NCBI GenBank assembly: GCA_017525875.1
Contig: JAFXSG010000005.1
Location: forward strand, 62,001-126,000
DNA from: Clostridia bacterium
GTDB taxonomy: Bacteria; Bacillota; Clostridia; Christensenellales; CAG-138
Length of the DNA stretch: 64,000 nt
Reading direction: 5' to 3'
Below the pieces are notes generated by a model, which was not told where the DNA came from, ran no database searches, and saw only the letters and a program-made list of their open reading frames with translations. Shown in pieces: positions 1 to 64,000 of this stretch. The first letter of the stretch is position 1, and each line of letters opens with the position of its first letter. The translations under genes and the position numbers were made by a program.

Positions 1-1144
1 CATGGAAGTAGCCGTCCCAGATCAGCTCGAGGCCCTCGAAGCCCCAGCTCTTGTCATAGCTGGTGAGGTGCTCGCCATTCACGGTGAAGGTGCTGCAGTC
101 GAAGACGTGGAGCTCGCCGCTCTTGATCTTGGCGATGGCTTCGTCGACAGCCGCCTTGGTGCCCTCAGCGCAGCTCTTGCCGAGCTCGGAGATCTGGACT
201 GCATCCTCGCTGTAGCCGCCGCACCAATCCTGCTGCAGCTTGCCGCCGTCGATGACGGTCTTGATCGCGTAGGTGTAGTAGGCGCCCCAGTTGTTCTGAG
301 GAGAGGTGAGCGCCGCATCGGGAGCGACCTTGAGCATGTCCACGTTGTAGCCGACGCTGTAGACGGTCTCGCCCGCCTCGAGCTTGGCCTGAACGGCGCT
401 GGGTGCGCCGGTGGAGTCCGCATGCTGGCCGATGATGACGCAGCCGCGTGCCATCAGGGTGTTCGCCGCCTCGGCCTCATCGGTGATGGAGAACCAGGAG
501 CCGGTGTACTGAACGTCCATATGAGCTTCGGGAACGATGGACTGGATGCCGAGGAAGAAGGCGGTGTAGCCGGAGACGACCTCAGCGTAGGGGAACGCGC
601 CGACGTAGCCGATGTAGGGATCGGAGACCTTGCCCGCGTCCATGAGCTCCTTGAGCTTGAGACCTGCGACGATGCCGGAGACGTAGCGGGCCTGGTAGAT
701 GCCGGTGAAGTAGTTGAAGATGTTCTCCATGCCCTCCTGCTTGGCGGCGGTCTGGCCGGTCGCGTGGCAGAAGAGGACTTCCGGATGCTCCTTAGCGGCC
801 TGGATCATGTAGCTCTCATGGCCGAAGGAGTTTGCGAAGATGACCTTGCAGCCCTGCTCGACGAGGTCGATAGCGGCGGCGTAGCAGGATTCATCCTCGA
901 GTACGCTGTATTTATAGATGACCTGATCATCGGAAAGGCCGCAAGCCTTCTTAGCCTGCTCGATGCCCTCGATATGAGCATAGGTATAGCCCTCGTTTTC
1001 ATCACCGATCAGGATGGCGCCGACCTTGATATCGGTCTTCGGCGCGTTGCTTTCACCCTCGTTGCCGGGCTTGGTGCAGGCGGTCAGCGTGACCGCTGCG
1101 AGAGCCATCAGTGCCGCGAGAACGACTGCGATGAATCTTTTCAT
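1..1144 (-). CDS. BMP-family ABC transporter substrate-binding lipoprotein (3' end cut by window edge)
   Basis: This is the extracellular binding protein of an ABC importer of the BMP (PnrA/Med-like) family; characterised members bind purine nucleosides. The ATG lies 8 bases after a GGAGG site. Residues 1-23 form a signal peptide ending in a lipobox (LTAC, lipidated Cys23), then a TKPGNEGE linker. The mature part begins KVGAILIGDENEGYTYAH, as family members do, and the frame stays open for about 380 codons to the window edge, so only the last residues are missing. Permease and ATPase genes would lie further left, out of view. It diverges from the TrkA_C gene, with separate promoters between them. 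The family call is firm; the ligand is unknown. Confidence 0.88.
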   Translation of the reverse strand, partial: MKRFIAVVLAALMALAAVTLTACTKPGNEGESNAPKTDIKVGAILIGDENEGYTYAHIEGIEQAKKACGLSDDQVIYKYSVLEDESCYAAAIDLVEQGCKVIFANSFGHESYMIQAAKEHPEVLFCHATGQTAAKQEGMENIFNYFTGIYQARYVSGIVAGLKLKELMDAGKVSDPYIGYVGAFPYAEVVSGYTAFFLGIQSIVPEAHMDVQYTGSWFSITDEAEAANTLMARGCVIIGQHADSTGAPSAVQAKLEAGETVYSVGYNVDMLKVAPDAALTSPQNNWGAYYTYAIKTVIDGGKLQQDWCGGYSEDAVQISELGKSCAEGTKAAVDEAIAKIKSGELHVFDCSTFTVNGEHLTSYDKSWGFEGLELIWDGYFH

Positions 1145-1193
1145 TTTGTTTTCCTCCAAATGTATTCGTTCGGTAAAACCAAACACAGCCCAC

Positions 1194-1222
1194 ATTATAA
1201 TGTGTTTTTTCGCCAAAATCAA
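1194..1222 (-). promoter_or_regulatory. sigma-A promoter of the BMP gene
   Basis: On the minus strand a TTGATT -35 and a perfect TATAAT -10 are separated by 17 bases. This gives a leader of about 43 bases before the BMP start codon, too short for a riboswitch. Confidence 0.75.
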
Positions 1223-1300
1223 TATGGCATAAGCCGTTTTCGGCCCCGTTTCGAAATATATGATGCCCCGTTCCCCCGCCAAAACAAATGCTTTCGGGCG

Positions 1301-1329
1301 TTGAAAAAAAACGGCGGATGTGGTAAAGT
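1301..1329 (+). promoter_or_regulatory. sigma-A promoter with TGG extended -10
   Basis: TTGAAA, 17 bases, then TAAAGT, with TGTGG directly before the -10. It points toward the TrkA_C/DUF1538/P-II genes. The same TTGAA and TGG layout recurs at 44834, 46689, 51914 and 54704. Confidence 0.6.
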
Positions 1330-1377
1330 AAATGCGGGGCGAAAGCTTCTCAAAATACCTTTTTTGGAGGCGTGATC

Positions 1378-2085
1378 ATGAATATCTACGTTGCCGCAAC
1401 GCTCTTCGCGCTCCTCATACTTCTGTATTGGATCATATCCGAGGTATTTACGATGATCTTTCGTTTCATCGGCCTGCCGGAGGACAAGGCGCGGTTCCAG
1501 GTGACCTCGCTGCTCACGGGCTGCGGCTTCACCACGCACGAGAGCGAGATGATCCTTTCCACCAAGCGCCGCCGCAGGCTTGCCCGCATCACGATGCTGT
1601 TCGGCTACGTATTCAACATCACGGTCGTTTCCGCTTTCGTCAACGTCTTCCTCTCGCTCAAGGTCTCGCAGGTCGGTGGCTATATCGCGGGCATACTGAT
1701 CCCGCTCGGCACGGTGGCAACGCTTATCATCCTTGCCCGCATCCCTGCAGTGAAGGCGTGGATAGAGTCCTCGCTGCGCAAGGCGGCCGGCAATCTCTCT
1801 AAGGATAAGACCGTGAATACGGTCATGCTGATCGACCATATCGGTCATGGCTGCATCGCGCAGGTGGCGCTCGTAAACGTTCCCGCGGAGCTCGACGGCG
1901 TGCCGCTCTTTCGCTCCGGCCTCAAGGAGGAGAAGGGCATCCTCGTGATGCTCGTCGAGGATCACACCGGGAAGATCGAAGCCCCGCATAAGGACACTGT
2001 ATTTGTAAGCGGCGAAAAGCTGACCGTCTTCGGCGACTATGCCGCTATCTGCAAAACCTTCGACGCGAAGGAGCACTTCGCATGA
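1378..2085 (+). CDS. membrane protein with C-terminal TrkA_C (RCK_C) domain
   Basis: A 235-residue protein with one hydrophobic segment near residues 3-25, two more near 70-120, and a soluble C-terminal domain (about 135-230) resembling the TrkA_C/RCK_C ligand-binding domain of K+ transport regulators, as seen in the pattern VPAELDGVPLFRSGLKEEKGI (split: VPAELDGVPL, FRSGLKEEKG) and the ending VFVSGEKLTVFGD. A short ArgLys-rich stretch (STKRRRRLAR) lies between the first and second hydrophobic segments. The ATG was chosen over a GTG six bases upstream because it sits 7 bases from GGAGG. It is the first gene of a same-strand run with DUF1538 and two P-II-like genes, 49 bases apart, suggesting a ligand-gated membrane module. 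RCK_C domains often bind small molecules such as c-di-AMP; that link here is inference. Confidence 0.75.
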   Translation: MNIYVAATLFALLILLYWIISEVFTMIFRFIGLPEDKARFQVTSLLTGCGFTTHESEMILSTKRRRRLARITMLFGYVFNITVVSAFVNVFLSLKVSQVGGYIAGILIPLGTVATLIILARIPAVKAWIESSLRKAAGNLSKDKTVNTVMLIDHIGHGCIAQVALVNVPAELDGVPLFRSGLKEEKGILVMLVEDHTGKIEAPHKDTVFVSGEKLTVFGDYAAICKTFDAKEHFA

Positions 2086-2134
2086 TCATGTTCTTTCATA
2101 AGCCGCACGCCGCCGGAAACCAAGAAGGAAAGCT

Positions 2135-3697
2135 TTGAAGAAAAAACTGCTTGACAAGTTCAAAGAATCATCATCCTCGGTGCTGCCGCTGATGCTTCTC
2201 GTCATCGGCCTCAACTTCATCATGCTCATCTTCTCCGGCAGCGGCATGCCGTGGGGAATGTTTTTCCAGTTCCTGATCGGCGGCGTTCTGCTGATGATCG
2301 GCATGACCTTCTTCTCCATCGGAGCGGATGTGTCCATGATCCCGATGGGAGATCACGTCGGCGCATATCTTGCGAAGACGCGCAAATACGTCCTTCTCAT
2401 CGTCTGTTGTTTCCTGATCGGCACGCTTGTCACCATAGCTGAGCCCGATCTTGCCGTGCTTGCGACGCAGTTCCCCGGCGTTCCGGACAGGAACATCATC
2501 CTGATAGTTGCGGTCGGTGTGGGCATTTTCCTCGCCATCGGCGTTCTGAGGATCATCCGCAACCTTTCGCTCCCGTTGACGCTGACCGTATTCTATGCGA
2601 TCGTTCTCATTGTTGCATTGTTCGCCCCGCCCAAGTTTCTCGCCGTCGCATTCGATTCCGGAGGCGTGACGACCGGGCCGATCACGGTCCCGTTCATCAT
2701 GGCCATCGGCATGGGTCTTGCAGCCGTGCGGAGCAGCAAGACCTCCAAGGACGACAGTTTCGGAACGGTTGCTGTCTGTTCGATAGGGCCGATAATCGCA
2801 ATGCTGCTGCTCGGCCTGTTCACCGATATGGACGGCGTCTCGATCGAGGTGGCGGAAGCATATAACGCGGAGGGGTCGGCGGTTATACTTGATTTTTTCC
2901 GCGCTCTGCCCACTTACATCAAAGATGTGGCGATCGCGCTGCTTCCGATAATCGTGTTTTTCACGGTGTTTCAGCTTCTCTTCCTTCATCTGCGTGCCAA
3001 ATCGCTCGCCCGCATCGGCGTTGGCCTTATCTACACCTTTATTGGGCTGACGATCTTTCTGACCGGCGTCAACGTCGGCTTCCTTCCGGCGGGCTCTTTC
3101 CTGGGTTCTGCGATTGCTGCCCTCCCCGGAGCAAGACATCTTGTGCTGATCCCCATCGGAATGATCATGGGCTATTACGTTGTTAAGGCTGAACCCGCAG
3201 TCAAGGTCCTCAATACGCAGGTCGAGGAGCTGACGGTCGGTATCGTCACAAAAAAGGCAATGATGACGATGCTCTCCGCAGGCGTTGCCGTTTCGATCGG
3301 CATTGCGATGCTGCGCGTCGTTACGGGAGTTCAGCTCTGGTATTTTCTGCTCGGAGGTTATGCGATCTCGCTCGGGCTTTCTTTCATCGTTCCGAAGATG
3401 TTTACCGCGATCGCGTTCGATTCCGGCGGCGTCGCCTCCGGCGCGATGACGGCGACCTTCCTGCTCCCGTTTGCAAAAGGCGCATGCATGGAGCTTACGC
3501 ATTCCGCGGAGAGCATTGTTACGGACGCATTCGGGCTTGTGGCTCTCGTTGCGATGACGCCGCTGATCACCATCCAGCTGCTTGGGCTTTCCTATCTGTT
3601 CAAGACAAGGAAGCTGAATTCCGGCAGGATCGAGATCGACGACAGCGTTACGGTGATCGAGTTTGATTTGGAGGAGTTGCTCGATGAACAGAATTAA
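2135..3697 (+). CDS. DUF1538 family multi-pass membrane protein
   Basis: A 520-residue, highly hydrophobic inner-membrane protein of family DUF1538 (no established function). It is internally duplicated: the signature AFDSGGV occurs at residues 172-178 and again at 427-433, each inside a helix-breaking loop followed by a hydrophobic segment, the layout of an inverted- or direct-repeat transporter. The C-terminal tail (about 490-520) is acidic and soluble. The start is TTG behind AAGGAA; the alternative would be an internal codon that removes the conserved MKKKLLDKFKES start. It overlaps the first P-II-like gene by 14 bases, which implies translational coupling. A transport role gated by the P-II-like proteins is a reasonable inference, and the substrate is unknown. 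Confidence 0.85.
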   Translation: MKKKLLDKFKESSSSVLPLMLLVIGLNFIMLIFSGSGMPWGMFFQFLIGGVLLMIGMTFFSIGADVSMIPMGDHVGAYLAKTRKYVLLIVCCFLIGTLVTIAEPDLAVLATQFPGVPDRNIILIVAVGVGIFLAIGVLRIIRNLSLPLTLTVFYAIVLIVALFAPPKFLAVAFDSGGVTTGPITVPFIMAIGMGLAAVRSSKTSKDDSFGTVAVCSIGPIIAMLLLGLFTDMDGVSIEVAEAYNAEGSAVILDFFRALPTYIKDVAIALLPIIVFFTVFQLLFLHLRAKSLARIGVGLIYTFIGLTIFLTGVNVGFLPAGSFLGSAIAALPGARHLVLIPIGMIMGYYVVKAEPAVKVLNTQVEELTVGIVTKKAMMTMLSAGVAVSIGIAMLRVVTGVQLWYFLLGGYAISLGLSFIVPKMFTAIAFDSGGVASGAMTATFLLPFAKGACMELTHSAESIVTDAFGLVALVAMTPLITIQLLGLSYLFKTRKLNSGRIEIDDSVTVIEFDLEELLDEQN

Positions 3698-4046
3698 AAT
3701 GCTTGTTTATATTCTGCCGAGGGGCAAGGGCGAGGAGCTTTCCTCACTTGCGGCTGACGAAGGCGTTGCGTTCCGCCTCGTGCTTCACGGAAAGGGTACG
3801 GCGGCCTCCGACATTCTTACCCTTCTCGGCATCGGCGACGTTGATAAGGATATCATGCTGCTTACGGTCGACGAAGAGCGTTCTGAATACGTTTTCAGGA
3901 AGCTTGGCGATAAAATGGAGCTCAAACGCATCGGCGGCGGCATCGGCTTTTCCATCCCCCTCTCCGCCGTTGCGAACCAGTCGATAGTCTATGATCTGCT
4001 TGCGGGCAATCTGTCCAAAGTGCCCACGGAAAGGAGCGGCAAATGA
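3684..4046 (+). CDS. P-II-like regulatory protein, copy 1
   Basis: A 120-residue protein with the P-II ferredoxin-like fold: the N-terminal strand MLVYILPRGKGEEL, a T-loop region after HGKGTA (about 36-55), and the glycine-rich effector-binding stretch GGGIGFSIPL near residue 90. P-II proteins bind ATP/ADP, 2-oxoglutarate, c-di-AMP or other small ligands and gate membrane transporters. The ATG is preceded by GAGGAG and lies inside the end of the DUF1538 gene. It overlaps the next gene by ATGA. It is diverged from GlnB/GlnK and lacks a recognisable uridylylation-site tyrosine context, so nitrogen sensing should not be assumed. Confidence 0.75.
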   Translation: MNRIKMLVYILPRGKGEELSSLAADEGVAFRLVLHGKGTAASDILTLLGIGDVDKDIMLLTVDEERSEYVFRKLGDKMELKRIGGGIGFSIPLSAVANQSIVYDLLAGNLSKVPTERSGK

Positions 4047-4411
4047 TAAAACACGATCTGATACTGGCAGTTGTTAACAGGGGGTTCTCCGATGAAGCCA
4101 TGACCGCAGCCCGCAATGCCGGCGCGTACGGCGGCACGGTCCTGCATGCAAGGGGCACCAGCACGAACGAAATGCAAAAGTTTTTCGGCACCGTGATCCA
4201 GCCGGAAAAGGAACTCGTTCTAATCCTCACCGAAAAGGAAAGGCGTAACGATATAATGACTGCAATCTGCCGCGATACCGGGCTTGCCAGCGAAGGGATG
4301 GGAATCTGTTTTTCCGTGCCCGTTGACGGTGTTATGGGCATTCGCCGGTTTGAGGTTAAGCCGCTTGAGGAGGCGGATAAGCCGAGCGACACTCCGGAAG
4401 ATAAAAAATAA
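4043..4411 (+). CDS. P-II-like regulatory protein, copy 2
   Basis: A 122-residue paralogue of the preceding protein: N-terminal strand LILAVVNRGFSDEAM, HARGTS loop, and the phosphate/effector loop GMGICFSVPVDGV at about residues 90-102. The charged C-terminal tail (EEADKPSDTPEDKK) looks disordered. Its start overlaps the previous stop (ATGA), so the two paralogues are probably made in equal amounts and may form mixed trimers. Pairs of divergent P-II-like proteins behind a DUF1538 gene suggest each binds a different effector or different half of the duplicated DUF1538 protein; this is inference from arrangement only. Confidence 0.78.
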   Translation: MIKHDLILAVVNRGFSDEAMTAARNAGAYGGTVLHARGTSTNEMQKFFGTVIQPEKELVLILTEKERRNDIMTAICRDTGLASEGMGICFSVPVDGVMGIRRFEVKPLEEADKPSDTPEDKK

Positions 4412-4524
4412 ACGCTGTCCGATCCGCACAGACGCTGTGCCCGGCTTGCGTTGTCCCCGGCTCGATTCGGCGCAGCGCTGTAAATTCGCCTGCGAATTCA
4501 GCTGTTCTCATTCATGGTTCGAGA

Positions 4525-4561
4525 CCAAAGAAAACAGGGCGTACAAGACGCCCTGTTTTCT
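4525..4561 (-). terminator. terminator of the tRNA-Met transcript
   Basis: A very strong hairpin: an 18-bp perfect inverted repeat (CCAAAGAAAACAGGGCGT and its complement) around a 5-base loop. Its outer arm overlaps the CCA end of the elongator tRNA gene. On the minus strand it is followed by TTTTCTTT. The stretch from 4412 to 4524 shows no gene. Confidence 0.8.
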
Positions 4562-4562
4562 T

Positions 4563-4639
4563 TGGTAGCGGCTATCTGATTCGAACAGATGACACTCCGG
4601 GTATGAACCGAATGCTCTAGCCAGCTGAGCTAAGCCGCC
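4563..4639 (-). tRNA. tRNA-Met (CAU), elongator
   Basis: A 77-base cloverleaf with encoded CCA: acceptor GGCGGCT/AGCCGCT (G-U at the first pair), D-arm GCTC/GAGC, anticodon loop TTCATAC (CAT), T-arm ATCTG-TTCGAAT-CAGAT. It matches the Firmicutes elongator tRNA-Met pattern (GGCGGxxTAGCTCAGCTGGC) rather than tRNA-Ile2. Confidence 0.93.
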
Positions 4640-4641
4640 AT

Positions 4642-4717
4642 TGGTTGCGGGGGGGGGACTCGAACCCCCAACCTTCGGATTATGAGCCCGACGAGCTACC
4701 AGCTGCTCCACCCCGCG
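4642..4717 (-). tRNA. tRNA-fMet (CAU), initiator
   Basis: Initiator hallmarks are visible: a C1-A72 mismatch (CGCGGGG against CCCCGCA), three G-C pairs below the anticodon loop (GGG CTCATAA TCC), and encoded CCA. It lies 2 bases upstream of the elongator gene, so both are cut from one precursor. Confidence 0.94.
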
Positions 4718-4753
4718 ACGTTTTGGGAGCCGTTCTTTCAAACGGCAAGTGTT

Positions 4754-4782
4754 AGGATATCACATATTATGCGCCTTGTCAA
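4754..4782 (-). promoter_or_regulatory. promoter of the tRNA-Met pair
   Basis: Consensus TTGACA, 17 bases, then TATCCT, about 36 bases before the initiator tRNA on the minus strand. A strong stable-RNA type promoter. Confidence 0.8.
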
Positions 4783-4887
4783 GCATAAAATTACTGATTT
4801 TTGAAAATATATAGCTGTGCCTGCCGCGATAGAGAAATAACGTCCCCGAAGCAACGATCCTCCGGGGTTTTCCGCATCAGAAGCAAA

Positions 4888-4927
4888 ACAGATCCGAGGA
4901 TGATTTCGGTATCCGGGGATCTGTTTG
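4888..4927 (-). terminator. terminator after the coiled-coil gene
   Basis: AAACAGATCC and GGATCTGTTT form a 10-bp stem with a smaller inner hairpin. Read on the minus strand it ends in a T-rich run (TGTTTTGCTT), placing it about 85 bases after the coiled-coil gene. Confidence 0.6.
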
Positions 4928-5012
4928 ATTCTAAGGCCTGTTTTCTGCCGAAAACCTGCTTCTCCTTAAGCGGATGCGTCGGGTCCGGCCCGGGTCTTCG
5001 TTTGCTTATCTT

Positions 5013-6326
5013 TCAGCGCTTGTCCCCGTCGTCGGGCCCGAGCAGGTCGCCCAGGATATCCGCAAAATCGGGATCGACGGGCATCGCGAAGTTCTCGTCG
5101 CTGTCCGCGGTGAGGGGCGTGCCCTCGCCCACGTCGTATTCCGGCTCATCCTCCGCGTTCTCGTCCGGCAGCTCCCTGCCTTCGATCGAATAGATGGAGC
5201 GCATCAGCGACGCCGCGCTGGTATAGTCGCTCGGGAACTCATCCCCGGTTTCCTCCGCGTTTTCTTCTTCTGCCGCGGCGTTTTCTTCCGCTTCGGTGTT
5301 TTCCTCCGCGGCTTCCTCTAAAGGGGCTTCACCGCCGTTTCCGCCCTCCTCGGGCTGCTCCTCGGGCTGTTCCTCGGGTTTTTCCTCGGGCTGCTCCTCG
5401 GGCTGTTCCCCGGGCTGTTCTTCCGGCTTCTCTTCGGGTTTTTCTTCCGGCTTCTCTTCGGGTTTTTCCTCAGGCTTCTCCTCGGGCTGTTCCTCGCGTT
5501 TTTCCTCCGGCTTTGCGCAGCAGGGCTCCTGCCTGCCGCAGGGGGTCTGGCAGTCGGCGCAGTTCTCGCCGCAGCTCTCGTCCTCGGGCTCGTCCGCGGG
5601 AATGTAATCGTCGCACTTGTTCTCGCAGTTCGCGCAGTCGAAATCGCATTCGTGCGGCAGGTCGGAAAGCTCCTTGCAGTCCGCAACGGAATCGAGTATC
5701 TCGGTGTAGAGCTTCGTCTCCTCGAGGGCGATGCGCGCCTTTTCGCGCAGGAATATGGCCAGCTCGTCACTCTTGGCGGTGAGGCGGATCACGGAATCCT
5801 CCGCTTCCTGAACGATGTCCTTTGCCTTTGATTTTGCGTCGGCAATCATCTCGTTTGCCAGCTTTTCCGCGTCTCCAACGGTCTTTTCGGCAGCCGCAGC
5901 CGCTTCCTTCACCTTGTTCTCCGCTTCCTCGTTCGCCTTCCTCGTCGTGGCGTTCGCCTCGTTCCTCGCGCGGTCGCGCATGGACTGGCCCTCGGAGATC
6001 AGCTGCTCACGGCGGGCCTTGCCCTCGGCCTCCTGCTTCGCGGCGCTCGCCCTGGCTTCATTCAGGATCCTTTCCTTGGTGTTGGTGGCCTCCTCCATCG
6101 CGCTCACGATCGCCGCCTGGCGGGAGCGGAAGTCCTCGAGGCTCTTATTGGCCGCGGTCAGTTCGCCGCGTGCGCCGTCGAGCGCGGTCTTTGTGCTCGC
6201 AAGCTCGTCCCTGCAGATCTTGAGCTCGAGCTCCTTTTCGGAAGCGGCGGCTTTCATCGCTTCGATATCCTTGAGCAGCTGCTGGATCTGCTGCTCCATT
6301 TGTTTGGCTTTTCTTCCCATCACCAT
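5013..6326 (-). CDS. coiled-coil protein with twin CxxxCxxCxxxC motifs and a PEE(K/Q) repeat tail
   Basis: A 437-residue protein I cannot assign to a named family. Residues 8-215 are alpha-helical with heptads rich in Ala, Glu and Lys (DivIVA- or apolipoprotein-like coiled coil, no membrane segment). A cysteine-rich linker follows with two motifs of identical spacing, C227-x3-C231-x2-C234-x3-C238 and C252-x3-C256-x2-C259-x3-C263, plus Cys269/270; these could bind zinc or an Fe-S cluster. Then come about a dozen PEEK/PEEQ repeats (273-327) and an acidic tail. The first ATG, 5 bases from GGAGG, was chosen; ATG two codons later is possible. It lies 46 bases after ruvB on the same strand, probably its own unit with a terminator behind it. 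A DivIVA-like polar scaffold is one guess. Confidence 0.6.
   Translation of the reverse strand: MVMGRKAKQMEQQIQQLLKDIEAMKAAASEKELELKICRDELASTKTALDGARGELTAANKSLEDFRSRQAAIVSAMEEATNTKERILNEARASAAKQEAEGKARREQLISEGQSMRDRARNEANATTRKANEEAENKVKEAAAAAEKTVGDAEKLANEMIADAKSKAKDIVQEAEDSVIRLTAKSDELAIFLREKARIALEETKLYTEILDSVADCKELSDLPHECDFDCANCENKCDDYIPADEPEDESCGENCADCQTPCGRQEPCCAKPEEKREEQPEEKPEEKPEEKPEEKPEEKPEEQPGEQPEEQPEEKPEEQPEEQPEEGGNGGEAPLEEAAEENTEAEENAAAEEENAEETGDEFPSDYTSAASLMRSIYSIEGRELPDENAEDEPEYDVGEGTPLTADSDENFAMPVDPDFADILGDLLGPDDGDKR
5345..5512 (-). repeat. in-gene tandem repeat coding PEE(K/Q)
   Basis: About a dozen 12-base units (such as CTCGGGCTGTTC on the plus strand) encode the proline/glutamate repeats of the coiled-coil protein. 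Near-identical units can slip, so the copy number may vary between strains. Confidence 0.7.
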
Positions 6327-6372
6327 AGATCCCTCCGTATTCTTTATTGGTTTGGTATTGGAATGAATTTGT

Positions 6373-7401
6373 TTAAATGAACGAGGTCTGGCCGCTGCCG
6401 TCGTCCGGCGGGCGGTAGCCGAGGTGCTCGTACGCCGGCGGCATCAGCACGCGCCCGCGCGGCGTTCTTGCGATGAACCCGAGGCGGAGCAGATACGGCT
6501 CGTACACGTCCTCGATCGTGGAAGCGTCCTCGCCCGTGGCGGCGGCGATCGTGTCCAATCCGACCGGCCTGCCGCGGAAGCGGGTGATCATCGCCTCGAT
6601 CATGCGCCTGTCAACGGCGTCGAGGCCGAGCTCGTCGATGCCGAGCATGTCGAGCCCCGCCATGGCGGTATCGGTGTCTATCCTGCCATCCGCACGGACC
6701 TGCGCAAAATCGCGCACGCGGCGCAGCAGGCGGTTCGCGATGCGGGGCGTGCCCCTCGAACGCGAGGCGATCTCGTACGCGCCGTCAACGGTGATATCGA
6801 TCCCGAGGATGCCGGCGCTGCGGACGACGATCTCCTTAAGGTCCTCCGGCGTGTATAATTCAAGCTGTTCCTTGATGCCGAAGCGGTCGCGAAGGGGCCC
6901 TGTCAGCAGGCCCATGCGCGTCGTCGCGCCGACGAGAGTGAACTTGGGCAGCTCCAGCCTCAGCGAGCGCGCGGAAGGCCCCTTGCCGATGATGATATCG
7001 TAGGCAAAGTCCTCCATCGCGGGGTAGAGGATCTCCTCCACGTTCGCGTTGAGCCTGTGGATCTCGTCGATAAACAGCACGTCGCCCTCATTGAGGTTCG
7101 AGAGCAGCGCTGCAAGATCCCCCGCGTGCGTGATCGCGGGGCCGCTCGTGATGCGCAGGTTGCCTCCCATCTCGTTGGCGATGATCGCGGCGAGCGTGGT
7201 CTTGCCGAGGCCGGGCGGGCCGTATAAAAGCGCGTGGTCGAGCGCCTCGCCGCGCAGCTTCGCGGCGTTGATATAGACCTGCATATGCTCCTTCACGTTC
7301 TTCTGGCCGATGTACTCGGAGAGGAAGCGCGGGCGCAGGCTGTATTCGCTTGGTTCGTCCTCCGAAAGCAGGGAGGATGAGATCAGTCTTTCGTCGTCCA
7401 T
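6373..7401 (-). CDS. ruvB: Holliday junction branch migration ATPase RuvB
   Basis: Hexameric AAA+ motor that drives Holliday junction branch migration with RuvA. Walker A GPPGLGKT at residues 61-68, Walker [10 protein letters not shown] near 107, sensor 1 GATTR, arginine-finger region GPLRDRFG, and the C-terminal winged helix with [10 protein letters not shown] and the terminal TPRGR motif. The 342-residue length is normal. It closes a ruvC-ruvA-ruvB cluster, 13 bases after ruvA. Confidence 0.98.
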
Positions 7402-7414
7402 TCGTTATTTCCGG

Positions 7415-8014
7415 TTATTTCTTGCCGAGCGCACGCAGCGCCTGCATTATCATGTCCTCAACGCGGGAACAGTTTTCGACCTTCGCAACGGCGCGGCCGG
7501 CGCTGGCTCCGTCGTAGCCGAGGGCGACGAGCGCTTCGATGGCCTCGTGCCTCATGGCGGCGTCGCCGTCCTGCTGAGCCGTTTGTTCCTTCGTCTTACT
7601 GCCGGCGGTCGGGGCGGTCTCCACCTTTTCCTTGAGCTCCAATATCACGCGCGCGGCGGTCTTTCGCCCCATGCCCGGAACGCCGTCGAACGCGGCGGCA
7701 TTGTCAGTCAGCACCGCGAGCGAAATGTCCTGCGGGGAGAGCACGGAGAGCGCGGCGAGCGCGAGCTTGGGCCCGATGCGCGAAACGCCGATGAGCCTGC
7801 GGAACATGGTGCGCTCCTCGTCCGTATAAAAGCCGTACAGCGCCACCGCGTCCTGCGAGATATTGAAGTGGGTGAAGAGTCGGGCCTCTTTCCCTTCGAG
7901 GAGCCTCGAAAGCGTCGCGCGGCTGCAGAACAGCTCGTACCCGACGCCCGCGGCCTCGATCACGGCGCGGTCGGCGCCGATCTCCTCTACTTTTCCTCTG
8001 ATATGTGAATACAT
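7415..8014 (-). CDS. ruvA: Holliday junction DNA helicase subunit RuvA
   Basis: Tetrameric Holliday-junction binding protein. The N-terminal OB fold begins MYSHIRGKVEEI, the helix-hairpin-helix region is marked by GVPGMGRKTAARVILELK (about 113-130), and the C-terminal domain III (EAIEALVALGYDGASAGRAV) is the RuvB-contacting UBA-like helix bundle. At 199 residues it is of family length. It lies 11 bases after ruvC, so the three resolvasome subunits are co-transcribed. Confidence 0.97.
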   Translation of the reverse strand: MYSHIRGKVEEIGADRAVIEAAGVGYELFCSRATLSRLLEGKEARLFTHFNISQDAVALYGFYTDEERTMFRRLIGVSRIGPKLALAALSVLSPQDISLAVLTDNAAAFDGVPGMGRKTAARVILELKEKVETAPTAGSKTKEQTAQQDGDAAMRHEAIEALVALGYDGASAGRAVAKVENCSRVEDMIMQALRALGKK

Positions 8015-8025
8015 TCGTTTTCCCT

Positions 8026-8523
8026 TTATTTGATAAGAAATTCGCTGCTTGCGGGACCGAGCGCGTTCGCGTGGCAGATCGCGACGCCGAGCGCGTCCGC
8101 CGCGTCGTCGGGCTTCGGGATCCTGGGGAGGTGCAGCAGGAGCTTGACCATGTTCTGCATCTGCAGCTTGTCCGCGTGCCCGTCGCCGGTGACGCTCAGC
8201 TTGATCTGCATCGGCGTGTATTCATAGAGCGGGAGCCCCGCCTGCTGTGAGGCGAGGATCGCGACGCCGCGCGCCGCTGCGACCTGCAGAGCCGTGGTGG
8301 TATTGCGATAGAAGAACAGCTCCTCAAAGGCGATATGGTCGGGGCGAAAGCGCTCTATAAGCGCCCGGGTGCCCTCATACAGCCTTTCGAGCCGTTCCGG
8401 GAAGGTCAGCTGCGGGGTGGTCTCCACAACGCCGCAGTCGATCGCTTTCAGTTTCAGTCCGTTGACCTCCAGCACCCCGTAGCCGAGGATCGCGTAGCCG
8501 GGGTCGATCCCAAGCACGATCAT
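8026..8523 (-). CDS. ruvC: Holliday junction endonuclease RuvC
   Basis: RNase H-fold resolvase that nicks Holliday junctions. Catalytic acidic residues appear in IDPG (Asp7), AFEELFF (Glu) and KPDDAADALG (two Asp). The start was placed at MIVLGIDPG, 165 residues, behind GGAGAA; the longer in-frame extension upstream lacks family similarity and lies in the leader. First gene of the ruv operon. Confidence 0.97.
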   Translation of the reverse strand: MIVLGIDPGYAILGYGVLEVNGLKLKAIDCGVVETTPQLTFPERLERLYEGTRALIERFRPDHIAFEELFFYRNTTTALQVAAARGVAILASQQAGLPLYEYTPMQIKLSVTGDGHADKLQMQNMVKLLLHLPRIPKPDDAADALGVAICHANALGPASSEFLIK

Positions 8524-8613
8524 GTTTTTCTCCGTCCGGTGATCAGGCGCGCTTAGCGCGGAGCGTTTCCGAAAAGCGCGGAACACCGCCCCATCATCTC
8601 ACCATACCATTTA

Positions 8614-8642
8614 ATAATACCACCTTTTTACATAAATCACAA
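8614..8642 (-). promoter_or_regulatory. promoter of the ruvCAB operon
   Basis: TTGTGA, 17 bases, TATTAT, with TGG before the -10, about 90 bases before ruvC. No SOS box was recognised between it and ruvC. Confidence 0.6.
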
Positions 8643-8704
8643 GTACTGTTCAAAAACTATTGACTGCCGAAGCGTTTCGGCCGCAAAGGAAGGGAGGGAA
8701 CGCC

Positions 8705-9268
8705 ATGCATATCGCTTTGATCGCCGCGGTGGTGCTCGCCGGCGTCTTTGTGCTGCTCATCTGCCCCGTTCGCGCAAGGCTGCAGCTTTCCACATTGACT
8801 TTCGGCGCGGAGCTGCGCTTCGGCGTGCGGATGTTTCGCGGACCGGTCAAAATGGACCGCGCCGTGCGGTGTCTGTTTGAACCGGGCATGGGCCTCCGCC
8901 TGTATTCGGTAAAAAAGGGCAAGGTAAAGCCCGTGCGGCGTAAAAGGAAAACGAAAAACAAGCTGCCGGTCATCTGTTCGATCCTTCGCGCGCTCAATGT
9001 GCTCCGGCTCGATGTTTCGGGAAGCGTTGGCATAGAGAGCGACGCCGCCGCCTGCGCGCTCATCGCAGGCTCACTCGGCGGGATCGTGGACTCCGCGGAA
9101 CGCATTGCCTTCGCCGTCTTTTTCGGCGGCTCCATGCCCGGGCAGCGCAGCATCCGCATCATGCCCGATTTTGCGAAAAACACGTTTTCGCTCCGCGCCG
9201 AAGGAATACTTGAAACGGATCTTCACAAACTAATCAAAAGCCTTGCCGAGGCATATCTTAAGAAATAG
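8705..9268 (+). CDS. ytfI: DUF2953 (YtfI-like) protein
   Basis: A 187-residue protein with an N-terminal membrane helix (HIALIAAVVLAGVFVLLI) and a following beta-rich and basic part (KPVRRKRKTKNK), as in DUF2953/YtfI. The ATG sits 6 bases after GGGAGGG; an upstream TTG would add residues without family support. YtfI directly precedes the sporulation gene ytfJ in Bacilli and Clostridia, as here, and that context carries much of the assignment. It stops in TAG, showing that amber is a normal stop in this genome. Confidence 0.72.
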   Translation: MHIALIAAVVLAGVFVLLICPVRARLQLSTLTFGAELRFGVRMFRGPVKMDRAVRCLFEPGMGLRLYSVKKGKVKPVRRKRKTKNKLPVICSILRALNVLRLDVSGSVGIESDAAACALIAGSLGGIVDSAERIAFAVFFGGSMPGQRSIRIMPDFAKNTFSLRAEGILETDLHKLIKSLAEAYLKK

Positions 9269-9277
9269 AGGATTGGC

Positions 9278-9388
9278 ATGAACAGGGTTTTGGCGCAGGC
9301 GTATTTTGCCGCCGTACAAAGCGGCAATCATGCAGATAAAACCGGCGAAACCGCCGAGAAAGGTTGCCTTTGCGCTGCAAAGGCATAG
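9278..9388 (+). CDS. possible 36-residue small ORF between ytfI and ytfJ
   Basis: ATG behind GAGGA with 5-base spacing opens MNRVLAQAYFAAVQSGNHAD and runs to a TAG just before the ytfJ start. It resembles no family I know. Spacing and ribosome site are good, but the length is within chance. Confidence 0.28.
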   Translation: MNRVLAQAYFAAVQSGNHADKTGETAEKGCLCAAKA

Positions 9389-9396
9389 GAACAGAT

Positions 9397-9957
9397 ATGC
9401 ACCCGATCGAAAACATTATGCAGAATTCCATGGAGCAGATCAATCAGCTCGTGGACGTCAACACCGTCATCGGCGAGCCGATCGACACAGGCATGGGCAC
9501 CGTGCTGCTGCCCGTTTCAAAGGTCAGCCTCGGTTTCACCGTGGGCGGAGGCGAATACGGCAGCAAGAACGGCACGAAGAGCCGCGATCCCGGCGGCGAA
9601 AGCGGCAGTTTCCCGTTCGCGGGCGTCTCCGCCGTCGGCATGTGCCTCAAACCCATGGCGTTCGTGACTATGGAGCAGGGCAATATCCGCGTGCTGCCCG
9701 CGCAGCCGGACTGCTTTGCCGACCGCCTGGCGGATCTCGTGCCGCAGGTGCTGAAAAGCCTTGACCGCCTTGCCACGGCGGTGGTTGACAACATGACGAA
9801 AAAATGCGAAAATAACAGGGATGAAAACTGCGCAAGGTCCGCAAACCGCTCCGCCTGCGAGGCGGTTATCGAGGAATGGCGCCGATGCGGCGCGTGCGGG
9901 GAGCAGGATGACTGCAGCGACGGACAGAACTCCGGAACGGCGGGTAATACGGATTGA
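9397..9957 (+). CDS. ytfJ: GerW-family sporulation protein YtfJ
   Basis: Conserved spore protein; in Bacillus ytfJ is made in the forespore and its GerW family is tied to germination. The family core is clear: MHPIENIMQNSM, the VIGEPIDTGMGTVLLPVSKV strand pair, then GFTVGGGEYG and FPFAGVSAVG glycine-rich strands, through about residue 130. A tail of about 55 residues rich in Cys, Asn and Arg (CENNRDENCARSANRSAC) goes beyond the usual 130-150 residues. The ATG follows a weak AGGAA; an upstream TTG frame extension is less likely. Its TGA overlaps the TTG of the next gene. Confidence 0.88.
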   Translation: MHPIENIMQNSMEQINQLVDVNTVIGEPIDTGMGTVLLPVSKVSLGFTVGGGEYGSKNGTKSRDPGGESGSFPFAGVSAVGMCLKPMAFVTMEQGNIRVLPAQPDCFADRLADLVPQVLKSLDRLATAVVDNMTKKCENNRDENCARSANRSACEAVIEEWRRCGACGEQDDCSDGQNSGTAGNTD

Positions 9958-11213
9958 AAAACGCCTTTAGAAAACCTAACAGGATCACTGCGCTCGCCCT
10001 CATTTTGGCGGTGCTTGCGACGCTCTGCGCTTTTACGCCCGCAGATGGTCTCCGTAAGGCGCAGCAGAAGGACGCTGCGGAGGCCGCTGTCGGCCCCGTT
10101 TATCACCTTGACGCGCCTTCCGATGACTGCGCCCTGCCCTTGCAGAGGGCGGATATCGTCCCGGAGGACCTCCCGTTCATGGAGGATGCGCGTTCCGCCG
10201 TGCTGATCGAGGCGGAGAGCGGGCAGAAGCTGCTTTCCAGGAATCCGGACGAACGCCTGCCGATGGCGAGCACCACCAAGACCATGACCGCGCTCGTCGT
10301 GCTCGAGAACTGCGCGCCGGACGAGGTGCTGACAGTGCCGGACGAGGCGGTCGGCGTGGAGGGCTCCAGCCTCTACCTCGCCTACGGAGAAAGGCTGACC
10401 GTGCGCGATCTGCTCTACGGGCTGATGCTGAGGAGCGGTAACGACTGCGCCGTCGCTCTCGCGATCCACGTCGGCGGCTCGGTCGAGGGCTTTGCGGACA
10501 TGATGAACGAACGCGCCGCACGGCTCGGCCTTCAAAACACGCATTTCGTGACGCCGAACGGCCTTCACGACGAGGAGCACTACACGACCGCGTTCGAGCT
10601 TGCTCTCATCGGCGCGGAAGCGCTCAAAAACCCGGTCTTTCGAGAGATCGTGAGCACGAAATACTACACGATCAGATCGAACGTCCGCGATATCTCCATC
10701 AAAAACAAGAACACGATGCTGTGGGATTACGGCGACTGTATCGGCGTCAAGACCGGCTACACCTCCCAAGCGGGGCGCTGCCTGCTGTTCGCCGCCGAAA
10801 GGAACGGGCTGACGCTGGTCGGCTGCGTGCTCCGCTGCACGCCGATGTTCTACGTCGCGCCGCAGATGCTCGACTACGGCTTTGAGAACTATGAAAAGAT
10901 CTGTGCCGTTCCGGACGGACACGAGCTCGCCTCGGCGCGGATCACCGGCACGGAGGATGAGATCGGCCTCGTATCGGACCGCAGCCTGTTCATCCTGATG
11001 AAAAGAGGCCAGGTGCTGAACACCGAAGTGCGCGTTTCGCTCGATGAAAACGCGTCCGCCCCGGTCGCAAAGGGCGAAAAGCTCGGCACCGCGGGGCTGT
11101 ACGCCGGCGGGAGCCTGCTCGGGCGGGTCGGCCTCGTCTCCCGGGAAGCCGCCGCGTCGCCGGATTTCCGCTACTATTTTGACCGACTGATAAGGTCGTT
11201 CGGCTTTCACTGA
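9954..11213 (+). CDS. dacB: D-alanyl-D-alanine carboxypeptidase (penicillin-binding protein 5/DacB type)
   Basis: Serine peptidase S11 that trims the terminal D-Ala of peptidoglycan stem peptides. Signal peptide at residues 11-30, active-site tetrad S106-T-T-K109 (in PMASTTKTM), SGN motif (RSGNDCA) and KTG motif (GVKTGYT), then a C-terminal beta domain. The family length, 419 residues, fits. It begins with TTG overlapping the ytfJ stop, so it is translationally coupled. In Bacillus dacB lies upstream of spmA-spmB-rluB and modifies spore cortex; here spmAB are absent but rluB follows directly, supporting a sporulation-linked role by context. Confidence 0.9.
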   Translation: MKNAFRKPNRITALALILAVLATLCAFTPADGLRKAQQKDAAEAAVGPVYHLDAPSDDCALPLQRADIVPEDLPFMEDARSAVLIEAESGQKLLSRNPDERLPMASTTKTMTALVVLENCAPDEVLTVPDEAVGVEGSSLYLAYGERLTVRDLLYGLMLRSGNDCAVALAIHVGGSVEGFADMMNERAARLGLQNTHFVTPNGLHDEEHYTTAFELALIGAEALKNPVFREIVSTKYYTIRSNVRDISIKNKNTMLWDYGDCIGVKTGYTSQAGRCLLFAAERNGLTLVGCVLRCTPMFYVAPQMLDYGFENYEKICAVPDGHELASARITGTEDEIGLVSDRSLFILMKRGQVLNTEVRVSLDENASAPVAKGEKLGTAGLYAGGSLLGRVGLVSREAAASPDFRYYFDRLIRSFGFH

Positions 11214-11229
11214 ACCGGAAGGAGCCATT

Positions 11230-11931
11230 ATGCGCCTGCAAAAATACCTTGCCGACGCGGGGATCGCCTCGCGCCGCAAATGTGAAGAGCTGATCGCCGC
11301 CGGGCGCGTGAGCGTCAACGGCACTGTCGCCCGGCTCGGCGCCACCTTCGAGGAGGGCGACGAAGTCCTGCTGGACGGCAGGCCCGTCGCGCCGCAGCGG
11401 GAGAAGGTGATCATCCTCTTCAACAAGCCGAAGAACGTCATCTGCACGAACGACGAGGGCGAGGACCGCGTCCGCGTTTCGGATTTCTTCACTCAGCTCC
11501 CCTATCGGCTTTACACGGTGGGCAGGCTGGACTATGATTCCGAGGGACTGATCCTCGTCACGAACGACGGCGACACCGCTAACCGCTTAATGCACCCGCG
11601 CTACGGCACGAGCAAGACCTACCGCGTGCTCTGCACGGGCTGGCTCACGCCGGAGGACAAGCGCAGGCTCCGCAACGGCGTGGAGCTCGAGGACGGCATG
11701 ACCTCGCCCGCGGAGCTTCGGATCCTGCGCGAGAGGCAGGACGGGCGGACGGAGCTGCTTCTGACCATCCATGAGGGGAAAAACCGCCAGGTGCGCCGCA
11801 TGCTCGCCGCCACCGGACACGACACGCTGCGCCTGCAGCGCACGGCGATCGGCAAGCTGGAGCTCGGGGACATCAAGCCCGGCGAATGGCGCTACATCAC
11901 CGAGGACGAGCTTGAAAAGCTGACGCAATAA
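11230..11931 (+). CDS. rluB: 23S rRNA pseudouridine synthase RluB
   Basis: RsuA/RluB-family enzyme that isomerises a uridine of 23S rRNA helix 89. N-terminal S4 RNA-binding domain (MRLQKYLADAGIASRRKCEE, 1-60), catalytic motif GRLDYDSEGLILVTNDG with nucleophile Asp101, and the C-terminal EGKNRQVRRML signature. At 233 residues it is of usual length. It follows the carboxypeptidase by 16 bases with its own GGAGCC site. Confidence 0.93.
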   Translation: MRLQKYLADAGIASRRKCEELIAAGRVSVNGTVARLGATFEEGDEVLLDGRPVAPQREKVIILFNKPKNVICTNDEGEDRVRVSDFFTQLPYRLYTVGRLDYDSEGLILVTNDGDTANRLMHPRYGTSKTYRVLCTGWLTPEDKRRLRNGVELEDGMTSPAELRILRERQDGRTELLLTIHEGKNRQVRRMLAATGHDTLRLQRTAIGKLELGDIKPGEWRYITEDELEKLTQ

Positions 11932-11943
11932 ACCGCTCCGGGC

Positions 11944-12078
11944 TCACTCGCCGTCGTCATCGTCATCGTCTATGTCGAAGCTTATCCCCATCGCTTTGAG
12001 GCTGTCCATGGTATAATGCCGCTGTTTGTAATTGAGCGCTCGGTTGTTCTGCGTGCCGCGGCGCGGCGGGGCGCTCTG
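11944..12078 (-). pseudogene. detached C-terminal tail of the HTH protein
   Basis: Continuing the HTH frame past its TAG gives 44 codons to a TGA. They include NNRALNYKQRHYTMDSLKAM and an acidic end (DIDDDDDDGE), the kind of tail (ALNYxQRxYT followed by an acidic end) common in this family. This is evidence that one amber mutation or base error splits a single gene. Confidence 0.6.
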
Positions 12079-12786
12079 CTACGGGCGGGCTTCAGCGGCC
12101 TTTTCGAGGGCCTCGGCGTCCTCCCAGCAGCGGCTCAAGAACCAGTTCCCGCCCTGCTTGACGAAGCGGCGGTCCGTGCCCCGGCTATCTATGTAGCGGA
12201 CATAAGCCTCCACGCCCCGGCGGACGGTCTCTTCGCTCAGCCCCGAACGGCGGGCGGAGATATAGGCCTTCCTTGCATCCGAACGGCCCTGCTTGCGCGG
12301 GTAGAGCTCCCACAGCCCTTCGAACTCCTTTTCGAAAACCGAGTTTTTATTCCCCTTCGGGGTGTTCACACGCTTCGTCATCCCCCCGGATGACGGAGTA
12401 TTATTATGCATACTGTCTTCTATATCTGTATTCTTTATTATGATGTGACGTTCTGTCACACCCTCTGTGACATTTTGACACACCACCTGTGACATTTTCG
12501 AACAGGTGTTTTCGGGTCTGACGGCAACGTATTCGGGGAATGACGTTCTGCCGCCGCGGTTCCCGTCGATGCGTTTCGCGAAGCCCTGCCGGGTAAGCTC
12601 GTCGAGTGCGCGCAATACTGTGCGGCGTACCGAGCCTGTCTGTTCTGCCAGCGTTTCGCAGGAGCCGCGGAAGGTGCGCCCGCGGACGGTGAAGCCGTAG
12701 ATGACGGCATAGACCGAGAGCGCGGCGCCGCGGAGGCCGAGCTCCGGCATCCAGGAATGGATGATGAAATAGCTTCCTTTTTTCAT
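12079..12786 (-). CDS. helix-turn-helix replication-initiator-like protein, interrupted by an in-frame amber codon
   Basis: A 235-residue protein of the phage/plasmid replication-initiator-like HTH type found in many Clostridia: an N-terminal winged helix (GLRGAALSVYAVIYGF, then SCETLAEQTGSVRRTVLRAL), a low-complexity linker, and a C-terminal DnaD-like helical domain (FEGLWELYPRKQGRSDARKAY). It stops at a TAG right after EKAAEARP, but the same frame continues for 44 more codons with the tail such proteins usually have. An in-frame TAA directly before the ATG fixes the start; no ribosome site is seen, though a good promoter lies 155 bases upstream. The protein is either a truncated product or a pseudogene of a mobile-element gene. 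Confidence 0.6.
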   Translation of the reverse strand: MKKGSYFIIHSWMPELGLRGAALSVYAVIYGFTVRGRTFRGSCETLAEQTGSVRRTVLRALDELTRQGFAKRIDGNRGGRTSFPEYVAVRPENTCSKMSQVVCQNVTEGVTERHIIIKNTDIEDSMHNNTPSSGGMTKRVNTPKGNKNSVFEKEFEGLWELYPRKQGRSDARKAYISARRSGLSEETVRRGVEAYVRYIDSRGTDRRFVKQGGNWFLSRCWEDAEALEKAAEARP

Positions 12787-12941
12787 TTAAGGTACAGTAA
12801 TGGCACCCCATCGGGGCTGTGTTCAGGATATGCGTTTGGGATCCCTGCGGCCGCCGCCGCGAGAAAAGTGAAGCTGCGGGCTTTGCCGCGCCCCGCGCGA
12901 AGCGGAGAAGTGAGAGGGGAATGTGGCGTCCCTCTACTATC

Positions 12942-12970
12942 ATTATATCATAAAACGGGGAAGAAATCAA
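12942..12970 (-). promoter_or_regulatory. promoter of the HTH gene
   Basis: TTGATT, 17 bases, TATAAT on the minus strand. The leader of about 150 bases to the HTH start is GC-rich, includes no SD sequence, and has no other recognisable feature. Confidence 0.65.
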
Positions 12971-13016
12971 TCAATGGGCGAATATGCGGTATTGTATTCT
13001 CGTGTAAAGATATTTT

Positions 13017-13114
13017 GTAGGGGCGGCAATCTGCCGCCCGTTTGTGTCGGACGCGGGGTACTCCGGTGGAAAACCGTGCCGCAGCTTTGGCGGGCGGATG
13101 GTATCCGCCCCTAC
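13017..13114. mobile_element. MITE-like element, copy A (98 bp)
   Basis: Bounded by perfect 10-bp terminal inverted repeats GTAGGGGCGG / CCGCCCCTAC. Each end is also an internal palindrome (GGGCGGCAATCTGCCGCCC at the left, GGGCGGATGGTATCCGCCC at the right). The middle matches copy B at 46570 (CGGACGCG, CTCCGG, GGA). No coding capacity; a transposase would have to act in trans. Confidence 0.65.
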
Positions 13115-13130
13115 GGCGGGGGACTGTTTC

Positions 13131-13194
13131 GGGCGGGCGGATGGTATCCGCCCCTTCTTTTTATGTGTGACGGATGCGATACACCGCACGGGAA
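13131..13194. repeat. solo right end of the MITE-like element plus shared flank
   Basis: A second GGGCGGATGGTATCCGCCCC palindrome follows copy A, then TGACGGATGCGATACACCG, which also occurs just before copy B (GGACGCGATACACCG). The rest of 12787-13332 holds the HTH promoter and leader, the hairpins at 13219-13296, and no gene that I can support. Confidence 0.55.
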
Positions 13195-13218
13195 TGAACT
13201 AAAACCTCGGAAACCAGC

Positions 13219-13296
13219 AAAGACGCCCGCGGAGAAGAGTGGTCTCTTCATCAGCGAAGCGTCTTTGTTTTTTCATAAGCCCGTACGCGGGCGTCT
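13219..13296 (+). terminator. terminator with two mutually exclusive hairpins
   Basis: The arm CAAAGACGCCCGCG can pair with AGCGTCTTTG (followed by TTTTTT on the plus strand) or, over 12 perfect bases, with CGCGGGCGTCTT further right. The two pairings exclude each other. It lies after the minus-strand hydrolase gene, so it may act in both directions. Confidence 0.5.
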
Positions 13297-13332
13297 TCTT
13301 TCGGGCGCGGTAAGCGTTCTCCGCGCTCCTTC

Positions 13333-14286
13333 TTACAGTTCCGCGCCGGTCCCGCGCAGATGCTTTTCGAGGAAGGGTTCGATGACGGCGAGGTATTCCT
13401 GCTCGTTCATCAGGCAGCTGTGCAGGTGGGTCGCGTTCGGGAAAGTGACGAGCTGCTTTTCGCAGTTCGCGGCCTCATACATCTCGCGGCTCATCTCGCA
13501 GGGCACGAAGGTATCCTTTTCGCCGTGGATGAACAGGATGGGCAGCTTGCAGTTTTTCACTGCGGCCAGCGCGCCGGGGTCATTGAGATCCACTCTGCCG
13601 AAGATGCGCATCGCAAGGAAAACGAGCGGATAGAGAAAGCCCAAATGAAGCTGACCAAGCACGAATTTGACGATCCCGCGAGGGGTGGAGAAGCCGCAGT
13701 CCGCCACGACGCAGCGCACGCTTGCGGGCAGCTCCATCGCGGTGGTCGAGAGCACGGTCGCAGCGCCCATGGAGACGCCGTACAGTGCGATGGGCTTGCC
13801 GGGGAAGCGCTCCGCGGCGTAGTTTGCCCAGCACTGCACGTCCCGCTTTTCGCGGAGGCCCAGGGAGATCGTCCCGCCGTCGCTCTCCCAGTGCGCGCGC
13901 TCGTTGATGAGCAGGATATTGTACCCGAGGCCCCAGACCTGCTGGAAAATACCGCGGAAATCGGCGGCGGCGTGCCCGCGGTAGCCGTGGCAGAGGATGC
14001 AAAGCGGTGCGGCCTCATCCTGCATCATGAGCCTTGCAGCCAGGCGCAGCCCGTCGAACGAGCGGAGCTCGATCTTTTCGTGCGGCATTTCGAGGATCTG
14101 TCGCGTGAGCTCCATGGTATAAGCCATGTCCGCATCCTTCATGCGCTTCTGCAGGCTCTCATTGGGCAGCGCGAGCGGGATGCGCAGGCGCTTCGGCTTC
14201 ACGTGCAGCGCCAGGAAATACAGCGCGGCAAGCACGAGAACAAACAAAGCGGCGAGGGCGCCGAGCGTTATAAAGAGCCATTCCAC
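13333..14286 (-). CDS. membrane-anchored alpha/beta hydrolase
   Basis: A 317-residue serine hydrolase tethered by one N-terminal helix (WLFITLGALAALFVLVLAAL). Oxyanion-side motif HGYRGH (100-105), nucleophile elbow GVSMGA with Ser172, an acid in FIHGEKDTFVP, and a C-terminal histidine in NATHLHS complete the triad. This is the family of YqkD/BAAT-like hydrolases with unknown esters or peptides as substrate. It stands alone between the MITE region and rplQ on the same strand; about 100 bases containing the ribosomal operon terminator separate it from rplQ, so it is probably a separate unit. Confidence 0.85.
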   Translation of the reverse strand: MEWLFITLGALAALFVLVLAALYFLALHVKPKRLRIPLALPNESLQKRMKDADMAYTMELTRQILEMPHEKIELRSFDGLRLAARLMMQDEAAPLCILCHGYRGHAAADFRGIFQQVWGLGYNILLINERAHWESDGGTISLGLREKRDVQCWANYAAERFPGKPIALYGVSMGAATVLSTTAMELPASVRCVVADCGFSTPRGIVKFVLGQLHLGFLYPLVFLAMRIFGRVDLNDPGALAAVKNCKLPILFIHGEKDTFVPCEMSREMYEAANCEKQLVTFPNATHLHSCLMNEQEYLAVIEPFLEKHLRGTGAEL

Positions 14287-14327
14287 AGGCTTTACCTCCG
14301 GTTCTCTCCGGGTTTTCCGGAGCGGTA

Positions 14328-14362
14328 CAAAACGAGCGCAGGCGCTTGATCGCCCGCGCTCG
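14328..14362 (-). terminator. terminator of the ribosomal superoperon
   Basis: Stem GAGCGC-x-GGCG / CGCC-x-GCGCTC with one internal mismatch, followed on the minus strand by GTTTTG, directly after rplQ. Confidence 0.6.
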
Positions 14363-14389
14363 AAAGGTTACTTCAAAGCGGAAATGTGA

Positions 14390-14881
14390 TTATTTCAGCT
14401 CCAGCATGCAGACCTCTGCGCCGTCGCCGCGGCGGGGCCCGAGCTTGTAGATGCGGACGCAGCCGCCGGTCGCGCCGTCATACTTGGGAGCGAGCTCACG
14501 GAAGAGCTTCTCAACAACGGGATGGGGCGTTTCCTTGCAGCGGGCACGGAAATCCTTCGCGCTCTCCTTGGGCTCGCGAACGAGGGGGAGGTCGTAAAGG
14601 TAAGCCATGATCTGCCTGCGTGCGTGCAGCTTCGAGGGCTTGTCGATGACCTTCTCAACTTCGACGGACTGCTCCTTGTCGTTGATGACGGTCTTCTTAA
14701 CGGTTTCGGTATTTTTATATTCGGACACTGCCAGGGTGATGAGCTTCTCGGCAATGGGGCGAACTTCCTTGGCGCGGGCTTCGGTGGTCACGAGCTTGCC
14801 GTTCCAAAGGAATGCGGTCACCATATTGCGCAGCATAGTATCACGCTGATCGGTGGCTTTGTTAAGCTTGCGGTTAGGCAT
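14390..14881 (-). CDS. rplQ: 50S ribosomal protein L17 (bL17)
   Basis: Large-subunit protein near the exit tunnel. The start [20 protein letters not shown] is diagnostic. At 163 residues it is longer than the usual 112-130: about 40 residues are added in the middle ([15 protein letters not shown] and [19 protein letters not shown]). It ends the alpha part of the operon, 45 bases after rpoA. Confidence 0.96.
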
Positions 14882-14926
14882 TAGTTTTTCCTCCTAAATT
14901 AGTCGCTGAAACTATCAGATAGCGAG

Positions 14927-15868
14927 TTACGCATCACTCGAACGCAGGGAGAGCCCAAGAACTGCCAGCTTCTGCTGCACTTCCTCCAGGGACTTCTTGC
15001 CAAGGTTGCGGACCTTCATCATCTCGTCCTCATCGCGCTCGATCAGCTCGGCGATCGTGTTGATGCCGGCACGCTTGAGGCAGTTGTAGGAACGGACGGA
15101 GAGGTCGAGCTCCTCGATGAGCATATCGAGGATCTTATCCTTGGCTTCGCCTTCGTTTTCGCCGTTCAGCTCGACCGACTGCACACCGTCCGTGAGGTTG
15201 GTGAACAGGGAAAGATGGTCGAACATGATGCGGGCGGCGATACCGACCGCCTCTTCGGGGCGGATGGCGCCGCTGGTCCAAACTTCGAGGGTGAGCTTGT
15301 CGTAGTCGGTGGTCTGACCGACGCGGGTGTCCTCAACGCGGAAGTTGACCTTGGTGATAGGCGTGAAGATGGAATCGATGGCGATGACGCCGATCGGAGT
15401 GCCGGGCTTTTTGTTCTTGTCGGCCGAAACATAGCCTTTACCCTTTTCAAGGGTGATCTCCATGTTCAGCTCTGCGCCCTCGGCGAGCGTTGCGATGTGA
15501 AGATCGGGGTTGACAATCTCAACATCAGCGTCGTGGATAATATCAGCAGCGGTGACCTCGCATTCGCCGGCAGCGTGGACGTGAACGGTCACGACCTCGT
15601 CGGAATACAGCTTGATGCGGAGCTCCTTAAGGTTAAGGATGATCTCGGTGACATCCTCTTTGACGCCGGGAACGGTCGAAAACTCGTGCAGCACGCCGTC
15701 GATCTTGACGGAGGACGCGGCAGCGCCGGGCATGGAGCTGAGAAGAACACGGCGGAGGCAGTTGCCAAGGGTCGTGCCAAAGCCCCTCTCGAGCGGCTCA
15801 ACGACGAAAGCGCCGTAATTGTCGGTCAATTCTCTGCACTCGATTTTCGGTCTTTCAATTTCAAACAT
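14927..15868 (-). CDS. rpoA: DNA-directed RNA polymerase subunit alpha
   Basis: Alpha subunit that dimerises to start RNA polymerase assembly. N-terminal domain ([20 protein letters not shown], 20-40) and C-terminal domain with the helix-hairpin-helix DNA- and activator-binding surface ([19 protein letters not shown], then [10 protein letters not shown]). 313 residues, standard length, in the usual rpsD-rpoA-rplQ order. Confidence 0.98.
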
Positions 15869-15925
15869 CTGTTTCTCCCCTCTCTTAATAATAGGTAAAT
15901 CGGTAGATCAGGGCGAACGCGGTGA

Positions 15926-16561
15926 TTACCTGGAGTAGAACTCAACAATGAGGTGCTCCTCAATGGTGAGGTCGATATCATCGCGCTGCGGCATCGCTGC
16001 CACATTACCGCTGAGGTTCGCTGCATCCAGCTCCAGCCACTTGGGGATGGGCCTGTCTGCACCCTGCTCGCGAAGAGCCTTGAAGTAGTCGATATCGAAG
16101 CTGCCGGTGCGGACGCTGATCTTCTGACCGGGTTTTACCAGGTAGGAAGGAATGTCGACCTTCTTGCCGTCAACAAGGATATGACCGTGGGTGACCCACT
16201 GACGAGCCTGCGCGCGGCTTGCACCGAGGCAGAGACGATAGACGACGTTGTCCAGACGGCGCTCGAGCAGGACCAGCATATGTTCACCGGTCAGACCGCC
16301 GCGCATCTCGGTCGCCATGTCGTAATACTTGCGGAACTGGGATTCGGACACGCCGTACGCCCTGCGGCATTTCTGCTTCTCGCGAAGCTGAGTGCCGTAT
16401 TCGGACATCTTGCGGGCCCTTGCCTGACCGTGCTGTCCCGGAGGGGTGTGACGCTTCATAACAGCGCACTTTGCCTCGTTGTAGCAACGGTCGCCCTTGA
16501 GAAACAGTTTCGTGCCTTCCCTGCGGCACTGCCTGCAAACGGAATCTGTATATCTAGCCAT
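15926..16561 (-). CDS. rpsD: 30S ribosomal protein S4 (uS4), zinc type
   Basis: Primary 16S rRNA binder and, in several bacteria, translational repressor of its own operon. The N-terminus keeps four zinc-ligand cysteines (Cys9, 12, 26, 31 in CRQCRREG and CYNEAKC). The S4 domain follows ([34 protein letters not shown]). 211 residues. Its location with rpsM and rpsK matters for the candidate rpsM leader at 17368. Confidence 0.98.
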
Positions 16562-16576
16562 AATCGTTTGCTCTCC

Positions 16577-16984
16577 TTATACTCTTCTGCGTTTGGGAGG
16601 ACGGCAGCCATTATGAGGAAGAGGGGTGACGTCCTTGATCATGTTAACTTCGAGACCCGCTGCCTGAAGCGCGCGGATCGCAGACTCACGGCCTGCACCG
16701 GGGCCCTTGACATAGACCTCGACGTAGTGCATGCCATGCTCCATGGATGCCTTCGCCGCAGTCTCCGCCGCGACCTGCGCAGCGAACGGGGTGCTCTTCC
16801 TGGAACCGCGGAAGCCGAGGCCGCCTGCGGACGCCCAGGAGATCGCGTTGCCGTTCATATCGGTAACGGTAACGAGGGTGTTATTGAAGGAAGAACGAAT
16901 GTGGACCTGGCCGCGTTCGATGTTCTTGCGCTCACGGCGCTTGCGGGACGCAAGCTTCTTGGTAGTCTTAGTTGACTTTGCCAT
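16577..16984 (-). CDS. rpsK: 30S ribosomal protein S11 (uS11)
   Basis: Small-subunit platform protein near the mRNA exit. Family segments [34 protein letters not shown] and the C-terminal [18 protein letters not shown] are intact over 135 residues. It is spaced 14 bases from rpsM. Confidence 0.98.
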
Positions 16985-16998
16985 AGTTCATTTCCTCC

Positions 16999-17367
16999 TT
17001 ACTTCTTTGCTTTGCCGACGGAACGCTTCGGGCCCTTGCGGGTACGTGCGTTCTGCTTTGTGCTCTGACCACGAACGGGCAGTCCCTTGCGGTGACGAAC
17101 GCCGCGGTAGCAGCCGACTTCGATCAGTCTCTTGATGTTCATGGAGACTTCACGCCTGAGGTCGCCCTCTACCTTGCAGTTGTGGTCGATGTACTCTCTG
17201 AGTTTGTTGACATCCGCTTCGGACAGGTCCTTGACCCTGATGTCGGGATCAACGCCGGTCGCCGCGAGGATGTTCTGAGCGGTCTTACGGCCGATACCGT
17301 AGATGTAGGTCAGGCCGATCTCAACTCTTTTTTCCCTGGGCAGGTCTACGCCGCTAATACGCGCCAT
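16999..17367 (-). CDS. rpsM: 30S ribosomal protein S13 (uS13)
   Basis: Head protein contacting the P-site tRNA and L5. Begins [20 protein letters not shown], has the helix-hairpin-helix [14 protein letters not shown], and the C-terminal [20 protein letters not shown]. 122 residues, standard. It is preceded by GGAGG and by an unusual 350-base untranslated stretch. Confidence 0.98.
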
Positions 17368-17720
17368 AAAGAATGATTACCTCCAAATTTTTTTGTTCGA
17401 GTTGTGGTGGTAACTGCCGGTCCCCAATCTCAACTGCAGCCAACAGCATCTGGCTGAACAATTGAGATTGGGCAGCCGCACCGACAGGAAGCTGTGACGG
17501 TTTGCCTTGAGGTGATAAGGCAAGCACTATCTGCTGTGGTGCCCGGATAAAGCGGGTGGGTTGGTCCCGTCTTTTCCATGACTTCCCGGCAAAGGTCTCC
17601 CTTTGCCTGCGGGGTAACTCAAACCCCCGTTTCGGGTTTTATACTCGCCCGGCGAGTTTCGTCTTCCGGGAGTGCCCGGCGGTGATTCGGGTCAAGCCCT
17701 GCGGTCGCCCGCTCAGCGGC
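17368..17720 (-). ncRNA. candidate structured leader between rpmJ and rpsM
   Basis: About 350 untranslated bases in an operon whose other gaps are mostly 10-20. At least six hairpins lie in series: CCCAATCTCAA with TTGAGATTGGG (17423-17472, extended inside by CAGCCA/TGGCTG and outside by ACTGCCGGT/ACCGACAG), TTGCCTT/AAGGCAA (17502-17523), GGCAAAG/CTTTGCC (17588-17607), AAACCC/GGGTTT (17621-17639), ACTCGCC/GGCGAGT (17643-17657) and CCGGG/CCCGG (17666-17679). No promoter or ORF was found inside. The largest hairpin lies just before the rpsM ribosome site. S4 regulates this position in E. coli, so a protein-binding leader is the leading idea. Confidence 0.5.
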
Positions 17721-17834
17721 TCAGCCCTGCTTCTGCTTGTGGCGAGGATTATCGCAGATGATCATGACGCGACCCTTGCGCTTGATGATCTTGCACTTCT
17801 CGCACATCGGCTTTACTGAAGGTCTTACTTTCAT
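17721..17834 (-). CDS. rpmJ: 50S ribosomal protein L36 (bL36)
   Basis: A 37-residue zinc-ribbon protein, [20 protein letters not shown] at the start, with ligands Cys11, Cys14, Cys27 and His32. The ATG follows GGAGG. It lies between infA and rpsM, as usual in this operon, but is separated from each by longer gaps than its neighbours. Confidence 0.97.
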
Positions 17835-17928
17835 TTGTGGGTTCCTCCTGTAAGATTTTGCTTGCGACTTTGCTGTTTATCGCCCGTTTGCCGGGAGCTT
17901 CAAGGCGGCGCCGGAGCGCCGGTGCCTG

Positions 17929-18150
17929 TTAACTCTTGGCTCGCCAGGTGATGCGGCCCCTCGTCAGGTCATAGGGTGACAGCTCGACGGTGACCTTGTC
18001 GCCCGTCAGAACACGGATGAAGTTCATTCGGAGCTTACCCGAGATGGTGGCGAGAACCTTGTGACCGTTTTCAAGCGTTACTTCGAACATCGCATTGGGA
18101 TACGAATCCGTAACAACGCCCTGGACTTCGATAACATCCTGTTTAGACAC
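17929..18150 (-). CDS. infA: translation initiation factor IF-1
   Basis: 73-residue OB-fold protein that occupies the ribosomal A site during initiation. [20 protein letters not shown] and [20 protein letters not shown] are family hallmarks, ending in GRITWRAKS. It follows the KOW/L14e-like gene by 21 bases. Confidence 0.98.
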
Positions 18151-18171
18151 GCTATTCCTCCTTTGCCTGTG

Positions 18172-18549
18172 TTATTTTTCACCGTCCGCCGTGCAGGCGG
18201 CGATAAATTTGCGGAGCTCGGCATTCTGAACCGAACGGCCCTCCTGAAGCTTCTTCGCGATCTCCTCCGACGCGTGAGCAAGAACTGTCACGTGGCGGAG
18301 CTTCTTGCGCTTCGGCTTCTCGATCGTGCGCAGCTTCCCGTCCGCAAGGAGCACGTGCTCCTCGTCCGCAGCGCCGACGATGACAAGGTAAGTCCCCTTG
18401 TCGTGCCCGGCCCTTGAGAGGACAAGCCGCCCGAGCGCCTCGCTGCCGTATCCCGCCCCCGCGCAGCCGGTGGGTCTGCCGGCTCCGCACGCCGTTTTAG
18501 CGGCGCTTTCATCAGCGGAAATACGGGATTTTTGGGGTTCTTTGCGCAT
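18172..18549 (-). CDS. KOW/L14e-like RNA-binding protein
   Basis: A 125-residue basic protein with a KOW-type core (LGRLVLSRAGHDKGTYLVIV, then VLLADGKLRTIEKPKRKKL), as in the L14e/L6e-like proteins encoded between map and infA in many Clostridia. Residues 1-44 are low-complexity (Ala, Gly, Arg), and the real start may lie further in, although no better ribosome site is seen. The C-terminus (EIAKKLQEGRSVQNAELRKF) is helical. It is first behind a strong promoter. A ribosome-associated role is likely from context; the exact function is not known to me. Confidence 0.78.
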   Translation of the reverse strand: MRKEPQKSRISADESAAKTACGAGRPTGCAGAGYGSEALGRLVLSRAGHDKGTYLVIVGAADEEHVLLADGKLRTIEKPKRKKLRHVTVLAHASEEIAKKLQEGRSVQNAELRKFIAACTADGEK

Positions 18550-18589
18550 TTTTGCTGCCTTCTTTCAGATTGCAGGTCGCAACTTTTCA

Positions 18590-18618
18590 ATAATAACATG
18601 GATTTTCATGAATGTCAA
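18590..18618 (-). promoter_or_regulatory. internal promoter of the KOW-infA-rpmJ-alpha operon
   Basis: Consensus TTGACA, 17 bases, TATTAT, about 40 bases before the KOW gene. It lets the alpha-operon genes be transcribed apart from the S10 promoter. Confidence 0.82.
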
Positions 18619-18720
18619 TACCTAAAATCCATATTTTTTTGAAATCATGGTTATATTTTCTTGTATTGCGGCATTTTCGGGGCTTTTCCGTTTTTTTCGC
18701 CAAACGCGGCCCCTTCGCCG

Positions 18721-19545
18721 TCATTCCTCGCCCGAATGCTGCTCGGCATACGCCCGGTCCTCGTCGTCAGCGGGCTCGTCCTTCACGAGGGTGAGCAGTT
18801 CGGGGCCGTTCTCGGTGATGAAGATGGTGTTCTCGTAGTGCGCCGCGGGCTTCCCGTCCGCAGTGACGCAGGTCCACCCGTCGTCCCAAACGCTGATGTA
18901 GCGTTCGCCGAGGGTGATCATCGGCTCGACCGCGATCGCCATGCCGGGGACGAGCTTGGTTCCCCTGCCGAAACGGCGGTTGAGGTAGTTCGGCACCTCG
19001 GGCGCTTCGTGCATATTGGAACCTATGCCGTGACCGACGAGCTCCCGCACGACGCCGTAGCCGTTCTCCTCGGCGTGCTGCTGGATCACTCGGGAGATAT
19101 CCGCGATGTGGTTGCCGGGCTGCGCCTGTTCAAAGCCGAGGAAGAAGCACTCCTCCGTGACGCGAACGAGCCTCCTGACCTCTTCCGAAACCTCGCCCAC
19201 GAAGAAGGTCCTCGCGGCGTCGCCGTGAAAACCGTCGATGATCGCGCCGCAATCCACGCTGATAATGTCGCCCTCCCTGAGAACGACCTTCTTCGACGGG
19301 ATGCCGTGAACGATCTGCTCGTTGACGGAGGTACAGATCGAGGCGGGATAGCCCTCGTAGTTGAGGAACGAAGGCACGCCGCCGTGGCTGCGGATGAACT
19401 CCTCCGCAGCCTCGTCTAGCTCCTTGGTGGTTACCCCCGCGCGAACGAGGGTGCCGATATAGTTGAGGGTCCGTCCGGTCAGCTCCCCCGCCCTCTTCAT
19501 GGCTTCGTGCTGATGCGCGGACTTGATGGTTATGCGTTCACTCAT
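18721..19545 (-). CDS. map: type I methionine aminopeptidase
   Basis: Removes the initiator methionine from nascent proteins. Metal ligands are all visible: Asp in IISVDCGAII, Asp in HGDAARTF, His in GHGIGSNMHEAP, Glu in AIAVEPM and Glu in HYENTIFI. 274 residues, with a C-terminal acidic extension after LTLVKDEP. The start overlaps the adk stop (AATGAGTGA). Confidence 0.97.
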   Translation of the reverse strand: MSERITIKSAHQHEAMKRAGELTGRTLNYIGTLVRAGVTTKELDEAAEEFIRSHGGVPSFLNYEGYPASICTSVNEQIVHGIPSKKVVLREGDIISVDCGAIIDGFHGDAARTFFVGEVSEEVRRLVRVTEECFFLGFEQAQPGNHIADISRVIQQHAEENGYGVVRELVGHGIGSNMHEAPEVPNYLNRRFGRGTKLVPGMAIAVEPMITLGERYISVWDDGWTCVTADGKPAAHYENTIFITENGPELLTLVKDEPADDEDRAYAEQHSGEE

Positions 19546-20188
19546 TTTCGCTGTCTTCCGGGAAAAATTTGCCGTCGATAAAGTCGAAGATCTGTTCGGA
19601 GACCTCCGGGATGGTCTTTCCGCCGTCGATCGGGACGATCAGATCGCGCTCCTGATAGAAATCGATGAGCGGTGCGGTGCTCGCGGCATAGACCTCGAGG
19701 CGGTGGCGCATGCGCTCTTCGGTATCGTCGGCGCGCTGGATGAGCTCCGCGCCGCATTTTTCGCAGATCTCCGCTTCGCCCTTCTCCACGCTCTGGGTAT
19801 GCCCGCAGACGGGGCAGACGCGGCGCTTTGATACGCGGGCGATGATGCTCTCCGGGTCGACCTCGATGTCGATCACGGCCTCGATATCCGCGGCCTCCAT
19901 GAGCGCTTCCGCCTGGGGGATGGTCCTCGGATAGCCGTCGAGCAGGAAGCCGTTCGCGCAGTCGTCCGCAAGGATCCGCGTTGCGACCATGGCGTTGATG
20001 ATGTCGTCCGGAACGAGATCGCCCCTGTCGATGATGGTCTTCGCGGCAAGGCCGAGCTCTGTCCCTGAGGCAATTTCAGCCCGCAGCATGTCCCCCGTGG
20101 AAATATGCGCGAGCGAGTATTTTTCGGCTATAAGCTCCGCCTGGGTGCCTTTTCCGGCGGCGGGCGGCCCTAAAAGTATCAGTTTCAT
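19538..20188 (-). CDS. adk: adenylate kinase, zinc-lid type
   Basis: Interconverts ATP + AMP and 2 ADP. P-loop GPPAAGKGT (7-15), AMP-binding GYPRTIPQ, and a lid with four cysteines (CPVCGHT and CEKCGAE) typical of Gram-positive enzymes. Start MKLILLGPP behind GGAGAC gives 216 residues; the longer frame extension upstream has no support. It sits between secY and map as usual. Confidence 0.98.
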   Translation of the reverse strand: MKLILLGPPAAGKGTQAELIAEKYSLAHISTGDMLRAEIASGTELGLAAKTIIDRGDLVPDDIINAMVATRILADDCANGFLLDGYPRTIPQAEALMEAADIEAVIDIEVDPESIIARVSKRRVCPVCGHTQSVEKGEAEICEKCGAELIQRADDTEERMRHRLEVYAASTAPLIDFYQERDLIVPIDGGKTIPEVSEQIFDFIDGKFFPEDSENE

Positions 20189-20285
20189 ATTAAATTGTCT
20201 CCGTTTCAAAAGTCGCCAAAACCCCGCAACCGATCTTCGAGCGGAAACCGCCCGAAAACCGGAGTGCGAGGTCTTAAGGTTCAAA

Positions 20286-21638
20286 TCAGCTGAGGAATCC
20301 CTTGTAGGTCCTGGCGAGCATGAGCGAATCGAGCTGATCGGCGACCTCGAGGGAGACGCTGATCATGATCAGGATGCTGGTGGGACCGAAGGCGCTGAGG
20401 GCACGGATGTTCAGCACCTTGAGCAGGACGGTGGGGATGATCGCGACTGCCATGAGGAAGATAGCGCCGAACAGGGTCAGGCGGCTGGACTTGGTCTTGA
20501 GGTAGTCGGAGGTCGGCCTGCCGGGACGGATACCCGGGATGAAGCCGCCGTTCTGCTGGAGATTCTTGGAGATCTCAACAGGATTGAAGGTGATGGAGGT
20601 GTAGAAGTACGCAAATCCCACGATGAGCAGTGCGTAGATCACGTAGTAGATAACGAGACCGACGGGGTTGCTTGAACCCGCGCTCAGATAGGTGGAAACG
20701 AACTTGTAGAAGCCGCTGTTGGGCCAGAACTGACCGATCATCGCGGGGACCTGAAGGATGGTCATTGCGAAGATGAGCGGCATAACGCCGTTTGCGTTTG
20801 CCTTGAGGGGGATATGCGTGGACTGACCGCCGTAGAGCTTCCTGCCCACGACACGCTTTGCGTACTGGACGGGGACCTTGCGGTAGGCTTTCTCGACCAT
20901 GACGATGCCGATAATCATAACAAGCACGACAAGGATAACGACGGGTGCGTACCACCACTTGTATGCTGCCTCACCGGTGGTGGGGGGAGCGATACGGAAG
21001 GTACCGTTGATGAGGTTGATGACGACCTGGGGCACGGAGGAAACGATGGATGCGAAGATCAGCATCGAAACGCCGTTGCCGATACCCTTTTCGGTGATCC
21101 TCTCGCCCATCCACATCAGGAACGCGGTGCCTGCGGTGCAGCAAATGCCGGTGATGATGTAGGGCATGAGGTTGTTCATGAACGTGCCGAAGCCGCTGGT
21201 GCCGAAGAGGGTGAAGCTCTTCATCAGGTTTGCGCCTGCGCTCTGCAGACCGACAACGATGCTGATGGACTGCACAAGAGCGAGGACGACGCCAACGATA
21301 CGGGTGATCTTCTCGATCTTCTTCTGACCGTCCTCTTCCTTGCTGAGCTTCTCGAGCGAGGGGATCGCGATCGCGAGAAGCTGCATGATAATGGACGCGG
21401 TGATGTAGGGCGAGATACCCATTGCGAAGAGCGAGAACTGGTTGAGCGAACCGCCGGAGAAGAGGTTCAGAAAGCTCAGGAAGTCATACTGCTGGATCAT
21501 AGTGCCGAGCTTTGTGCCGTCGACACTGGGCACGGGGATGAAGGAACCGAGACGGTAGACCACGATCAGGATGAGCGTGTAGATCATCTTGGAGCGGATG
21601 TCCTTCACCTTCCATGCGTTGATGAAAGTCTTGATCAT
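20286..21638 (-). CDS. secY: protein translocase subunit SecY
   Basis: Channel-forming subunit of the SecYEG translocon, 450 residues with ten membrane segments. Family landmarks include [18 protein letters not shown] at the start, [13 protein letters not shown] (segment 2 region), [14 protein letters not shown] and the cytosolic loop [18 protein letters not shown]. Its ATG overlaps the rplO stop (ATGA). Confidence 0.98.
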
Positions 21639-22078
21639 TCAGCCACCTCGACAGTTCCGCCCGCCTTAGCGATAGCTTCACGGGCTGATTCGGATACCTT
21701 TGCCGCCTTAACAGTCAGGGACTGTGTGAGCTCGCCGCGGCCCAGAACCTTGAGGCCGTCCTTCTCGATTTTGCTGATGACGCCGGTCTCCTTGAGGAGT
21801 TCGGCGGTGACTACGGTGCCGTTCTCGAAACGGTTGAGATCCGAGACGTTGACAACGCTGTAGACCTTCATGAAGTTGTTGTGGAAGCCTCTCTTGGGGA
21901 GACGACGGGGCAGAGGCATCTGACCGCCTTCAAAGCCGTTCTTCTTGCTTCCGCTGCGCGCCTTCTGGCCCTTGTGACCGTAACCGGCGGTCTTGCCGAT
22001 ACCGGAACCGGAGCCGCGGCCTACACGCTTCTTTGCAGTAGTCGAACCCTCAGCGGGCCTTAACTCATGTAGATTCAT
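21635..22078 (-). CDS. rplO: 50S ribosomal protein L15 (uL15)
   Basis: Start at [20 protein letters not shown], 147 residues, behind GGAGGTCC; a longer upstream frame is not supported. Contains the glycine/arginine-rich [20 protein letters not shown] segment and [17 protein letters not shown]. Overlaps secY by 4 bases. Confidence 0.98.
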
Positions 22079-22089
22079 GCGGGACCTCC

Positions 22090-22275
22090 TTATTCTTCCA
22101 CTTCTTCCACCTTGACAAGGTGTTTCACTTTGAAAATCATGCCGCGGGTGCATGCGTTATCGGGCTTAAGGACGGTGCTGCCGGTCTTGTGAAGGCCGAG
22201 GGCCTTGACGGTGGCCTGCTGGTCCTTGAGAGCGCCGATGGTGCTCTTGACGAGCGTTACTTTAAGCTGTGCCAT
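22090..22275 (-). CDS. rpmD: 50S ribosomal protein L30 (uL30)
   Basis: 61 residues, the short bacterial L30: [20 protein letters not shown] then [20 protein letters not shown]. Lies between rpsE and rplO with 11-14-base gaps, in standard spc order. Confidence 0.96.
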
Positions 22276-22289
22276 TATTGTGTCCTCCC

Positions 22290-22802
22290 TCAGTTAAGGA
22301 TCTCGTCCACGGTCTTGCCGCGCAGGCGAGCGATCTGCTCTGCGGTGCGGAGCTGGGAAAGACCGTCGATGGTGGCCTTAACGCAGTTTGCGGGGTTGTT
22401 GGAACCGTAGCTCTTGGTACGGATGTCCTTGATGCCGACGGATTCGAGCACGCTGCGGACGGGGCCGCCGGCGATAACGCCGGTACCGGGTTCTGCGGGG
22501 AGCATGCGGACATGGCCCTTGGAGAACTTGCCTTCGACTGCGTGGGGGATGGTGGTCCCGACGATGGGGACGGTGATGAGGTGGCGCTTCGCGTCCTCAA
22601 CGCCCTTGCGGACTGCTTCGGGGATCTCAGCGGCCTTACCCATGCCGACGCCAACGCGGCCCTTCTCATCGCCGACGACGATCAGAGCGGAGAAACGGAA
22701 GATCTTACCGCCCTTAACAACCTTTGCAACGCGGTTGACGGAGACGAGCTTCTCTTTGAATTCCGGAACTTCCGGAGTGAAATTACGCCTATTCTGCTGC
22801 AT
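22290..22802 (-). CDS. rpsE: 30S ribosomal protein S5 (uS5)
   Basis: Decoding-fidelity protein. [20 protein letters not shown] and [20 protein letters not shown] are the dsRBD-like N-terminal half; the C-terminal half carries [15 protein letters not shown]. 170 residues, standard. Confidence 0.98.
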
Positions 22803-22813
22803 CTTGTGCCTCC

Positions 22814-23182
22814 TTAGAATTCGAGTCCGCCTTTGCGGGCGCCGGCTGCGAGCTCGGCAACACGACCGGTGTAGAGATAACCGCCGCGGTCGTAAACGAC
22901 CTTGGTGACGCCCTTTTCGATGGCGCGCTTTGCAACGGTCTCGCCGACGATGAAGGCTGCTTCCTTCTTGTTCTTGCCTTCGAGCTGCGCCTTGATGGAT
23001 GCTTCAACGGTGGAAGCCGCCGCAATGGTGTTGCCAACGGAGTCGTCGATGACCTGGGCGTAGATGTGGTTAAGGCTGCGGTAAACGTTCAGGCGGGGAC
23101 GCACGGGAGTGCCGATCAGATGCCTGCGGGTACGGTAGTGGCGTGCCTTGCGCTTTGCATTTTTATCAAGCTTGCTAATCAT
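22814..23182 (-). CDS. rplR: 50S ribosomal protein L18 (uL18)
   Basis: 5S rRNA-binding protein, 122 residues: a basic N-terminus ([15 protein letters not shown]), [20 protein letters not shown], and the C-terminal [20 protein letters not shown]. Standard order between rplF and rpsE. Confidence 0.98.
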
Positions 23183-23200
23183 GATGCTGTACTCCTCCTG

Positions 23201-23740
23201 TTACTTACCGGTCTTGCCTTCCTTGCGGATGATGGTCTCGTAGTCGTACTTGATACCCTTGCCCTTGTAAGGTTCGGGCGGACGGACCTCGCGGATCTCA
23301 GCCGCGATCTGACCAACGCGCTGCTTGTCGATGCCCATGACGGTGATCCTGTTGGGAGCGGGGACGTCAAAGGTGATGCCGTCGCCCTCGGTGAATTCGA
23401 CCGGATGGGAGTAGCCGACGTTCAGAACGAGCTTGTTGCCGTTCTTCTGGGCCCTGTAGCCCGTGCCGTTGATCTCGAGCTTCTTTTCAAAGCCCTTGGT
23501 CGTGCCGACGACCATGTTGTTGATGAGAGTACGGGAAAGTCCGTGCAGGGAACGATCCTCTTTTTCGTCGCTGGGGCGCTCGACCTTGATGATGCCGTTC
23601 TCCTCGCTCATCTTGATGCGGGGATTGATCTTCTGGCTGAGTTCGCCCTTGGGTCCCTTGACGGTGACGGTGTTATCGTCAGAAACCGTGATTGTCACTC
23701 CGGCAGGAATGGTGATCGGAAGTTTTCCGATTCGAGACAT
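23201..23740 (-). CDS. rplF: 50S ribosomal protein L6 (uL6)
   Basis: Two-domain protein near the factor-binding site, 179 residues: [17 protein letters not shown] at the start and the C-terminal [20 protein letters not shown]. It is preceded by a 140-base gap that contains hairpins, unlike the tight gaps around it. Confidence 0.98.
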
Positions 23741-23880
23741 TTTGCACCTCCAAATTATTTTGAAAAAATTATTGCTTTCCGCTTTCCACCGGGGAGGCCG
23801 AAGCCATGAAAGAGGCCCCGGCAGAAGCGGTGATCGCTGTGTTTTAGCCTCCGGCTCTTTTTGAGCCTTAGGCGGGTGAT
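23741..23880 (-). other. hairpin-containing gap between rpsH and rplF
   Basis: 140 untranslated bases in which GGCTC/GAGCC (around AAAAA, 23853-23867) and GGGGCC/GGCCTCCCC arms can pair on the minus strand. No promoter is evident. It could attenuate transcription or bind a ribosomal protein; nothing more is visible. Confidence 0.4.
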
Positions 23881-24279
23881 TTACCAGATGTAAGCGAGAA
23901 CTTCGCCGCCTACGCCCTGCTTCCTTGCCTCGCGGTCGGTCATGATGCCCTTCGAGGTGGAGATGATCGCGATGCCGAGTCCGTTGAGGACCTTGGGGAT
24001 GTTATCCTTGCGGGCATAAACGCGAAGGCCGGGCTTGGAGATACGCTTGAGGCCGGTGATGACCCTGGTGCGGTTCGGACCGTACTTCAGGGTGATGGTC
24101 ATCATCTTCTCGACGCCCTCTTCGTTGACGGTGTAGCCCTTGATGTAGCCCTCGTTCACGAGGATGTCCGCGATAGCGAGCTTCATGACGGAGACGGGGA
24201 CTTCAACGGTGTCGTGCTTGACGATCAGAGCGTTGCGGATCCTGGTGAGCATATCGGCAATGGGATCTGTTACGAGCAT
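23881..24279 (-). CDS. rpsH: 30S ribosomal protein S8 (uS8)
   Basis: Central-domain 16S rRNA binder, 132 residues. [20 protein letters not shown] starts it and the C-terminal [20 protein letters not shown] is the RNA-binding signature. Confidence 0.98.
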
Positions 24280-24296
24280 TGTATTATCCTCCTTAA

Positions 24297-24482
24297 TTAC
24301 CAGCTTGCCTTACGAACTCCGGGGATCTCGCCCTTGTAAGCGAGCTCGCGGAAGCAAACGCGGCAGATGCCGTACTTGCGAAGCACGGAGTGGGGCCTGC
24401 CGCAGATACGGCAGCGGGTGTAAGCCCTGGTGGAGAACTTGGGAGTTGCCTGCTGCTTGTTCTTGAGTGAAGTCTTTGCCAT
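24297..24482 (-). CDS. rpsN: 30S ribosomal protein S14, zinc-binding short form (uS14, type Z)
   Basis: 61 residues with two CxxC pairs (RCRICGRPH and ICRVCFREL) that bind zinc, the form usual in Firmicutes and Actinobacteria. Ends [11 protein letters not shown]. Lies 14 bases from rplE. Confidence 0.97.
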
Positions 24483-24496
24483 TACTGTATCCTCCC

Positions 24497-25114
24497 TTAT
24501 TCGTTGGTTCCGAAGGGCATGCCGAGGAGCTTGAGCAGCTCGCGGGCTTCTTCGTCGGTCTTGGCGGTGGTGACGAAGATAACGTCCATACCGCGGACCT
24601 TGTCGACGTCGTCATAGTTGATCTCGGGGAAGATCAGCTGCTCTTTGAGGCCCATTGCGTAGTTACCGCGGCCGTCAAAGCTGGTGTCCGAAACGCCGCG
24701 GAAGTCGCGGACGCGGGGAAGGACGATGTTCATCAGCTTGTCTGCGAAGTAGTACATGCGGTCGCCGCGGAGGGTTACCTTTGCGCCGACGTTCATGCCC
24801 TGACGGACCTTGAAGTTTGCGACGGACTTCTTCGCCTTGGTGATGACGGGCTTCTGGCCGGCGATGATGCCGAGCTCTTCGACTGCAGCGTCGATACCCT
24901 TGGGGTTATCCTTATCGGAACCGAGGCCCATGTTGAGCACGATCTTCTCGAGCTTCGGGACCTGCATGGGGTTCTCGTAACCGAACTTCTCAACGAGCTG
25001 AGGTACGATCTCCTTGTAGCGAACGCGGAGACGGGCGGGCTCGGTGAACGGTTTGGCTTCCTCGCCCTTGTTCTTTTTCTTTGCGGGAGCCTGTGCTGTT
25101 TCTTTCTTAGCCAC
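24497..25114 (-). CDS. rplE: 50S ribosomal protein L5 (uL5) with N-terminal extension
   Basis: 5S rRNA-binding protein. Core motifs [32 protein letters not shown] and the C-terminal [19 protein letters not shown] are normal. The start codon is GTG behind GGAGG, and about 25 extra lysine/alanine-rich residues ([20 protein letters not shown]) precede the usual start, bringing it to 205 residues against about 180. Confidence 0.97.
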
Positions 25115-25128
25115 GATTATTTACCTCC

Positions 25129-25470
25129 TCAGTCGATGTTCTTGCCGCACTTCTTGCAGGTACGGACCTTGATGGTCTTGTCGCCCTTCTCGATGAAGGT
25201 ATGACCTACGCGAGTGGGCTTCTTGCAGCTGGGGCAAACGAGCATCACGTTGGAAACGTGGATGGTGCCTTCCTGCTCGATCCTGCCGCCGGCCTCGCCC
25301 TGCTTGCGGGGCTTGGTGTGGCGGATGGTCATGTTCCTGCCCTGAACGACGATGCGCTGAGCGGAGGGGTAGACCTTGAGGACCTTGCCGGTCTTGCCGA
25401 CGTCCTTCATATTGTCGCCGGTGATGACCATGACGGTGTCGCCGGTACGAATATTCATCTTACTGCTCAT
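25129..25470 (-). CDS. rplX: 50S ribosomal protein L24 (uL24)
   Basis: Assembly-initiating protein with a KOW motif: NIRTGDTVMVITGDNMKDVG then KTGKVLKVYPSAQRIVVQGR. The C-terminal part has CPSCKKPTRVGH and RTCKKCGKNID, a four-cysteine zinc-ribbon-like ending. 113 residues. Confidence 0.97.
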   Translation of the reverse strand: MSSKMNIRTGDTVMVITGDNMKDVGKTGKVLKVYPSAQRIVVQGRNMTIRHTKPRKQGEAGGRIEQEGTIHVSNVMLVCPSCKKPTRVGHTFIEKGDKTIKVRTCKKCGKNID

Positions 25471-25481
25471 AATTTACCTCC

Positions 25482-25850
25482 TTACAGCACTTCGGGCGCG
25501 AGGGAGACGATCTTCATGTAGTCCTTCTCGCGGAGTTCCCTTGCGACGGGCCCGAAGATACGGGTGCCGCGGGGCTGCTTCTGATCGTTGATGATGACGG
25601 CTGCGTTGTCGTCGAACCTGATGTGGCTGCCATCCTCGCGATGGACACCGGTCACGGTGCGGACCACGACTGCCTTCACAACATCCTTTTTCTTGACTGC
25701 GCCGCCGGGGGATGCGCTCTTGACAGAGGCAACGATGACGTCGCCAATGCTTGCGAACTTCCTCTTGGAGCCGCCAAGAACACGGATGCACATAATTTCT
25801 TTAGCGCCGCTGTTATCGGCAACCTTTAACCTGGTTTGCGGTTGAATCAT
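25482..25850 (-). CDS. rplN: 50S ribosomal protein L14 (uL14)
   Basis: 122 residues, [20 protein letters not shown] and the signature [19 protein letters not shown], ending [20 protein letters not shown]. Standard. Confidence 0.98.
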
Positions 25851-25867
25851 GCTGTCCTCCTAACGGC

Positions 25868-26140
25868 TTACTTAGCCTTCTCGATGATCTTGACGAGACG
25901 CCAGCGCTTATCCTTGGAAAGCGGACGGGTCTCCATGATCCTGACGGTATCGCCGATACCGCACTCGTTGTTCTCGTCGTGTGCCTTGACCTTCAGAGTG
26001 TGGTTGACCATCTTGCCGTAAAGGGGATGGCGGACCTTGGTCTTGACTTCAACGACGATCGTTTTATCCATCTTATCGCTGGTGACGACACCAACGCGGG
26101 TCTTGCGGAAGCCCCTGACGGGAGCATTGTTCATTTCCAT
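25868..26140 (-). CDS. rpsQ: 30S ribosomal protein S17 (uS17)
   Basis: 90-residue OB-fold protein: [40 protein letters not shown], and [20 protein letters not shown]. Standard order after rpmC. Confidence 0.98.
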
Positions 26141-26157
26141 TTTATATCCTCCCTAAA

Positions 26158-26352
26158 TTACGCACGCTCGTTGATAAGAGTCTTGACCCTTGCGATATCG
26201 CGCTTGCATTCCTTCATGAGCATGGGGTTTGCGAGCTGACCGGTCGCGTGGCGGAATCTGAGGTTGAACAGCTCGGCCTTCAGTTCGTTTTCCTTGGCGA
26301 TGAGCTCTTCAACGCTGAGCTGCTGCAGCTTTTCCCATTCTTTCTTATTCAT
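26158..26352 (-). CDS. rpmC: 50S ribosomal protein L29 (uL29)
   Basis: 64-residue helical hairpin at the exit tunnel; [20 protein letters not shown] and [20 protein letters not shown] identify it. It starts 3 bases after the rplP stop. Confidence 0.97.
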
Positions 26353-26355
26353 GGC

Positions 26356-26805
26356 TTACTCCTCCACGGTGTTCTCGGCTGCTGCCGGGGTCTCCAGCTG
26401 TTCCTTCCTCACGAACTTGCACTTGAGGGGGAGCTTGTGCATCGCGAGGCGGAGCGCCTCACGCGCAACGGGCTCTTCGACCTCGGCGATCTCGAAGAGG
26501 ACGCGGCCGGGCTTGACTACGGCTACCCAATACTCGGGGGAACCTTTACCGGAACCCATGCGGGTCTCGGCGGGCTTCTCGGTGACGGGCTTGTCGGGGA
26601 AGATATCTACCCAAACCTTACCTACACGCTTCATGTAACGGGTCATTGCTACACGGGCTGCCTCGATCTGGTTGCTGGTGACCCAGGAGGGCTCCAGTGC
26701 TACGAGACCGTATTCGCCGTATGCGATCCTGTTGCCGCGCATGGCTTTGCCCTTCATGCGGCCACGATGTACCCTGCGGCGTTTAACTCTCTTAGGCATT
26801 AACAT
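26356..26805 (-). CDS. rplP: 50S ribosomal protein L16 (uL16)
   Basis: Protein organising the A-site region of 23S r[23 protein letters not shown] and the signature [20 protein letters not shown] are present; the tail ([13 protein letters not shown]) is slightly long at 149 residues. Confidence 0.98.
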
Positions 26806-26819
26806 AGGTCATATCCTCC

Positions 26820-27470
26820 TTACGCTTTCCTGGCCTTGCTGCGGTTAAGGACCTCGCCCTTGTAGATCCAGACCTTGATGCCGATGCGGCCGTAGGTGGT
26901 CTTTGCTTCGGCAAAGCCGTACTCGATGTCCGCACGGATGGTCTGCAGGGGGGTGGAGCCTTCGTTGTAGCCCTCGTCGCGTGCGATCTCCGCACCGCCG
27001 AGACGACCGCTGCACTTGACCTTGATGCCCTTCGCACCGGCCTTCATGGCGCGGGTGATAGCCTGCTTCATGGCGCGGCGGAAGGAAGTTCTCTTCTCGA
27101 GTGCTGCTGCGATGCTCTCTGCAACGAGCTGAGCGTTTGCATCGGCATTGCGCACTTCGATGATGTTGACGCTGACGGACCTGTTGACGAGGCCCGCGAC
27201 CTCGGCGCGGATAGCGTCGACGCCGACGCCGCCCTTACCGATCAGCATGCCGGGGCGGGCGGTGTGGATGCCGACCGTGACCTTACCGGCTGCACGGGCG
27301 ATGTCGATCTTGGCGACGCCCGCTTCGTAGTACTTGTTCTTCAGGAAATCCCTGATCTTCTTGTCCTCGATGAGGTAGTTAGCGAAGTCCTTCTTATCGG
27401 CATACCAGCGGGTATTCCAATCCCTGATGACGCCAACACGGAAGCCGTTCGGGTTAACTTTCTGTCCCAT
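26820..27470 (-). CDS. rpsC: 30S ribosomal protein S3 (uS3)
   Basis: mRNA-entry protein with a KH domain ([20 protein letters not shown]). [20 protein letters not shown] starts it, and the C-terminal domain has [20 protein letters not shown] and WIYKGEVL. 216 residues. Confidence 0.98.
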
Positions 27471-27482
27471 GGTATGTCCTCC

Positions 27483-27869
27483 TTATTTCTTCTCGTCCAG
27501 GATGATGGTGATGTGGCTGGTGCGCTTGCGGATCCTCGATGCGCTGCCGCGGGAACGGGGCCTGTAACGGCGGAGGGTGGGACCCTGGTTGGCGAAGACT
27601 TCGGCAACGTAGAGGGTCTCGCGGTCCATGTCGAGGTTGTTCTCGGCGTTGGCGATCGCGCTGCGGAGGACTTTGAGGGTGGGCTCTGACGCCGCCTTGG
27701 GGGTGTACATCAGGATAGCCTCTGCCTCGTCTACGCTCTTGCCGCGGATAAGATCGATGACGACCTTGACCTTGCGGGAAGAAATGCGGATGTATTTTGC
27801 GGTGGCGTGGGGGCGCTTTTCGGCGTTTTCCCTGCGCTGTGCTGCCTTTTCTTTAGATCTGAGTGCCAT
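27483..27869 (-). CDS. rplV: 50S ribosomal protein L22 (uL22)
   Basis: Lines the exit tunnel. 128 residues, with [32 protein letters not shown]-like helix and the tunnel hairpin [20 protein letters not shown] followed by RTSHITIIL. The N-terminus has a short basic extension. Confidence 0.98.
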
Positions 27870-27881
27870 TTGAACGCCTCC

Positions 27882-28163
27882 TTATTTGCCGCGGGTGGTC
27901 TTTTCCGAACCGCGGTGGCCGCGGAAGGTGCGGGTGGGTGCGAATTCGCCGAGCTTGTGCCCGACCATATCCTCGGTGATGTAGACCGGAACGTGCTTCC
28001 TGCCGTCGTGCACGGCGATGGTGTGACCGATCATTTCGGGGAAGATGGTGGACGCCCTGGACCAGGTCTTGAGAACGGACTTCTTGCCGGATTCGTTCAT
28101 CGCGATAACGCGGTCAAGCAGCCTTTCGCTCACAAAGGGTCCCTTTTTGATTGATCTGCTCAT
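27882..28163 (-). CDS. rpsS: 30S ribosomal protein S19 (uS19)
   Basis: 93 residues, [20 protein letters not shown] and the signature [20 protein letters not shown], ending [20 protein letters not shown]. Standard. Confidence 0.98.
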
Positions 28164-28184
28164 TATCTATTCTCCCTTCTCGGA

Positions 28185-29018
28185 TCACTTGCCGTCCCTG
28201 CGGCGGATGATGTACTTATCGTTGATGTTCTTCGTCTTCCTGGTCTTGTAGCCGAGTGCGGGCTTGCCCCACGGGGTGACCGGGCCGGGACGGCCGATCG
28301 GGGACTTGCCTTCGCCGCCGCCATGAGGATGGTCGTTGGGGTTCATGACGGAACCGCGGACGGTGGGACGGAAGCCCATGTGACGCTTGCGGCCGGCTTT
28401 GCCGAGCTTGATGTTCGCAAAGTCGATGTTGCCGACCTGGCCGATGGTGGCTTTGCAGTCCATGGGGATCATGCGGACTTCGCCGCTGGGAAGACGGACC
28501 TGCGCGTACTTGCCCTCTTTAGCGAGGAGCTGCGCTGCGTTGCCGGCGCTGCGGACGAGCTGCGCGCCCTTGCCGGGGAGCATCTCGATGCAGTGGATCA
28601 TGGTGCCGACGGGGATGTTCTTCAGGGGAAGAGCGTTGCCGACTTTGATATCGGCGGTCTCGCCGGAGACGATGGTCTCGCCGACCTTAAGGCCGAAGGG
28701 AGCGATGATGTAGCGCTTTTCGCCGTCCGCATAGTTGAGAAGGGCGATGTTCGCGCTGCGGTTGGGATCGTATTCGATCGTTGCGACCTTCGCAGGGACG
28801 TTGTCCTTGTTGCGCTTGAAGTCGACGATGCGGTACTGGCGCTTTGCGCCGCCGCCGCGATGGCGGACGGTGATCCTGCCGTGGTGGTTACGGCCGGCGT
28901 TGCTCTTGAGGCTCTCCATCAGGGAACGCTCGGGAGTGTTGCAGGTGATCTCCTCATAAGCGGAGACGGTCATGAAGCGCTGACCCGGAGTGTTGGGCTT
29001 TATCTTTCTGATTGCCAT
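28185..29018 (-). CDS. rplB: 50S ribosomal protein L2 (uL2)
   Basis: Core peptidyl-transferase-region protein, 277 residues. [40 protein letters not shown] and the C-terminal [20 protein letters not shown], which includes the conserved histidine, are intact. Confidence 0.98.
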
Positions 29019-29030
29019 GATGTTGCCTCC

Positions 29031-29327
29031 TTACTGAGCCATGCTGTCGAAGGCTTCGATGGTCTTGGAATCCTTTTTAAGGGTGATGTAAGCCTTCTTG
29101 GTGGAGGGGCGGCGGCCTTCGAAGCGGCCCTGCCTCTTGATCTTGCCGAGGTGATTGACGGTGTTGACCTTTTCGACCTTAACGCCGTCGAAGATGGTCT
29201 CGATCGCCTGCTTGATCTCGGTCTTGCCCGCCTTCTTGTTCACGATGAAGACATAGGTCTTGTTGCCGATGACTTCGTAGCTCTTTTCGGTGAGCACGGG
29301 CTTGATGATGATGTCGTGAGCGTTCAT
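29031..29327 (-). CDS. rplW: 50S ribosomal protein L23 (uL23)
   Basis: Exit-site protein that docks trigger factor and SRP. 98 residues: IIKPVLTEKSYEVIGNKTYV, KAGKTEIKQAIETIF and RPSTKKAYITLKKDSK. Shares its first base with the rplD stop. Confidence 0.98.
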   Translation of the reverse strand: MNAHDIIIKPVLTEKSYEVIGNKTYVFIVNKKAGKTEIKQAIETIFDGVKVEKVNTVNHLGKIKRQGRFEGRRPSTKKAYITLKKDSKTIEAFDSMAQ

Positions 29328-29947
29328 TATGCGTATACCTCCTCGACCTTGGCGACCGCGTCGCGGGTCGCGATGACGGTGTCGTACTTGAGAACGTCGT
29401 AGGTGTTCAGCATGCCGACGGTGGTGGTCGCAACGCCCTGGATGTTGTTCGCCGCACGGACGACGGTCTCGTTGACTTCGTCGGTGACGATGAGGGCGCT
29501 TTCGGTCTTCAGATTGCCGAGGACCTTGACCATCTCGCGGGTCTTCGCTTCGGGGAGCTCAAGGCTGTCGAGAACGATGAACTTCTCGCCTGCGACCTTC
29601 GCGGAAAGAGCGGACTTGAGGGCGACCCTCTTGAGCTTCTTGTTGAGGCTCAGACGATAGTCGCGGGGCTTGGGTGCGAACACGACGCCGCCGTGAGTCC
29701 ACTGGGGAGACCTGGTGGAACCCTGACGGGCACGGCCGGTGCCCTTCTGCCTCCAGGGCTTCTTGCCGCCGCCGGAGACTTCGGCGCGGGTCTTCGCGCT
29801 CTGAGTGCCCTGGCGCTGATTTGCGAGGTAAGCCTTTACATAGGCGTGCATCGCGGGGACGTTGACTTCCTGGCCGAAGATCGCGTCGGAGAGTTCCATT
29901 TCGCCGACCTTGCTGCCGGACATATTGTAAATAGCTACGTTAGGCAT
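29327..29947 (-). CDS. rplD: 50S ribosomal protein L4 (uL4)
   Basis: Exit-tunnel protein with an extended loop ([32 protein letters not shown], split). In gamma-proteobacteria L4 also regulates the S10 operon through its leader. 206 residues, starting [20 protein letters not shown]. Confidence 0.98.
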
Positions 29948-29959
29948 GTTGTACCCTCC

Positions 29960-30586
29960 TTACTTGACCGTGCTGCGGACGAGAACGAGGCCGCCCTTCG
30001 CACCGGGGATAGCGCCCTTGATGAGGAGCAGATTGCGCTCTGCATCCGCGCGGACGACTTCGAGGTTCTGGACGGTGATGCGCTCGCGGCCCATGTGGCC
30101 GGGGAGATGCTTGGTCTTGAAAACCTCGCCGGGGTAGGTGCAGGCGCCCATGGAGCCCGCTACGCGGTAGGAATGTGAACCGTGGGTCTTGCGGCCGCGG
30201 GCCTGATTCCAGCGCTTGATGTTGCCTTCGAAGCCCTTACCCTTGCTGGTGCCGGTCACGTCAACGTGATCGCCCTTTGCGAAGGTGTCCGCCTTGATGA
30301 CGGTGCCGACTTCGTAGCTTGCTGCATTGTCAAGTTTGAATTCCTTGACGTAACGGTGGGCTTCGACGCCCGCCTTCCTGAGATGACCGAGCTGGGGCTT
30401 GGTGATGAGCTTTTCGCGGACGGGCTGGAACGCCATCTGGACTGCTTCGTAGCCATCGTGCTCAACCGTCTTGACCTGGGTGACGGGGCAGGGACCTGCC
30501 AGAACGACCGTCACGGGGATCATGGTGCCATCTTCGAGGAAGAGCTGAGTCATGCCGACTTTCTTACCCAGAATTGCCTGTTTCAT
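29960..30586 (-). CDS. rplC: 50S ribosomal protein L3 (uL3)
   Basis: 208 residues, [20 protein letters not shown] at the start and the signature [33 protein letters not shown] (split). Assembles early near the peptidyl transferase centre. Standard. Confidence 0.98.
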
Positions 30587-30602
30587 TTCTCTACCTCCAA
30601 CC

Positions 30603-30911
30603 TCACAGCTTGATCTCGATATCGACGCCGGCGGGGAGATCGAGCTTCATCAGTGCGTCAACGGTCTTTGCCGAGGGCTGGATGATGTCGATCAGACGCT
30701 TGTGGGTCCTGATTTCGAACTGTTCACGGCTGTCTTTGTACTTATGGGGTGCGCGAAGGATCGTAACGATTTCCTTCTCTGTCGGAAGGGGGATGGGACC
30801 GGAGACGCGTGCGCCGTTCCTTCTTGCCGCTTCGACGATTTTCTCTGCGCTCTGGTCGATGAGGTTATGCTCATACGCCTTGAGCTTGATGCGGATCCTG
30901 GTGTTTGCCAT
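30603..30911 (-). CDS. rpsJ: 30S ribosomal protein S10 (uS10)
   Basis: First gene of the superoperon. 102 residues: [40 protein letters not shown] and the C-terminal [20 protein letters not shown]. Ribosome site GAGGAG lies 6 bases before the ATG. Confidence 0.98.
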
Positions 30912-31232
30912 TTTTATCTCCTCTCGATTTTGTGTGCGGTTATCGCCGCACTCGATTGTTGTCGGAGCACACCCGGCCGTGCGTTCTCATGAATAAAATG
31001 CACGGCGGGGCTTCTGCCCCACCATGACCCCCCTGCTCTTCCCCATTGCCTTGAGTAACTTGGGCTTCGGTTTTGAGCTTTGGGATCAGGTTTGCCCGAT
31101 CTGGTCAGGCCACCTGCGTGAATTACCCGGATTGGCGACCGGCAACCTCCCGCAGGGAGTGAACGCGCTTTTTGTCAGCATGACGGGCGGAGATTGCACC
31201 TGCGCAGGCGCAATATGCCCCAACGCGCGAAC
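30912..31232 (-). ncRNA. structured leader of the S10 operon
   Basis: About 320 untranslated bases between the promoter and rpsJ. Hairpins include GTGCGG/CCGCAC (30934-30951), GCCGTGC/GCACGGC (30976-31006), GGGGC/GCCCC (31007-31020), CTCCC/GGGAG (31147-31160) and an ATTGC-rich stem (31193-31214). E. coli has an L4-binding leader at this place; no homology to it was recognised. Confidence 0.45.
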
Positions 31233-31238
31233 ATTGCT

Positions 31239-31266
31239 ATTCTATCATAATTTAAATATTTGTCAA
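31239..31266 (-). promoter_or_regulatory. S10 operon promoter
   Basis: Consensus TTGACA, 16 AT-rich bases, TAGAAT on the minus strand. The AT-rich spacer stands out in this GC-rich sequence and suits a strong ribosomal promoter. Confidence 0.82.
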
Positions 31267-31507
31267 GCCTTATTTTTGGTCAAAAAGCCCGTTTTCCCAT
31301 ATATTTTATGAGTTTTTTAATATATTTGCCCAAAACGGGCCCCGTGCACCCGCATCCGTGCGTTTTCAAGGCCGGTCAAAGCCGGCGCGTTCCCCAAGGG
31401 GAAGCCCGCCCGCCGGATCGGCTTTCCTCCCCGGTTTTATGACCCGGCCAAGCGGGGGCAGATCACCGCCCCTGCGGTAATTGATTTTCCTTATTTCTCT
31501 CCCCCGG

Positions 31508-31541
31508 TTCGACCATCTCCCCCGCGCGGATGTGTTACTAT
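31508..31541 (+). promoter_or_regulatory. possible Spo0A-dependent promoter of spoIIGA-sigE
   Basis: A 0A-box-like TTCGACC (reverse of GGTCGAA, one off TGTCGAA) lies 21 bases before a TACTAT -10, with no normal -35, as in the Spo0A-activated spoIIG promoter of Bacillus. The stretch 31267-31507 shows only short palindromes such as TTCCCCAAGGGGAA and no gene. Confidence 0.35.
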
Positions 31542-31632
31542 GACCCTGCCGGTGCAGCCGTCGGCAGTATGGCCCGCAGTCGTCCTTGCGGGCGCGGGCG
31601 GATCCGCCGGCAGGACAGGAGGCGTAAAGGCA

Positions 31633-32394
31633 ATGTATATCGAAGTTTTTTTGCTCGACAACCTCCTTATGAACCTCCTTGTGCTGCGCCTTGCGTCGGC
31701 CATGCTCTCCGTGAAAAGCGCGGGAAAGCGCACAGTCCCGTTCGCCGCCCTCGGAGCCGCATGCGCCGCGCTCGGCGCGGGCGGGGCAAGCTTCCTCTTC
31801 ACCGCCCCCGCCAAGCTGGCCTTAACGCTCGTGATGAGCTTCGCCCTGCCGGGCCGCGGCCTGCGTGCCCGGGCGCTCGCTTTTCTCGCCCTGCTCTTCT
31901 CCGCGTTCACGGCAGGCGGGGCCGTACTGCTCGTTCAGCTGCTCGCGGGCCGCGCCGGGAGTTTCCCGTCGACCGGGTCCGGAGCCCTGCTCATCGGAGC
32001 GGTCTTTACCGCGTTCCTTCCTCATATAATAAGAAGGATCCTCTCCCGCCGCCTGCCCGAGGGCTCGACTGTGCGGTTTGAGGCCGAGTTCTCCGGCGAC
32101 CCGCCCGTGCTGATAGAATGCGCCGCGCTGGTAGACACCGGGAACCTTTTGACGGAGCCCGTCTCCGCGCTGCCGGTCATCGTGCTGCCGAAAAGGCTCT
32201 CCCCCGCCCTTGCGGAAAAGGCCGGCATCCCGATACCGATCCGGACCGCCTCCGGCAGCGGGCTGCTGTTTGCCATACGGCCCCGGCGCGTGCTCGTGAA
32301 CGGTGAAAGCGTTTCGGCGCTCGTCGCCTTTTCCGCATCGCGGACCGCGCTCGTGCCCGCCTGTTTGGCTTCGACTGAACGCAAGAGCGCGTGA
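31633..32394 (+). CDS. spoIIGA: sigma-E processing peptidase SpoIIGA
   Basis: Membrane aspartic protease that cleaves pro-sigma-E in the mother cell when triggered by the forespore. The N-terminal half has about five membrane segments (MYIEVFLLDNLLMNLLVLRL onward); the C-terminal half carries the catalytic DTG in ALVDTGNLLTEP, Asp168. 253 residues. The ATG sits behind GGAGG and AAAGG; the longer frame upstream would place a soluble stretch before the first helix. It is 73 bases before sigE, its substrate. Confidence 0.92.
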   Translation: MYIEVFLLDNLLMNLLVLRLASAMLSVKSAGKRTVPFAALGAACAALGAGGASFLFTAPAKLALTLVMSFALPGRGLRARALAFLALLFSAFTAGGAVLLVQLLAGRAGSFPSTGSGALLIGAVFTAFLPHIIRRILSRRLPEGSTVRFEAEFSGDPPVLIECAALVDTGNLLTEPVSALPVIVLPKRLSPALAEKAGIPIPIRTASGSGLLFAIRPRRVLVNGESVSALVAFSASRTALVPACLASTERKSA

Positions 32395-32467
32395 TCGGGA
32401 CCGTTTCCTATTATAATAATGAAGCCGTTCCCCCGAGGGCGGCCCGGGCGGCTGTTTGGAGGCTGTT

Positions 32468-33175
32468 ATGCTAAGTATCATCCGGCGCGTGCTCACCGCG
32501 CTCTATAAAAAGCTCGGCGTCGAAGGCGGGCTGGGCTATATCGGCACCGGCGAATCCCTGCCGCCGCCCCTCTCCCGTGAGGAGGAGTTTGAGCTCTCCG
32601 GGCTGCTTGAGGCCGGCGACGAAACGGCGAAGCACAAGCTGATCGAGCACAATCTCCGCCTTGTGGTCTACATCGCGAAGAAATTCGACAATACCGGCGT
32701 TTCCATCGAGGACCTGATCTCCATCGGCACGATCGGGCTCATCAAGGCCGTCAACACCTTCCGTTCGGACAGGAACATCAAGCTGGCGACCTACGCGAGC
32801 CGCTGCATCGAGAACGAGATCCTGATGCACCTGCGAAAAACGAGCCGGCTGAAGCTCGAGGTGAGCCTCGACGAGCCGCTGAACGTGGACTGGGATGGCA
32901 ACGAGCTGCTGCTTTCGGACGTGCTCGGTTCAGACGGGGACGAGGTCGACCGCCGGCTCGAGGACGAGGTCGACCGCGAGCTGCTACACGCGGCGCTCGC
33001 CCGACTCGGCGCGCGCGAAAGGAGGATCGTGGAACTGCGTTTCGGCCTGAACGGGCACGCAGAGTACACCCAGAAGCAGGTCGCGGATATACTCGGCATC
33101 TCCCAAAGCTACATCTCACGCCTTGAAAAACGCATCATCCGCTCGCTCTATGAGGAGCTGATGGCGCTCGAATAG
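32468..33175 (+). CDS. sigE: RNA polymerase sporulation sigma factor sigma-E
   Basis: Early mother-cell sigma factor made as an inactive precursor. The N-terminal pro-region ([16 protein letters not shown], about 1-25) is followed by [19 protein letters not shown], matching the Bacillus processing area (YYIGGSEALPPPLS). Region 2 ([46 protein letters not shown]) and region 4 ([20 protein letters not shown]) are strongly conserved. 235 residues; ATG 5 bases behind GGAGG, chosen over an upstream TTG. Ends in TAG. Confidence 0.97.
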
Positions 33176-33270
33176 ATGAGCCGTTCCTCAATTCAGGCTA
33201 TTTTTTTCAAAAATCCGTTCTATTTTTTTAATAATCGCGTAGTTTTTGCTCTTTTTTTCAATTCAACGTG

Positions 33271-33299
33271 TTGACATATATATAAAATTCGTTTATAAT
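33271..33299 (+). promoter_or_regulatory. sigma-A promoter of the GntR gene
   Basis: Full consensus TTGACA, 17 AT-rich bases, TATAAT. Its position rules out the frame extension upstream of the ATG at 33365. Confidence 0.88.
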
Positions 33300-33364
33300 A
33301 TTATATGATGAAAAAGCGTTGTCAATTATCAGCTTTTCCGAATCTACGAAAGAGAGATACGATC

Positions 33365-34036
33365 ATGCAGCTTAAAGACATTGCAGAGGAAATGCAGCAA
33401 AGATCCATGGCCGCCCGTGACTGGGTATTCCAGGTGCTCCGCACCGCCATCATTCGCGGCGTTCTGCCCGGAGGCATGCCCCTTCGTCAGGACGAGATCT
33501 CCGCTCAGCTGAGCGTCAGCCACATTCCCGTCCGCGAAGCCTTCCGCCAGCTGGACGCGCAGGGCCTCGTGCGCATCTATCCCAACCGCGGCGCCGTCGT
33601 CACCAAGCTCACCCGTGAAGAGCTTGCGAACGCTATGGACACCCGCATCATCCTCGAGCTCGGCGCAATGCGCGCAGCGATCCCGCTGATGAACGAAGAG
33701 AGCCTTGATAAAGCGGCCGAGATCCTCGCCCAGTGCGAAGTCGAGACCGACGCGAACAAGCTTGAGGACCTCAACCTCCAGTTCCACTTCGCGCTCTATT
33801 CCGTGACCGGCAACACCTTCCTGCTCCAGCTCATCGAGCAGCTGCACGCCAACGTCGACCGCTATATTCGCCCGTACTATTCCGCGAGCGAAGTCAGCAG
33901 CAAGTCCCGCGGCGAACACTATAAGCTCCTCGAGGCCTGCCGCAACGGCGACGTCGAGTTTGCGACGGCGATCCTGCGCACCCACCTCGAGCAGACCAAG
34001 GTCCTCTCCCTCAATTCGCCTATCCTTCAGGCGTAA
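33365..34036 (+). CDS. GntR-family (FadR/FCD type) transcriptional regulator
   Basis: A 223-residue repressor-type protein. N-terminal winged helix (RDWVFQVLRTAIIRGVLPGG, then SVSHIPVREAFRQLDAQGLV, 20-75) and a C-terminal all-helical FCD domain with candidate metal-binding residues (Asp/His pattern TRIILELGAMR, FHFALYS, GEHYKLLEAC). FCD members bind small carboxylic acids. No linked metabolic gene reveals the effector: sigE lies upstream, the spoIIQ-like gene downstream, both under other promoters. Very strong promoter; an inverted operator was not identified. Confidence 0.9.
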   Translation: MQLKDIAEEMQQRSMAARDWVFQVLRTAIIRGVLPGGMPLRQDEISAQLSVSHIPVREAFRQLDAQGLVRIYPNRGAVVTKLTREELANAMDTRIILELGAMRAAIPLMNEESLDKAAEILAQCEVETDANKLEDLNLQFHFALYSVTGNTFLLQLIEQLHANVDRYIRPYYSASEVSSKSRGEHYKLLEACRNGDVEFATAILRTHLEQTKVLSLNSPILQA

Positions 34037-34107
34037 GAGAGTCCGCGCCGTTCCCGGGCGTCATACCCGGCTTTGTTGGTGTGCGTAAAAGTCAATAAAT
34101 ATCATTC

Positions 34108-34139
34108 GGAAAACGGTCCCGTGCCGTTTTCCTTTTTTA
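34108..34139 (+). terminator. terminator after the GntR gene
   Basis: GGAAAACGG and CCGTTTTCC form a perfect 9-bp stem over a 6-base loop, followed by TTTTTTATTTT. Confidence 0.88.
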
Positions 34140-34166
34140 TTTTCGTTTGCAAAAGCTCATATTTCG

Positions 34167-34196
34167 GTATAGCCATATCATCCTTCGGGCAAACTA
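34167..34196 (+). promoter_or_regulatory. sigma-F promoter of the spoIIQ-like gene
   Basis: GTATA, 15 bases, GGGCAAACTA. Both elements fit the forespore sigma-F consensus (GYWTA and GGNNANANTR) exactly. Transcription would begin about 45 bases before the gene. Confidence 0.7.
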
Positions 34197-34246
34197 CGCC
34201 TGAACGATGCGATTTCGCGGTCGCTGTAAACGAAAGGATGAAAACC

Positions 34247-35023
34247 ATGGATAACAAAACCGAACGCAAATGGCGGATGCGCCAGTTCAGGCTGCGCTCC
34301 GCGCTGTTTCTCCGCAAAAACGGACTGTATCTGATGGGCATTGCCTGCCTTGCGGTGCTCGGCGTCGCCGCCGCGCTGCTGTTTTCAAGGCCCGAGGACG
34401 TCCCCGCCCCCGTGAGCCGTTCCGACGACGAGCGCCTCGGTGACGTCGTCTCCGCTTCGCCGAAGCCGGGCGGCCTCATCCCCACCGCCGCGCCGACTGC
34501 CGCGCCCACCGCGGGAGCGACCTTCGTGCCGATCACGCCCGACCCCTCGCGCACGCCGATCCCTGACCTCACCTTCGCGCCTGAGCTCACTGCCGATCCC
34601 ACGCTTTCCAAACTCCAGCCGCCCGTTGACGGCAAGGTGATCCGCGTTTTCGCGGTGAATTCCCTTATCTGGTCCGAAACGCTGCAGCAGTGGATGACCC
34701 ACCCGGGCGTGGACGTGACCGCGAACAAGGGCGATCCGGTCTACTGCGTGCTGCCCGGAACGGTCGAGAGCGTCCGCTCGGACGATATGCTCGGCACGGT
34801 CGTGACCGTCGGGCATGAGAACGGGCTCAAAAGTGTCTACGCCAGCCTGAAGGACGCGCCGCCCGTCAAAGAAGGCGACGCGGTCGCCGCACGGCAGATC
34901 ATAGGCTATATCGGCGACACCGCCATCAGCGAATGCGCGGAGCGCAGCCACCTGCATTTCGAGCTGCTCGTGAACGGCGCGCCGATCGACCCCGAGAGCA
35001 TGATGATCTTCAATAAACAGTAA
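34247..35023 (+). CDS. spoIIQ: SpoIIQ-like M23 (LytM) family forespore protein
   Basis: A 258-residue protein with one membrane helix (27-46), a Pro/Ala/Thr linker (70-115) and a C-terminal LytM/M23 domain. Zinc ligands are complete: His152 and Asp156 (THPGVDV), His235 and His237 (SHLHFEL). In sporulation SpoIIQ faces the intermembrane space and binds SpoIIIAH; clostridial SpoIIQ keeps the endopeptidase histidine that Bacillus SpoIIQ has lost, as here. The segment WSETLQQWMTHPGVDVTANK resembles SpoIIQ. ATG at MDNKTERK was preferred over one three codons upstream. The sigma-F promoter strengthens the call; a general cell wall M23 peptidase is the alternative. Confidence 0.75.
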   Translation: MDNKTERKWRMRQFRLRSALFLRKNGLYLMGIACLAVLGVAAALLFSRPEDVPAPVSRSDDERLGDVVSASPKPGGLIPTAAPTAAPTAGATFVPITPDPSRTPIPDLTFAPELTADPTLSKLQPPVDGKVIRVFAVNSLIWSETLQQWMTHPGVDVTANKGDPVYCVLPGTVESVRSDDMLGTVVTVGHENGLKSVYASLKDAPPVKEGDAVAARQIIGYIGDTAISECAERSHLHFELLVNGAPIDPESMMIFNKQ

Positions 35024-35038
35024 AACCAAACACAATTC

Positions 35039-35067
35039 AAACGGACTGCTCCGGCGGTCCGTTTTTT
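35039..35067 (+). terminator. terminator after the spoIIQ-like gene
   Basis: ACGGAC/GTCCGT stem around a GC-rich loop, then TTTTTTCG. Confidence 0.75.
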
Positions 35068-35156
35068 CGTTTTCCGTTAATTTATAAAAATACGCCGTCA
35101 AGCGTCAGAAGAAAGCGACAGCAGGGCGATAATTGACGGATCTTTCAGTATTCTGC

Positions 35157-35186
35157 TTGATTTTTTCTTTTTATTTATGGTATAAT
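35157..35186 (+). promoter_or_regulatory. promoter of the HTH gene at 35413
   Basis: TTGATT, 18 T-rich bases, TATAAT with TATGG before the -10. It leaves a leader of about 220 bases (35193-35412) that has no ORF or recognised riboswitch; a second AT-rich -10-like TATAAT at about 35381 could serve as a closer start. Confidence 0.6.
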
Positions 35187-35412
35187 CGAACCGCAGTAAA
35201 GCACATAGCCTGATGACAGGGCTGTGAATCGCCAAAAAACAACGCAGTCATCCCCTTCGATTTCCCCGCGAGCCTCTTCGTCGGGGCTGGTTTGTATGAA
35301 ACTTTGCATTATTCCCGGGCGCAGAACGCTGCCGCACCGGGTTTTTCCCGCCGACCCACGCTCAGGCAACAGTTTATTATTCTATTTTATAATATTTTTC
35401 GAGGTTTGGGCC

Positions 35413-35880
35413 ATGAAGACAATGAAGACCACGGATGAGCTGACGAAGATCCTGAAAAAGATAAAGCCGGACGACATCCCCGCCATGCTGGAGAAGTACG
35501 AAAGTATGTTCTTTTACGGCGAAAATCCGTTTGCGGACTACATGCGCGGGCTGCTTGCGGAGAAGAACATCCGCCGGCAGGACGTTTTTCTTGCCGCCGA
35601 TATCCCGGAGGGCTACGGCTACAAGCTTTTGACTTGTGAAAAGCGCACGCGCCGCAGGGACGTGATGCTGCGTATCTTCTTCGCCGCAGGCCTCACGACC
35701 GAGGAGATGCAGCGCGGGCTGAAGCTGCTGGGGCTTTCGCCCCTCTATCCACGCATCCCGAGGGACGCCGTGCTGATGGTCGCCGCATACAACGAGATGC
35801 ACGATATCGAAAAGGTGAACGCGCTGCTCATCGGGAACGGTTTTGCGCCGCTCGAGAGCTGCGGTGCGGACAAAAGCTGA
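35413..35880 (+). CDS. XRE-like helix-turn-helix protein
   Basis: A 155-residue soluble protein. An N-terminal helical part (TTDELTKILKKIKPDDIPAM) precedes a lambda-repressor-like segment (NIRRQDVFLAADIPEGYGYK LLTCEKRTRRRDVML, split), and a C-terminal region (PRDAVLMVAAYNEMHDIEKV) typical of a Clostridial family often encoded near Ser/Thr kinases. No such kinase lies next to it here. The start follows GAGG by 8 bases; ATG three codons later is possible. Function unknown beyond probable DNA binding. Confidence 0.65.
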   Translation: MKTMKTTDELTKILKKIKPDDIPAMLEKYESMFFYGENPFADYMRGLLAEKNIRRQDVFLAADIPEGYGYKLLTCEKRTRRRDVMLRIFFAAGLTTEEMQRGLKLLGLSPLYPRIPRDAVLMVAAYNEMHDIEKVNALLIGNGFAPLESCGADKS

Positions 35881-36005
35881 AATTCCCACCGCCGCAGGGG
35901 GAACGCATTATATCCCGTTCTGTTATAATCAGAGGTATGATATGTTTCGCTTATCCCTCGCTCATCCATTTTTTACGTTTTACCGCATTTAAGCTGCAGG
36001 AATAA

Positions 36006-36060
36006 AGGGCGGAACGGCGTATCTCCTTATGCGGATGCGCCGAAGCACCGCCCTTTTTTT
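36006..36060 (+). terminator. terminator with the dispersed CTCCTTATGCGGATGCGCC motif in its loop
   Basis: GGGCGG/CCGCCC closing stem followed by TTTTTTT, with an inner stem GGCGTATC-like / GCGGATGCGCC. The loop motif recurs at several other intergenic sites in this window. Confidence 0.75.
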
Positions 36061-36080
36061 GCGGCGTCTTCGCAAGCTCC

Positions 36081-36109
36081 TTGCATTAACTTAAAAACTG
36101 TGTCATAAT
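36081..36109 (+). promoter_or_regulatory. promoter of the 5'-nucleotidase-like gene
   Basis: TTGCAT, 17 bases, CATAAT, about 34 bases before the TTG start. Confidence 0.55.
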
Positions 36110-36142
36110 GTTCCCGTAAACTCAAATCAGGGGGAAACCGCT

Positions 36143-37609
36143 TTGAAGACGCTGAAAAAACTGACCCTGCTGCATTCCAACGACATGCACGGTGATTTCT
36201 TTGCCGAGGAAGTCGATCAAAACCTGATCGGCGGCGTTTCGCTGCTCTCTGGCTACCTCAACAAGGTGCGCGCGGAGGAGCCGAACACGATCTACTGCGT
36301 CGCCGGCGATATGTTCCGCGGCTCCGTGATCGACTCCGAATTCCTCGGCATCTCCACGATCGAGATCATGAACATGCTGTCGCCGGACGTGGTGTGCATT
36401 GGCAACCACGAAACGGACTACGGCCTTGCGCACCTGCTCTTCCTCGAAAAATGCGCCCGTTTCCCGATCGTAAACGCGAACATGCACATCAAAACGAACA
36501 ACGCGCGCCTGTTCCGCCCGTTCATCGTGCTGCACATTGGCGGTATGAAGATCCTGTTCATCGGCGTTCTGACCGAGGAGGTGCTTGCGCAGACCCGCAA
36601 CGACGGACTCGTTGGCACGATCGTCAACGTTGAAGAGGCCGCGCGCGAGGTCACGAAGATCTGCAACGCCTATCATGCGATCGATATCGATTTCACCGTG
36701 CTTTTGACCCACATCGGCTTTGAGGAGGACAAAAAGCTTGCCGCGATGCTCGATCCTTCGCTCGGCGTTGACGTGATCATCGGCGGGCATTCCCACACGG
36801 TCATCGACGAGCCCGCGAAGGTGAACGGCATACTGATCGTCCAGGCCGGCACGGGCACGGACCAGATAGGCCGGTTCGACATCATGATCGACACCGAAGC
36901 GAACTGCCTGGACAGCTACGAATGGCAGTGCATTCCGATCAGCTCCGACACCTGCCCGCGCGACGTTAAGCTCGAGGAGCTGCTCGCCCGCTATAAGAGC
37001 AGTACGGACTCCAAGTACGGCCGCGTCGTGACCCGCTTCAACCGCTGCCTCACCCACCCCACGCGCTATGCGGAGACAGAGCTCGGCGACGTGTTTGCGG
37101 ACGCATTCAGCGAGAGCCTCGGCGTGGATCTGTTCCTGCTCGGCTCCGGCAGCATCCGCAGCAAGGAGATGGGGCCGATCGTGCTCTATCAGGACATGAT
37201 GGAAGCCTTCCCCTACGACGATGAGGCGTACCTCGTGATGGTGCAGGGCAAACAGCTCAGGCACATGGTGGCTCACGTGCTCCGCGACGAGGCGTTTGCC
37301 GAAGGCGCGCACACGGAGTTCTACCAGTTCTCGAACGGTACGCGCATCATCTACGCCCGCGAGCGGCACGAGTTTTTGCAGTTCAATATCTGCGGCAAGC
37401 CCCTTGAAGACGACCGCCTTTACTCCGTCGGCCTGCAGGCGTACCATTTCCACAACATGGAGGACAGCTTCGGCCTCACGATCGAAGAGCTTTCCCGCAA
37501 CCGCAAGCCCCGCGTGATCGCGACCTCCTGCTGCGAGATACTGGATGAGTATTTGTCGTCGCACCAGCACCTCGACTGCAAGGTCGGCGACAGGCTGATA
37601 GTGCTGTAA
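36143..37609 (+). CDS. cytosolic 5'-nucleotidase-like metallophosphoesterase
   Basis: UshA/5'-nucleotidase-type enzyme: N-terminal calcineurin-like domain with metal motifs LLHSNDMHGDF, VAGDMFRGS, GNHETDYG, THIGFEED and GGHSHT, then the C-terminal substrate-binding domain (GSGSIRSKEMGPI, PYDDEAYLVMVQGKQL). Homologues are usually secreted, but no signal peptide is present and the TTG start, 9 bases behind GGGGGA, begins just before MKTLKKLTLLHSND, so it should act in the cytosol on nucleotides or related phosphoesters. 488 residues. Single gene unit with a terminator behind it. Confidence 0.9.
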   Translation: MKTLKKLTLLHSNDMHGDFFAEEVDQNLIGGVSLLSGYLNKVRAEEPNTIYCVAGDMFRGSVIDSEFLGISTIEIMNMLSPDVVCIGNHETDYGLAHLLFLEKCARFPIVNANMHIKTNNARLFRPFIVLHIGGMKILFIGVLTEEVLAQTRNDGLVGTIVNVEEAAREVTKICNAYHAIDIDFTVLLTHIGFEEDKKLAAMLDPSLGVDVIIGGHSHTVIDEPAKVNGILIVQAGTGTDQIGRFDIMIDTEANCLDSYEWQCIPISSDTCPRDVKLEELLARYKSSTDSKYGRVVTRFNRCLTHPTRYAETELGDVFADAFSESLGVDLFLLGSGSIRSKEMGPIVLYQDMMEAFPYDDEAYLVMVQGKQLRHMVAHVLRDEAFAEGAHTEFYQFSNGTRIIYARERHEFLQFNICGKPLEDDRLYSVGLQAYHFHNMEDSFGLTIEELSRNRKPRVIATSCCEILDEYLSSHQHLDCKVGDRLIVL

Positions 37610-37648
37610 ACGGTATTGAAGGCCGAAAGCTGAAAAATTAATGATTAA

Positions 37649-37820
37649 TAATTAAGGGAAGGACTCCCGCGGGAGTCCTTTTGATATATGTGCGGCAGGG
37701 GGCCTGCCGCGGCGCGGTCCTCGCGGTCTGCGATCGTCATGCCGATCCGGCCAAGTCGACCTGCCGGCTTTCGGCCTGCTGCGTTTGCAAAGGGAACCCC
37801 GCCCTGATCCGGTCTTCGGC
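37649..37820. repeat. 172-bp direct repeat, copy 1 (left of hsp20)
   Basis: Nearly identical (about 85-90% by eye) to 38629-38801 in the same orientation. It begins ATAATTAAGG, contains the perfect palindrome GGACTCCCGCGGGAGTCC followed by TTTT (a terminator for the gene upstream), and ends near GGTCTTCGGC. Confidence 0.8.
37661..37684 (+). terminator. terminator of the 5'-nucleotidase-like gene
   Basis: The 18-base perfect palindrome GGACTCCCGCGGGAGTCC, then TTTTG. It lies inside direct repeat copy 1. Confidence 0.7.
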
Positions 37821-37879
37821 CGTGATCAGGCAGCAAAAAACGCGATGTCATAAAAAGTTCACAATATGTACACAGCAAA

Positions 37880-37906
37880 TTAGCACTCTCCCCTTGACAG
37901 TGCTAA
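37880..37906 (+). promoter_or_regulatory. CIRCE operator (HrcA binding site)
   Basis: TTAGCACTC, 9 bases, CAGTGCTAA: the CIRCE inverted repeat with one mismatch from GAGTGCTAA. The right arm covers the -35, so HrcA would block RNA polymerase until heat shock. Confidence 0.88.
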
Positions 37907-37922
37907 TCCGCTGCGTTATAAT
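37894..37922 (+). promoter_or_regulatory. heat-shock promoter of hsp20
   Basis: Consensus TTGACA, 17 bases, TATAAT, overlapped by the CIRCE element. The leader to hsp20 is about 95 bases. Confidence 0.88.
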
Positions 37923-38022
37923 GTGCACAGAACAAAGGAACAGAGAAGACCCGAAAGGATCCGAACCCTCCGTCCCGATGCTCTTAACAGTAGGTACAAT
38001 AAAGTAAAGGAGGTTATGACCT

Positions 38023-38472
38023 ATGTTAAGAAACGGTTTATTCGGTGAGGGATTGTTTGATGATTGGATGCGTTTTCCGACGTTCCACGATCTGGATGAC
38101 GTAGAAAAGAAGCTCTACGGCAGGCATGCAGCGCATGTGATGAAGACGGACGTTCATGAAAACGACGACGGCTACGAATTGGAGATCGATCTGCCCGGCT
38201 TCAAAAAGGACGAGCTGAGCCTGCGGCTTGAAAACGGTTGTCTGACCGTATCGGCCGCCAAGGGGCTGGACAAAGACGAGAGGACAGAGAAGGGCAAGAT
38301 CATCCGTCAGGAGCGCTACGCGGGCGCGATGGAACGCAGCTTCTACGTCGGCGAGGCAATCACCGAGGAAGATGTTAAAGCAAAGTTCGAAGACGGCGTG
38401 CTGCATCTGTGCATCCCGAAGAAAGATGTGCAGAAACTGCCCGAACGCAAGACCATTATGATCGAAGGATGA
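38023..38472 (+). CDS. hsp20: Hsp20/alpha-crystallin family small heat-shock protein
   Basis: Holdase that binds unfolding proteins. The alpha-crystallin domain spans about residues 40-135: VMKTDVHENDDGYELEIDLP GFKKDELSLRLENGCLTV (split), and KFEDGVLHLCIPKKD, with the ERKTIMIEG ending; the GVLxLxIPK core is conserved. 149 residues. ATG follows AGGAGG. It stands between two 172-bp direct repeats and is under CIRCE control, which in most Clostridia covers groE and dnaK and only some hsp20 genes. Confidence 0.94.
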   Translation: MLRNGLFGEGLFDDWMRFPTFHDLDDVEKKLYGRHAAHVMKTDVHENDDGYELEIDLPGFKKDELSLRLENGCLTVSAAKGLDKDERTEKGKIIRQERYAGAMERSFYVGEAITEEDVKAKFEDGVLHLCIPKKDVQKLPERKTIMIEG

Positions 38473-38507
38473 TCGGTCAGGCAAACAGTAAAGCCAAACA
38501 CACAGCC

Positions 38508-38548
38508 TGCCGCATGCAGATGATATCCGCATGCGGCAGTTTTTTTAT
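38508..38548 (+). terminator. terminator after hsp20
   Basis: CTGCCGCATGC and GCATGCGGCAG form an 11-bp perfect stem followed by TTTTTTTA. Confidence 0.9.
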
Positions 38549-38628
38549 GTCCGCAGTCAAAATGCGTGTACTCTCACCGTGTGATGTAAAAACAGCACCG
38601 AAGCATGGAAAATTATAATTATACTTTA

Positions 38629-38801
38629 TAATTAAGGAAATGACTCCCGCGGGAGTCCTTTTGACCATATGTTCGGCAGGGCGCCTGCCGCGGCGCGGTC
38701 CTCGCGCTCTGCGATCGTCTTGTCGATCCGGCCAAGTCAGCCTGCCGGCTTTCGGCCCGCTGCGTTTGCAAAGGGAAACCCGCCTTAATTCAGTCTTCAG
38801 C
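38629..38801. repeat. 172-bp direct repeat, copy 2 (right of hsp20)
   Basis: Second copy of the repeat at 37649. It holds GACTCCCGCGGGAGTC with TTTT, and its right end runs into the last codons of the GTPase-NYN gene, so that gene's stop lies within the repeat. The rest of 38473-38789 has the hsp20 terminator and no gene. Confidence 0.8.
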
Positions 38802-41405
38802 ATCCTCCCCGCCGTCCGGCAGTTCGATTTTAACCGCGGCGGCGCTCTTTTTGAGGGCGTTCATGATCTCGGCGAGCTTTTCGTTCACGCCTTCGACCTC
38901 CGCTTCAAGCTCCTTCGCGGTCACGCGAAGCGCCCCGGTCCGCACGCTCGCAAGCTGGATCATCCCGTCCGACGAGGCGACGCGCACAGCGTAGTTTTTT
39001 CCGACCTCGGCGATAAAACGCTCGATCAGCATATCGGCGGTCTCGTTCTCGCGGGTGTAGGCGACGCGCACGCCGTGGTAATTGAACCGCTCGCCGGCGT
39101 TGCCCTTGACGCGGTAGCCGTCGAACACCAGCACGACCTCGTTCTTTTTGTAACCGCAGTAGTTGGCGAGGATATCCATCAGCCTTTTGCGGGCGGCGGC
39201 AATATCGCTCTTTGCAAGCTCGCGCAGACCGTCCCACGCGAAGATGATATTGTAGCCGTCCACGATCAGGTAGTCCTTCTTAGGCGGCTGCGGCGGGAGC
39301 GGGCGCTCCGGCTCCGGGTCTTGCGGTTTCGGCGGGCGGCGCAGCTCGGTCGGTTTTTCCGGGCCGAACTCGCGCTCCATTATGCGCCGGAGCTCCTTTT
39401 CGTCCACGTCCAGATTGCGGCGGACGAGCTTTGGCTCCGCAGTCCCGGCGCGCGGCGTGCGGGAGAGGCCCGTGTCGATATGCATATAGTTCTCCACCCT
39501 GTCCCAGCGGACGGCAAAACCTGCGCCGTGGGCGCAGAAGACCGAATCGGGTGTGTTTTCCAAATCGCGCTCCGGGTCGTAGCCCGTTTCCGCGATGACT
39601 TCCTCCGCGTTTTCGCAGCGGCCGTAGTGGGAGACCTCCGATGAGAACCTGCCCTTGCCGGCGGTGTACGCGGCGAGCTCCCGCGCATAGCCGCGCAGGC
39701 GGGCGACGGGCGCAAAGCCGGTGATGACCGCCGTTCCGTCCCCGCCGTCCTCCTCCATGGAGAAGCTGCCGCCCATCATGCGGATATCGCCTATCGCACG
39801 GCCGAGCTGTTCCCTGGGCAGCTCGATGCGGAAGGAATAGAAGGGTTCCAATAGTATGCTCTCCGCCTTCATCAGCCCCTGGCGGATCGCGCGGTAGGTC
39901 GCCTGGCGGAAATCCCCGCCCTCGGTGTGGGCAAGGTGCGCGCGCCCCGCGACGAGGCTTATGCGGATATCGGTAACGGGCGAGCCCGTCAGCACGCCGA
40001 GATGCGTTTTTTCGGCTATATGAGTTAAAATCAGCCGCTGCCAGTTGACGTCGAGGTCGTTTTGGCTCACGAGCGAGCGCATCTCGATGCCGCTGCCCGG
40101 TTCGAGCGGCTCGAGCAGCAGGTGTACCTCCGCATAGTGGCGCAGCGGCTCGTAGTGACCTATGCCCTCCACCGGCCCCGCGATAGTTTCCTTATACAGC
40201 ACGCGGCCCTGATCGATCCCGGCGTCGAGGTCGAAGCGTTCCTTGATGAGGCTTTTCAGGATCTCGATCTGCACCTCGCCCATCAGCCGCGCGCGGATCT
40301 CTCCCAAACGGCCGTCCCACTCGATCTGCAGCGTCGGGTCCTCCTCCGAAAGCGTTAAAAGCCTGCGGAACGCGGCCTGCGTGTCCGTGCCTGCGGGCAG
40401 CGTGATGCGGTATTGGAGCACGGGCGAGAGCATTGCCGCGAAGGTCTTTTTCTCCGCCTCAAGGCCCAGCCCTTCGCCCGGGTAGGTCGAGCTGAGACCC
40501 GTCACGGCAACGACCTCGCCCGCTTCCGCCTCGTTGAGCTGCGTGTATTTTTCCCCGAGATACAGGCGGATCTGGGCTATCTTCTCGGTCCTTTCCTCGC
40601 CCTCGAGGGTCTTTAGAGCGATCGGCATGCGTGCGGTCAGCTTCCCGCCCGTCACGCGGAGATGCGTGAGCCTTGCGCCCTGCGCGTCCCGCGAGATCTT
40701 GTAGACCCTTGCGCCGAACTCCTGCGGGAATGAGGGCGCGGCGGTGAACCTTTCAAGCCCCTCGATGAACCCCGGAACGCCGGTCAGGCGCAGAGCGGAA
40801 CCGAAAAAGCACGGGAAGAGCCTTTCATCGCGGATGGCATCCGAAAGCGCCGCGTCCGTGAGTTTGCCGTTTGAAAACAGTTCAAAAAGAGCGTCGCACG
40901 TCAGGGCGGCGTTCTCGTTCCTCTCCCCGTCCGGCACGGAAAAATCCACGCAGGCGGGCGAAAGCTCGCGGGAGAGTTCCGAAAGCAGGTCCGCCCTCGA
41001 ACGCTCCGCGATATCCATTTTGTTGATGAAGATGAAGGTGGGGATATGCAGCCTGCGCAGCAGCCGCCAAAGCGTCAGCGTGTGCGCCTGCACGCCGTCC
41101 GTCCCGCTTGAAAGGAGCACGGCATAGTCGAGGATGCGCAGCGTGCGCTCCGCCTCCGCCGAAAAATCGACGTGCCCGGGCGTGTCGATGAGCACGGCGT
41201 TCAGTTTTTCCGTTGAGATATCCGCCTGTTTTGAAAAGATCGTGATACCGCGCCTGCGTTCGAGCGCGTGCGTGTCGAGATGGGCGTCGCCGTGATCGAC
41301 GCGCCCGCGGCTCCTGACGCGCCCCGTGAGGTACAAAAGCCCCTCGCAGAGCGTAGTTTTGCCTGCGTCCACGTGCGCGAGTATGCCGATCGCGGTCCTC
41401 GTCAT
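38790..41405 (-). CDS. EF-G/TetM-like GTPase fused to a YacP/Rae1-like NYN nuclease
   Basis: An 871-residue two-part protein. Residues 1-640 form a ribosomal-protection-type translational GTPase: G1 HVDAGKTT (11-18), G3 DTPGH (74-78), G4 NKMD (128-131), then EF-G-like domains ending with a domain V region (YSFRIELPREQLGRAIGDIR). After a proline-rich linker (about 675-708) comes a YacP/Rae1-type NYN domain (709-855) with the four acidic motifs VDGYNIIF (Asp716), LVFDGY (Asp762), ENETAD (Asp791) and ASSDGMIQ (Asp813). Rae1 in Bacillus cuts mRNA in the ribosomal A site, so the fusion suggests ribosome-targeted mRNA cleavage. The ATG overlaps the upstream stop (TAATG). Tetracycline resistance should not be assumed. 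Confidence 0.85.
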   Translation of the reverse strand: MTRTAIGILAHVDAGKTTLCEGLLYLTGRVRSRGRVDHGDAHLDTHALERRRGITIFSKQADISTEKLNAVLIDTPGHVDFSAEAERTLRILDYAVLLSSGTDGVQAHTLTLWRLLRRLHIPTFIFINKMDIAERSRADLLSELSRELSPACVDFSVPDGERNENAALTCDALFELFSNGKLTDAALSDAIRDERLFPCFFGSALRLTGVPGFIEGLERFTAAPSFPQEFGARVYKISRDAQGARLTHLRVTGGKLTARMPIALKTLEGEERTEKIAQIRLYLGEKYTQLNEAEAGEVVAVTGLSSTYPGEGLGLEAEKKTFAAMLSPVLQYRITLPAGTDTQAAFRRLLTLSEEDPTLQIEWDGRLGEIRARLMGEVQIEILKSLIKERFDLDAGIDQGRVLYKETIAGPVEGIGHYEPLRHYAEVHLLLEPLEPGSGIEMRSLVSQNDLDVNWQRLILTHIAEKTHLGVLTGSPVTDIRISLVAGRAHLAHTEGGDFRQATYRAIRQGLMKAESILLEPFYSFRIELPREQLGRAIGDIRMMGGSFSMEEDGGDGTAVITGFAPVARLRGYARELAAYTAGKGRFSSEVSHYGRCENAEEVIAETGYDPERDLENTPDSVFCAHGAGFAVRWDRVENYMHIDTGLSRTPRAGTAEPKLVRRNLDVDEKELRRIMEREFGPEKPTELRRPPKPQDPEPERPLPPQPPKKDYLIVDGYNIIFAWDGLRELAKSDIAAARKRLMDILANYCGYKKNEVVLVFDGYRVKGNAGERFNYHGVRVAYTRENETADMLIERFIAEVGKNYAVRVASSDGMIQLASVRTGALRVTAKELEAEVEGVNEKLAEIMNALKKSAAAVKIELPDGGEDAED

Positions 41406-42094
41406 TATTTTTTGAAGCTCAGGATGATCCCGAGCGCGATGGACAGAGCCGCCGCCATTATGACCTGATACTCCGCCGGGAGCAGGAAGGTGAGCGTGTG
41501 CGCCGGGATCCAGAAGAACGGGATGGTCTTCAAAACCGTGAACGAGATGAAGCCGTAGAAGTCGATGCCCGTCACCACGCCGCGAAGGCCGGGCTTTTTC
41601 GCGCCCGCCGCGCGCAGCTCGAGATATTTATCGGTGCATTTGTGGAACGCCATGAACACCGGCCCGAAGGTGAGGTTCATGAGCGCGGCGGTATAGAACG
41701 CGCGAAGGAGCTCGCGCCAGAAGCCCTCCTCCGGCGCCGGAAGGAGCTTTTTCTCCAGCATGCCGAGAACTCCCTGCGTGTAGAGCTTCATCATGAACGT
41801 GATCGCGACGCCGATAAGCCCCCATATAACGATGCGGGCGACGACGTACACGGGCAGTGCCCACGCTTTTTTCTTAATGCGCAGCGCGAGCACCTCTCCG
41901 ACGGTCGCGAGCAGAGCGAACTTGATAAAGCCCATGATATACGGATGACTCGAGCTCAGGCTTTTGAACACTTCGCGGCTCGCGGGGACGATCAGCACGA
42001 GCGCGAACGCCGCGAGGATGAGGAAACAGGCCGCTGCGACGGCGGCCTGCGCTCCCTTTGAGGGGGTGACGGGTTTTTGTTTGTTTGCTTTCAT
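41405..42094 (-). CDS. membrane protein of unknown function
   Basis: A 229-residue protein with about five or six membrane helices (AAVAAACFLILAAFALVLIV, then IMGFIKFALLATVGEVLAL, PVYVVARIVIWGLIGVAI, and a C-terminal pair ending AAALSIALGIILSFKK). The ending FFWIPAHTLTFLLPAEYQV resembles bacterial proteins loosely grouped with Mpv17/PMP22, a weak clue. It lies 8 bases after the acyltransferase-like gene and overlaps the GTPase-NYN start by one base, so all three are made together. Confidence 0.55.
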   Translation of the reverse strand: MKANKQKPVTPSKGAQAAVAAACFLILAAFALVLIVPASREVFKSLSSSHPYIMGFIKFALLATVGEVLALRIKKKAWALPVYVVARIVIWGLIGVAITFMMKLYTQGVLGMLEKKLLPAPEEGFWRELLRAFYTAALMNLTFGPVFMAFHKCTDKYLELRAAGAKKPGLRGVVTGIDFYGFISFTVLKTIPFFWIPAHTLTFLLPAEYQVIMAAALSIALGIILSFKK

Positions 42095-42102
42095 GTATTA
42101 CC

Positions 42103-43605
42103 TCACTCCACGTCATGGATGACTGTCTCCGGCGGGGTGTCGAGCCTGTGCGGGTCGGCCATGCAGCGCTTGAAATACTTGAAAGCGGAGGCGAAATAGA
42201 AGCCGTCGCAGATGCGTTCGTCGGTATTGACGGTGAAGTCGATATAGCGTTTTTTCTTGACGCTGCCGTCGGGCTGGACCTCGTTCTCCATGCGCTTCAT
42301 GCCGAAGGCGAGGAACACGGGGATGTTGCCGAAGTTATACAGGTGGTGGAACACGGGCGGGATGCCGAGCGAGCCCATGCTGGTTACGAACATGGAGCCG
42401 TGGAACGGGCTGAGCTTCGTGAGGAAGCGCGGCAGGTGGCCGAAGTAGTCGATCGTCTTGAGCAGCCACACCGTGAACTTCATGAACACGCCCGGGATGA
42501 GGTCAAGCAGGCCCGCGATCCTGTCGAACGAGCTGTCGAGCTCCTGCGTCGATTTGACCGCCTCCACCTCTTTGTTGAATTTTTCGTAGACCGTGTAGGC
42601 GGTGTCGTTCGGGTCGAGATACACGGTGATGATCGTTTCGGAGCCGTCGAGCGTCATATCCTTTTTGATGGTCATGGAGACCTCGATGGAGTCGTCGCGG
42701 CTGTAGGTCTTCTGCCCGCTGATGAAGCGGTTGACGGCGGGGCGCTGGGAGACGGTGCGCGCGTAGGCCGCGAGCATGAGGTGCGTGATGCCGAAATGGG
42801 CTAATCCTTCCTCGCGTTTTTCGCGGATGTACGCGTCGGCGTTCGAGCACTCGAAGCAGTCGCGGAACAGGTTGCTCGAGGGCACGCGTTCGGGCATGAT
42901 ATAGACCGCCACGCCGTTCATCGGGTCGAGCGAGCGGATCCTGCGGCCGTCGTTGCGGTCACCGCACTGGGGCAGCGGGCGGTCGCTCTCGCGCTTCTTT
43001 ACGCCGATGAGCACGCAGAGCACGGCGAGGATCGCGAGCAGTACGGAGCCCTCCTCAAGCGCTGTGATGAGCGATGGCGCGGTAAAAAGCGCCTTGTTCA
43101 CGGCGAGATGCAGGCCGAGCGCGATGACGAAAAGCACGAGCGCGGCGATGCGGCGCGGAACGGGCTTCGCCTTGCTGCGGCCGCCGGTGCTGACCGTCAT
43201 GCGGTAGACGATCATCAAGGCGAGAAGCAGGACGATATCCGCGGCAAGAAGCCAGCCGTTTTTCGGCGCGAAAGCTCCTGCTGCGAAGAACACGCAGGCG
43301 CGGACTATCAGGAACACGCAGAAAAGTCCCTCGGGTTTTGCCGTCTTAAAGAGGCGCTCCTTCCCGTGAACGATGAGCTCGAGAGCAAACCAAAGGCAGG
43401 CGAGGCCCGACAGGATCATCGCGATCACCGCGTACAAGGCCGAGCCGATGCGCTCCGCTCCCGTATCCGGAACGCTGATGTGGACGATCCTTGCCGCAAA
43501 GGAAAGCACGGCGAACAGCACCGCGAGCCATGTGAGCGGGTTCCGCCTTGAAATGCCGTACGCCGAATAGACCGGCGCGGGTCTTGTTTCATGATTTTCT
43601 TCCAT
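42103..43605 (-). CDS. membrane-bound E2/CAT-like acyltransferase with altered active site
   Basis: A 500-residue protein. About six membrane helices fill residues 24-205; the remainder (215-500) is a soluble domain of the 2-oxoacid dehydrogenase E2/chloramphenicol acetyltransferase fold (DGRRIRSLDPMNGVAVYIMP, LMLAAYARTVSQRPAVNRFI, SMGSLGIPPVFHHLYNFGNI, near the C-terminus VNTDERICDGFYFASAFKYF). The family catalytic motif HxxxDG reads ERICDG here: the histidine is Glu463. There is no lipoyl domain. A perfect promoter ends 6 bases before the ATG, implying a leaderless mRNA. It could be a catalytically dead, binding or scaffolding relative, or use a different residue. Confidence 0.68.
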   Translation of the reverse strand: MEENHETRPAPVYSAYGISRRNPLTWLAVLFAVLSFAARIVHISVPDTGAERIGSALYAVIAMILSGLACLWFALELIVHGKERLFKTAKPEGLFCVFLIVRACVFFAAGAFAPKNGWLLAADIVLLLALMIVYRMTVSTGGRSKAKPVPRRIAALVLFVIALGLHLAVNKALFTAPSLITALEEGSVLLAILAVLCVLIGVKKRESDRPLPQCGDRNDGRRIRSLDPMNGVAVYIMPERVPSSNLFRDCFECSNADAYIREKREEGLAHFGITHLMLAAYARTVSQRPAVNRFISGQKTYSRDDSIEVSMTIKKDMTLDGSETIITVYLDPNDTAYTVYEKFNKEVEAVKSTQELDSSFDRIAGLLDLIPGVFMKFTVWLLKTIDYFGHLPRFLTKLSPFHGSMFVTSMGSLGIPPVFHHLYNFGNIPVFLAFGMKRMENEVQPDGSVKKKRYIDFTVNTDERICDGFYFASAFKYFKRCMADPHRLDTPPETVIHDVE

Positions 43606-43611
43606 ATCGAT

Positions 43612-43640
43612 ATTATATCAATTATCTTGGGTAAAATCAA
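43612..43640 (-). promoter_or_regulatory. promoter giving a leaderless mRNA for the E2-like/GTPase-NYN operon
   Basis: TTGATT, 17 bases, TATAAT on the minus strand, with only 6 bases from the -10 to the ATG. Transcription would begin at or next to the A of the start codon, and no ribosome site is present. Confidence 0.7.
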
Positions 43641-43713
43641 CAACTTGGCCTTCCCCTTTGAGGGGATCCTCACGGGCAAAACGATCCTCCGCCGCATCAC
43701 AGGCCCCCGGCTT

Positions 43714-43740
43714 GGGCGGGCGGATGATATCCGCCCCTAC
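43714..43740. repeat. solo right end of the MITE-like element
   Basis: GGGCGGATGATATCCGCCCC then TAC, identical to the right end of copy B. No left end nearby. Confidence 0.6.
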
Positions 43741-43765
43741 GTTATGATTGCGCCAAAAATATTAA

Positions 43766-43793
43766 AGCCGCAGAGCAACTGCTCTGCGGCAAG
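43766..43793 (-). terminator. terminator after the lipoprotein gene
   Basis: GCCGCAGAGC/GCTCTGCGGC, a perfect 10-bp stem with a 4-base loop, followed on the minus strand by TTTAATATTTTT. Confidence 0.8.
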
Positions 43794-43843
43794 CCCGTTC
43801 TCTTTCCCCGGGGTCCTAGGCTCCCGGGGGAGGGAATGAGCGA

Positions 43844-44446
43844 TCATCCTTCGGCTTCGTTCGTATGGTCCCAGCCGGTGCCGACGACCTTGATCTCCAA
43901 GTCGACGGGGTACGCGCGGTTATCGAGCGCGACGAGACCGAGATGCGTCGCCATATCGCAGGTGCCGATGTCGCCGTCCATCCTGCCGTTCACGGTGATC
44001 ACGATCTGATCGCCGGTCTTTTCGACCGAGGTGACCTCCGGCTGGACGGAACCGCTCGAGAATGTGACCCAGAAGGCGATGAGGTGATTGCTCTCAAAGA
44101 ACTCCTCGTTGTAAGCGGCTTCGGCGTCCGCACGGAGCGCTTCGCGAAGCTGGGGCAGGACATCCCGCCTGAAATCCTCCACGGTGGTGATCACGAGCGG
44201 CTTGCGGGCAGCCGCGGTCTCGCTGTAGTCGGTGCGGCCGAACTTCCACTCCGGATCGGGCAGTAAGTTGACCGGCGTGTCGTCCGAAACGGGTTTATCG
44301 GTGGTCAGGCCGTCGGGCGCTTCGCTCACGGTCGGCTCGTCCGCCTTTGAACCGGGTTTGTTCGCGTTCGGCGAAGTGCATGCCATTGCCCCGAGGGTCA
44401 TTATAAGCGCCATAAGCAGCGCGATGAATGCGATAGTCTTTTTCAT
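43844..44446 (-). CDS. lipoprotein of unknown function
   Basis: A 200-residue lipoprotein: signal peptide MKKTIAFIALLMALIMTLGA with a lipobox (GAMAC), then a disordered linker (residues 25-65 rich in Pro, Ser, Thr, Asp) and a compact domain (PLVITTVEDFRRDVLPQLRE, FESNHLIAFWVTFSSGSVQP, ending VDLEIKVVGTGWD). The start follows AAGGAG. I do not recognise the C-terminal family; the layout suggests an extracellular small binding domain. Single-gene unit flanked by a terminator and by a short inverted repeat (AAGGAGCATCGCTCCTT at 44475) upstream. Confidence 0.75.
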   Translation of the reverse strand: MKKTIAFIALLMALIMTLGAMACTSPNANKPGSKADEPTVSEAPDGLTTDKPVSDDTPVNLLPDPEWKFGRTDYSETAAARKPLVITTVEDFRRDVLPQLREALRADAEAAYNEEFFESNHLIAFWVTFSSGSVQPEVTSVEKTGDQIVITVNGRMDGDIGTCDMATHLGLVALDNRAYPVDLEIKVVGTGWDHTNEAEG

Positions 44447-44674
44447 TGTTTTTTCTCCTTTCACTGTCAAGGATCAAGGAGCATCGCTCCTTGTACCTAT
44501 ATAACGGATGATCGCCCGCGCCGGTTGATTCGGCGTGAAGCGATTCCCCGCCGCCGCGGTCTCGGCCTCCCTTCCCCGACCGGGCTCCGCGATACGCTTT
44601 CGTTTCTTAGTCGCCCGGCGGGGTTGGATTCCTTATTTTGGTTTCCAGGTTTCCGCATAAAAGCCGCGCCGAAC

Positions 44675-44757
44675 GGCGCATCCGCATAAGGAGAAAGCAG
44701 TAAGCATGGTCTGCCTCGTGAGGATCGCTGTTCCGGCGGGCGGACGGTATCCGCCTG
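44675..44757. repeat. dispersed repeats in the 44.45-45.03 kb intergenic stretch
   Basis: GGCGCATCCGCATAAGGAG (44675-44693) is a copy of the motif found at 36023 and 54608, and GCGGGCGGACGGTATCCGCC (44736-44755) is a degenerate MITE right end. Apart from these and the promoter at 44834, the stretch 44447-45031 holds no gene I can support. Confidence 0.5.
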
Positions 44758-44833
44758 CTGCGTTTTATATGAATAAAGCGTGAATCCCCTTTCCAGGCGG
44801 AGCTTTGCAGGCAGCCCGGCCGCGGTTTTCTCA

Positions 44834-44862
44834 TTGAATCGCAGCCGCGTATGTGGTAAAAT
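44834..44862 (+). promoter_or_regulatory. promoter of the ABM/CAT-like operon
   Basis: TTGAAT, 17 bases, TAAAAT with TGTGG before the -10; leader of about 160 bases. Confidence 0.65.
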
Positions 44863-45031
44863 TACCCCGAGAGACCGGCGTTTATGAGGCGAAGAAGTGC
44901 GATCCGGACGGATCGGCGTATCCGGTGCGGCCATTATATTGATGACGAGCGCCGTTTGCGCGCCGGAAGCAAACGAATACTATAAACTCCCGATCGCGGG
45001 AGACCTTCGGCAGACAGTGAGGTGCAGCGCT

Positions 45032-45361
45032 ATGAAAACGACTAAGAAGGGCAACAACTGGACGGCGTACTTTGACCCCGAAACGGGGCGGTACTTTGCC
45101 GAGATCATGTACACGAGCCGCGAGGGACGCGAGCAGTACGACTACGAGATCACCGAAGAGATCTACGGCCGGCTCGGCACGTTCGCCGACGACGTGGACA
45201 ACGAGAGGCTGATCAAGACCGGTGAAATGGCCTATTCGTTCGAGAACACGATGTACGGCACGCTCGGCCCCGAGCGGACCTTCTGGAACGAGGAAGCGAT
45301 CGAAGCGATGGACGAAGCGGTGCGCAAGCAGGAAAATAAGAGCAAAAAGAAAAAGGAATGA
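45032..45361 (+). CDS. hypothetical protein
   Basis: A 109-residue acidic soluble protein (KKGNNWTAYFDPETGRYFAE, YDYEITEEIYGRLGTFADDV DNERL, split) ending in a basic KSKKKKE tail. I do not recognise a family. The ATG follows GAGGTG by 7 bases; a GTG at 44897 would extend the frame by 45 residues without a ribosome site. First of three same-strand genes with an ABM protein and a CAT-like enzyme. Confidence 0.6.
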   Translation: MKTTKKGNNWTAYFDPETGRYFAEIMYTSREGREQYDYEITEEIYGRLGTFADDVDNERLIKTGEMAYSFENTMYGTLGPERTFWNEEAIEAMDEAVRKQENKSKKKKE

Positions 45362-45374
45362 CGAGGAGAACGCA

Positions 45375-45665
45375 ATGATAGTACTGAACGTCACTTACAG
45401 GTGCCGGCCCGGGATGCGCGGCGAATTCCTCAGCCGGATACACGCGGAGGGGCTCGACGCTTCCTCCCGCGCCGAGCAGGGCAATATAAAATACGACTAT
45501 TACTTCCCGGAGAACGACGGCGACGCGCTGCTGCTCATTGAAAAATGGAGCGGCCAAAACGCTCTTGCGGAGCACGCCCTCACGCCGCATTTCAAAAGGC
45601 TCCAGGAGCTGAAACCGGTCTACGTGCTGGAAACGGCCGTGGAAAGGTTTGAAGGGCAGTATTGA
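45375..45665 (+). CDS. antibiotic biosynthesis monooxygenase (ABM) family protein
   Basis: A 96-residue ferredoxin-like ABM-fold protein, probably dimeric: MIVLNVTYRCRPGMRGEFLS, the SRAEQGNIKYDYYFPENDGD strand pair, LLLIEKWSGQNALAEHALTP with the conserved His, HFKRLQ. Relatives include YgiN quinol monooxygenase and small heme or polyketide oxygenases; substrate unknown. Ribosome site GAGGAGAA. It is 13 bases after the hypothetical gene and 28 before the CAT-like gene. Confidence 0.85.
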   Translation: MIVLNVTYRCRPGMRGEFLSRIHAEGLDASSRAEQGNIKYDYYFPENDGDALLLIEKWSGQNALAEHALTPHFKRLQELKPVYVLETAVERFEGQY

Positions 45666-45693
45666 TCGGCAGGCGCCGGGAGCGATAAAAACA

Positions 45694-46347
45694 ATGGGCT
45701 ACAGAGTTATAGATAAGGATCAATATTACAGGAAAGCCGTCTACCGTCATTTCACCGAGGACTGCAGGTGTTCGACTTCGATGACGGCAAGGATCGACGT
45801 GACCGCGCTCGCCGAGTTTTCAAAAAAGACGGATACGAAGTTTTATCTCAACTTTCTGTATCTGCTCTCGAAGGTGCTCAACTCGCGCGACGACTACAGG
45901 ATGGACTATCTTTACAAGACGGACGAGCTGATAGTGTGGGACGTTATCAATCCCTGTCACTACGTCTTTCACGAGGACACGGAGACCTGCACGACCGTTC
46001 ACTCCGAATACTCGGAGGATTACGGGACCTTCTACAAAAACGCGCAGCGGGACATTGATGCGGCAAAGAATACGCGCGAATATGAGTTTGACGACGGGAA
46101 ATATCCCAACTGGTTCGACGCTTCCTACGTTTCGTGGATCTCCTACGATTCGCTGAACCTCGAGCTGCCGGACGGGTATCTGTACTTTCCGCCCATCGTC
46201 AACTGGGGCAGATACCGCGAGGAGAACGGCCGGCTGATGATGCCCGTCACCGTCCGCCTCAATCACGCGATCGCGGACGGGTATCTCGTCGCGAACGTGT
46301 TCAGGCTGCTCGAACGGGAGATCGGCGCGTTTGCCGGCGGCAGATAA
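45694..46347 (+). CDS. chloramphenicol acetyltransferase-like protein
   Basis: A 217-residue member of the type A chloramphenicol O-acetyltransferase family. Trimeric CAT landmarks are present in order: MTARIDVTAL near 35, YLLSKVLNSRDDYRM, NPCHYVFHEDTETCTT, then SWISYDSLNLELP and VTVRLNHAIADGYLVANVF with the catalytic His191. The conserved length and catalytic motif fit an active acetyltransferase, but diverged chromosomal CAT-like proteins often do not confer resistance. The ATG lacks a clear ribosome site; coupling to the preceding ABM gene is likely. A strong terminator follows. Confidence 0.85.
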   Translation: MGYRVIDKDQYYRKAVYRHFTEDCRCSTSMTARIDVTALAEFSKKTDTKFYLNFLYLLSKVLNSRDDYRMDYLYKTDELIVWDVINPCHYVFHEDTETCTTVHSEYSEDYGTFYKNAQRDIDAAKNTREYEFDDGKYPNWFDASYVSWISYDSLNLELPDGYLYFPPIVNWGRYREENGRLMMPVTVRLNHAIADGYLVANVFRLLEREIGAFAGGR

Positions 46348-46424
46348 CGAGCCCTGCCGTCAGGCGCAAAGTCCGCGGCGCGGATAAAAGCCGCGCCCGG
46401 TTCTCGGCCGTGCACAGAGAAAAA

Positions 46425-46461
46425 AGAGGCCCGCGGATACTCCCGTATCCGCGGGCTTTTT
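46425..46461 (+). terminator. terminator after the CAT-like gene
   Basis: GCCCGCGGATAC/GTATCCGCGGGC, a 12-bp perfect stem with a 4-base loop, then TTTTTCG. Confidence 0.9.
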
Positions 46462-46569
46462 CGTTCACCGTTTCCCAAAATCGGCCGAAAACCCGAGTCT
46501 CCTTAAGTGAATGCGCCATTCGGAGCGGTTTTGTTTTATTCGTATGACACGCGGCGGACGCGATACACC

Positions 46570-46660
46570 GTAGGGGCGGCAATCTGCCGCCCGTTTGCGG
46601 CGGACGCGAAAACCTCCGGAGGATCACCTTTTCCCGCGGGCGGATGATATCCGCCCCTAC
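46570..46660. mobile_element. MITE-like element, copy B (91 bp)
   Basis: Same 10-bp terminal inverted repeats and subterminal palindromes as copy A at 13017, with a diverged middle. Preceded by GACGCGATACACCG, a motif also found near copy A. Apart from it, 46462-46746 contains the dispersed CTCCTTAAGTGAATGCGCC variant at 46499 and the promoter of the next gene. Confidence 0.65.
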
Positions 46661-46688
46661 GACCCGGAGCGGGTTTTTGCCGAAAACA

Positions 46689-46717
46689 TTGAACTGGGAA
46701 GCGGGATATGGTAAACT
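46689..46717 (+). promoter_or_regulatory. promoter of the UvrA-like gene
   Basis: TTGAAC, 17 bases, TAAACT with TATGG before the -10; leader about 25 bases. Confidence 0.6.
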
Positions 46718-46746
46718 TGTACCGAAAGGACAGATAAACAACAGCT

Positions 46747-49017
46747 ATGAATAAAAACCATGACAGCATCGAGATCATCGGTGCGTCCGAGAACAATCTG
46801 AAGCATATCGACGTGACGATCCCGAAGGGCCGTTTGGTCGTCTTCGCGGGCGTGTCCGGATCCGGCAAGTCCTCGCTCGCGTTCGACACCGTCGCCGTGG
46901 AATCGGAGCGCGAATGGCAGCAGAGCTATCCGCTGTTCATCCGCAACCGGATGCCGCATTACGACCGCCCGAAGGTGGACGAGATCCGGAACCTTACGCC
47001 CGCGATCGTGGTGGATCAGCGCCCCATCGGCGCCTCCTCCCGCTCCACGGTCGGCACGGCTGTGGACGCTGCGCCGCTCATGCGCCTGCTCTTTTCCCGC
47101 GTGGGAAAGCCGAGCGCAGGAGGCTCCATGGCGTATTCCTTCAACCACCCCGCCGGGGCGTGCCCGGACTGCACCGGCATCGGAGAGCAGATCGAGCTCG
47201 ATAAGGAGAGCATGTTCGACCCGGACAGGAGCCTTGCGGAGGGCGCGATCCTGTTCAGCCAGTTTTCATCGGGCTGGCAGACGGTCTATTACCAGAACAA
47301 TCCCCTGCTCGACCCCAATAAAAAGCTGCGCGATTTCAGCCCCGAGGAATGGAAGGTGCTCACTTACGGCCCCGACGAACCGCTCATGGTGGAGTTCAAG
47401 TGCAATAACGCGGGGCGCATCGACTACCTGCCCTACGAGGGCGTGTATCTGCGGTTCGAACGCGTCTATATGAAGCGGGACATCACCAAGCTGAAGAAGA
47501 AACTGCAGGACGAGATCTTGACGCACGTCCGCCGCGGCTTCTGCAGGACCTGCGGCGGCTCCGGCCTTAACCCCAAAGCGCTGGCGTCGAAGATCAACGG
47601 AAAGAACATCGTCGACTGTATGGATATGACCGCCGCGGACCTTCTGCCCTTCCTTGCCGCCATCGACGACCCGCGCGGAAGCGCGCTCGCGAGGCAGATC
47701 GCAGCATACCTTGAGCGCATGATCGACGTGGGCGTGGGCTATCTTTCCCTCTCACGCAGGACGGAGACCCTCTCCGGCGGCGAAGCCCAGCGCCTCAAGA
47801 TCGTTCGGAACCTGGGCGGCTGTCTCAACAACGTCACCTTCATCTTCGACGAACCGACCGCGGGCCTGCATCCGGCGGACGCGGCGCGCATAGGCCGAAT
47901 GCTGCTTGAGCTGCGCGAAAGGCACAACAACGTGCTCGTCGTGGAGCATTCCCGGCAGATGATCGCTCTTGCGGATCACGTGATAGAGCTTGGGCCCGGC
48001 GCGGGTACGGCGGGCGGAGAGGTCGTTTTCGCAGGAACGCTTTCCGAGCTGCAAAAAGCCGATACGCCCACCGCGCAGGCGATGGCTCATAAGATCGCGC
48101 TGAACCGCGCCCCCCTGCCCTTCTCGGAGAGCTATCCCATCCGCGGCGCGTGCTGCCACAACCTCAGGCACGTGAACGTCGATATCCCGAAGGCCGTGCT
48201 GACCGCCGTGACCGGCGTTGCGGGCAGCGGGAAAAGCTCGCTGATGCGCTATGAGTTCCCCAAAATGTATCCCGGCGCGATCGTGATCGATCAAAAGCCG
48301 ATCGGCACCTCCATCCGCTCCACGCCCGCCACTTACACCGGCGTTATGGATGAGATAAGGCGCGTCTTCGCAAAGGAGAACGGCGTCGGCGCGGGCTGGT
48401 TCTCGTTCAATTCCGAGGGCGGCTGCCCGGTCTGCCGCGGCACGGGGCAGATCAGCTATGATATGGCGTTTGCGGAGCCGGTGACGATCACCTGCGAGGA
48501 ATGCGGAGGGCGGAGGTACAACCCCACCGCGCTGTCGTACCGCTATAAGGGCATGAACATCGAAGACGTTATGGCGCTGACCATCGGGCAGGCGTATGAA
48601 TTCTTCGACAACGCAAAGATAAAAAAGCTGCTTGAGAGCATGATCGGCGTGGGCCTCGACTACCTCACGCTCGGTCAGCCGACGAGCACCCTTTCTGGCG
48701 GCGAGATCCAGCGCGTGAAGCTGGCGAGCGAGCTGCACAAGAAGGGACAGGTCTACGTTCTCGACGAGCCCAGCATCGGCCTTCACAGCAAGGATACCGA
48801 GCTGCTGCTCGCGCTTCTTCGCAGGCTCGTGGCGGGCGGCAATACCGTCGTTATGATCGAGCACCGGCCCGAAATGATCGCGCAGGCGGATTGGATCATC
48901 GACATGGGCCCCGGCGGCGGCTCGGACGGCGGCGAGATCGTGTTCGAGGGCACGCCGGAGGAGCTCGTCCGCTGCGATAAGTCTAAAACGGGCAGAGCCT
49001 TGCGGGAAATGATATAA
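46747..49017 (+). CDS. UvrA-like ABC ATPase (class II, short form)
   Basis: A 756-residue twin-ATPase protein: Walker A GVSGSGKSS (about 35-43) and GVAGSGKSS, signatures LSGGEAQR and LSGGEIQR, Walker B FIFDEPTAGLH and YVLDEPSIGLH, and zinc-finger cysteines CPDCTGIGEQ, CRTCGGSGLN, CPVCRGTGQI and CEECGGRRY. It is shorter than housekeeping UvrA (about 940) and, as in UvrA2/DrrC-like proteins, appears to lack most of the UvrB-binding insertion. Such proteins are linked to repair of bulky adducts or antibiotic self-protection. It follows the ABM/CAT-like genes but has its own promoter. Confidence 0.86.
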   Translation: MNKNHDSIEIIGASENNLKHIDVTIPKGRLVVFAGVSGSGKSSLAFDTVAVESEREWQQSYPLFIRNRMPHYDRPKVDEIRNLTPAIVVDQRPIGASSRSTVGTAVDAAPLMRLLFSRVGKPSAGGSMAYSFNHPAGACPDCTGIGEQIELDKESMFDPDRSLAEGAILFSQFSSGWQTVYYQNNPLLDPNKKLRDFSPEEWKVLTYGPDEPLMVEFKCNNAGRIDYLPYEGVYLRFERVYMKRDITKLKKKLQDEILTHVRRGFCRTCGGSGLNPKALASKINGKNIVDCMDMTAADLLPFLAAIDDPRGSALARQIAAYLERMIDVGVGYLSLSRRTETLSGGEAQRLKIVRNLGGCLNNVTFIFDEPTAGLHPADAARIGRMLLELRERHNNVLVVEHSRQMIALADHVIELGPGAGTAGGEVVFAGTLSELQKADTPTAQAMAHKIALNRAPLPFSESYPIRGACCHNLRHVNVDIPKAVLTAVTGVAGSGKSSLMRYEFPKMYPGAIVIDQKPIGTSIRSTPATYTGVMDEIRRVFAKENGVGAGWFSFNSEGGCPVCRGTGQISYDMAFAEPVTITCEECGGRRYNPTALSYRYKGMNIEDVMALTIGQAYEFFDNAKIKKLLESMIGVGLDYLTLGQPTSTLSGGEIQRVKLASELHKKGQVYVLDEPSIGLHSKDTELLLALLRRLVAGGNTVVMIEHRPEMIAQADWIIDMGPGGGSDGGEIVFEGTPEELVRCDKSKTGRALREMI

Positions 49018-49132
49018 GCAGCGCACGTTCCGCCGTAAAGGCGCCGCGACCCTTGCGCGGGGCGGAAACGCCCGGCGGGCAGTATCCGAAATATGATATT
49101 GCGGCAGATCATCCGTTATTTTTAATCGTACA

Positions 49133-49193
49133 GCCGCGTCAAAGAGCGCTCCGGGCGTATCCTGCCCGCCGCTTTGGCGCGGCTCTCTTTTCC
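49133..49193 (+). terminator. terminator after the UvrA-like gene
   Basis: AGCCGCG-tc-AAAG and CTTT-gg-CGCGGCT form a long stem with a GC-rich loop, followed by CTCTTTT. Confidence 0.75.
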
Positions 49194-49225
49194 GGTGCGG
49201 CCGGCAGTTTTTTTCGTTTCCCCAC

Positions 49226-49254
49226 TTGACAAGAGGCTGTGGAGCGATTATAAT
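49226..49254 (+). promoter_or_regulatory. promoter of the ohrR-gpx-CDF operon
   Basis: Consensus TTGACA, 17 bases, TATAAT. Confidence 0.9.
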
Positions 49255-49268
49255 ACTTGTGCACAAGT
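49255..49268 (+). promoter_or_regulatory. OhrR-like operator
   Basis: A perfect 14-bp palindrome ACTTGTGCACAAGT directly after the -10, partly repeated by AATTTGTGC. Its place on the transcription start suits autorepression by the regulator encoded just downstream. Confidence 0.6.
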
Positions 49269-49303
49269 AATTTGTGCGCTATCAGTCAAGGAGGACGCCC
49301 GGT

Positions 49304-49744
49304 ATGGACAAAGGGTATGACGCTTTGAAGCTCTGCAATCAGGTCTGCTTTCCGCTGTACGCCTGCTCGAAGGAGCTGGTGCGGCAGTACGGGCCTTTTT
49401 TATCGGAGCTCGGCCTCACCTATACGCAGTACATAACCATGATGGTGCTGTGGGAGAAGGAGCGCGTCTGCTCGAAGGAGCTTTCCGGGTGCCTGCACCT
49501 CGATTACGGCACGCTGACGCCCGTTTTAAAAAGGCTGGATCAGGCGGGGTATCTCAAAAAAGAGCGCTCCGGCGAGGACGAGCGGCTTCTGACTATCACA
49601 CTGACGGATCGGGGCCGTGAGCTGAAAGAAAAGGCGGCTTCGATCCCTCCCGCGATCGCGGAGATGATGGGGCTTACCGGCGAGGAATTCGCCGCGCTCT
49701 ACTCGCTCTGTTATAAGGCGCTTGCCAATATGGAGAACAGATGA
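49304..49744 (+). CDS. ohrR: OhrR-type MarR-family organic-peroxide sensor
   Basis: A 146-residue winged-helix repressor closely resembling OhrR: LKLCNQVCFPLYACSKELV places the redox-active cysteine at Cys15, the same position as in Bacillus OhrR, followed by LTYTQYITMMVLWEKE, LHLDYGTLTPVLKRLDQAGY and the wing RSGEDERLLTI. Oxidation of Cys15 would release DNA. The ATG lies 9 bases after AAGGAGG. The usual partner ohr (peroxidase) is replaced here by a glutathione-peroxidase-family gene, and a palindromic operator sits at its promoter. Confidence 0.92.
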   Translation: MDKGYDALKLCNQVCFPLYACSKELVRQYGPFLSELGLTYTQYITMMVLWEKERVCSKELSGCLHLDYGTLTPVLKRLDQAGYLKKERSGEDERLLTITLTDRGRELKEKAASIPPAIAEMMGLTGEEFAALYSLCYKALANMENR

Positions 49745-49772
49745 TCATTAATAACCAAGGAGGGTTTTAATT

Positions 49773-50324
49773 ATGAAAACGGTTTATGATTTCACGGTCA
49801 AGGACAGGGCGGGCGGCGACGTTTCGCTCGGCGAGTACGCCGGCAAGGTACTGCTCATCGTCAACACGGCGACGGGCTGCGGCTTTACTCCGCATTACGA
49901 TCCGCTCGAGGCGATGTATAAGGACCTTCGGGACAAGGGCTTCGAGATACTCGATTTCCCCTGCAACCAGTTCGCTAATCAGGCGCCCGGCTCCGAGGAC
50001 GAGATCCACAGCTTCTGCACGCTGAAGTTCGGAACGGAGTTCCCGCAGTTCAAAAAGATCGACGTCAACGGCGAGAACGCCGATCCGCTCTTTGCGTTCC
50101 TCGCTTCTGAGAAGCCCTTCGAGAGCTTCGGCAAGGGGCTTAAAAACGCCGCGCTGAAGAAATTTGCCGACATGAACAACAAGGCCTTCGGCGAAAAGGC
50201 CTATATCAAGTGGAACTTCACCAAGTTCCTCGTGAACAGGTCCGGCGAGGTCGTCGCCCGCTTTGAGCCCACTGCGGATATGAAGGACGTCCGCGCCGCC
50301 GTCGAAGCGGAGCTTTCAAAATAA
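49773..50324 (+). CDS. gpx: glutathione-peroxidase-family thiol peroxidase
   Basis: A 183-residue BsaA/Gpx-type peroxidase. Peroxidatic Cys36 (NTATGCGFTP, Cys in place of Sec), Gln in FPCNQFANQAPG and Trp-Asn in IKWNFTKFLV form the catalytic tetrad. Bacterial forms use thioredoxin rather than glutathione. AAGGAGG is the ribosome site. It is 28 bases after ohrR, so peroxide stress would induce it through OhrR. Confidence 0.95.
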   Translation: MKTVYDFTVKDRAGGDVSLGEYAGKVLLIVNTATGCGFTPHYDPLEAMYKDLRDKGFEILDFPCNQFANQAPGSEDEIHSFCTLKFGTEFPQFKKIDVNGENADPLFAFLASEKPFESFGKGLKNAALKKFADMNNKAFGEKAYIKWNFTKFLVNRSGEVVARFEPTADMKDVRAAVEAELSK

Positions 50325-50328
50325 GCCT

Positions 50329-51441
50329 ATGGAGACAAAAATTCAAAGGGACAAAACGATAATACGGACGGGGATCGTCGGCATCATCGCCAACGTATTC
50401 CTTGCGGGCTTCAAGGCCGTCATCGGCCTGACCGCAAACTCCATCGCCATCGTGATGGACGCCGTCAACAATCTGACCGACGCATTCAGCTCCGTTATCA
50501 CGATCATCGGAACGAAGCTTGCGGGCAAGGAGCCCGACAAAAAGCACCCGTTCGGTTACGGCAGGGTGGAGTATCTGAGCGCGATGGTGATCTCCCTGCT
50601 GGTTCTGTACGCTGGCGTGACCGCCCTCGTCGAATCGGTCAAGAAGATCATCACGCCCGAAGAGCCGGATTATTCCCCCGCCGCTCTCATCATCGTTGCA
50701 GTGGCGGTGCTCGTCAAGATAGCTCTCGGGATATACGTCAAAAGGACCGGCGAAAAGGTCAATTCCGATTCGCTCAAAAACTCCGGCAAGGATGCGCTCC
50801 TCGATTCCGTTATCTCCGCCTCCACGCTCGCAGCGGCCGCGGTCTACCTCATATTCGGCGTTTCGCTCGAGGCCTGGCTCGGCGCGGTGATCGCGCTCGT
50901 CATTATCAAATCGGGCATAGAGATGCTTCGGGAAACGCTCTCGAAGATACTCGGCGAGAAGGCGGACTCACAGCTTGCTAAGGATATAAAGGAAACGATC
51001 AATTCTTATCCGGAGGTGAGCGGCGCTTACGACCTCATCCTCCACGATTACGGACCGGAGACCCATCAGGGCTCCGTCCATATCGAGGTCCCCGATACGC
51101 TCTCCGCCGACGGGCTCGACAAGCTGATAAGGAACATCAGCACGGACGTGTATCTGAAGCATGACGTGGCGCTCACGGCGATCGGGGTGTATTCCTTCAA
51201 CACCTCCGATCCCGAAGCCTCCGAAGTGAGGGAGAAGGTCCGCAAGCTCGTTTTAGAGGATCCGAACGTCCTCCAGATGCACGGCTTCTACCTTGACAAG
51301 GCCGAAAAGGTCCTCCGTTTCGACGTCGTCGTCGGCTTTGACGCAAAGGACCGCCGGAAGGTCTTTGAAGGCGCCTGCGAAAGGGTGCGGAAGGAGTTCC
51401 CGGACTATTCGCTCCGGGCCAACATGGACACGGATTTCTGA
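50329..51441 (+). CDS. cation diffusion facilitator (CDF) metal exporter
   Basis: A 370-residue CDF family protein with six membrane helices. Metal-site motifs are in DAVNNLTDAFSS (helix 2) and DALLDSVISASTL (helix 5), with the inter-helix HPFGYGRVEYL. The C-terminal domain is longer than usual, including a cytosolic ferredoxin-like part (YDLILHDYGPETHQGSVHIE) and another 70 residues resembling a second copy. Zn, Mn or Fe may be the cargo; Mn or Fe would match its peroxide-stress operon. The ATG is 4 bases after the gpx stop. Confidence 0.92.
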   Translation: METKIQRDKTIIRTGIVGIIANVFLAGFKAVIGLTANSIAIVMDAVNNLTDAFSSVITIIGTKLAGKEPDKKHPFGYGRVEYLSAMVISLLVLYAGVTALVESVKKIITPEEPDYSPAALIIVAVAVLVKIALGIYVKRTGEKVNSDSLKNSGKDALLDSVISASTLAAAAVYLIFGVSLEAWLGAVIALVIIKSGIEMLRETLSKILGEKADSQLAKDIKETINSYPEVSGAYDLILHDYGPETHQGSVHIEVPDTLSADGLDKLIRNISTDVYLKHDVALTAIGVYSFNTSDPEASEVREKVRKLVLEDPNVLQMHGFYLDKAEKVLRFDVVVGFDAKDRRKVFEGACERVRKEFPDYSLRANMDTDF

Positions 51442-51485
51442 CGGGCGCAGCCCGTTCGCGCCGACAAACACATCGGGGCTGCCGC

Positions 51486-51854
51486 ATAGAGATACCGAAG
51501 TTCTGGGACGAATGGCTCTCCGGGGGCGAGGACCGTCCCGTTATGGGCACCTTCGGCGTCTGCTGCGATATGGACGGGAAGGACTTTGATTACCGGATCG
51601 CGGATCTGTATTTCCCCTGGGAGGATATCCCGGAGGGCTGCGGGACCCGCATGATCCCGGAAGGCCTCTGGGCCGAATTCCCCTGCACGATCGAAACGCT
51701 GCAGACTGTGAACACAAGGATATGGTCCGAATGGCTGCCCGCGCTCCGGGGGTATTCCCTTGCGGGCGAATACGACTTAGAGGTCTACCTGCCGCCGAAG
51801 GAGGGCGGAAAGGATATGACCGTGTGCATCTGGGTGCCGCTCAAAAAGGACTGA
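51486..51854 (+). pseudogene. truncated AraC/GyrI-type effector-binding domain
   Basis: In one frame the sequence reads IEIPKFWDEWLSGGEDRPVM, GTFGVCCDMDGKDFDYRIAD, LYFPWEDIPEG and YSLAGEYDLEVYLPP, the C-terminal half of the bacterial transcription-activator effector-binding (GyrI-like) domain. The usual N-terminal half and any HTH domain are missing; family similarity begins only about 45 bases after the CDF stop. An ATG at 51543 could start a 103-residue product. Probably a decayed regulator gene. Confidence 0.6.
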
Positions 51855-51913
51855 ACCTGCAGCCGAGCCGGGCTCTTCCCCCGAAAGAGTCCGGTTTATA
51901 TTTTTTCCCGCGG

Positions 51914-51942
51914 TTGAACCGGCCGGGTGAAAGTGGTATAAT
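51914..51942 (+). promoter_or_regulatory. promoter of the transglutaminase lipoprotein gene
   Basis: TTGAAC, 17 bases, TATAAT, with AGTGG before the -10. Confidence 0.72.
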
Positions 51943-51972
51943 CAGCCGGATTTCGATATCAAGGAGAAAAAC

Positions 51973-53352
51973 ATGAAAAAGCTTTTTTGCATGATCATCG
52001 CCGCTTTTGCGCTTTGCGCCGCGGTTTGGGGCTGCGCACCCGGAAACGACGGCCCCGAGGTCACTCAGCCGCCGGAACCCGTGAACACCGAAGCTCCAGC
52101 GAGCACCGAAGCTCCCGTGACGGAAGCGCCGGAGGCGGTAACGGCGGAAATGGCGTATAGGGGCGTGAGTATCTATTGTCAGCTCGAATGCGGCTATCAG
52201 CCGGACGCTTCCGGCCGGGAAAGCGGTGAAATGATGATCGGCGACGAGAGCGATACCGAGTATCAGCTCATCTACCGCAGCTACACCGGTTCCCGCATGA
52301 GATTCTTCGTAGACAAAGCGACCGGCTTGACGAGGATCGTGGAGTACGTTCCCGTTCTCGATACCGAGACCGAAGCGGGTACTTTCGATCTGTTCGATTA
52401 TCTCAACAGGGAAGTCCCGACCGCGGCGCCTACCGAAGCGCCGACACCCGAGCCGGAGCGCTTCGTATTCCGGCCCAAGGTCCGCACCGTCTTCATGGAG
52501 GAGGTCTTCGGGGAGACCATGTGCGATACCTGGTACAACCTCGTGGACGCGGTCATGGCCGGCGAGGATACCTTCGCATGCCCGGATAAGCATACCTACG
52601 ACTGGGTCATGGGGCAGTTCCCAATCAGGTATTTCCCGGTGCTCATCGAACTGATCGACTTTTGCTACGACCGCGACAATCCCGTTGTCAACGGCGTCGC
52701 GAGCTTTACCTGGCTCGTCCCCAAGGAGGAAGCCGCCGAACGGATCGGGGAATTTGCCGAACAGATCGAGGGCATCATGAACGAGGTGATGTCGCCCGGG
52801 TATTCGGATCTTGAGAACGCGCTTGCGCTGTACGATCACTTTGCCCAAAACTACACCTACGATTACGACACGTTCGAAAAGATGTATGAGGAATATGTAC
52901 CCTACCTGTCCGCCTATCGCTTTTTCAAGGAGGGTACGGGCATCTGCAGCGAGATCTCGCCTGCGTACTCCTATCTGCTGATGCAGGCGGGCGTGGAGGC
53001 GACCACAATGATGGGCAGCGACCATGAATGGAGCTACGTCCGCATCAACGGCCGCAACTTCCACATCGACCCGACCTTCGTGCTCGATAAAGACGGTACC
53101 CCGCTCAGCTATTTCATGATGAACGACGCTCAGCGCGAGGTCTACGGCTACGGCAGAGACGAATTCGTTATCACATCCAATTATTCGAAGGAAAACCCGC
53201 ACCCGGACTACATCGCGGATGACGACACGTTTGCCGGGATCTGGGATTACAGCTTCGATGAGTTCTTCCCGGATGAGGACAGACTGCGCTGCTGGCAGTA
53301 CACGGAGGGCTGGGAAAAGGTCTATACGGACTTCGACTATACCGGTTTCTGA
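51973..53352 (+). CDS. lipoprotein with transglutaminase-like domain
   Basis: A 459-residue exported lipoprotein: signal peptide with a lipobox (VWGC, Cys21), a Pro/Glu/Thr linker, a beta-rich region (60-165), and a transglutaminase-like domain near 280-370. The catalytic triad reads Cys325 (GTGICSEISP), His351 (SDHEWSYV) and Asp366 (FHIDPTFVLD). Such domains act as peptidases or crosslink cell surface proteins. AAGGAG precedes the ATG. It lies behind a TGG promoter and 168 bases before the HExxH gene; the same promoter may drive both. Confidence 0.88.
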   Translation: MKKLFCMIIAAFALCAAVWGCAPGNDGPEVTQPPEPVNTEAPASTEAPVTEAPEAVTAEMAYRGVSIYCQLECGYQPDASGRESGEMMIGDESDTEYQLIYRSYTGSRMRFFVDKATGLTRIVEYVPVLDTETEAGTFDLFDYLNREVPTAAPTEAPTPEPERFVFRPKVRTVFMEEVFGETMCDTWYNLVDAVMAGEDTFACPDKHTYDWVMGQFPIRYFPVLIELIDFCYDRDNPVVNGVASFTWLVPKEEAAERIGEFAEQIEGIMNEVMSPGYSDLENALALYDHFAQNYTYDYDTFEKMYEEYVPYLSAYRFFKEGTGICSEISPAYSYLLMQAGVEATTMMGSDHEWSYVRINGRNFHIDPTFVLDKDGTPLSYFMMNDAQREVYGYGRDEFVITSNYSKENPHPDYIADDDTFAGIWDYSFDEFFPDEDRLRCWQYTEGWEKVYTDFDYTGF

Positions 53353-53520
53353 GCCCCGGCAGGATCCCGAGCCGCATCGAAGGATCCCGAAAAGCAGCAT
53401 AATAACCGACGATCGAGATGAAGGCCGCGCTGCGCCCGCGGAGAGGGTATGCAGCGAGCACGTTCGTTCCGCGGAGATTTGGAAAGACCGGCTTGAAAGC
53501 CGTTGACCGGAGGTAATTTT

Positions 53521-54561
53521 ATGGATCTTGAAGTCTTATATCGTCAGGTAAAGGAATCCGTTTCGGCGCTGGATCTCGGCAGGATCTGGCCGGGCTTCAG
53601 CCCGCTGAAGTTTGCTCTGTACGATGAAAAACGCTGTTTCTTCGACGGGCACTGGGTCGAAAAGACCGGCGCCTTTCTCGCGAACACCTCCATCGTTTAT
53701 CAGGGTGAGCAGATCGCGATATGGATGGTCCAGGAGGAGCTCAAGCCCTCCGTGCTGGCCTCGAAGCTCGTCCATGAAATGTTCCACGGCTATCAGCGCG
53801 CCGCGGGCTGGGATCTCGGGCTGAACGAGCTCGAAGCCCTGTATCGGTATGAATACAAGGCCGAAAACCTCTGCGTCAAGCTGCGCGAAAACGAGCTGCT
53901 GCTCACTCTCATGGGTGGGTTTGACGCCGATGCTTTTTCGGAGCTTCTCGCGCACAGGAAGCGCAGGAGCATAGATTTTCCGTATGAATACGCTTACGAA
54001 AGCAAAGTGGAGGAGATCGAAGGCACGGCCAACTACGTCGAGTGGCAGGTCCTAAGGCAGCTGGACGATGCCGAGGCAAACGCGCTCGCGGCGCGTATGC
54101 GCGCACAGCTCACAGCGCCCGAGCGCCTGTTCCCCGTCCGCATCTCCGGCTATTTTACCGGCGCGCTTATGATAAACGCGCTGCTTGCCGCGGGGACGTA
54201 CCGCTTCGAGCCCTCCGTGCGCACCGCCGTGCTCTCCGCGCTCGCAGGCGTCGTCCCTTCAAACGGTGATTTTCCCGGCAGGACGGAGCTCGCCCGCAGC
54301 GCAGCGGCCGCGGCTGACGCATACGATGCCGAAACGGACGCGATCGTTCGCTCCGCCGTCGAAAACGGCAGGGTCGTACTTACAGGTCCCGCCGAGCTCA
54401 AGGGACTGAACGTCTACAACGCAAGGTGCCGCAACGGCTTTATGACCTCCACTTATTTTTTGATGTATAATGACGGCAGTGAGGACAAGGTGATCCCCGG
54501 GAACTTCGTGATCGAGATGCAGGACGAAAAGACGATCGCCCGCGTGTATCTCTGGGAATGA
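53521..54561 (+). CDS. HExxH zinc-metallopeptidase-like protein of unknown family
   Basis: A 346-residue soluble protein without a signal peptide. VHEMFHGYQR places a zinc-binding HExxH at His85, Glu86 and His89, and EEIEGTANYVEW (about 164-175) provides the downstream glutamate expected for a gluzincin third ligand. The remainder is helical, with a C-terminal part (FVIEMQDEKTIARVYLWE) resembling a beta sandwich. I do not know a named family. Ribosome site GGAGG 8 bases before the ATG. Confidence 0.6.
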   Translation: MDLEVLYRQVKESVSALDLGRIWPGFSPLKFALYDEKRCFFDGHWVEKTGAFLANTSIVYQGEQIAIWMVQEELKPSVLASKLVHEMFHGYQRAAGWDLGLNELEALYRYEYKAENLCVKLRENELLLTLMGGFDADAFSELLAHRKRRSIDFPYEYAYESKVEEIEGTANYVEWQVLRQLDDAEANALAARMRAQLTAPERLFPVRISGYFTGALMINALLAAGTYRFEPSVRTAVLSALAGVVPSNGDFPGRTELARSAAAAADAYDAETDAIVRSAVENGRVVLTGPAELKGLNVYNARCRNGFMTSTYFLMYNDGSEDKVIPGNFVIEMQDEKTIARVYLWE

Positions 54562-54595
54562 CCCTTCCCTCGCCCGGTCAGCCGCCGCTGTTTCA

Positions 54596-54647
54596 CAAGA
54601 GCCGTTCGGCGCATCCGCATAAGGATACGCCGTGCGGCTCTTTTTTG
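54596..54647 (+). terminator. terminator carrying the dispersed GGCGCATCCGCATAAGGA motif
   Basis: GAGCCG/CGGCTC closing stem, inner GGCGCATCC/GGATACGCC stem, then TTTTTTG. The same motif sits in the terminator at 36006 with the opposite orientation. Confidence 0.8.
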
Positions 54648-54703
54648 CCGCACGCCAGACCGGCCGCGTTCCGCCGTCGGGCGGCGGTCTTCGTTTGGCG
54701 GAG

Positions 54704-54732
54704 TTGAAAAGCCGTCGCGGGTATGGTAAACT
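54704..54732 (+). promoter_or_regulatory. promoter of the Sel1/rnz genes
   Basis: TTGAAA, 17 bases, TAAACT with TATGG before the -10, giving a leader of about 90 bases. Confidence 0.62.
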
Positions 54733-54829
54733 TATCACGATCGATCGGGTCAAAAGGCAATATGCGGTCTCCCGTTTGCCGGGAAACGTTTTTGAATGGC
54801 CCGACCCCAGGCTGAAAGGAGCAAAGACT

Positions 54830-55267
54830 ATGGATCCCGAAACGGAAGCAAAAGTACAAGCGATAATCGAGCTGTGTGAGGACGGAGACCCCGAGGCCTG
54901 CGCGTTCCTCGGGAAGGAGTTCTATTTCGGCTGGAATATCGGCCAGGATCTCGACCGGGCGTTAAGGTACCTGACCACCGCCGCGGAAAGCGGCGACGCG
55001 ATCTCACAGTTCCTCGTCGGGTTCATGCACTGGTCCGGCCGCGGGACCGAGCAGGACGAGGACAAGGCGCTCACGTGGTTCCTGCTCGCGGCAGAGCAGG
55101 AGGTCCCCGAGGCGATGTACAACGTCGCAAAGATCCTGCTCCATAAGGACCGGGAGAATAACCTGAAAGAAGCAAGAAACTGGCTGGTGCGTTCAGCAAA
55201 CGCGGGCTATGACACGGCGCGCGATATGCTCGGAGACCTTGACGACGATGACCTTGATGATTATTGA
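54830..55267 (+). CDS. Sel1-like repeat protein
   Basis: A 145-residue helical repeat protein. Three Sel1-like units are evident: DPEACAFLGKEFYFGWNIGQ DLDRALRYLTTAAESGD, then AISQFLVGFMHWSGRGTEQD EDKALTWFLLAAEQ, and AMYNVAKILLHKDRENNLKE ARNWLVRSANAG (each split). The tail is acidic (LDDDDLDDY). Sel1 repeats mediate protein contacts. ATG behind AAAGGAG; 33 bases before rnz. Confidence 0.85.
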   Translation: MDPETEAKVQAIIELCEDGDPEACAFLGKEFYFGWNIGQDLDRALRYLTTAAESGDAISQFLVGFMHWSGRGTEQDEDKALTWFLLAAEQEVPEAMYNVAKILLHKDRENNLKEARNWLVRSANAGYDTARDMLGDLDDDDLDDY

Positions 55268-55300
55268 GAAACACGCCCCGCGCAGGCAGGAGGCATAACG

Positions 55301-56230
55301 ATGGTAACCGTTACGCTTATCGGCACGTCCGCCCTGCTGCCGCTGCCGGACCGCGCGCTGACCGCGGCGCTTCTGACCGCAAACGGGCGTTCGGTCCTGT
55401 TCGACTGCGGCGAAGGCACGCAATCGGCGGCGCGCAGGGCCGGCGTCAGTCTGATGAAAACGGACCTGGTCGCGCTGACGCATTATCACGGGGACCATAT
55501 CTTCGGTCTGCCCGGGCTTATCCAGACCATGAACGTGCTCGGACGGACCGAGCCGCTCTTTATAACCGGGCCGGAGGGCCTGATCGAAGAGCTTGAGCCG
55601 ATACTGAAGCTCGCAGGCCGGATCGGCTATGAGATCCGCCTGATCGAACTCCCGAATGAGGGGCTCGCGCTTGCGGCGCTCAACGGGAATTGGCCCGGCG
55701 GGGCGAAGCTGACCGCCTTCAAAACGGAGCACACCGTCCCGAGCCGGGGCTACTGCTTCACGCTTGAACGCGCGGGCAGGTTTTTGCCGGAGAAGGCCGA
55801 AGCGCTCGGCGTTCCGAATACGCTGTGGGGCCTCCTGCAAAAGGGGCAAAGCGTCCGCGCCGCAGGCAGGACCGTGCTTCCCTCCGAGGTGCTCGGCGCG
55901 CCGAGGAAGGGCCTCAAATTCGTATTCACAGGCGATACGAGGGCCTGCGAGAGCCTTGCCGCGGCCTGTGAGGGAGCCGATCTTCTGATCTCGGACGCGA
56001 CCTACGGCGAGAACGACCAGGCGCTGCTTGCTTCGGACCACGGTCACATGAACTTTGCTCAGGCGGCGGCGATCGCCGCGAAAGCCGGCGTCAAAGAGCT
56101 TTGGCTCGCCCACTATTCCCAGATGATCCGGGAGCCTGAGGACTGCCTCGCAAACGCGAAGGAGCTCTTCGCGAACACCGTCTGCGGTCGGGACGGGATG
56201 AGCGCCGTGCTCCGGTTTGAAAACGGCTGA
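55301..56230 (+). CDS. rnz: ribonuclease Z
   Basis: tRNA 3'-end processing endonuclease, 309 residues. Metallo-beta-lactamase fold with the zinc motif HYHGDH (61-66), further ligands in EHTVPSRGY, FTGDTR and DHGHM, and an exosite arm (about 160-205). It acts on tRNAs lacking encoded CCA; both tRNA genes in this window do encode CCA. AGGAGG lies 10 bases before the ATG. Preceded closely by the Sel1 protein gene. Confidence 0.96.
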   Translation: MVTVTLIGTSALLPLPDRALTAALLTANGRSVLFDCGEGTQSAARRAGVSLMKTDLVALTHYHGDHIFGLPGLIQTMNVLGRTEPLFITGPEGLIEELEPILKLAGRIGYEIRLIELPNEGLALAALNGNWPGGAKLTAFKTEHTVPSRGYCFTLERAGRFLPEKAEALGVPNTLWGLLQKGQSVRAAGRTVLPSEVLGAPRKGLKFVFTGDTRACESLAAACEGADLLISDATYGENDQALLASDHGHMNFAQAAAIAAKAGVKELWLAHYSQMIREPEDCLANAKELFANTVCGRDGMSAVLRFENG

Positions 56231-56275
56231 CGGCCGGAGCCGTTGATTTTCATTCGTTGTTAAGAGGGATCTGCC

Positions 56276-57094
56276 GTGAAAAAATATCTGCTGCCGATAT
56301 TGATGCTGCTGCTGTTTGAAGCAGTCGCCGTAGTGCTTTGGCTGACGAAGGACAATTTGTTCTATCTGTTCAACTTCAGCTACATCGGCTTTTCGATTGC
56401 GCTCGGTCTGTTCCTTTTCATCAGGAAGTACAGGCACGCGAGGCGCGTCGTTCAGCTCCTCGTCGGGCTTTACATGCTGGTTTATCTCGGCCTTATCTGC
56501 GGTGAGAACATGCAGATCGAGGGTTTTTGGTATTACCTTTTCACCGGCGTTTTCGAGGCGGCGACCATCCATTACGCCGTCGCCAAGATCTTCGGGCCGC
56601 TCATCTTCGGAAGGGGCTGGTGCGGCTACGCCTGCTGGACGGCGATGGTGCTGGACTTCCTTCCCTACAAGGTCCCTGCCGAGCCGCGCAAAAAGCTCTC
56701 GTGGATCAGGTATCTGACCTTCGGTCTTTCGCTCGTTTTCGTCGCCGCGCTGTTTCTTGCAAAGGCAGCGAACATCGAGCGGATAATGTTCTGGGCGTTT
56801 ATAATCGGCAATATCGCGTACTACGCCGTCGGCGTCGCGCTCGCCCTGCTGCTGCGCGACAACCGCGCCTTCTGCAAGTACGTCTGCCCCATCACCGTGT
56901 TTTTGAAGCCGATGAGTTATTTTTCGCTGTTCCGGATCAGGTGCGACGAGAGCCGCTGCGTTTCGTGCGGGAAATGCAAACTGGTCTGCCCGATGGACGT
57001 GGACGTTACCGATAATTCGCGCAAAAGAAAGAACGGCACCGAGTGCATCCTCTGCATGGAATGCGTAAAGAACTGCCCGAAAAAAGCGCTCTGA
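56276..57094 (+). CDS. membrane protein with two [4Fe-4S] ferredoxin motifs
   Basis: A 272-residue protein with six membrane helices, the WCGYACW motif after helix 4 and CKYVCPITVFLKPMSY, both typical of NapH/CcoG-like iron-sulfur membrane proteins, and a C-terminal bacterial ferredoxin domain with two Cys clusters (CVSCGKCKLVCP and CILCMECVKNCP). It likely passes electrons to a partner at the membrane. The GTG start is 7 bases behind AGAGGG. It lies 45 bases after rnz and before the metal-tail MarR regulator. Confidence 0.9.
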   Translation: MKKYLLPILMLLLFEAVAVVLWLTKDNLFYLFNFSYIGFSIALGLFLFIRKYRHARRVVQLLVGLYMLVYLGLICGENMQIEGFWYYLFTGVFEAATIHYAVAKIFGPLIFGRGWCGYACWTAMVLDFLPYKVPAEPRKKLSWIRYLTFGLSLVFVAALFLAKAANIERIMFWAFIIGNIAYYAVGVALALLLRDNRAFCKYVCPITVFLKPMSYFSLFRIRCDESRCVSCGKCKLVCPMDVDVTDNSRKRKNGTECILCMECVKNCPKKAL

Positions 57095-57134
57095 CCGCTC
57101 CGATCCCGGCCTAAAGGCCGGTCAAAGGATCCGG

Positions 57135-57172
57135 AAGGCTTGCTCCCGCAGGCGGGAGACAGGCCTTTTATT
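57135..57172 (+). terminator. terminator after the Fe-S membrane gene
   Basis: AAGGC-ttg-CTCCCGC and GGGAG-aca-GGCCTT arms fold into a hairpin, followed by TTATT. Confidence 0.7.
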
Positions 57173-57213
57173 CCGTTTGGGCAAAGTCCACCCGTCCTCC
57201 GAAAAAATATTTG

Positions 57214-57263
57214 TTAGGTACCTTGACAAATGGTTTCGAGCGTGCTATTATTTAGGTACCTAA
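57214..57263 (+). promoter_or_regulatory. promoter of the MarR gene with twin operators
   Basis: TTGACA (57223-57228), 17 bases, TATTAT (57246-57251). TTAGGTACCT occurs at 57214 overlapping the -35, and the perfect palindrome TTAGGTACCTAA at 57252 right after the -10; the two are 38 bases apart. A MarR dimer at each would clamp the promoter. Confidence 0.78.
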
Positions 57264-57284
57264 TAAACAAGGAGGTAATTTGAT

Positions 57285-57995
57285 ATGTGTGACAACAAAA
57301 GATTTCACAACTGCGGCAAGCATTTCGGCGAAAACGGCACCCGCTGCGAGGGCGGAGAGATGCGCGGGCCTTTGGGCGATCCGCGCGAAAGGTTCATGGA
57401 GTTTTACCGCGAGGCGAGCACCGGCGCCAAGCTGATGATCAATTTCCGCTACGTGAGCCGCACGATGCGCTCCCAGTTCGAGCAGAAGGCCGGTCAGAAG
57501 CGGATCCTCTTCCTGCTGAACGAGCAGGGCACGCTCACCCAGAGGGAGCTTACGGAGCAGCTCGGCGTCCGCCCCGGCTCCGCGAGCGAGATCCTTTCGA
57601 AGCTTGAGAACGCGGGGCTGATCGCCCGCACGCAGAACGAGGCCGATCGCAGGACGGTCGACGTCAGCCTGACCGAAGCAGGCGCCGCTGCCGCCGCAGA
57701 ATCCGCTGAAACGCGCGGCAGGCACAGCGAAGAGATGTTCGCCTGCCTGACCGGCGAAGAGCAGTTGGCGCTGCTTTCGCTGCTCGAGAAGATCCATGCC
57801 GATTGGGAGACCCGCTATCCCGGCCGCCGCGGCCCGCACGGTCATCACGGTCCCCACGGTCCCCACGGCGACTGCGGCTGCGGCGGTCCTCACGGTCCCC
57901 GCGGTCCTCACAGCGGCTGCCGCGGTCCGCACGGTCCGCACGGCGAGTTCGGCCCTTGCGATAAACCGCAGGACGGCCGGCCGGACGAAGATTGA
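57285..57995 (+). CDS. MarR-family regulator with His/Cys-rich collagen-like tail
   Basis: A 236-residue protein. The N-terminus carries extra His and Cys (FHNCGKHFGENGTRCEGG), the MarR winged helix lies at about 60-130 (GQKRILFLLNEQGTLTQREL, VRPGSASEILSKLENAGLI), and residues 180-225 form a Gly-Pro-His triplet tail (GRRGPHGHHGPHGPHGDCGC and onward) with at least eight histidines and three cysteines. This tail probably binds Ni, Zn, Cu or Co. AAGGAGG precedes the ATG. Two TTAGGTACC operators at its promoter suggest autoregulation, maybe metal-dependent. Confidence 0.82.
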   Translation: MCDNKRFHNCGKHFGENGTRCEGGEMRGPLGDPRERFMEFYREASTGAKLMINFRYVSRTMRSQFEQKAGQKRILFLLNEQGTLTQRELTEQLGVRPGSASEILSKLENAGLIARTQNEADRRTVDVSLTEAGAAAAAESAETRGRHSEEMFACLTGEEQLALLSLLEKIHADWETRYPGRRGPHGHHGPHGPHGDCGCGGPHGPRGPHSGCRGPHGPHGEFGPCDKPQDGRPDED

Positions 57996-58055
57996 TCTGA
58001 CAGAAGAGAGGTCCCGCCGAAAAGCGGGCGTGCAAATCAGAGATACTGCAACATC

Positions 58056-58095
58056 AAAAGCGTGGGGTGAAAAAACGCCTCACGCTTTTGCTTTG
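58056..58095. terminator. bidirectional terminator between the MarR and anti-sigma genes
   Basis: AAAAGCGTG/CACGCTTTT stem with a loop containing TGAAAAAACGC; T-rich on both strands. The rest of 57996-58236 has only a partial dispersed motif (TGCATCTCCTTATGCG at 58124). Confidence 0.65.
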
Positions 58096-58236
58096 ACTGT
58101 AAACTAACTATCCTTTGAAAACCTGCATCTCCTTATGCGTTTTGACGCGGTCTTTTATGTTATCAGCCGATGCTCTATCCGTCATTCTTTTAGGCGTCCG
58201 CCTGCTCCGGAGTATCTCCGCGAACCATTCTACCCA

Positions 58237-59739
58237 TCAGGCAGCGTCCTGCACTGCAAACTGTATCTGCCAATCGGTGCATACTGAGCTGCCTTCCGGC
58301 ATGTCCTGATACTGCACCCTGCCGAGGAAGGCAGTATCGGCACTCGCCGTGAACTCCATGTGTTCGATCCAGTAATTGATACCGTTCTGCTCGCAGAGGC
58401 GCACTGCTTCCTCCTCGGTCAGACCGATAAGGTCGGGCATTACTATCCAGAACCGCGGGCGGAGGAGCTCATCCCTTACGTAACGCTCTTCGGTGGCGAG
58501 CGAGAGTATGCGCATCTGCAGCTCTGTGACCTTTGCCGCATCCTTGTTGATCAGCGTGTTAAGGAGCTGCGAAAGCGTGTATTCGTGCTCCGGCGCGGTG
58601 AAAGGCTCCGCCGAAGAGGAGATGACCACAGTGCCGCTCTCGCTGCCGGGCACTGCCTCAAGGCCGATGCCGAGATCCTCGACTACGAGCCTTGCCATTT
58701 CGAGCGAGGCCCGAAACTGCTCCTCTGTGCCTCCGTGCAGGGCAATAACGAGCTTGCCGGGCATATCCCGGGTAATGTAGCCGTTTTCATCAAGCACAGC
58801 GAGAGTTGTCATCACCGTTTCCGCGATGCTGTTGCCTCCGCCAAAATCGCAGCTTGCAAGAACGCCCCCGCTGTTCTGCTCGCCGTTACCGAAAGTGAAT
58901 ACGACGCTGTCCAGCTCTGTCACGCCGGCATAGAAGATCCTGTTCGCCGCGTCCCAGTAGCGGGTCTCGGGGGTGTTGACAAAGCCGCTCAGCTGTATAT
59001 CCACCTGCATATAGAGGGGCAGATCGTTCGGATCGGCCTTCTGCAAGGCGTTTACGTCCTCCTGCGGCTGCTCCCTGATCACGAGCTGAAGCTGCTCCTC
59101 GCCCGTCTGCACGGTATCGACATCCATCTCGTATCCTGCCGCCGCAGAGCGGATCGTATCCGCAAGCACCTCGAGCAGGCCTTCGCCGCCTTCGCCGCCG
59201 ACGGAAAGGAATATGCTCCTGTCGACACTCTCCGCCGTGATGTATCCGCTGCGGATCAGCAGGTTCACCACGGTGATCGCGGCGTTTTCAAAGCTCATGC
59301 CGGTAAAATCGACGTCCTTTATCAGCTCCGCTCCGTCATCGTTTTTGCCGGTGACCTCTATTATCATCCCATCCTCATCCACATTGAACTCAACCTCGGG
59401 GTTGATGCTCAGAGTGACGAGAACGCCGACCTTTTTCTGCGGCTCCGGTGTTGTTTCGAGGGCCAGGACCGTGGGAGTCGCGGCATTGGCGGTTTCGGTG
59501 ACAGGCGTTCCGCTCTGCGCCGAGGCTGTCCCCGGCTCTCTGACGAGCGATCCTATGACTGCTGCCGCCACGACGACCAGCGCAAGCGCCGCGGCGGCGG
59601 GCAGCACCATTCTCAGCGCGCGGCGTCTGCGCAGCTTTCGGGCTGCGGCTTCCTCCGCAGCCTTCGCCACTTGGGTGCGAAGCCCGTTTTTCATGTCCTC
59701 CGGCATTACAATCTTATCAAAAGAATCCTTTATGCTCAT
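58237..59739 (-). CDS. RsgI-like anti-sigma factor with C-terminal PASTA domain
   Basis: A 500-residue single-pass membrane protein. A cytosolic N-terminal segment (1-42) precedes the membrane helix (43-66); the external part begins with an RsgI-type domain whose SINPEVEFNVDEDGMIIEV contains the Asn113-Pro114 pair at which RsgI proteins cleave themselves. A second such domain repeat (LYMQVDIQLSGF...) lies around 240-400, and the end (about 432-500, FWIVMPDLIGLTEEEAVRLC onward) is a PASTA domain, which binds peptidoglycan fragments or beta-lactams. It overlaps its ECF sigma gene by ATGA, so it should hold that sigma factor until a wall signal releases it. Confidence 0.78.
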   Translation of the reverse strand: MSIKDSFDKIVMPEDMKNGLRTQVAKAAEEAAARKLRRRRALRMVLPAAAALALVVVAAAVIGSLVREPGTASAQSGTPVTETANAATPTVLALETTPEPQKKVGVLVTLSINPEVEFNVDEDGMIIEVTGKNDDGAELIKDVDFTGMSFENAAITVVNLLIRSGYITAESVDRSIFLSVGGEGGEGLLEVLADTIRSAAAGYEMDVDTVQTGEEQLQLVIREQPQEDVNALQKADPNDLPLYMQVDIQLSGFVNTPETRYWDAANRIFYAGVTELDSVVFTFGNGEQNSGGVLASCDFGGGNSIAETVMTTLAVLDENGYITRDMPGKLVIALHGGTEEQFRASLEMARLVVEDLGIGLEAVPGSESGTVVISSSAEPFTAPEHEYTLSQLLNTLINKDAAKVTELQMRILSLATEERYVRDELLRPRFWIVMPDLIGLTEEEAVRLCEQNGINYWIEHMEFTASADTAFLGRVQYQDMPEGSSVCTDWQIQFAVQDAA

Positions 59740-60224
59740 ATTTCATCCTCCGTCAGCATCTGTTTAAGTTGTTTTCTGGCCTTGCTCAGAACAGCATACA
59801 CCGTGGACTCGGCTCTGCCGGTGAGCTTTGCTATCTCCGAGGCGGAATACCCCTCGTAATAATGCAGGTACACCGCCGTTTTATATTTCTCCGGCAGCGC
59901 CTTCACGCACCGGAAGATCTCGTCCTCATCGGAAGGCGCCGCCCTTTGCGGAAGCTCATCCGTAAGCATTACCTTCTTTCTCCACGAGGAGCGCAGAATA
60001 TCGCGGCAGACGTTCGATGCGGTAACTATCAGCCACGCCTTTTCGTGTTCACTGTTCTCAAACTTTTTCGTGCAGACCATGTACTTTAAAAAGGTCTGCT
60101 GAAAGGCGTCCATGATATCGGCACGATCGGCTGTCAAAAACATGCGGCAGACCCGGTAGACGGCGTCCGCGCAGCGCTCATAGGCCGTCAGTATCTCTTC
60201 TTCTGTTCTGCGAACAGCGCTCAT
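59736..60224 (-). CDS. ECF-type RNA polymerase sigma factor
   Basis: A 162-residue extracytoplasmic-function sigma factor. Region 2: VYRVCRMFLTADRADIMDAF QQTFLKYM (split) with the DxxQQTF core; region 4: LPEKYKTAVYLHYYEGYSAS EIAKLTGRAESTVYAVLSKA RKQL (split). Ribosome site AAAGGAAGGGAG. The perfect palindrome AGAGGGCCCTCT lies about 22 bases upstream. It is coupled to the RsgI-like gene, an unusual pairing since RsgI normally partners SigI. Confidence 0.92.
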   Translation of the reverse strand: MSAVRRTEEEILTAYERCADAVYRVCRMFLTADRADIMDAFQQTFLKYMVCTKKFENSEHEKAWLIVTASNVCRDILRSSWRKKVMLTDELPQRAAPSDEDEIFRCVKALPEKYKTAVYLHYYEGYSASEIAKLTGRAESTVYAVLSKARKQLKQMLTEDEI

Positions 60225-60420
60225 AACACGCTCCCTTCCTTTATCTCAGAGGGCCCTCTACTTATAATACGATCGGGAAGGCTCATTACTATCGCTCTTT
60301 CAAAAAAATAATATCACGGCAGCGCACCGGTTTCAACCGTCCGCGGGGCTTCTGAAAACAGAGCGGGACCTTTTTCGTAACCGGCCGCAGTCTCCCCCGC
60401 CTGCCAAAATGCGCCGGGGC

Positions 60421-60449
60421 TTGCCTTTTTTATCGCGGCATGCTAAAAT
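60421..60449 (+). promoter_or_regulatory. promoter of the DUF445 gene
   Basis: TTGCCT, 17 bases, TAAAAT preceded by TGC (extended -10). It overlaps an ATG at 60440, which excludes that ATG as a start. Confidence 0.6.
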
Positions 60450-60496
60450 TCAGGCAGCAGGACGCGAAAACGCGCACGGGAAGCAGGGTACCCAAG

Positions 60497-61387
60497 ATGG
60501 ATTGGAAAATGTTGATTGCCCCCGCCGTCGGCGGGCTGATCGGCTACTTAACGAATTATATCGCCATAAAGATGCTGTTCCATCCGCACAAGGCTCACTA
60601 CGTCGGCAAATGGCGCATACCGCTGACTCCCGGCCTGATCCCGAAGGAGCAGGGCAATATCGCGCGCTCCATCGGCGAGGTCATAAGCCGCGAACTGCTG
60701 AACGAGGAAACGCTCAGGCAGGTGCTGACGAGCGAGGAGACCGCCGGCAAGGTCCGCAGCGCGCTCATCGGCCTTGTGGAGGAGAACCGCGAAAACGAGT
60801 CCTCCCTGCGGGATCTCATCGTGTCCGTCTCGTCGGAGGAGGCCGCCGAACGCTCCGTCTCCTCCGCCTGTGAAAAGCTCTCCGCCGTCATCACAGAGCG
60901 GCTTTGCTCCGTCGATTTCGGCGAGGCGATCTCAAACGGCGTCAAGAAAAAGGTCATCGCCGAAGGGCACAGCAGCCGCTTCCGCCTCGGCGTGATAGAC
61001 ACGTTTTACGGCAGCATCGGCAGCATGGTGAACAAGACCGTCGCCAAATACGCCGATTCCATCGTTGAAGACCTGGTGGATGATGAAACCGGCAAGCTGC
61101 TTGACCTTAAGCTCTCCGAGCTGATCAAAAAGTACGACGAAAAGATCCCCGGCTGGATCGAGCAGGCCGTCGGCCTCTACGTTTCCGCGGTCGACGCCAA
61201 CACGGGCCGAATCCTCGCGGGCGTCAATATCCAAAAGATCGTGGAGGACAAGATCAACGGTCTTGAGATCCGCGAGCTTGAGAAGCTGATCCTCGGCCTT
61301 GCGAAAACGGAGCTGAACGCGATCGTTTATCTCGGCGCGCTGCTCGGCTTTATAATGGGGTGGATCACGCCCCTGCTCGGAGTTTGA
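60497..61387 (+). CDS. DUF445 (YheB-like) membrane-anchored protein
   Basis: A 296-residue DUF445 protein. N-terminal helix with PAVGGLIGYLTNYIAIKMLF HPHKA (split) and RIPLTPGLIPKEQGNIARSI, both diagnostic, then a long helical domain (about 70-260) and a C-terminal membrane helix (IVYLGALLGFIMGWITPLLG). Function is not established; Bacillus homologues are membrane-peripheral and some are spore-related. The ATG at MDWKMLIAP was chosen because the promoter lies over the upstream ATG. Confidence 0.88.
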   Translation: MDWKMLIAPAVGGLIGYLTNYIAIKMLFHPHKAHYVGKWRIPLTPGLIPKEQGNIARSIGEVISRELLNEETLRQVLTSEETAGKVRSALIGLVEENRENESSLRDLIVSVSSEEAAERSVSSACEKLSAVITERLCSVDFGEAISNGVKKKVIAEGHSSRFRLGVIDTFYGSIGSMVNKTVAKYADSIVEDLVDDETGKLLDLKLSELIKKYDEKIPGWIEQAVGLYVSAVDANTGRILAGVNIQKIVEDKINGLEIRELEKLILGLAKTELNAIVYLGALLGFIMGWITPLLGV

Positions 61388-61394
61388 ACGCATA

Positions 61395-61434
61395 AAAAAC
61401 TCCCTCTGCCCGTTCGCAGAGGGAGTTTTTTTCG
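61395..61434. terminator. bidirectional terminator between DUF445 and ABC exporter genes
   Basis: AAACTCCCTCTGC/GCAGAGGGAGTTT, a 13-bp stem with a short loop, T-run on the plus strand and A-run before it. Confidence 0.9.
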
Positions 61435-61460
61435 TTTAATCGTCAGTTTTGGGCTGCCGG

Positions 61461-63185
61461 TCATCCCTGGGACACGGTGAACAGCGAGTAGAAGTAGCCC
61501 TTCTGTTCCATAAGCTCGTCGAAGGTCCCCTGCTCTGACACCGCTCCGTTTTTCAGCGCGAACAGGCGGGAGCAGCGGCGCAGGATGTTCTCATCCAGAT
61601 CGTGGGTGACGATCACGCGGGTGTAGCCGTCCAGCTTTAAAATAGCGTCCAGCACCTCGAACGAGGTCTCCGCGTCCAGCGACGCCGTCGCTTCGTCCAC
61701 GAACAGTACGGGGGTCTTGCGAAGCAGCGCCCTCGCGATGGAGATCCTCTGGCGTTCGCCGCCGGAGAGCCCCGCGCCGTTTTCGCCGCAGAGATAGTCC
61801 GCGCCCTTCTCCTCTACGAGTTTCTTCAGGCCGGACAGGCGCACCGCGCGCTCGATCTCCTCCTCCGGGAATTCGGAGAACATGGTGATATTGTCCCTTA
61901 TCGTGCTGTTGAACACGAATACGTTCTGCTGGATGATGGAAACGAGGTCGTAGAGCGAGCTTGCGGAGATGCCTTTGAGTTCCCTGCCATCGTAAAGGAT
62001 CTCGCCGCGGTAGTTCTCTGAGGAAGCCATCAGCAGGTTCAGTATCGTCGATTTTCCGCTGCCGGAGCCGCCCACCAGCGCGTAGCACCCGCCCGCCTTC
62101 ATGTCCATATCGACGTCATCGAGAACGGTCTTGCCCTCTTCATAAGCAAAATTGAGATCGCGGATCTCGATGCCCTTTGTGAGCTCCGGCTCGATGGGGC
62201 CGCCCTCGTCCGGAACGTTTTTATCGAGCGCCTGCGCCAGCTTGTCGATCAGCCCGAAGGAGGCCTTCATGCCTGCGAAGAACGTCGGGAACGCCTGGAT
62301 GGGCCCCAGCACGTAGTTTAACAGCTGAACGAACACGATCGCGGTACCTGCCGTGATGCCCTTGCCGGAGAGCGCCAGCGCCGCGGCGACAAAGAACACT
62401 CCGAACTGCAGGACCGCTCCCGCTAAGCCCGAGGAATAGGATACCAGCACGTTGACCTTCGTGCGCTTTTTGGAAGCGTTCGCCACGCCCTCGTTGCTGT
62501 TGTCGTGTATGCGGGAGATGTTTCGCTCCGCCTTGAAGCTCTTGATCACCGAGAAGCCGGTCAGGGTGTCCTTAAGCATGCCGGTATAGCGCTCCTTTTT
62601 ATCGGAAACGTCCTTTTCCGCCTTCGCCGCGCTGTTGCCGAGAGCGATCGAAACGATGATCGGCAGCAGTGAAAAACCGATCGCGATCACCGTCAGCAGC
62701 GGGCTGCACCAGATCATGAGGCCGAGCGCGCCGACAAACGCGATGCCGACCTGGATCGTGCTCTGCAGGCGCCCGATGAGATCCGTTTCGATGGTGTTGA
62801 CGTCGTTCGAAAGGGCGGAGATATACAGCGAGCTGTTCTCTCCGGAGAAGGCCCGGATGCCCTTCTTCATCAATCGATCGAAGGCGTATTCACGATACTG
62901 CTTCATGGCCTTTGCGCGGAACTCGGAGAGGAAGACCCGGTCGATCGCCCCTCCAAGCAAAAACAGCGCCAACGCGCCTCCCGCAACGATCAGCAGCGTG
63001 CCGAAGCTGTAGGGGCATTCTCCGGAGATCAGGTCGGCGACCTCCTTGATGAGCCACGAGATCACCAGCTCCGCCGCGGCTCCGAGCAGGGCCGCGAGCA
63101 CGGTCATGGCAAGGTTGAGCTTGTTCTTTCGGAACAGTTCCCTGACGAAGGGGCGGCGCAGCGCCCTGATCTCTTTCTTATTCAT
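61461..63185 (-). CDS. ABC exporter with fused membrane and ATPase domains
   Basis: A 574-residue half-transporter (MsbA/MDR type). Six membrane helices (about 25-310), then the nucleotide-binding domain: Walker A GGSGSGKST (about 380), Q-loop SIIQQNVFVF, signature GLSGGERQR, Walker B VLFVDEATASLD and the switch His in VTHDLD. It probably works as a homodimer, as no second half lies alongside, exporting peptides or drugs. The ATG follows AGGAGG; an upstream frame extension is not supported. It overlaps the preceding TPR gene by 8 bases. Confidence 0.93.
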   Translation of the reverse strand: MNKKEIRALRRPFVRELFRKNKLNLAMTVLAALLGAAAELVISWLIKEVADLISGECPYSFGTLLIVAGGALALFLLGGAIDRVFLSEFRAKAMKQYREYAFDRLMKKGIRAFSGENSSLYISALSNDVNTIETDLIGRLQSTIQVGIAFVGALGLMIWCSPLLTVIAIGFSLLPIIVSIALGNSAAKAEKDVSDKKERYTGMLKDTLTGFSVIKSFKAERNISRIHDNSNEGVANASKKRTKVNVLVSYSSGLAGAVLQFGVFFVAAALALSGKGITAGTAIVFVQLLNYVLGPIQAFPTFFAGMKASFGLIDKLAQALDKNVPDEGGPIEPELTKGIEIRDLNFAYEEGKTVLDDVDMDMKAGGCYALVGGSGSGKSTILNLLMASSENYRGEILYDGRELKGISASSLYDLVSIIQQNVFVFNSTIRDNITMFSEFPEEEIERAVRLSGLKKLVEEKGADYLCGENGAGLSGGERQRISIARALLRKTPVLFVDEATASLDAETSFEVLDAILKLDGYTRVIVTHDLDENILRRCSRLFALKNGAVSEQGTFDELMEQKGYFYSLFTVSQG

Positions 63186-64000
63186 GATGATCCTCCTGTT
63201 CTGCAAGCGATCTCCAAAGGGCGGTGAGTTCTTCATTGTCGAATTGGTTTACCGCATGATCGACTGCGTCCGCCGCGGTCGCTCCCATGTCGTCGTGGGC
63301 GCTGGCTCCTTCTATGCGTGTCATAAAGCGTATATCGCTCTCGTCATAGCTCGGCGCGGCGTCAAAGAACGCGGCAAGCCGTTTGGCTTTTATCAAAGTA
63401 TCCCTCGCCTCGTCACGCTGCCCTGACAGGAACTGCGCCCCGGCAAGCGCGGCGAGGAAAACGGCGCCGACTCTGTCGAAATAGTTCGGTTTGTCCGCTT
63501 TCCGCAGCCCGGTAAGGAGCCCGACCCCCCAGCTCAGTATCGCCCGGCAGGAGGCATGATCACCGCGTTTCAGGTAGACGTTCAAATAGCCGACGATCGT
63601 GCTGACCAGATCGGCCAGAATCTTCGCCAGAGCCTCCGACAGATACGGCACCGCCTCCTCAGTATGATCGCTTTGAGCCAGGATATCGCCGATCTTGGCG
63701 CTGTACACACCGTCCGCGTTATGGGTCTTCCAAAGCTCTATGGCCTTGTCCGTATCGCCCAGCCCCAGATAAGTATGCGCTATCCTCCCGTAGATCGTCT
63801 GCTCGCTGATCTGCGGGTCCTCGTTCTGGGGAAGCAGCAGGCGGGATCGCTCCAGAAGCTCCAGCGCCCGGCGGAACAGGGCCTTGTCCCCGCTTTCAAA
63901 ACCGAAGAAACGATACAGCGCCGCGCTTTCGGTAACGATCCGGAACGAGTGCGGGTACTTCCTGAGCGCCTTTTCCGCCTCCGCAAGCCCTTCCCGATCC
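63178..64000 (-). CDS. TPR-repeat protein (5' end cut by window edge)
   Basis: The visible 273 residues are helical repeats: EAEKALRKYPHSFRIVTESA ALYRFF (split), ISEQTIYGRIAHTYLGLGDT DKAIELW (split), YSAKIGDILAQSDHTEEAVP, and a less regular end. This type of repeat forms the effector part of Clostridial XRE-family regulators and is often encoded beside ABC exporters, so an HTH domain probably lies just off the right edge. It overlaps the ABC exporter start by 8 bases, so the pair is coupled. The visible start codon inside (63708) is not the true start, since the frame stays open to the edge. Confidence 0.7.
   Translation of the reverse strand, partial: DREGLAEAEKALRKYPHSFRIVTESAALYRFFGFESGDKALFRRALELLERSRLLLPQNEDPQISEQTIYGRIAHTYLGLGDTDKAIELWKTHNADGVYSAKIGDILAQSDHTEEAVPYLSEALAKILADLVSTIVGYLNVYLKRGDHASCRAILSWGVGLLTGLRKADKPNYFDRVGAVFLAALAGAQFLSGQRDEARDTLIKAKRLAAFFDAAPSYDESDIRFMTRIEGASAHDDMGATAADAVDHAVNQFDNEELTALWRSLAEQEDHHE

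Follow-up and report, generated by a model that had tools for sequence, protein, structure and literature searches.

Rae1 (YacP) of Bacillus subtilis, a nuclease of the NYN type, is described as a translation-dependent endonuclease that cleaves mRNA in the A site (PMC12320835, PMC10100781, PMC8266666), and its gene is co-transcribed with the rlmB homologue yacO (PMC6613710). The binding sites of the tetracycline ribosomal protection (Tet) proteins overlap those of EF-G and of the drug in the same A site (PMC8161019). Proteins combining a TetM/TetO-like GTPase with a YacP-like NYN domain were reported from ten Clostridiales species by Atkinson in 2015, where they were grouped under Tet and RNase-aided antibiotic resistance was suggested (PMC4342817). 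The architecture of the fusion is thus already known; in the literature searched, no other report of it was found besides that paper, papers on the distribution of Rae1 being those that may mention it, and no experiment on any family member was found. New here are the class-wide pattern of replacement, trees that fit a single fusion, the assignment of the GTPase, on sequence, to a non-Tet family with its own tip and tail, and the TetM-type resistance labels of two members in RefSeq.

The gene studied here lies in a stretch of 64,000 nucleotides from contig JAFXSG010000005.1 of a Clostridia bacterium (GCA_017525875.1), which is referred to as the window, and forms a single uninterrupted open reading frame with an ATG start. 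Its parts and the preceding open reading frame are the following:

38790..41405, minus strand: whole gene, translational GTPase plus Rae1/YacP-type NYN nuclease, 871 aa
39609..41405, minus strand: EF-G/Tet-type GTPase, domains G, II, III, IV and V, residues 1-599 (Pfam, TetM alignment)
39906..39947, minus strand: domain IV, residues 487-500 (tip loop 3), GRAHLAHTEGGDFR, different from that of the controls Tet(M) and EF-G
39471..39608, minus strand: C-terminal tail specific to the GTPase family, residues 600-645, containing DSVFCAHGAGFAVRWDRVENYMH and preceded by C597 of domain V
39276..39470, minus strand: linker, residues 646-710, a short conserved helix-like element followed by a proline-rich stretch (alignment)
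38820..39275, minus strand: NYN_YacP (Rae1-type) nuclease domain, residues 711-862 (Pfam, PDB match)
39258..39260, minus strand: D716, acidic residue 1 (VDGYN), 195/195 rows
39120..39122, minus strand: D762, acidic residue 2 (VFDGY), 195/195 rows
39033..39035, minus strand: D791, acidic residue 3 (ENETAD), 195/195 rows
38967..38969, minus strand: D813, acidic residue 4 (SSDG), 195/195 rows
41405..42094, minus strand: upstream 229-aa ORF, whose stop overlaps the start of the fusion by one base (TAATG)

Owing to this overlap, the 229-aa ORF and the fusion are probably co-transcribed in the window.

An initial annotation, made from the sequence alone, had described the protein as a complete EF-G/Tet-type GTPase joined to a YacP/Rae1 NYN domain, and this description is borne out by Pfam, which assigned all five GTPase domains (GTP_EFTU, residues 5-218, E 2.8e-45; EF-G_D2, 230-306; EFG_III, 328-397; EFG_IV, 400-515; EFG_C, 518-599) and NYN_YacP at residues 713-853 (E 1.8e-42; 145.6 bits, above the gathering score of 24.6). 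Together with domains G and II-V, the motifs AHVDAGKTT, RGIT, DTPGH and NKMD identify the first half as a translational GTPase of the EF2 family. Residues 5-594 aligned with TetM (3j9y/5kcs) at E 3.8e-68, the alignment to the TetM and TetO structures spanning nearly the entire GTPase half. The comparison of the C-terminus with Rae1 structures, which the annotation had proposed alongside that with Pfam, returned B. subtilis YacP/Rae1 (5mq9, 5mq8) for the last 161 residues (E 2.5e-23) as the only PDB match up to E 0.01. The nuclease domain and its acidic residues are the same in these structures and in the fusion; B. subtilis Rae1, however, stands alone, whereas that of the window forms the C-terminal portion of an 871-aa GTPase and has other neighbours. 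The NYN_YacP match of the fusion is the only one in the window genome.

Both halves are complete and conserved. In an alignment of 195 NYN rows, 183 of them distinct (113 fused, including that of the window as L001, and 70 stand-alone), residues D716, N719, D762, D791, E795 and D813 were invariant among fused and stand-alone forms. We take D716, D762, D791 and D813, plus N719 and E795, to be the metal-binding residues of the NYN site. The four acidic motifs listed in the initial annotation are all present, and their loss in homologues, which would have spoken against its reading, was seen in no row. A base error joining two separate genes, which it had also considered, is ruled out, since 113 distinct full-length rows (window included) have the joined frame in common. 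Twenty diverse fused proteins, that of the window among them, could be aligned over their length, and the GTP motifs are retained among the family rows aligned. The linker measures 56-143 residues (median 73) in the 113 fused rows, 90 of which contain, by a loose pattern, a conserved element of the type E-L-x-x-I-F-E-R-T-Y-G; the proline-rich linker noted initially thus holds for the window protein and is not a trait of the family.

Overlooked in the initial annotation was a family-specific tail (residues ~600-645) between domain V and the linker, with the pattern C597 ... SVFC624 ... H642. Among the 113 fused rows, C597 is found in 113, C624 in 109 and H642 in 109, and each of the three in 26/26 unfused rows; the printed sequences of unfused members end just past this tail. 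No tail with conserved Cys and His was found in the Tet(M) and EF-G controls.

With Tet(M) and Tet(O), the window protein shares the five-domain layout and the GTPase motifs, but it has other tips of domain IV, the extra SVFC...MH tail, the linker and the nuclease, and it reaches only about half of the score asked of Tet members: 399.2 bits at an NCBIfam tet_protect cut-off of 775, compared to 424 and 405 bits for two other fused members and 880.5 bits for the Tet(M) control, which passed this cut-off and the one for Tet(M) as well. The unfused proteins L170 (458 bits) and L179 (408) and the Tet-like rows L188 (518) and L189 (606) likewise fell below it. EF-G has the domain layout and G motifs in common with the window protein but differs in its tip loops, and the window protein scored 265 bits against an NCBIfam EF-G cut-off of 659.4. 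In domain IV, loop 3 reads GRAHLAHTEGGDFRQ in the window protein versus GLYYSPVSTPADFRM in Tet(M), with HTEGGDFR in place of SPVSTPADFR and hence no SPV and no Pro-509 in loop III, and the GHYEPLRHYAEV of loop 1 is absent from both controls, Tet(M) and EF-G. The loop 3 residues H493, T494, G497 and D498 occur in 112, 113, 111 and 112 of the 113 fused rows, respectively, and each in 26/26 unfused rows. Judged by these sequences, the GTPase is a distinct family with tip loops unlike those of Tet(M). The tip is not wholly confined to the family, as much of its pattern (HTHGGDFR, HYEPKKHYAEV) recurs in L188, a Tet-like outgroup row that does not have the whole tail.

The distribution of the two forms was determined in a sample of 393 genomes of the window's class, each at least 90% complete, in which the frames were sorted into fused and stand-alone by their length from stop to stop, giving two groups. 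NYN_YacP was present in 250 of the 393 genomes. A fused-length frame was carried by 127 class genomes (recognised from the NYN frame in 121 and from the GTPase frame in 6), all 127 with a GTPase match at E<=1e-145, which supplies the map of the fusion's spread that the initial annotation had proposed. Stand-alone frames of 160-239 aa were found in 100 genomes and broken or odd NYN frames in 10, with the GTPase present in 7 of the latter; 13 of the 250 were left outside this sorting. More than one NYN match was obtained for five class genomes, namely G284, the one genome of the class sample found to contain both complete forms, G370, in which a second NYN is present as two small fragments, and three with sub-threshold matches. 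Stand-alone Rae1 is almost never kept beside the fusion, and the two forms replace each other across genomes. As 143 of the 393 genomes have no NYN_YacP match, the function is dispensable.

Within the window's order, NYN was found in 50/248 genomes, and within its family in 7/18 (the window's included), all seven with frames of fused length and the other 11 without a match. In a sample of the phylum, 163/299 genomes had NYN; the only one with two matches, G815, had both of stand-alone length, and fused-length frames outside the class occurred in 12 genomes, 5 of which were read. The relatives in named genomes are Clostridia; there were at least 590, of which the best 80 were all fused, 31 of these 80 belonging by record title to Oscillospiraceae and 22 to Lachnospiraceae. 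A further type of NYN fusion, suggested by order-sample frames of 420-437 aa, was rejected for the two that were read (L045 and L047), since these are stand-alone rae1 genes whose stop-to-stop frames overlap an RlmB-type gene.

With regard to the origin of the fusion, a gene for an RlmB-type methylase adjoins rae1 in 8/8 stand-alone loci read (seven of the order plus that of G284), a sigma-70-type gene was confirmed beside two stand-alone rae1 loci, and the annotation of C. difficile gives the order rlmB-NYN-sigH. Because the rlmB-type neighbour recurs in these eight loci, in C. difficile and in B. subtilis, we infer that the stand-alone form predates the fusion, which stands in for it. The fusion of the window is not beside rlmB; its neighbours are the 229-aa ORF, a 500-aa ORF and Hsp20. 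The proximity of the stand-alone gene to an rRNA-methylase gene would also agree with an older prediction for NYN/YacP proteins, cited in PMC4342817, according to which the nuclease matures rRNA or tRNA and the GTPase would then be an assembly or maturation factor. Against this speak the action of Rae1, the nearest characterised relative, on translated mRNA (PMC12320835, PMC10100781) and the nature of the GTPase half, which is of the A-site-entering EF-G/Tet kind and not an assembly GTPase; we consider a maturation role improbable.

A quick search with 75 GTPase rows, in which long branches were flagged, gave a tree with a single clade for the 43 fused proteins (SH-aLRT 99); this clade lies within the 25 unfused members of the family, and the seven Tet/EF-G rows branch off outside them. 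The second tree comprised 67 rows, after removal of five that were long or cut and of six named ones, and addition of three from plasmids. In its free search, a Ligilactobacillus protein that is unfused came to lie among the fused ones; holding the 36 fused rows together gave a tree better by 31 log units (p-AU 0.877). The tree of 44 fused and 70 stand-alone NYN domains, built on 145 columns and poorly resolved like the NYN trees in general, required 3 changes and did not reject one fused clade (p-AU 0.698). Taken at the level of sequence, these trees fit a single fusion event, with a GTPase family that is older than the fusion and still has unfused members. One stand-alone NYN (L027, genome G209) is probably a later split of the fusion, as its position in the tree is among fused NYNs, none of the neighbouring ORFs read is RlmB-like and its genome has an unfused GTPase.

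The alternative put forward in 2015, a ribosomal protection protein of the tetracycline type with an RNase acquired as an additional resistance device (PMC4342817), agrees with the end-to-end similarity to the TetM/TetO structures and with two RefSeq labels: L251 (Agathobacter, fused) and L252 (Ligilactobacillus, unfused) are both named there as TetM-type resistance proteins. For L254, a fused protein of Monoglobus, the RefSeq name is translation factor GTPase family protein. The drug-facing loop is replaced in the fusion, Pro-509 of Tet(M) being located in the drug site (PMC8161019), but Tet(M) with the changes S508A, P509A and V510A can be active (PMC4750697), so that loss of the loop alone is insufficient as an argument against drug protection. 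A plasmid-borne drug-resistance cassette was rejected, since among 72,556 plasmid records only 2 contain the entire protein or at least 80% of it; the NYN domain has matches in 23 of these records. Some mobility is possible, as the NYN domain also has matches in 12 of 50,697 phage records, of which the best two, unverified human-faecal 'Bacteriophage sp.' scaffolds, hold the fusion in full; there it may be host DNA or a carried gene. Nor is the neighbourhood conserved: in the 40 of 80 named loci with enough flank, no conserved operon partners were found, the commonest neighbour cluster occurring in 7/40; five neighbours tried from the window had no homologue in the relatives' flanks searched, and the 229-aa ORF had no blastp match (E 1e-5) in the flanks of 88 relatives' loci. 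Compared by description only, the proteins of PMC4342817 have the same architecture as the window protein; the fusion analysed here, by contrast, falls below the Tet cut-off, is widespread and appears to act as a Rae1 replacement. Since the Rae1 forms replace each other, the GTPase remains below a Tet cut-off that the control passes and the drug-facing loop differs, rescue or quality control is a better explanation than resistance, which we regard as quite improbable. In this respect, the preference of the initial annotation for rescue over resistance stands as the better fit to the swap of fused and stand-alone Rae1 across genomes; the rescue role itself is still a proposal.

We consider it probable that the fusion is a replacement of Rae1, in which a ribosome-associated A-site mRNA endonuclease is tethered to a dedicated translational GTPase. 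Ribosome binding, gating by GTP, the cutting site and the role in rescue are what we infer from the two halves. The EF-G-like half in its GTP form would bind the factor site of paused or stalled ribosomes with an empty A site, its domain IV would probe the A site, and the half would withdraw once GTP is hydrolysed. The NYN domain, on its linker of ~70 residues, could then reach the exposed A-site codon and cut the mRNA, upon which the ribosome would pass to tmRNA rescue and the mRNA to decay. In principle, the linker is long enough for this, and tmRNA is present in the window genome (182.9 bits). The action would have to be sequential, since an EF-G/Tet-type domain IV and Rae1 are both placed in the A site and cannot occupy it simultaneously. 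In B. subtilis, Rae1 functions with no GTPase attached to it, and the fusion is therefore not needed for cutting.

The same blocking of the A site by a bound domain IV would be in line with another model, in which the GTPase alone splits or clears stalled ribosomes and the NYN domain later acts on the released mRNA or tRNA outside the A site. The GTPase is conserved without NYN in 26 rows and so has a job of its own; Rae1, however, acts during translation (PMC12320835, PMC10100781), and we find this model unlikely. A hint that the unfused GTPase is a partner of Rae1 comes from its presence in 21/112 genomes with stand-alone Rae1 versus 6/143 without any (Fisher p 0.0003, kinship ignored), a count in which 12 of the 112 are assumed stand-alone, the Tet-like matches of G130 and G376 are left out and 14 of the 21 genomes belong to one family, f42. 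Tentatively, an undescribed GTPase family, marked by the HTEGGDFR tip and the SVFC...MH tail, might find stalled ribosomes and deliver Rae1 under the control of GTP, in cis where the two are fused, as in many gut Clostridia, and in trans where their genes are separate, as in f42.

The fusion, replacing Rae1 in 127 of the 250 NYN-bearing class genomes, names a candidate delivery factor and makes the question of how Rae1 gains access to paused ribosomes testable with one protein. The tetracycline-resistance labels of the two RefSeq members are unsupported by their sequences, and if such labels are common, counts of resistance genes in gut metagenomes would be inflated.

Two further candidates were rejected during the analysis of the window, an anti-phage system, for which PADLOC gave no match, and a prophage at ~14-31 kb, where a phage structural match was obtained for 0/10 ORFs. 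Seven ORFs tested in this supposed prophage region encode ribosomal proteins, SecY and RpoA.

The unfused members of the translational GTPase family (L170-L187, L190, L231-L237 and L252), which lack the NYN domain, are marked by an HTxGGDFR-type tip loop in domain IV and by the SVFC..MH tail after domain V. Their commonest source is family f42 of the sampled class, and in a single case the gene lies on a megaplasmid of L. salivarius, adjoining rpsN. Two relatives bear the RefSeq name TetM/TetW/TetO/TetS tetracycline resistance protein:

NZ_CP143948.1, 3968-6769: fused member L251 (Agathobacter)
NZ_CP047413.1, 3001-4920: unfused member L252 (Ligilactobacillus)

In both of these proteins, a GGDF-type tip loop, together with the SVFC tail, replaces the Tet loop.

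One genome encodes both an unfused GTPase (L179) and a stand-alone NYN domain (L027) that belongs to the fused lineage, and the presence of the two as separate genes looks like a secondary split of the fusion:

L027, 1483-2004, minus strand: stand-alone NYN domain

Three further genomes (G120, G174 and G208) contain, besides the fused copy, a second ORF of 163-165 aa (L088, L087 and L086, respectively), which matches the first third of NYN_YacP below threshold. Whole GTPase-NYN fusions, with frames of 878 and 890 residues, were also present on two unverified human-faecal scaffolds labelled 'Bacteriophage sp.', and represent either phage-carried copies or host DNA within the viral fraction:

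MT835563.1, approximately 1793-4426: L255
MT835514.1, approximately 1760-4429: L256

Other genes in the window were as follows:

14390-30586, minus strand: ribosomal protein cluster of the S10-spc-alpha type with secY and rpoA (Pfam)
46747-49017, plus strand: ABC protein of 756 aa with a UvrA DNA-binding-type domain
58237-59739, minus strand: protein that combines an RsgI-like anti-sigma central domain with a PASTA domain

Pfam confirmed L17, RpoA, SecY, S3, L2, L4 and L3 in the ribosomal protein cluster, which is separated from the fusion gene by about 8 kb. The ABC protein is shorter than UvrA proper, and its gene precedes genes for MarR-type, glutathione-peroxidase and cation-efflux proteins.
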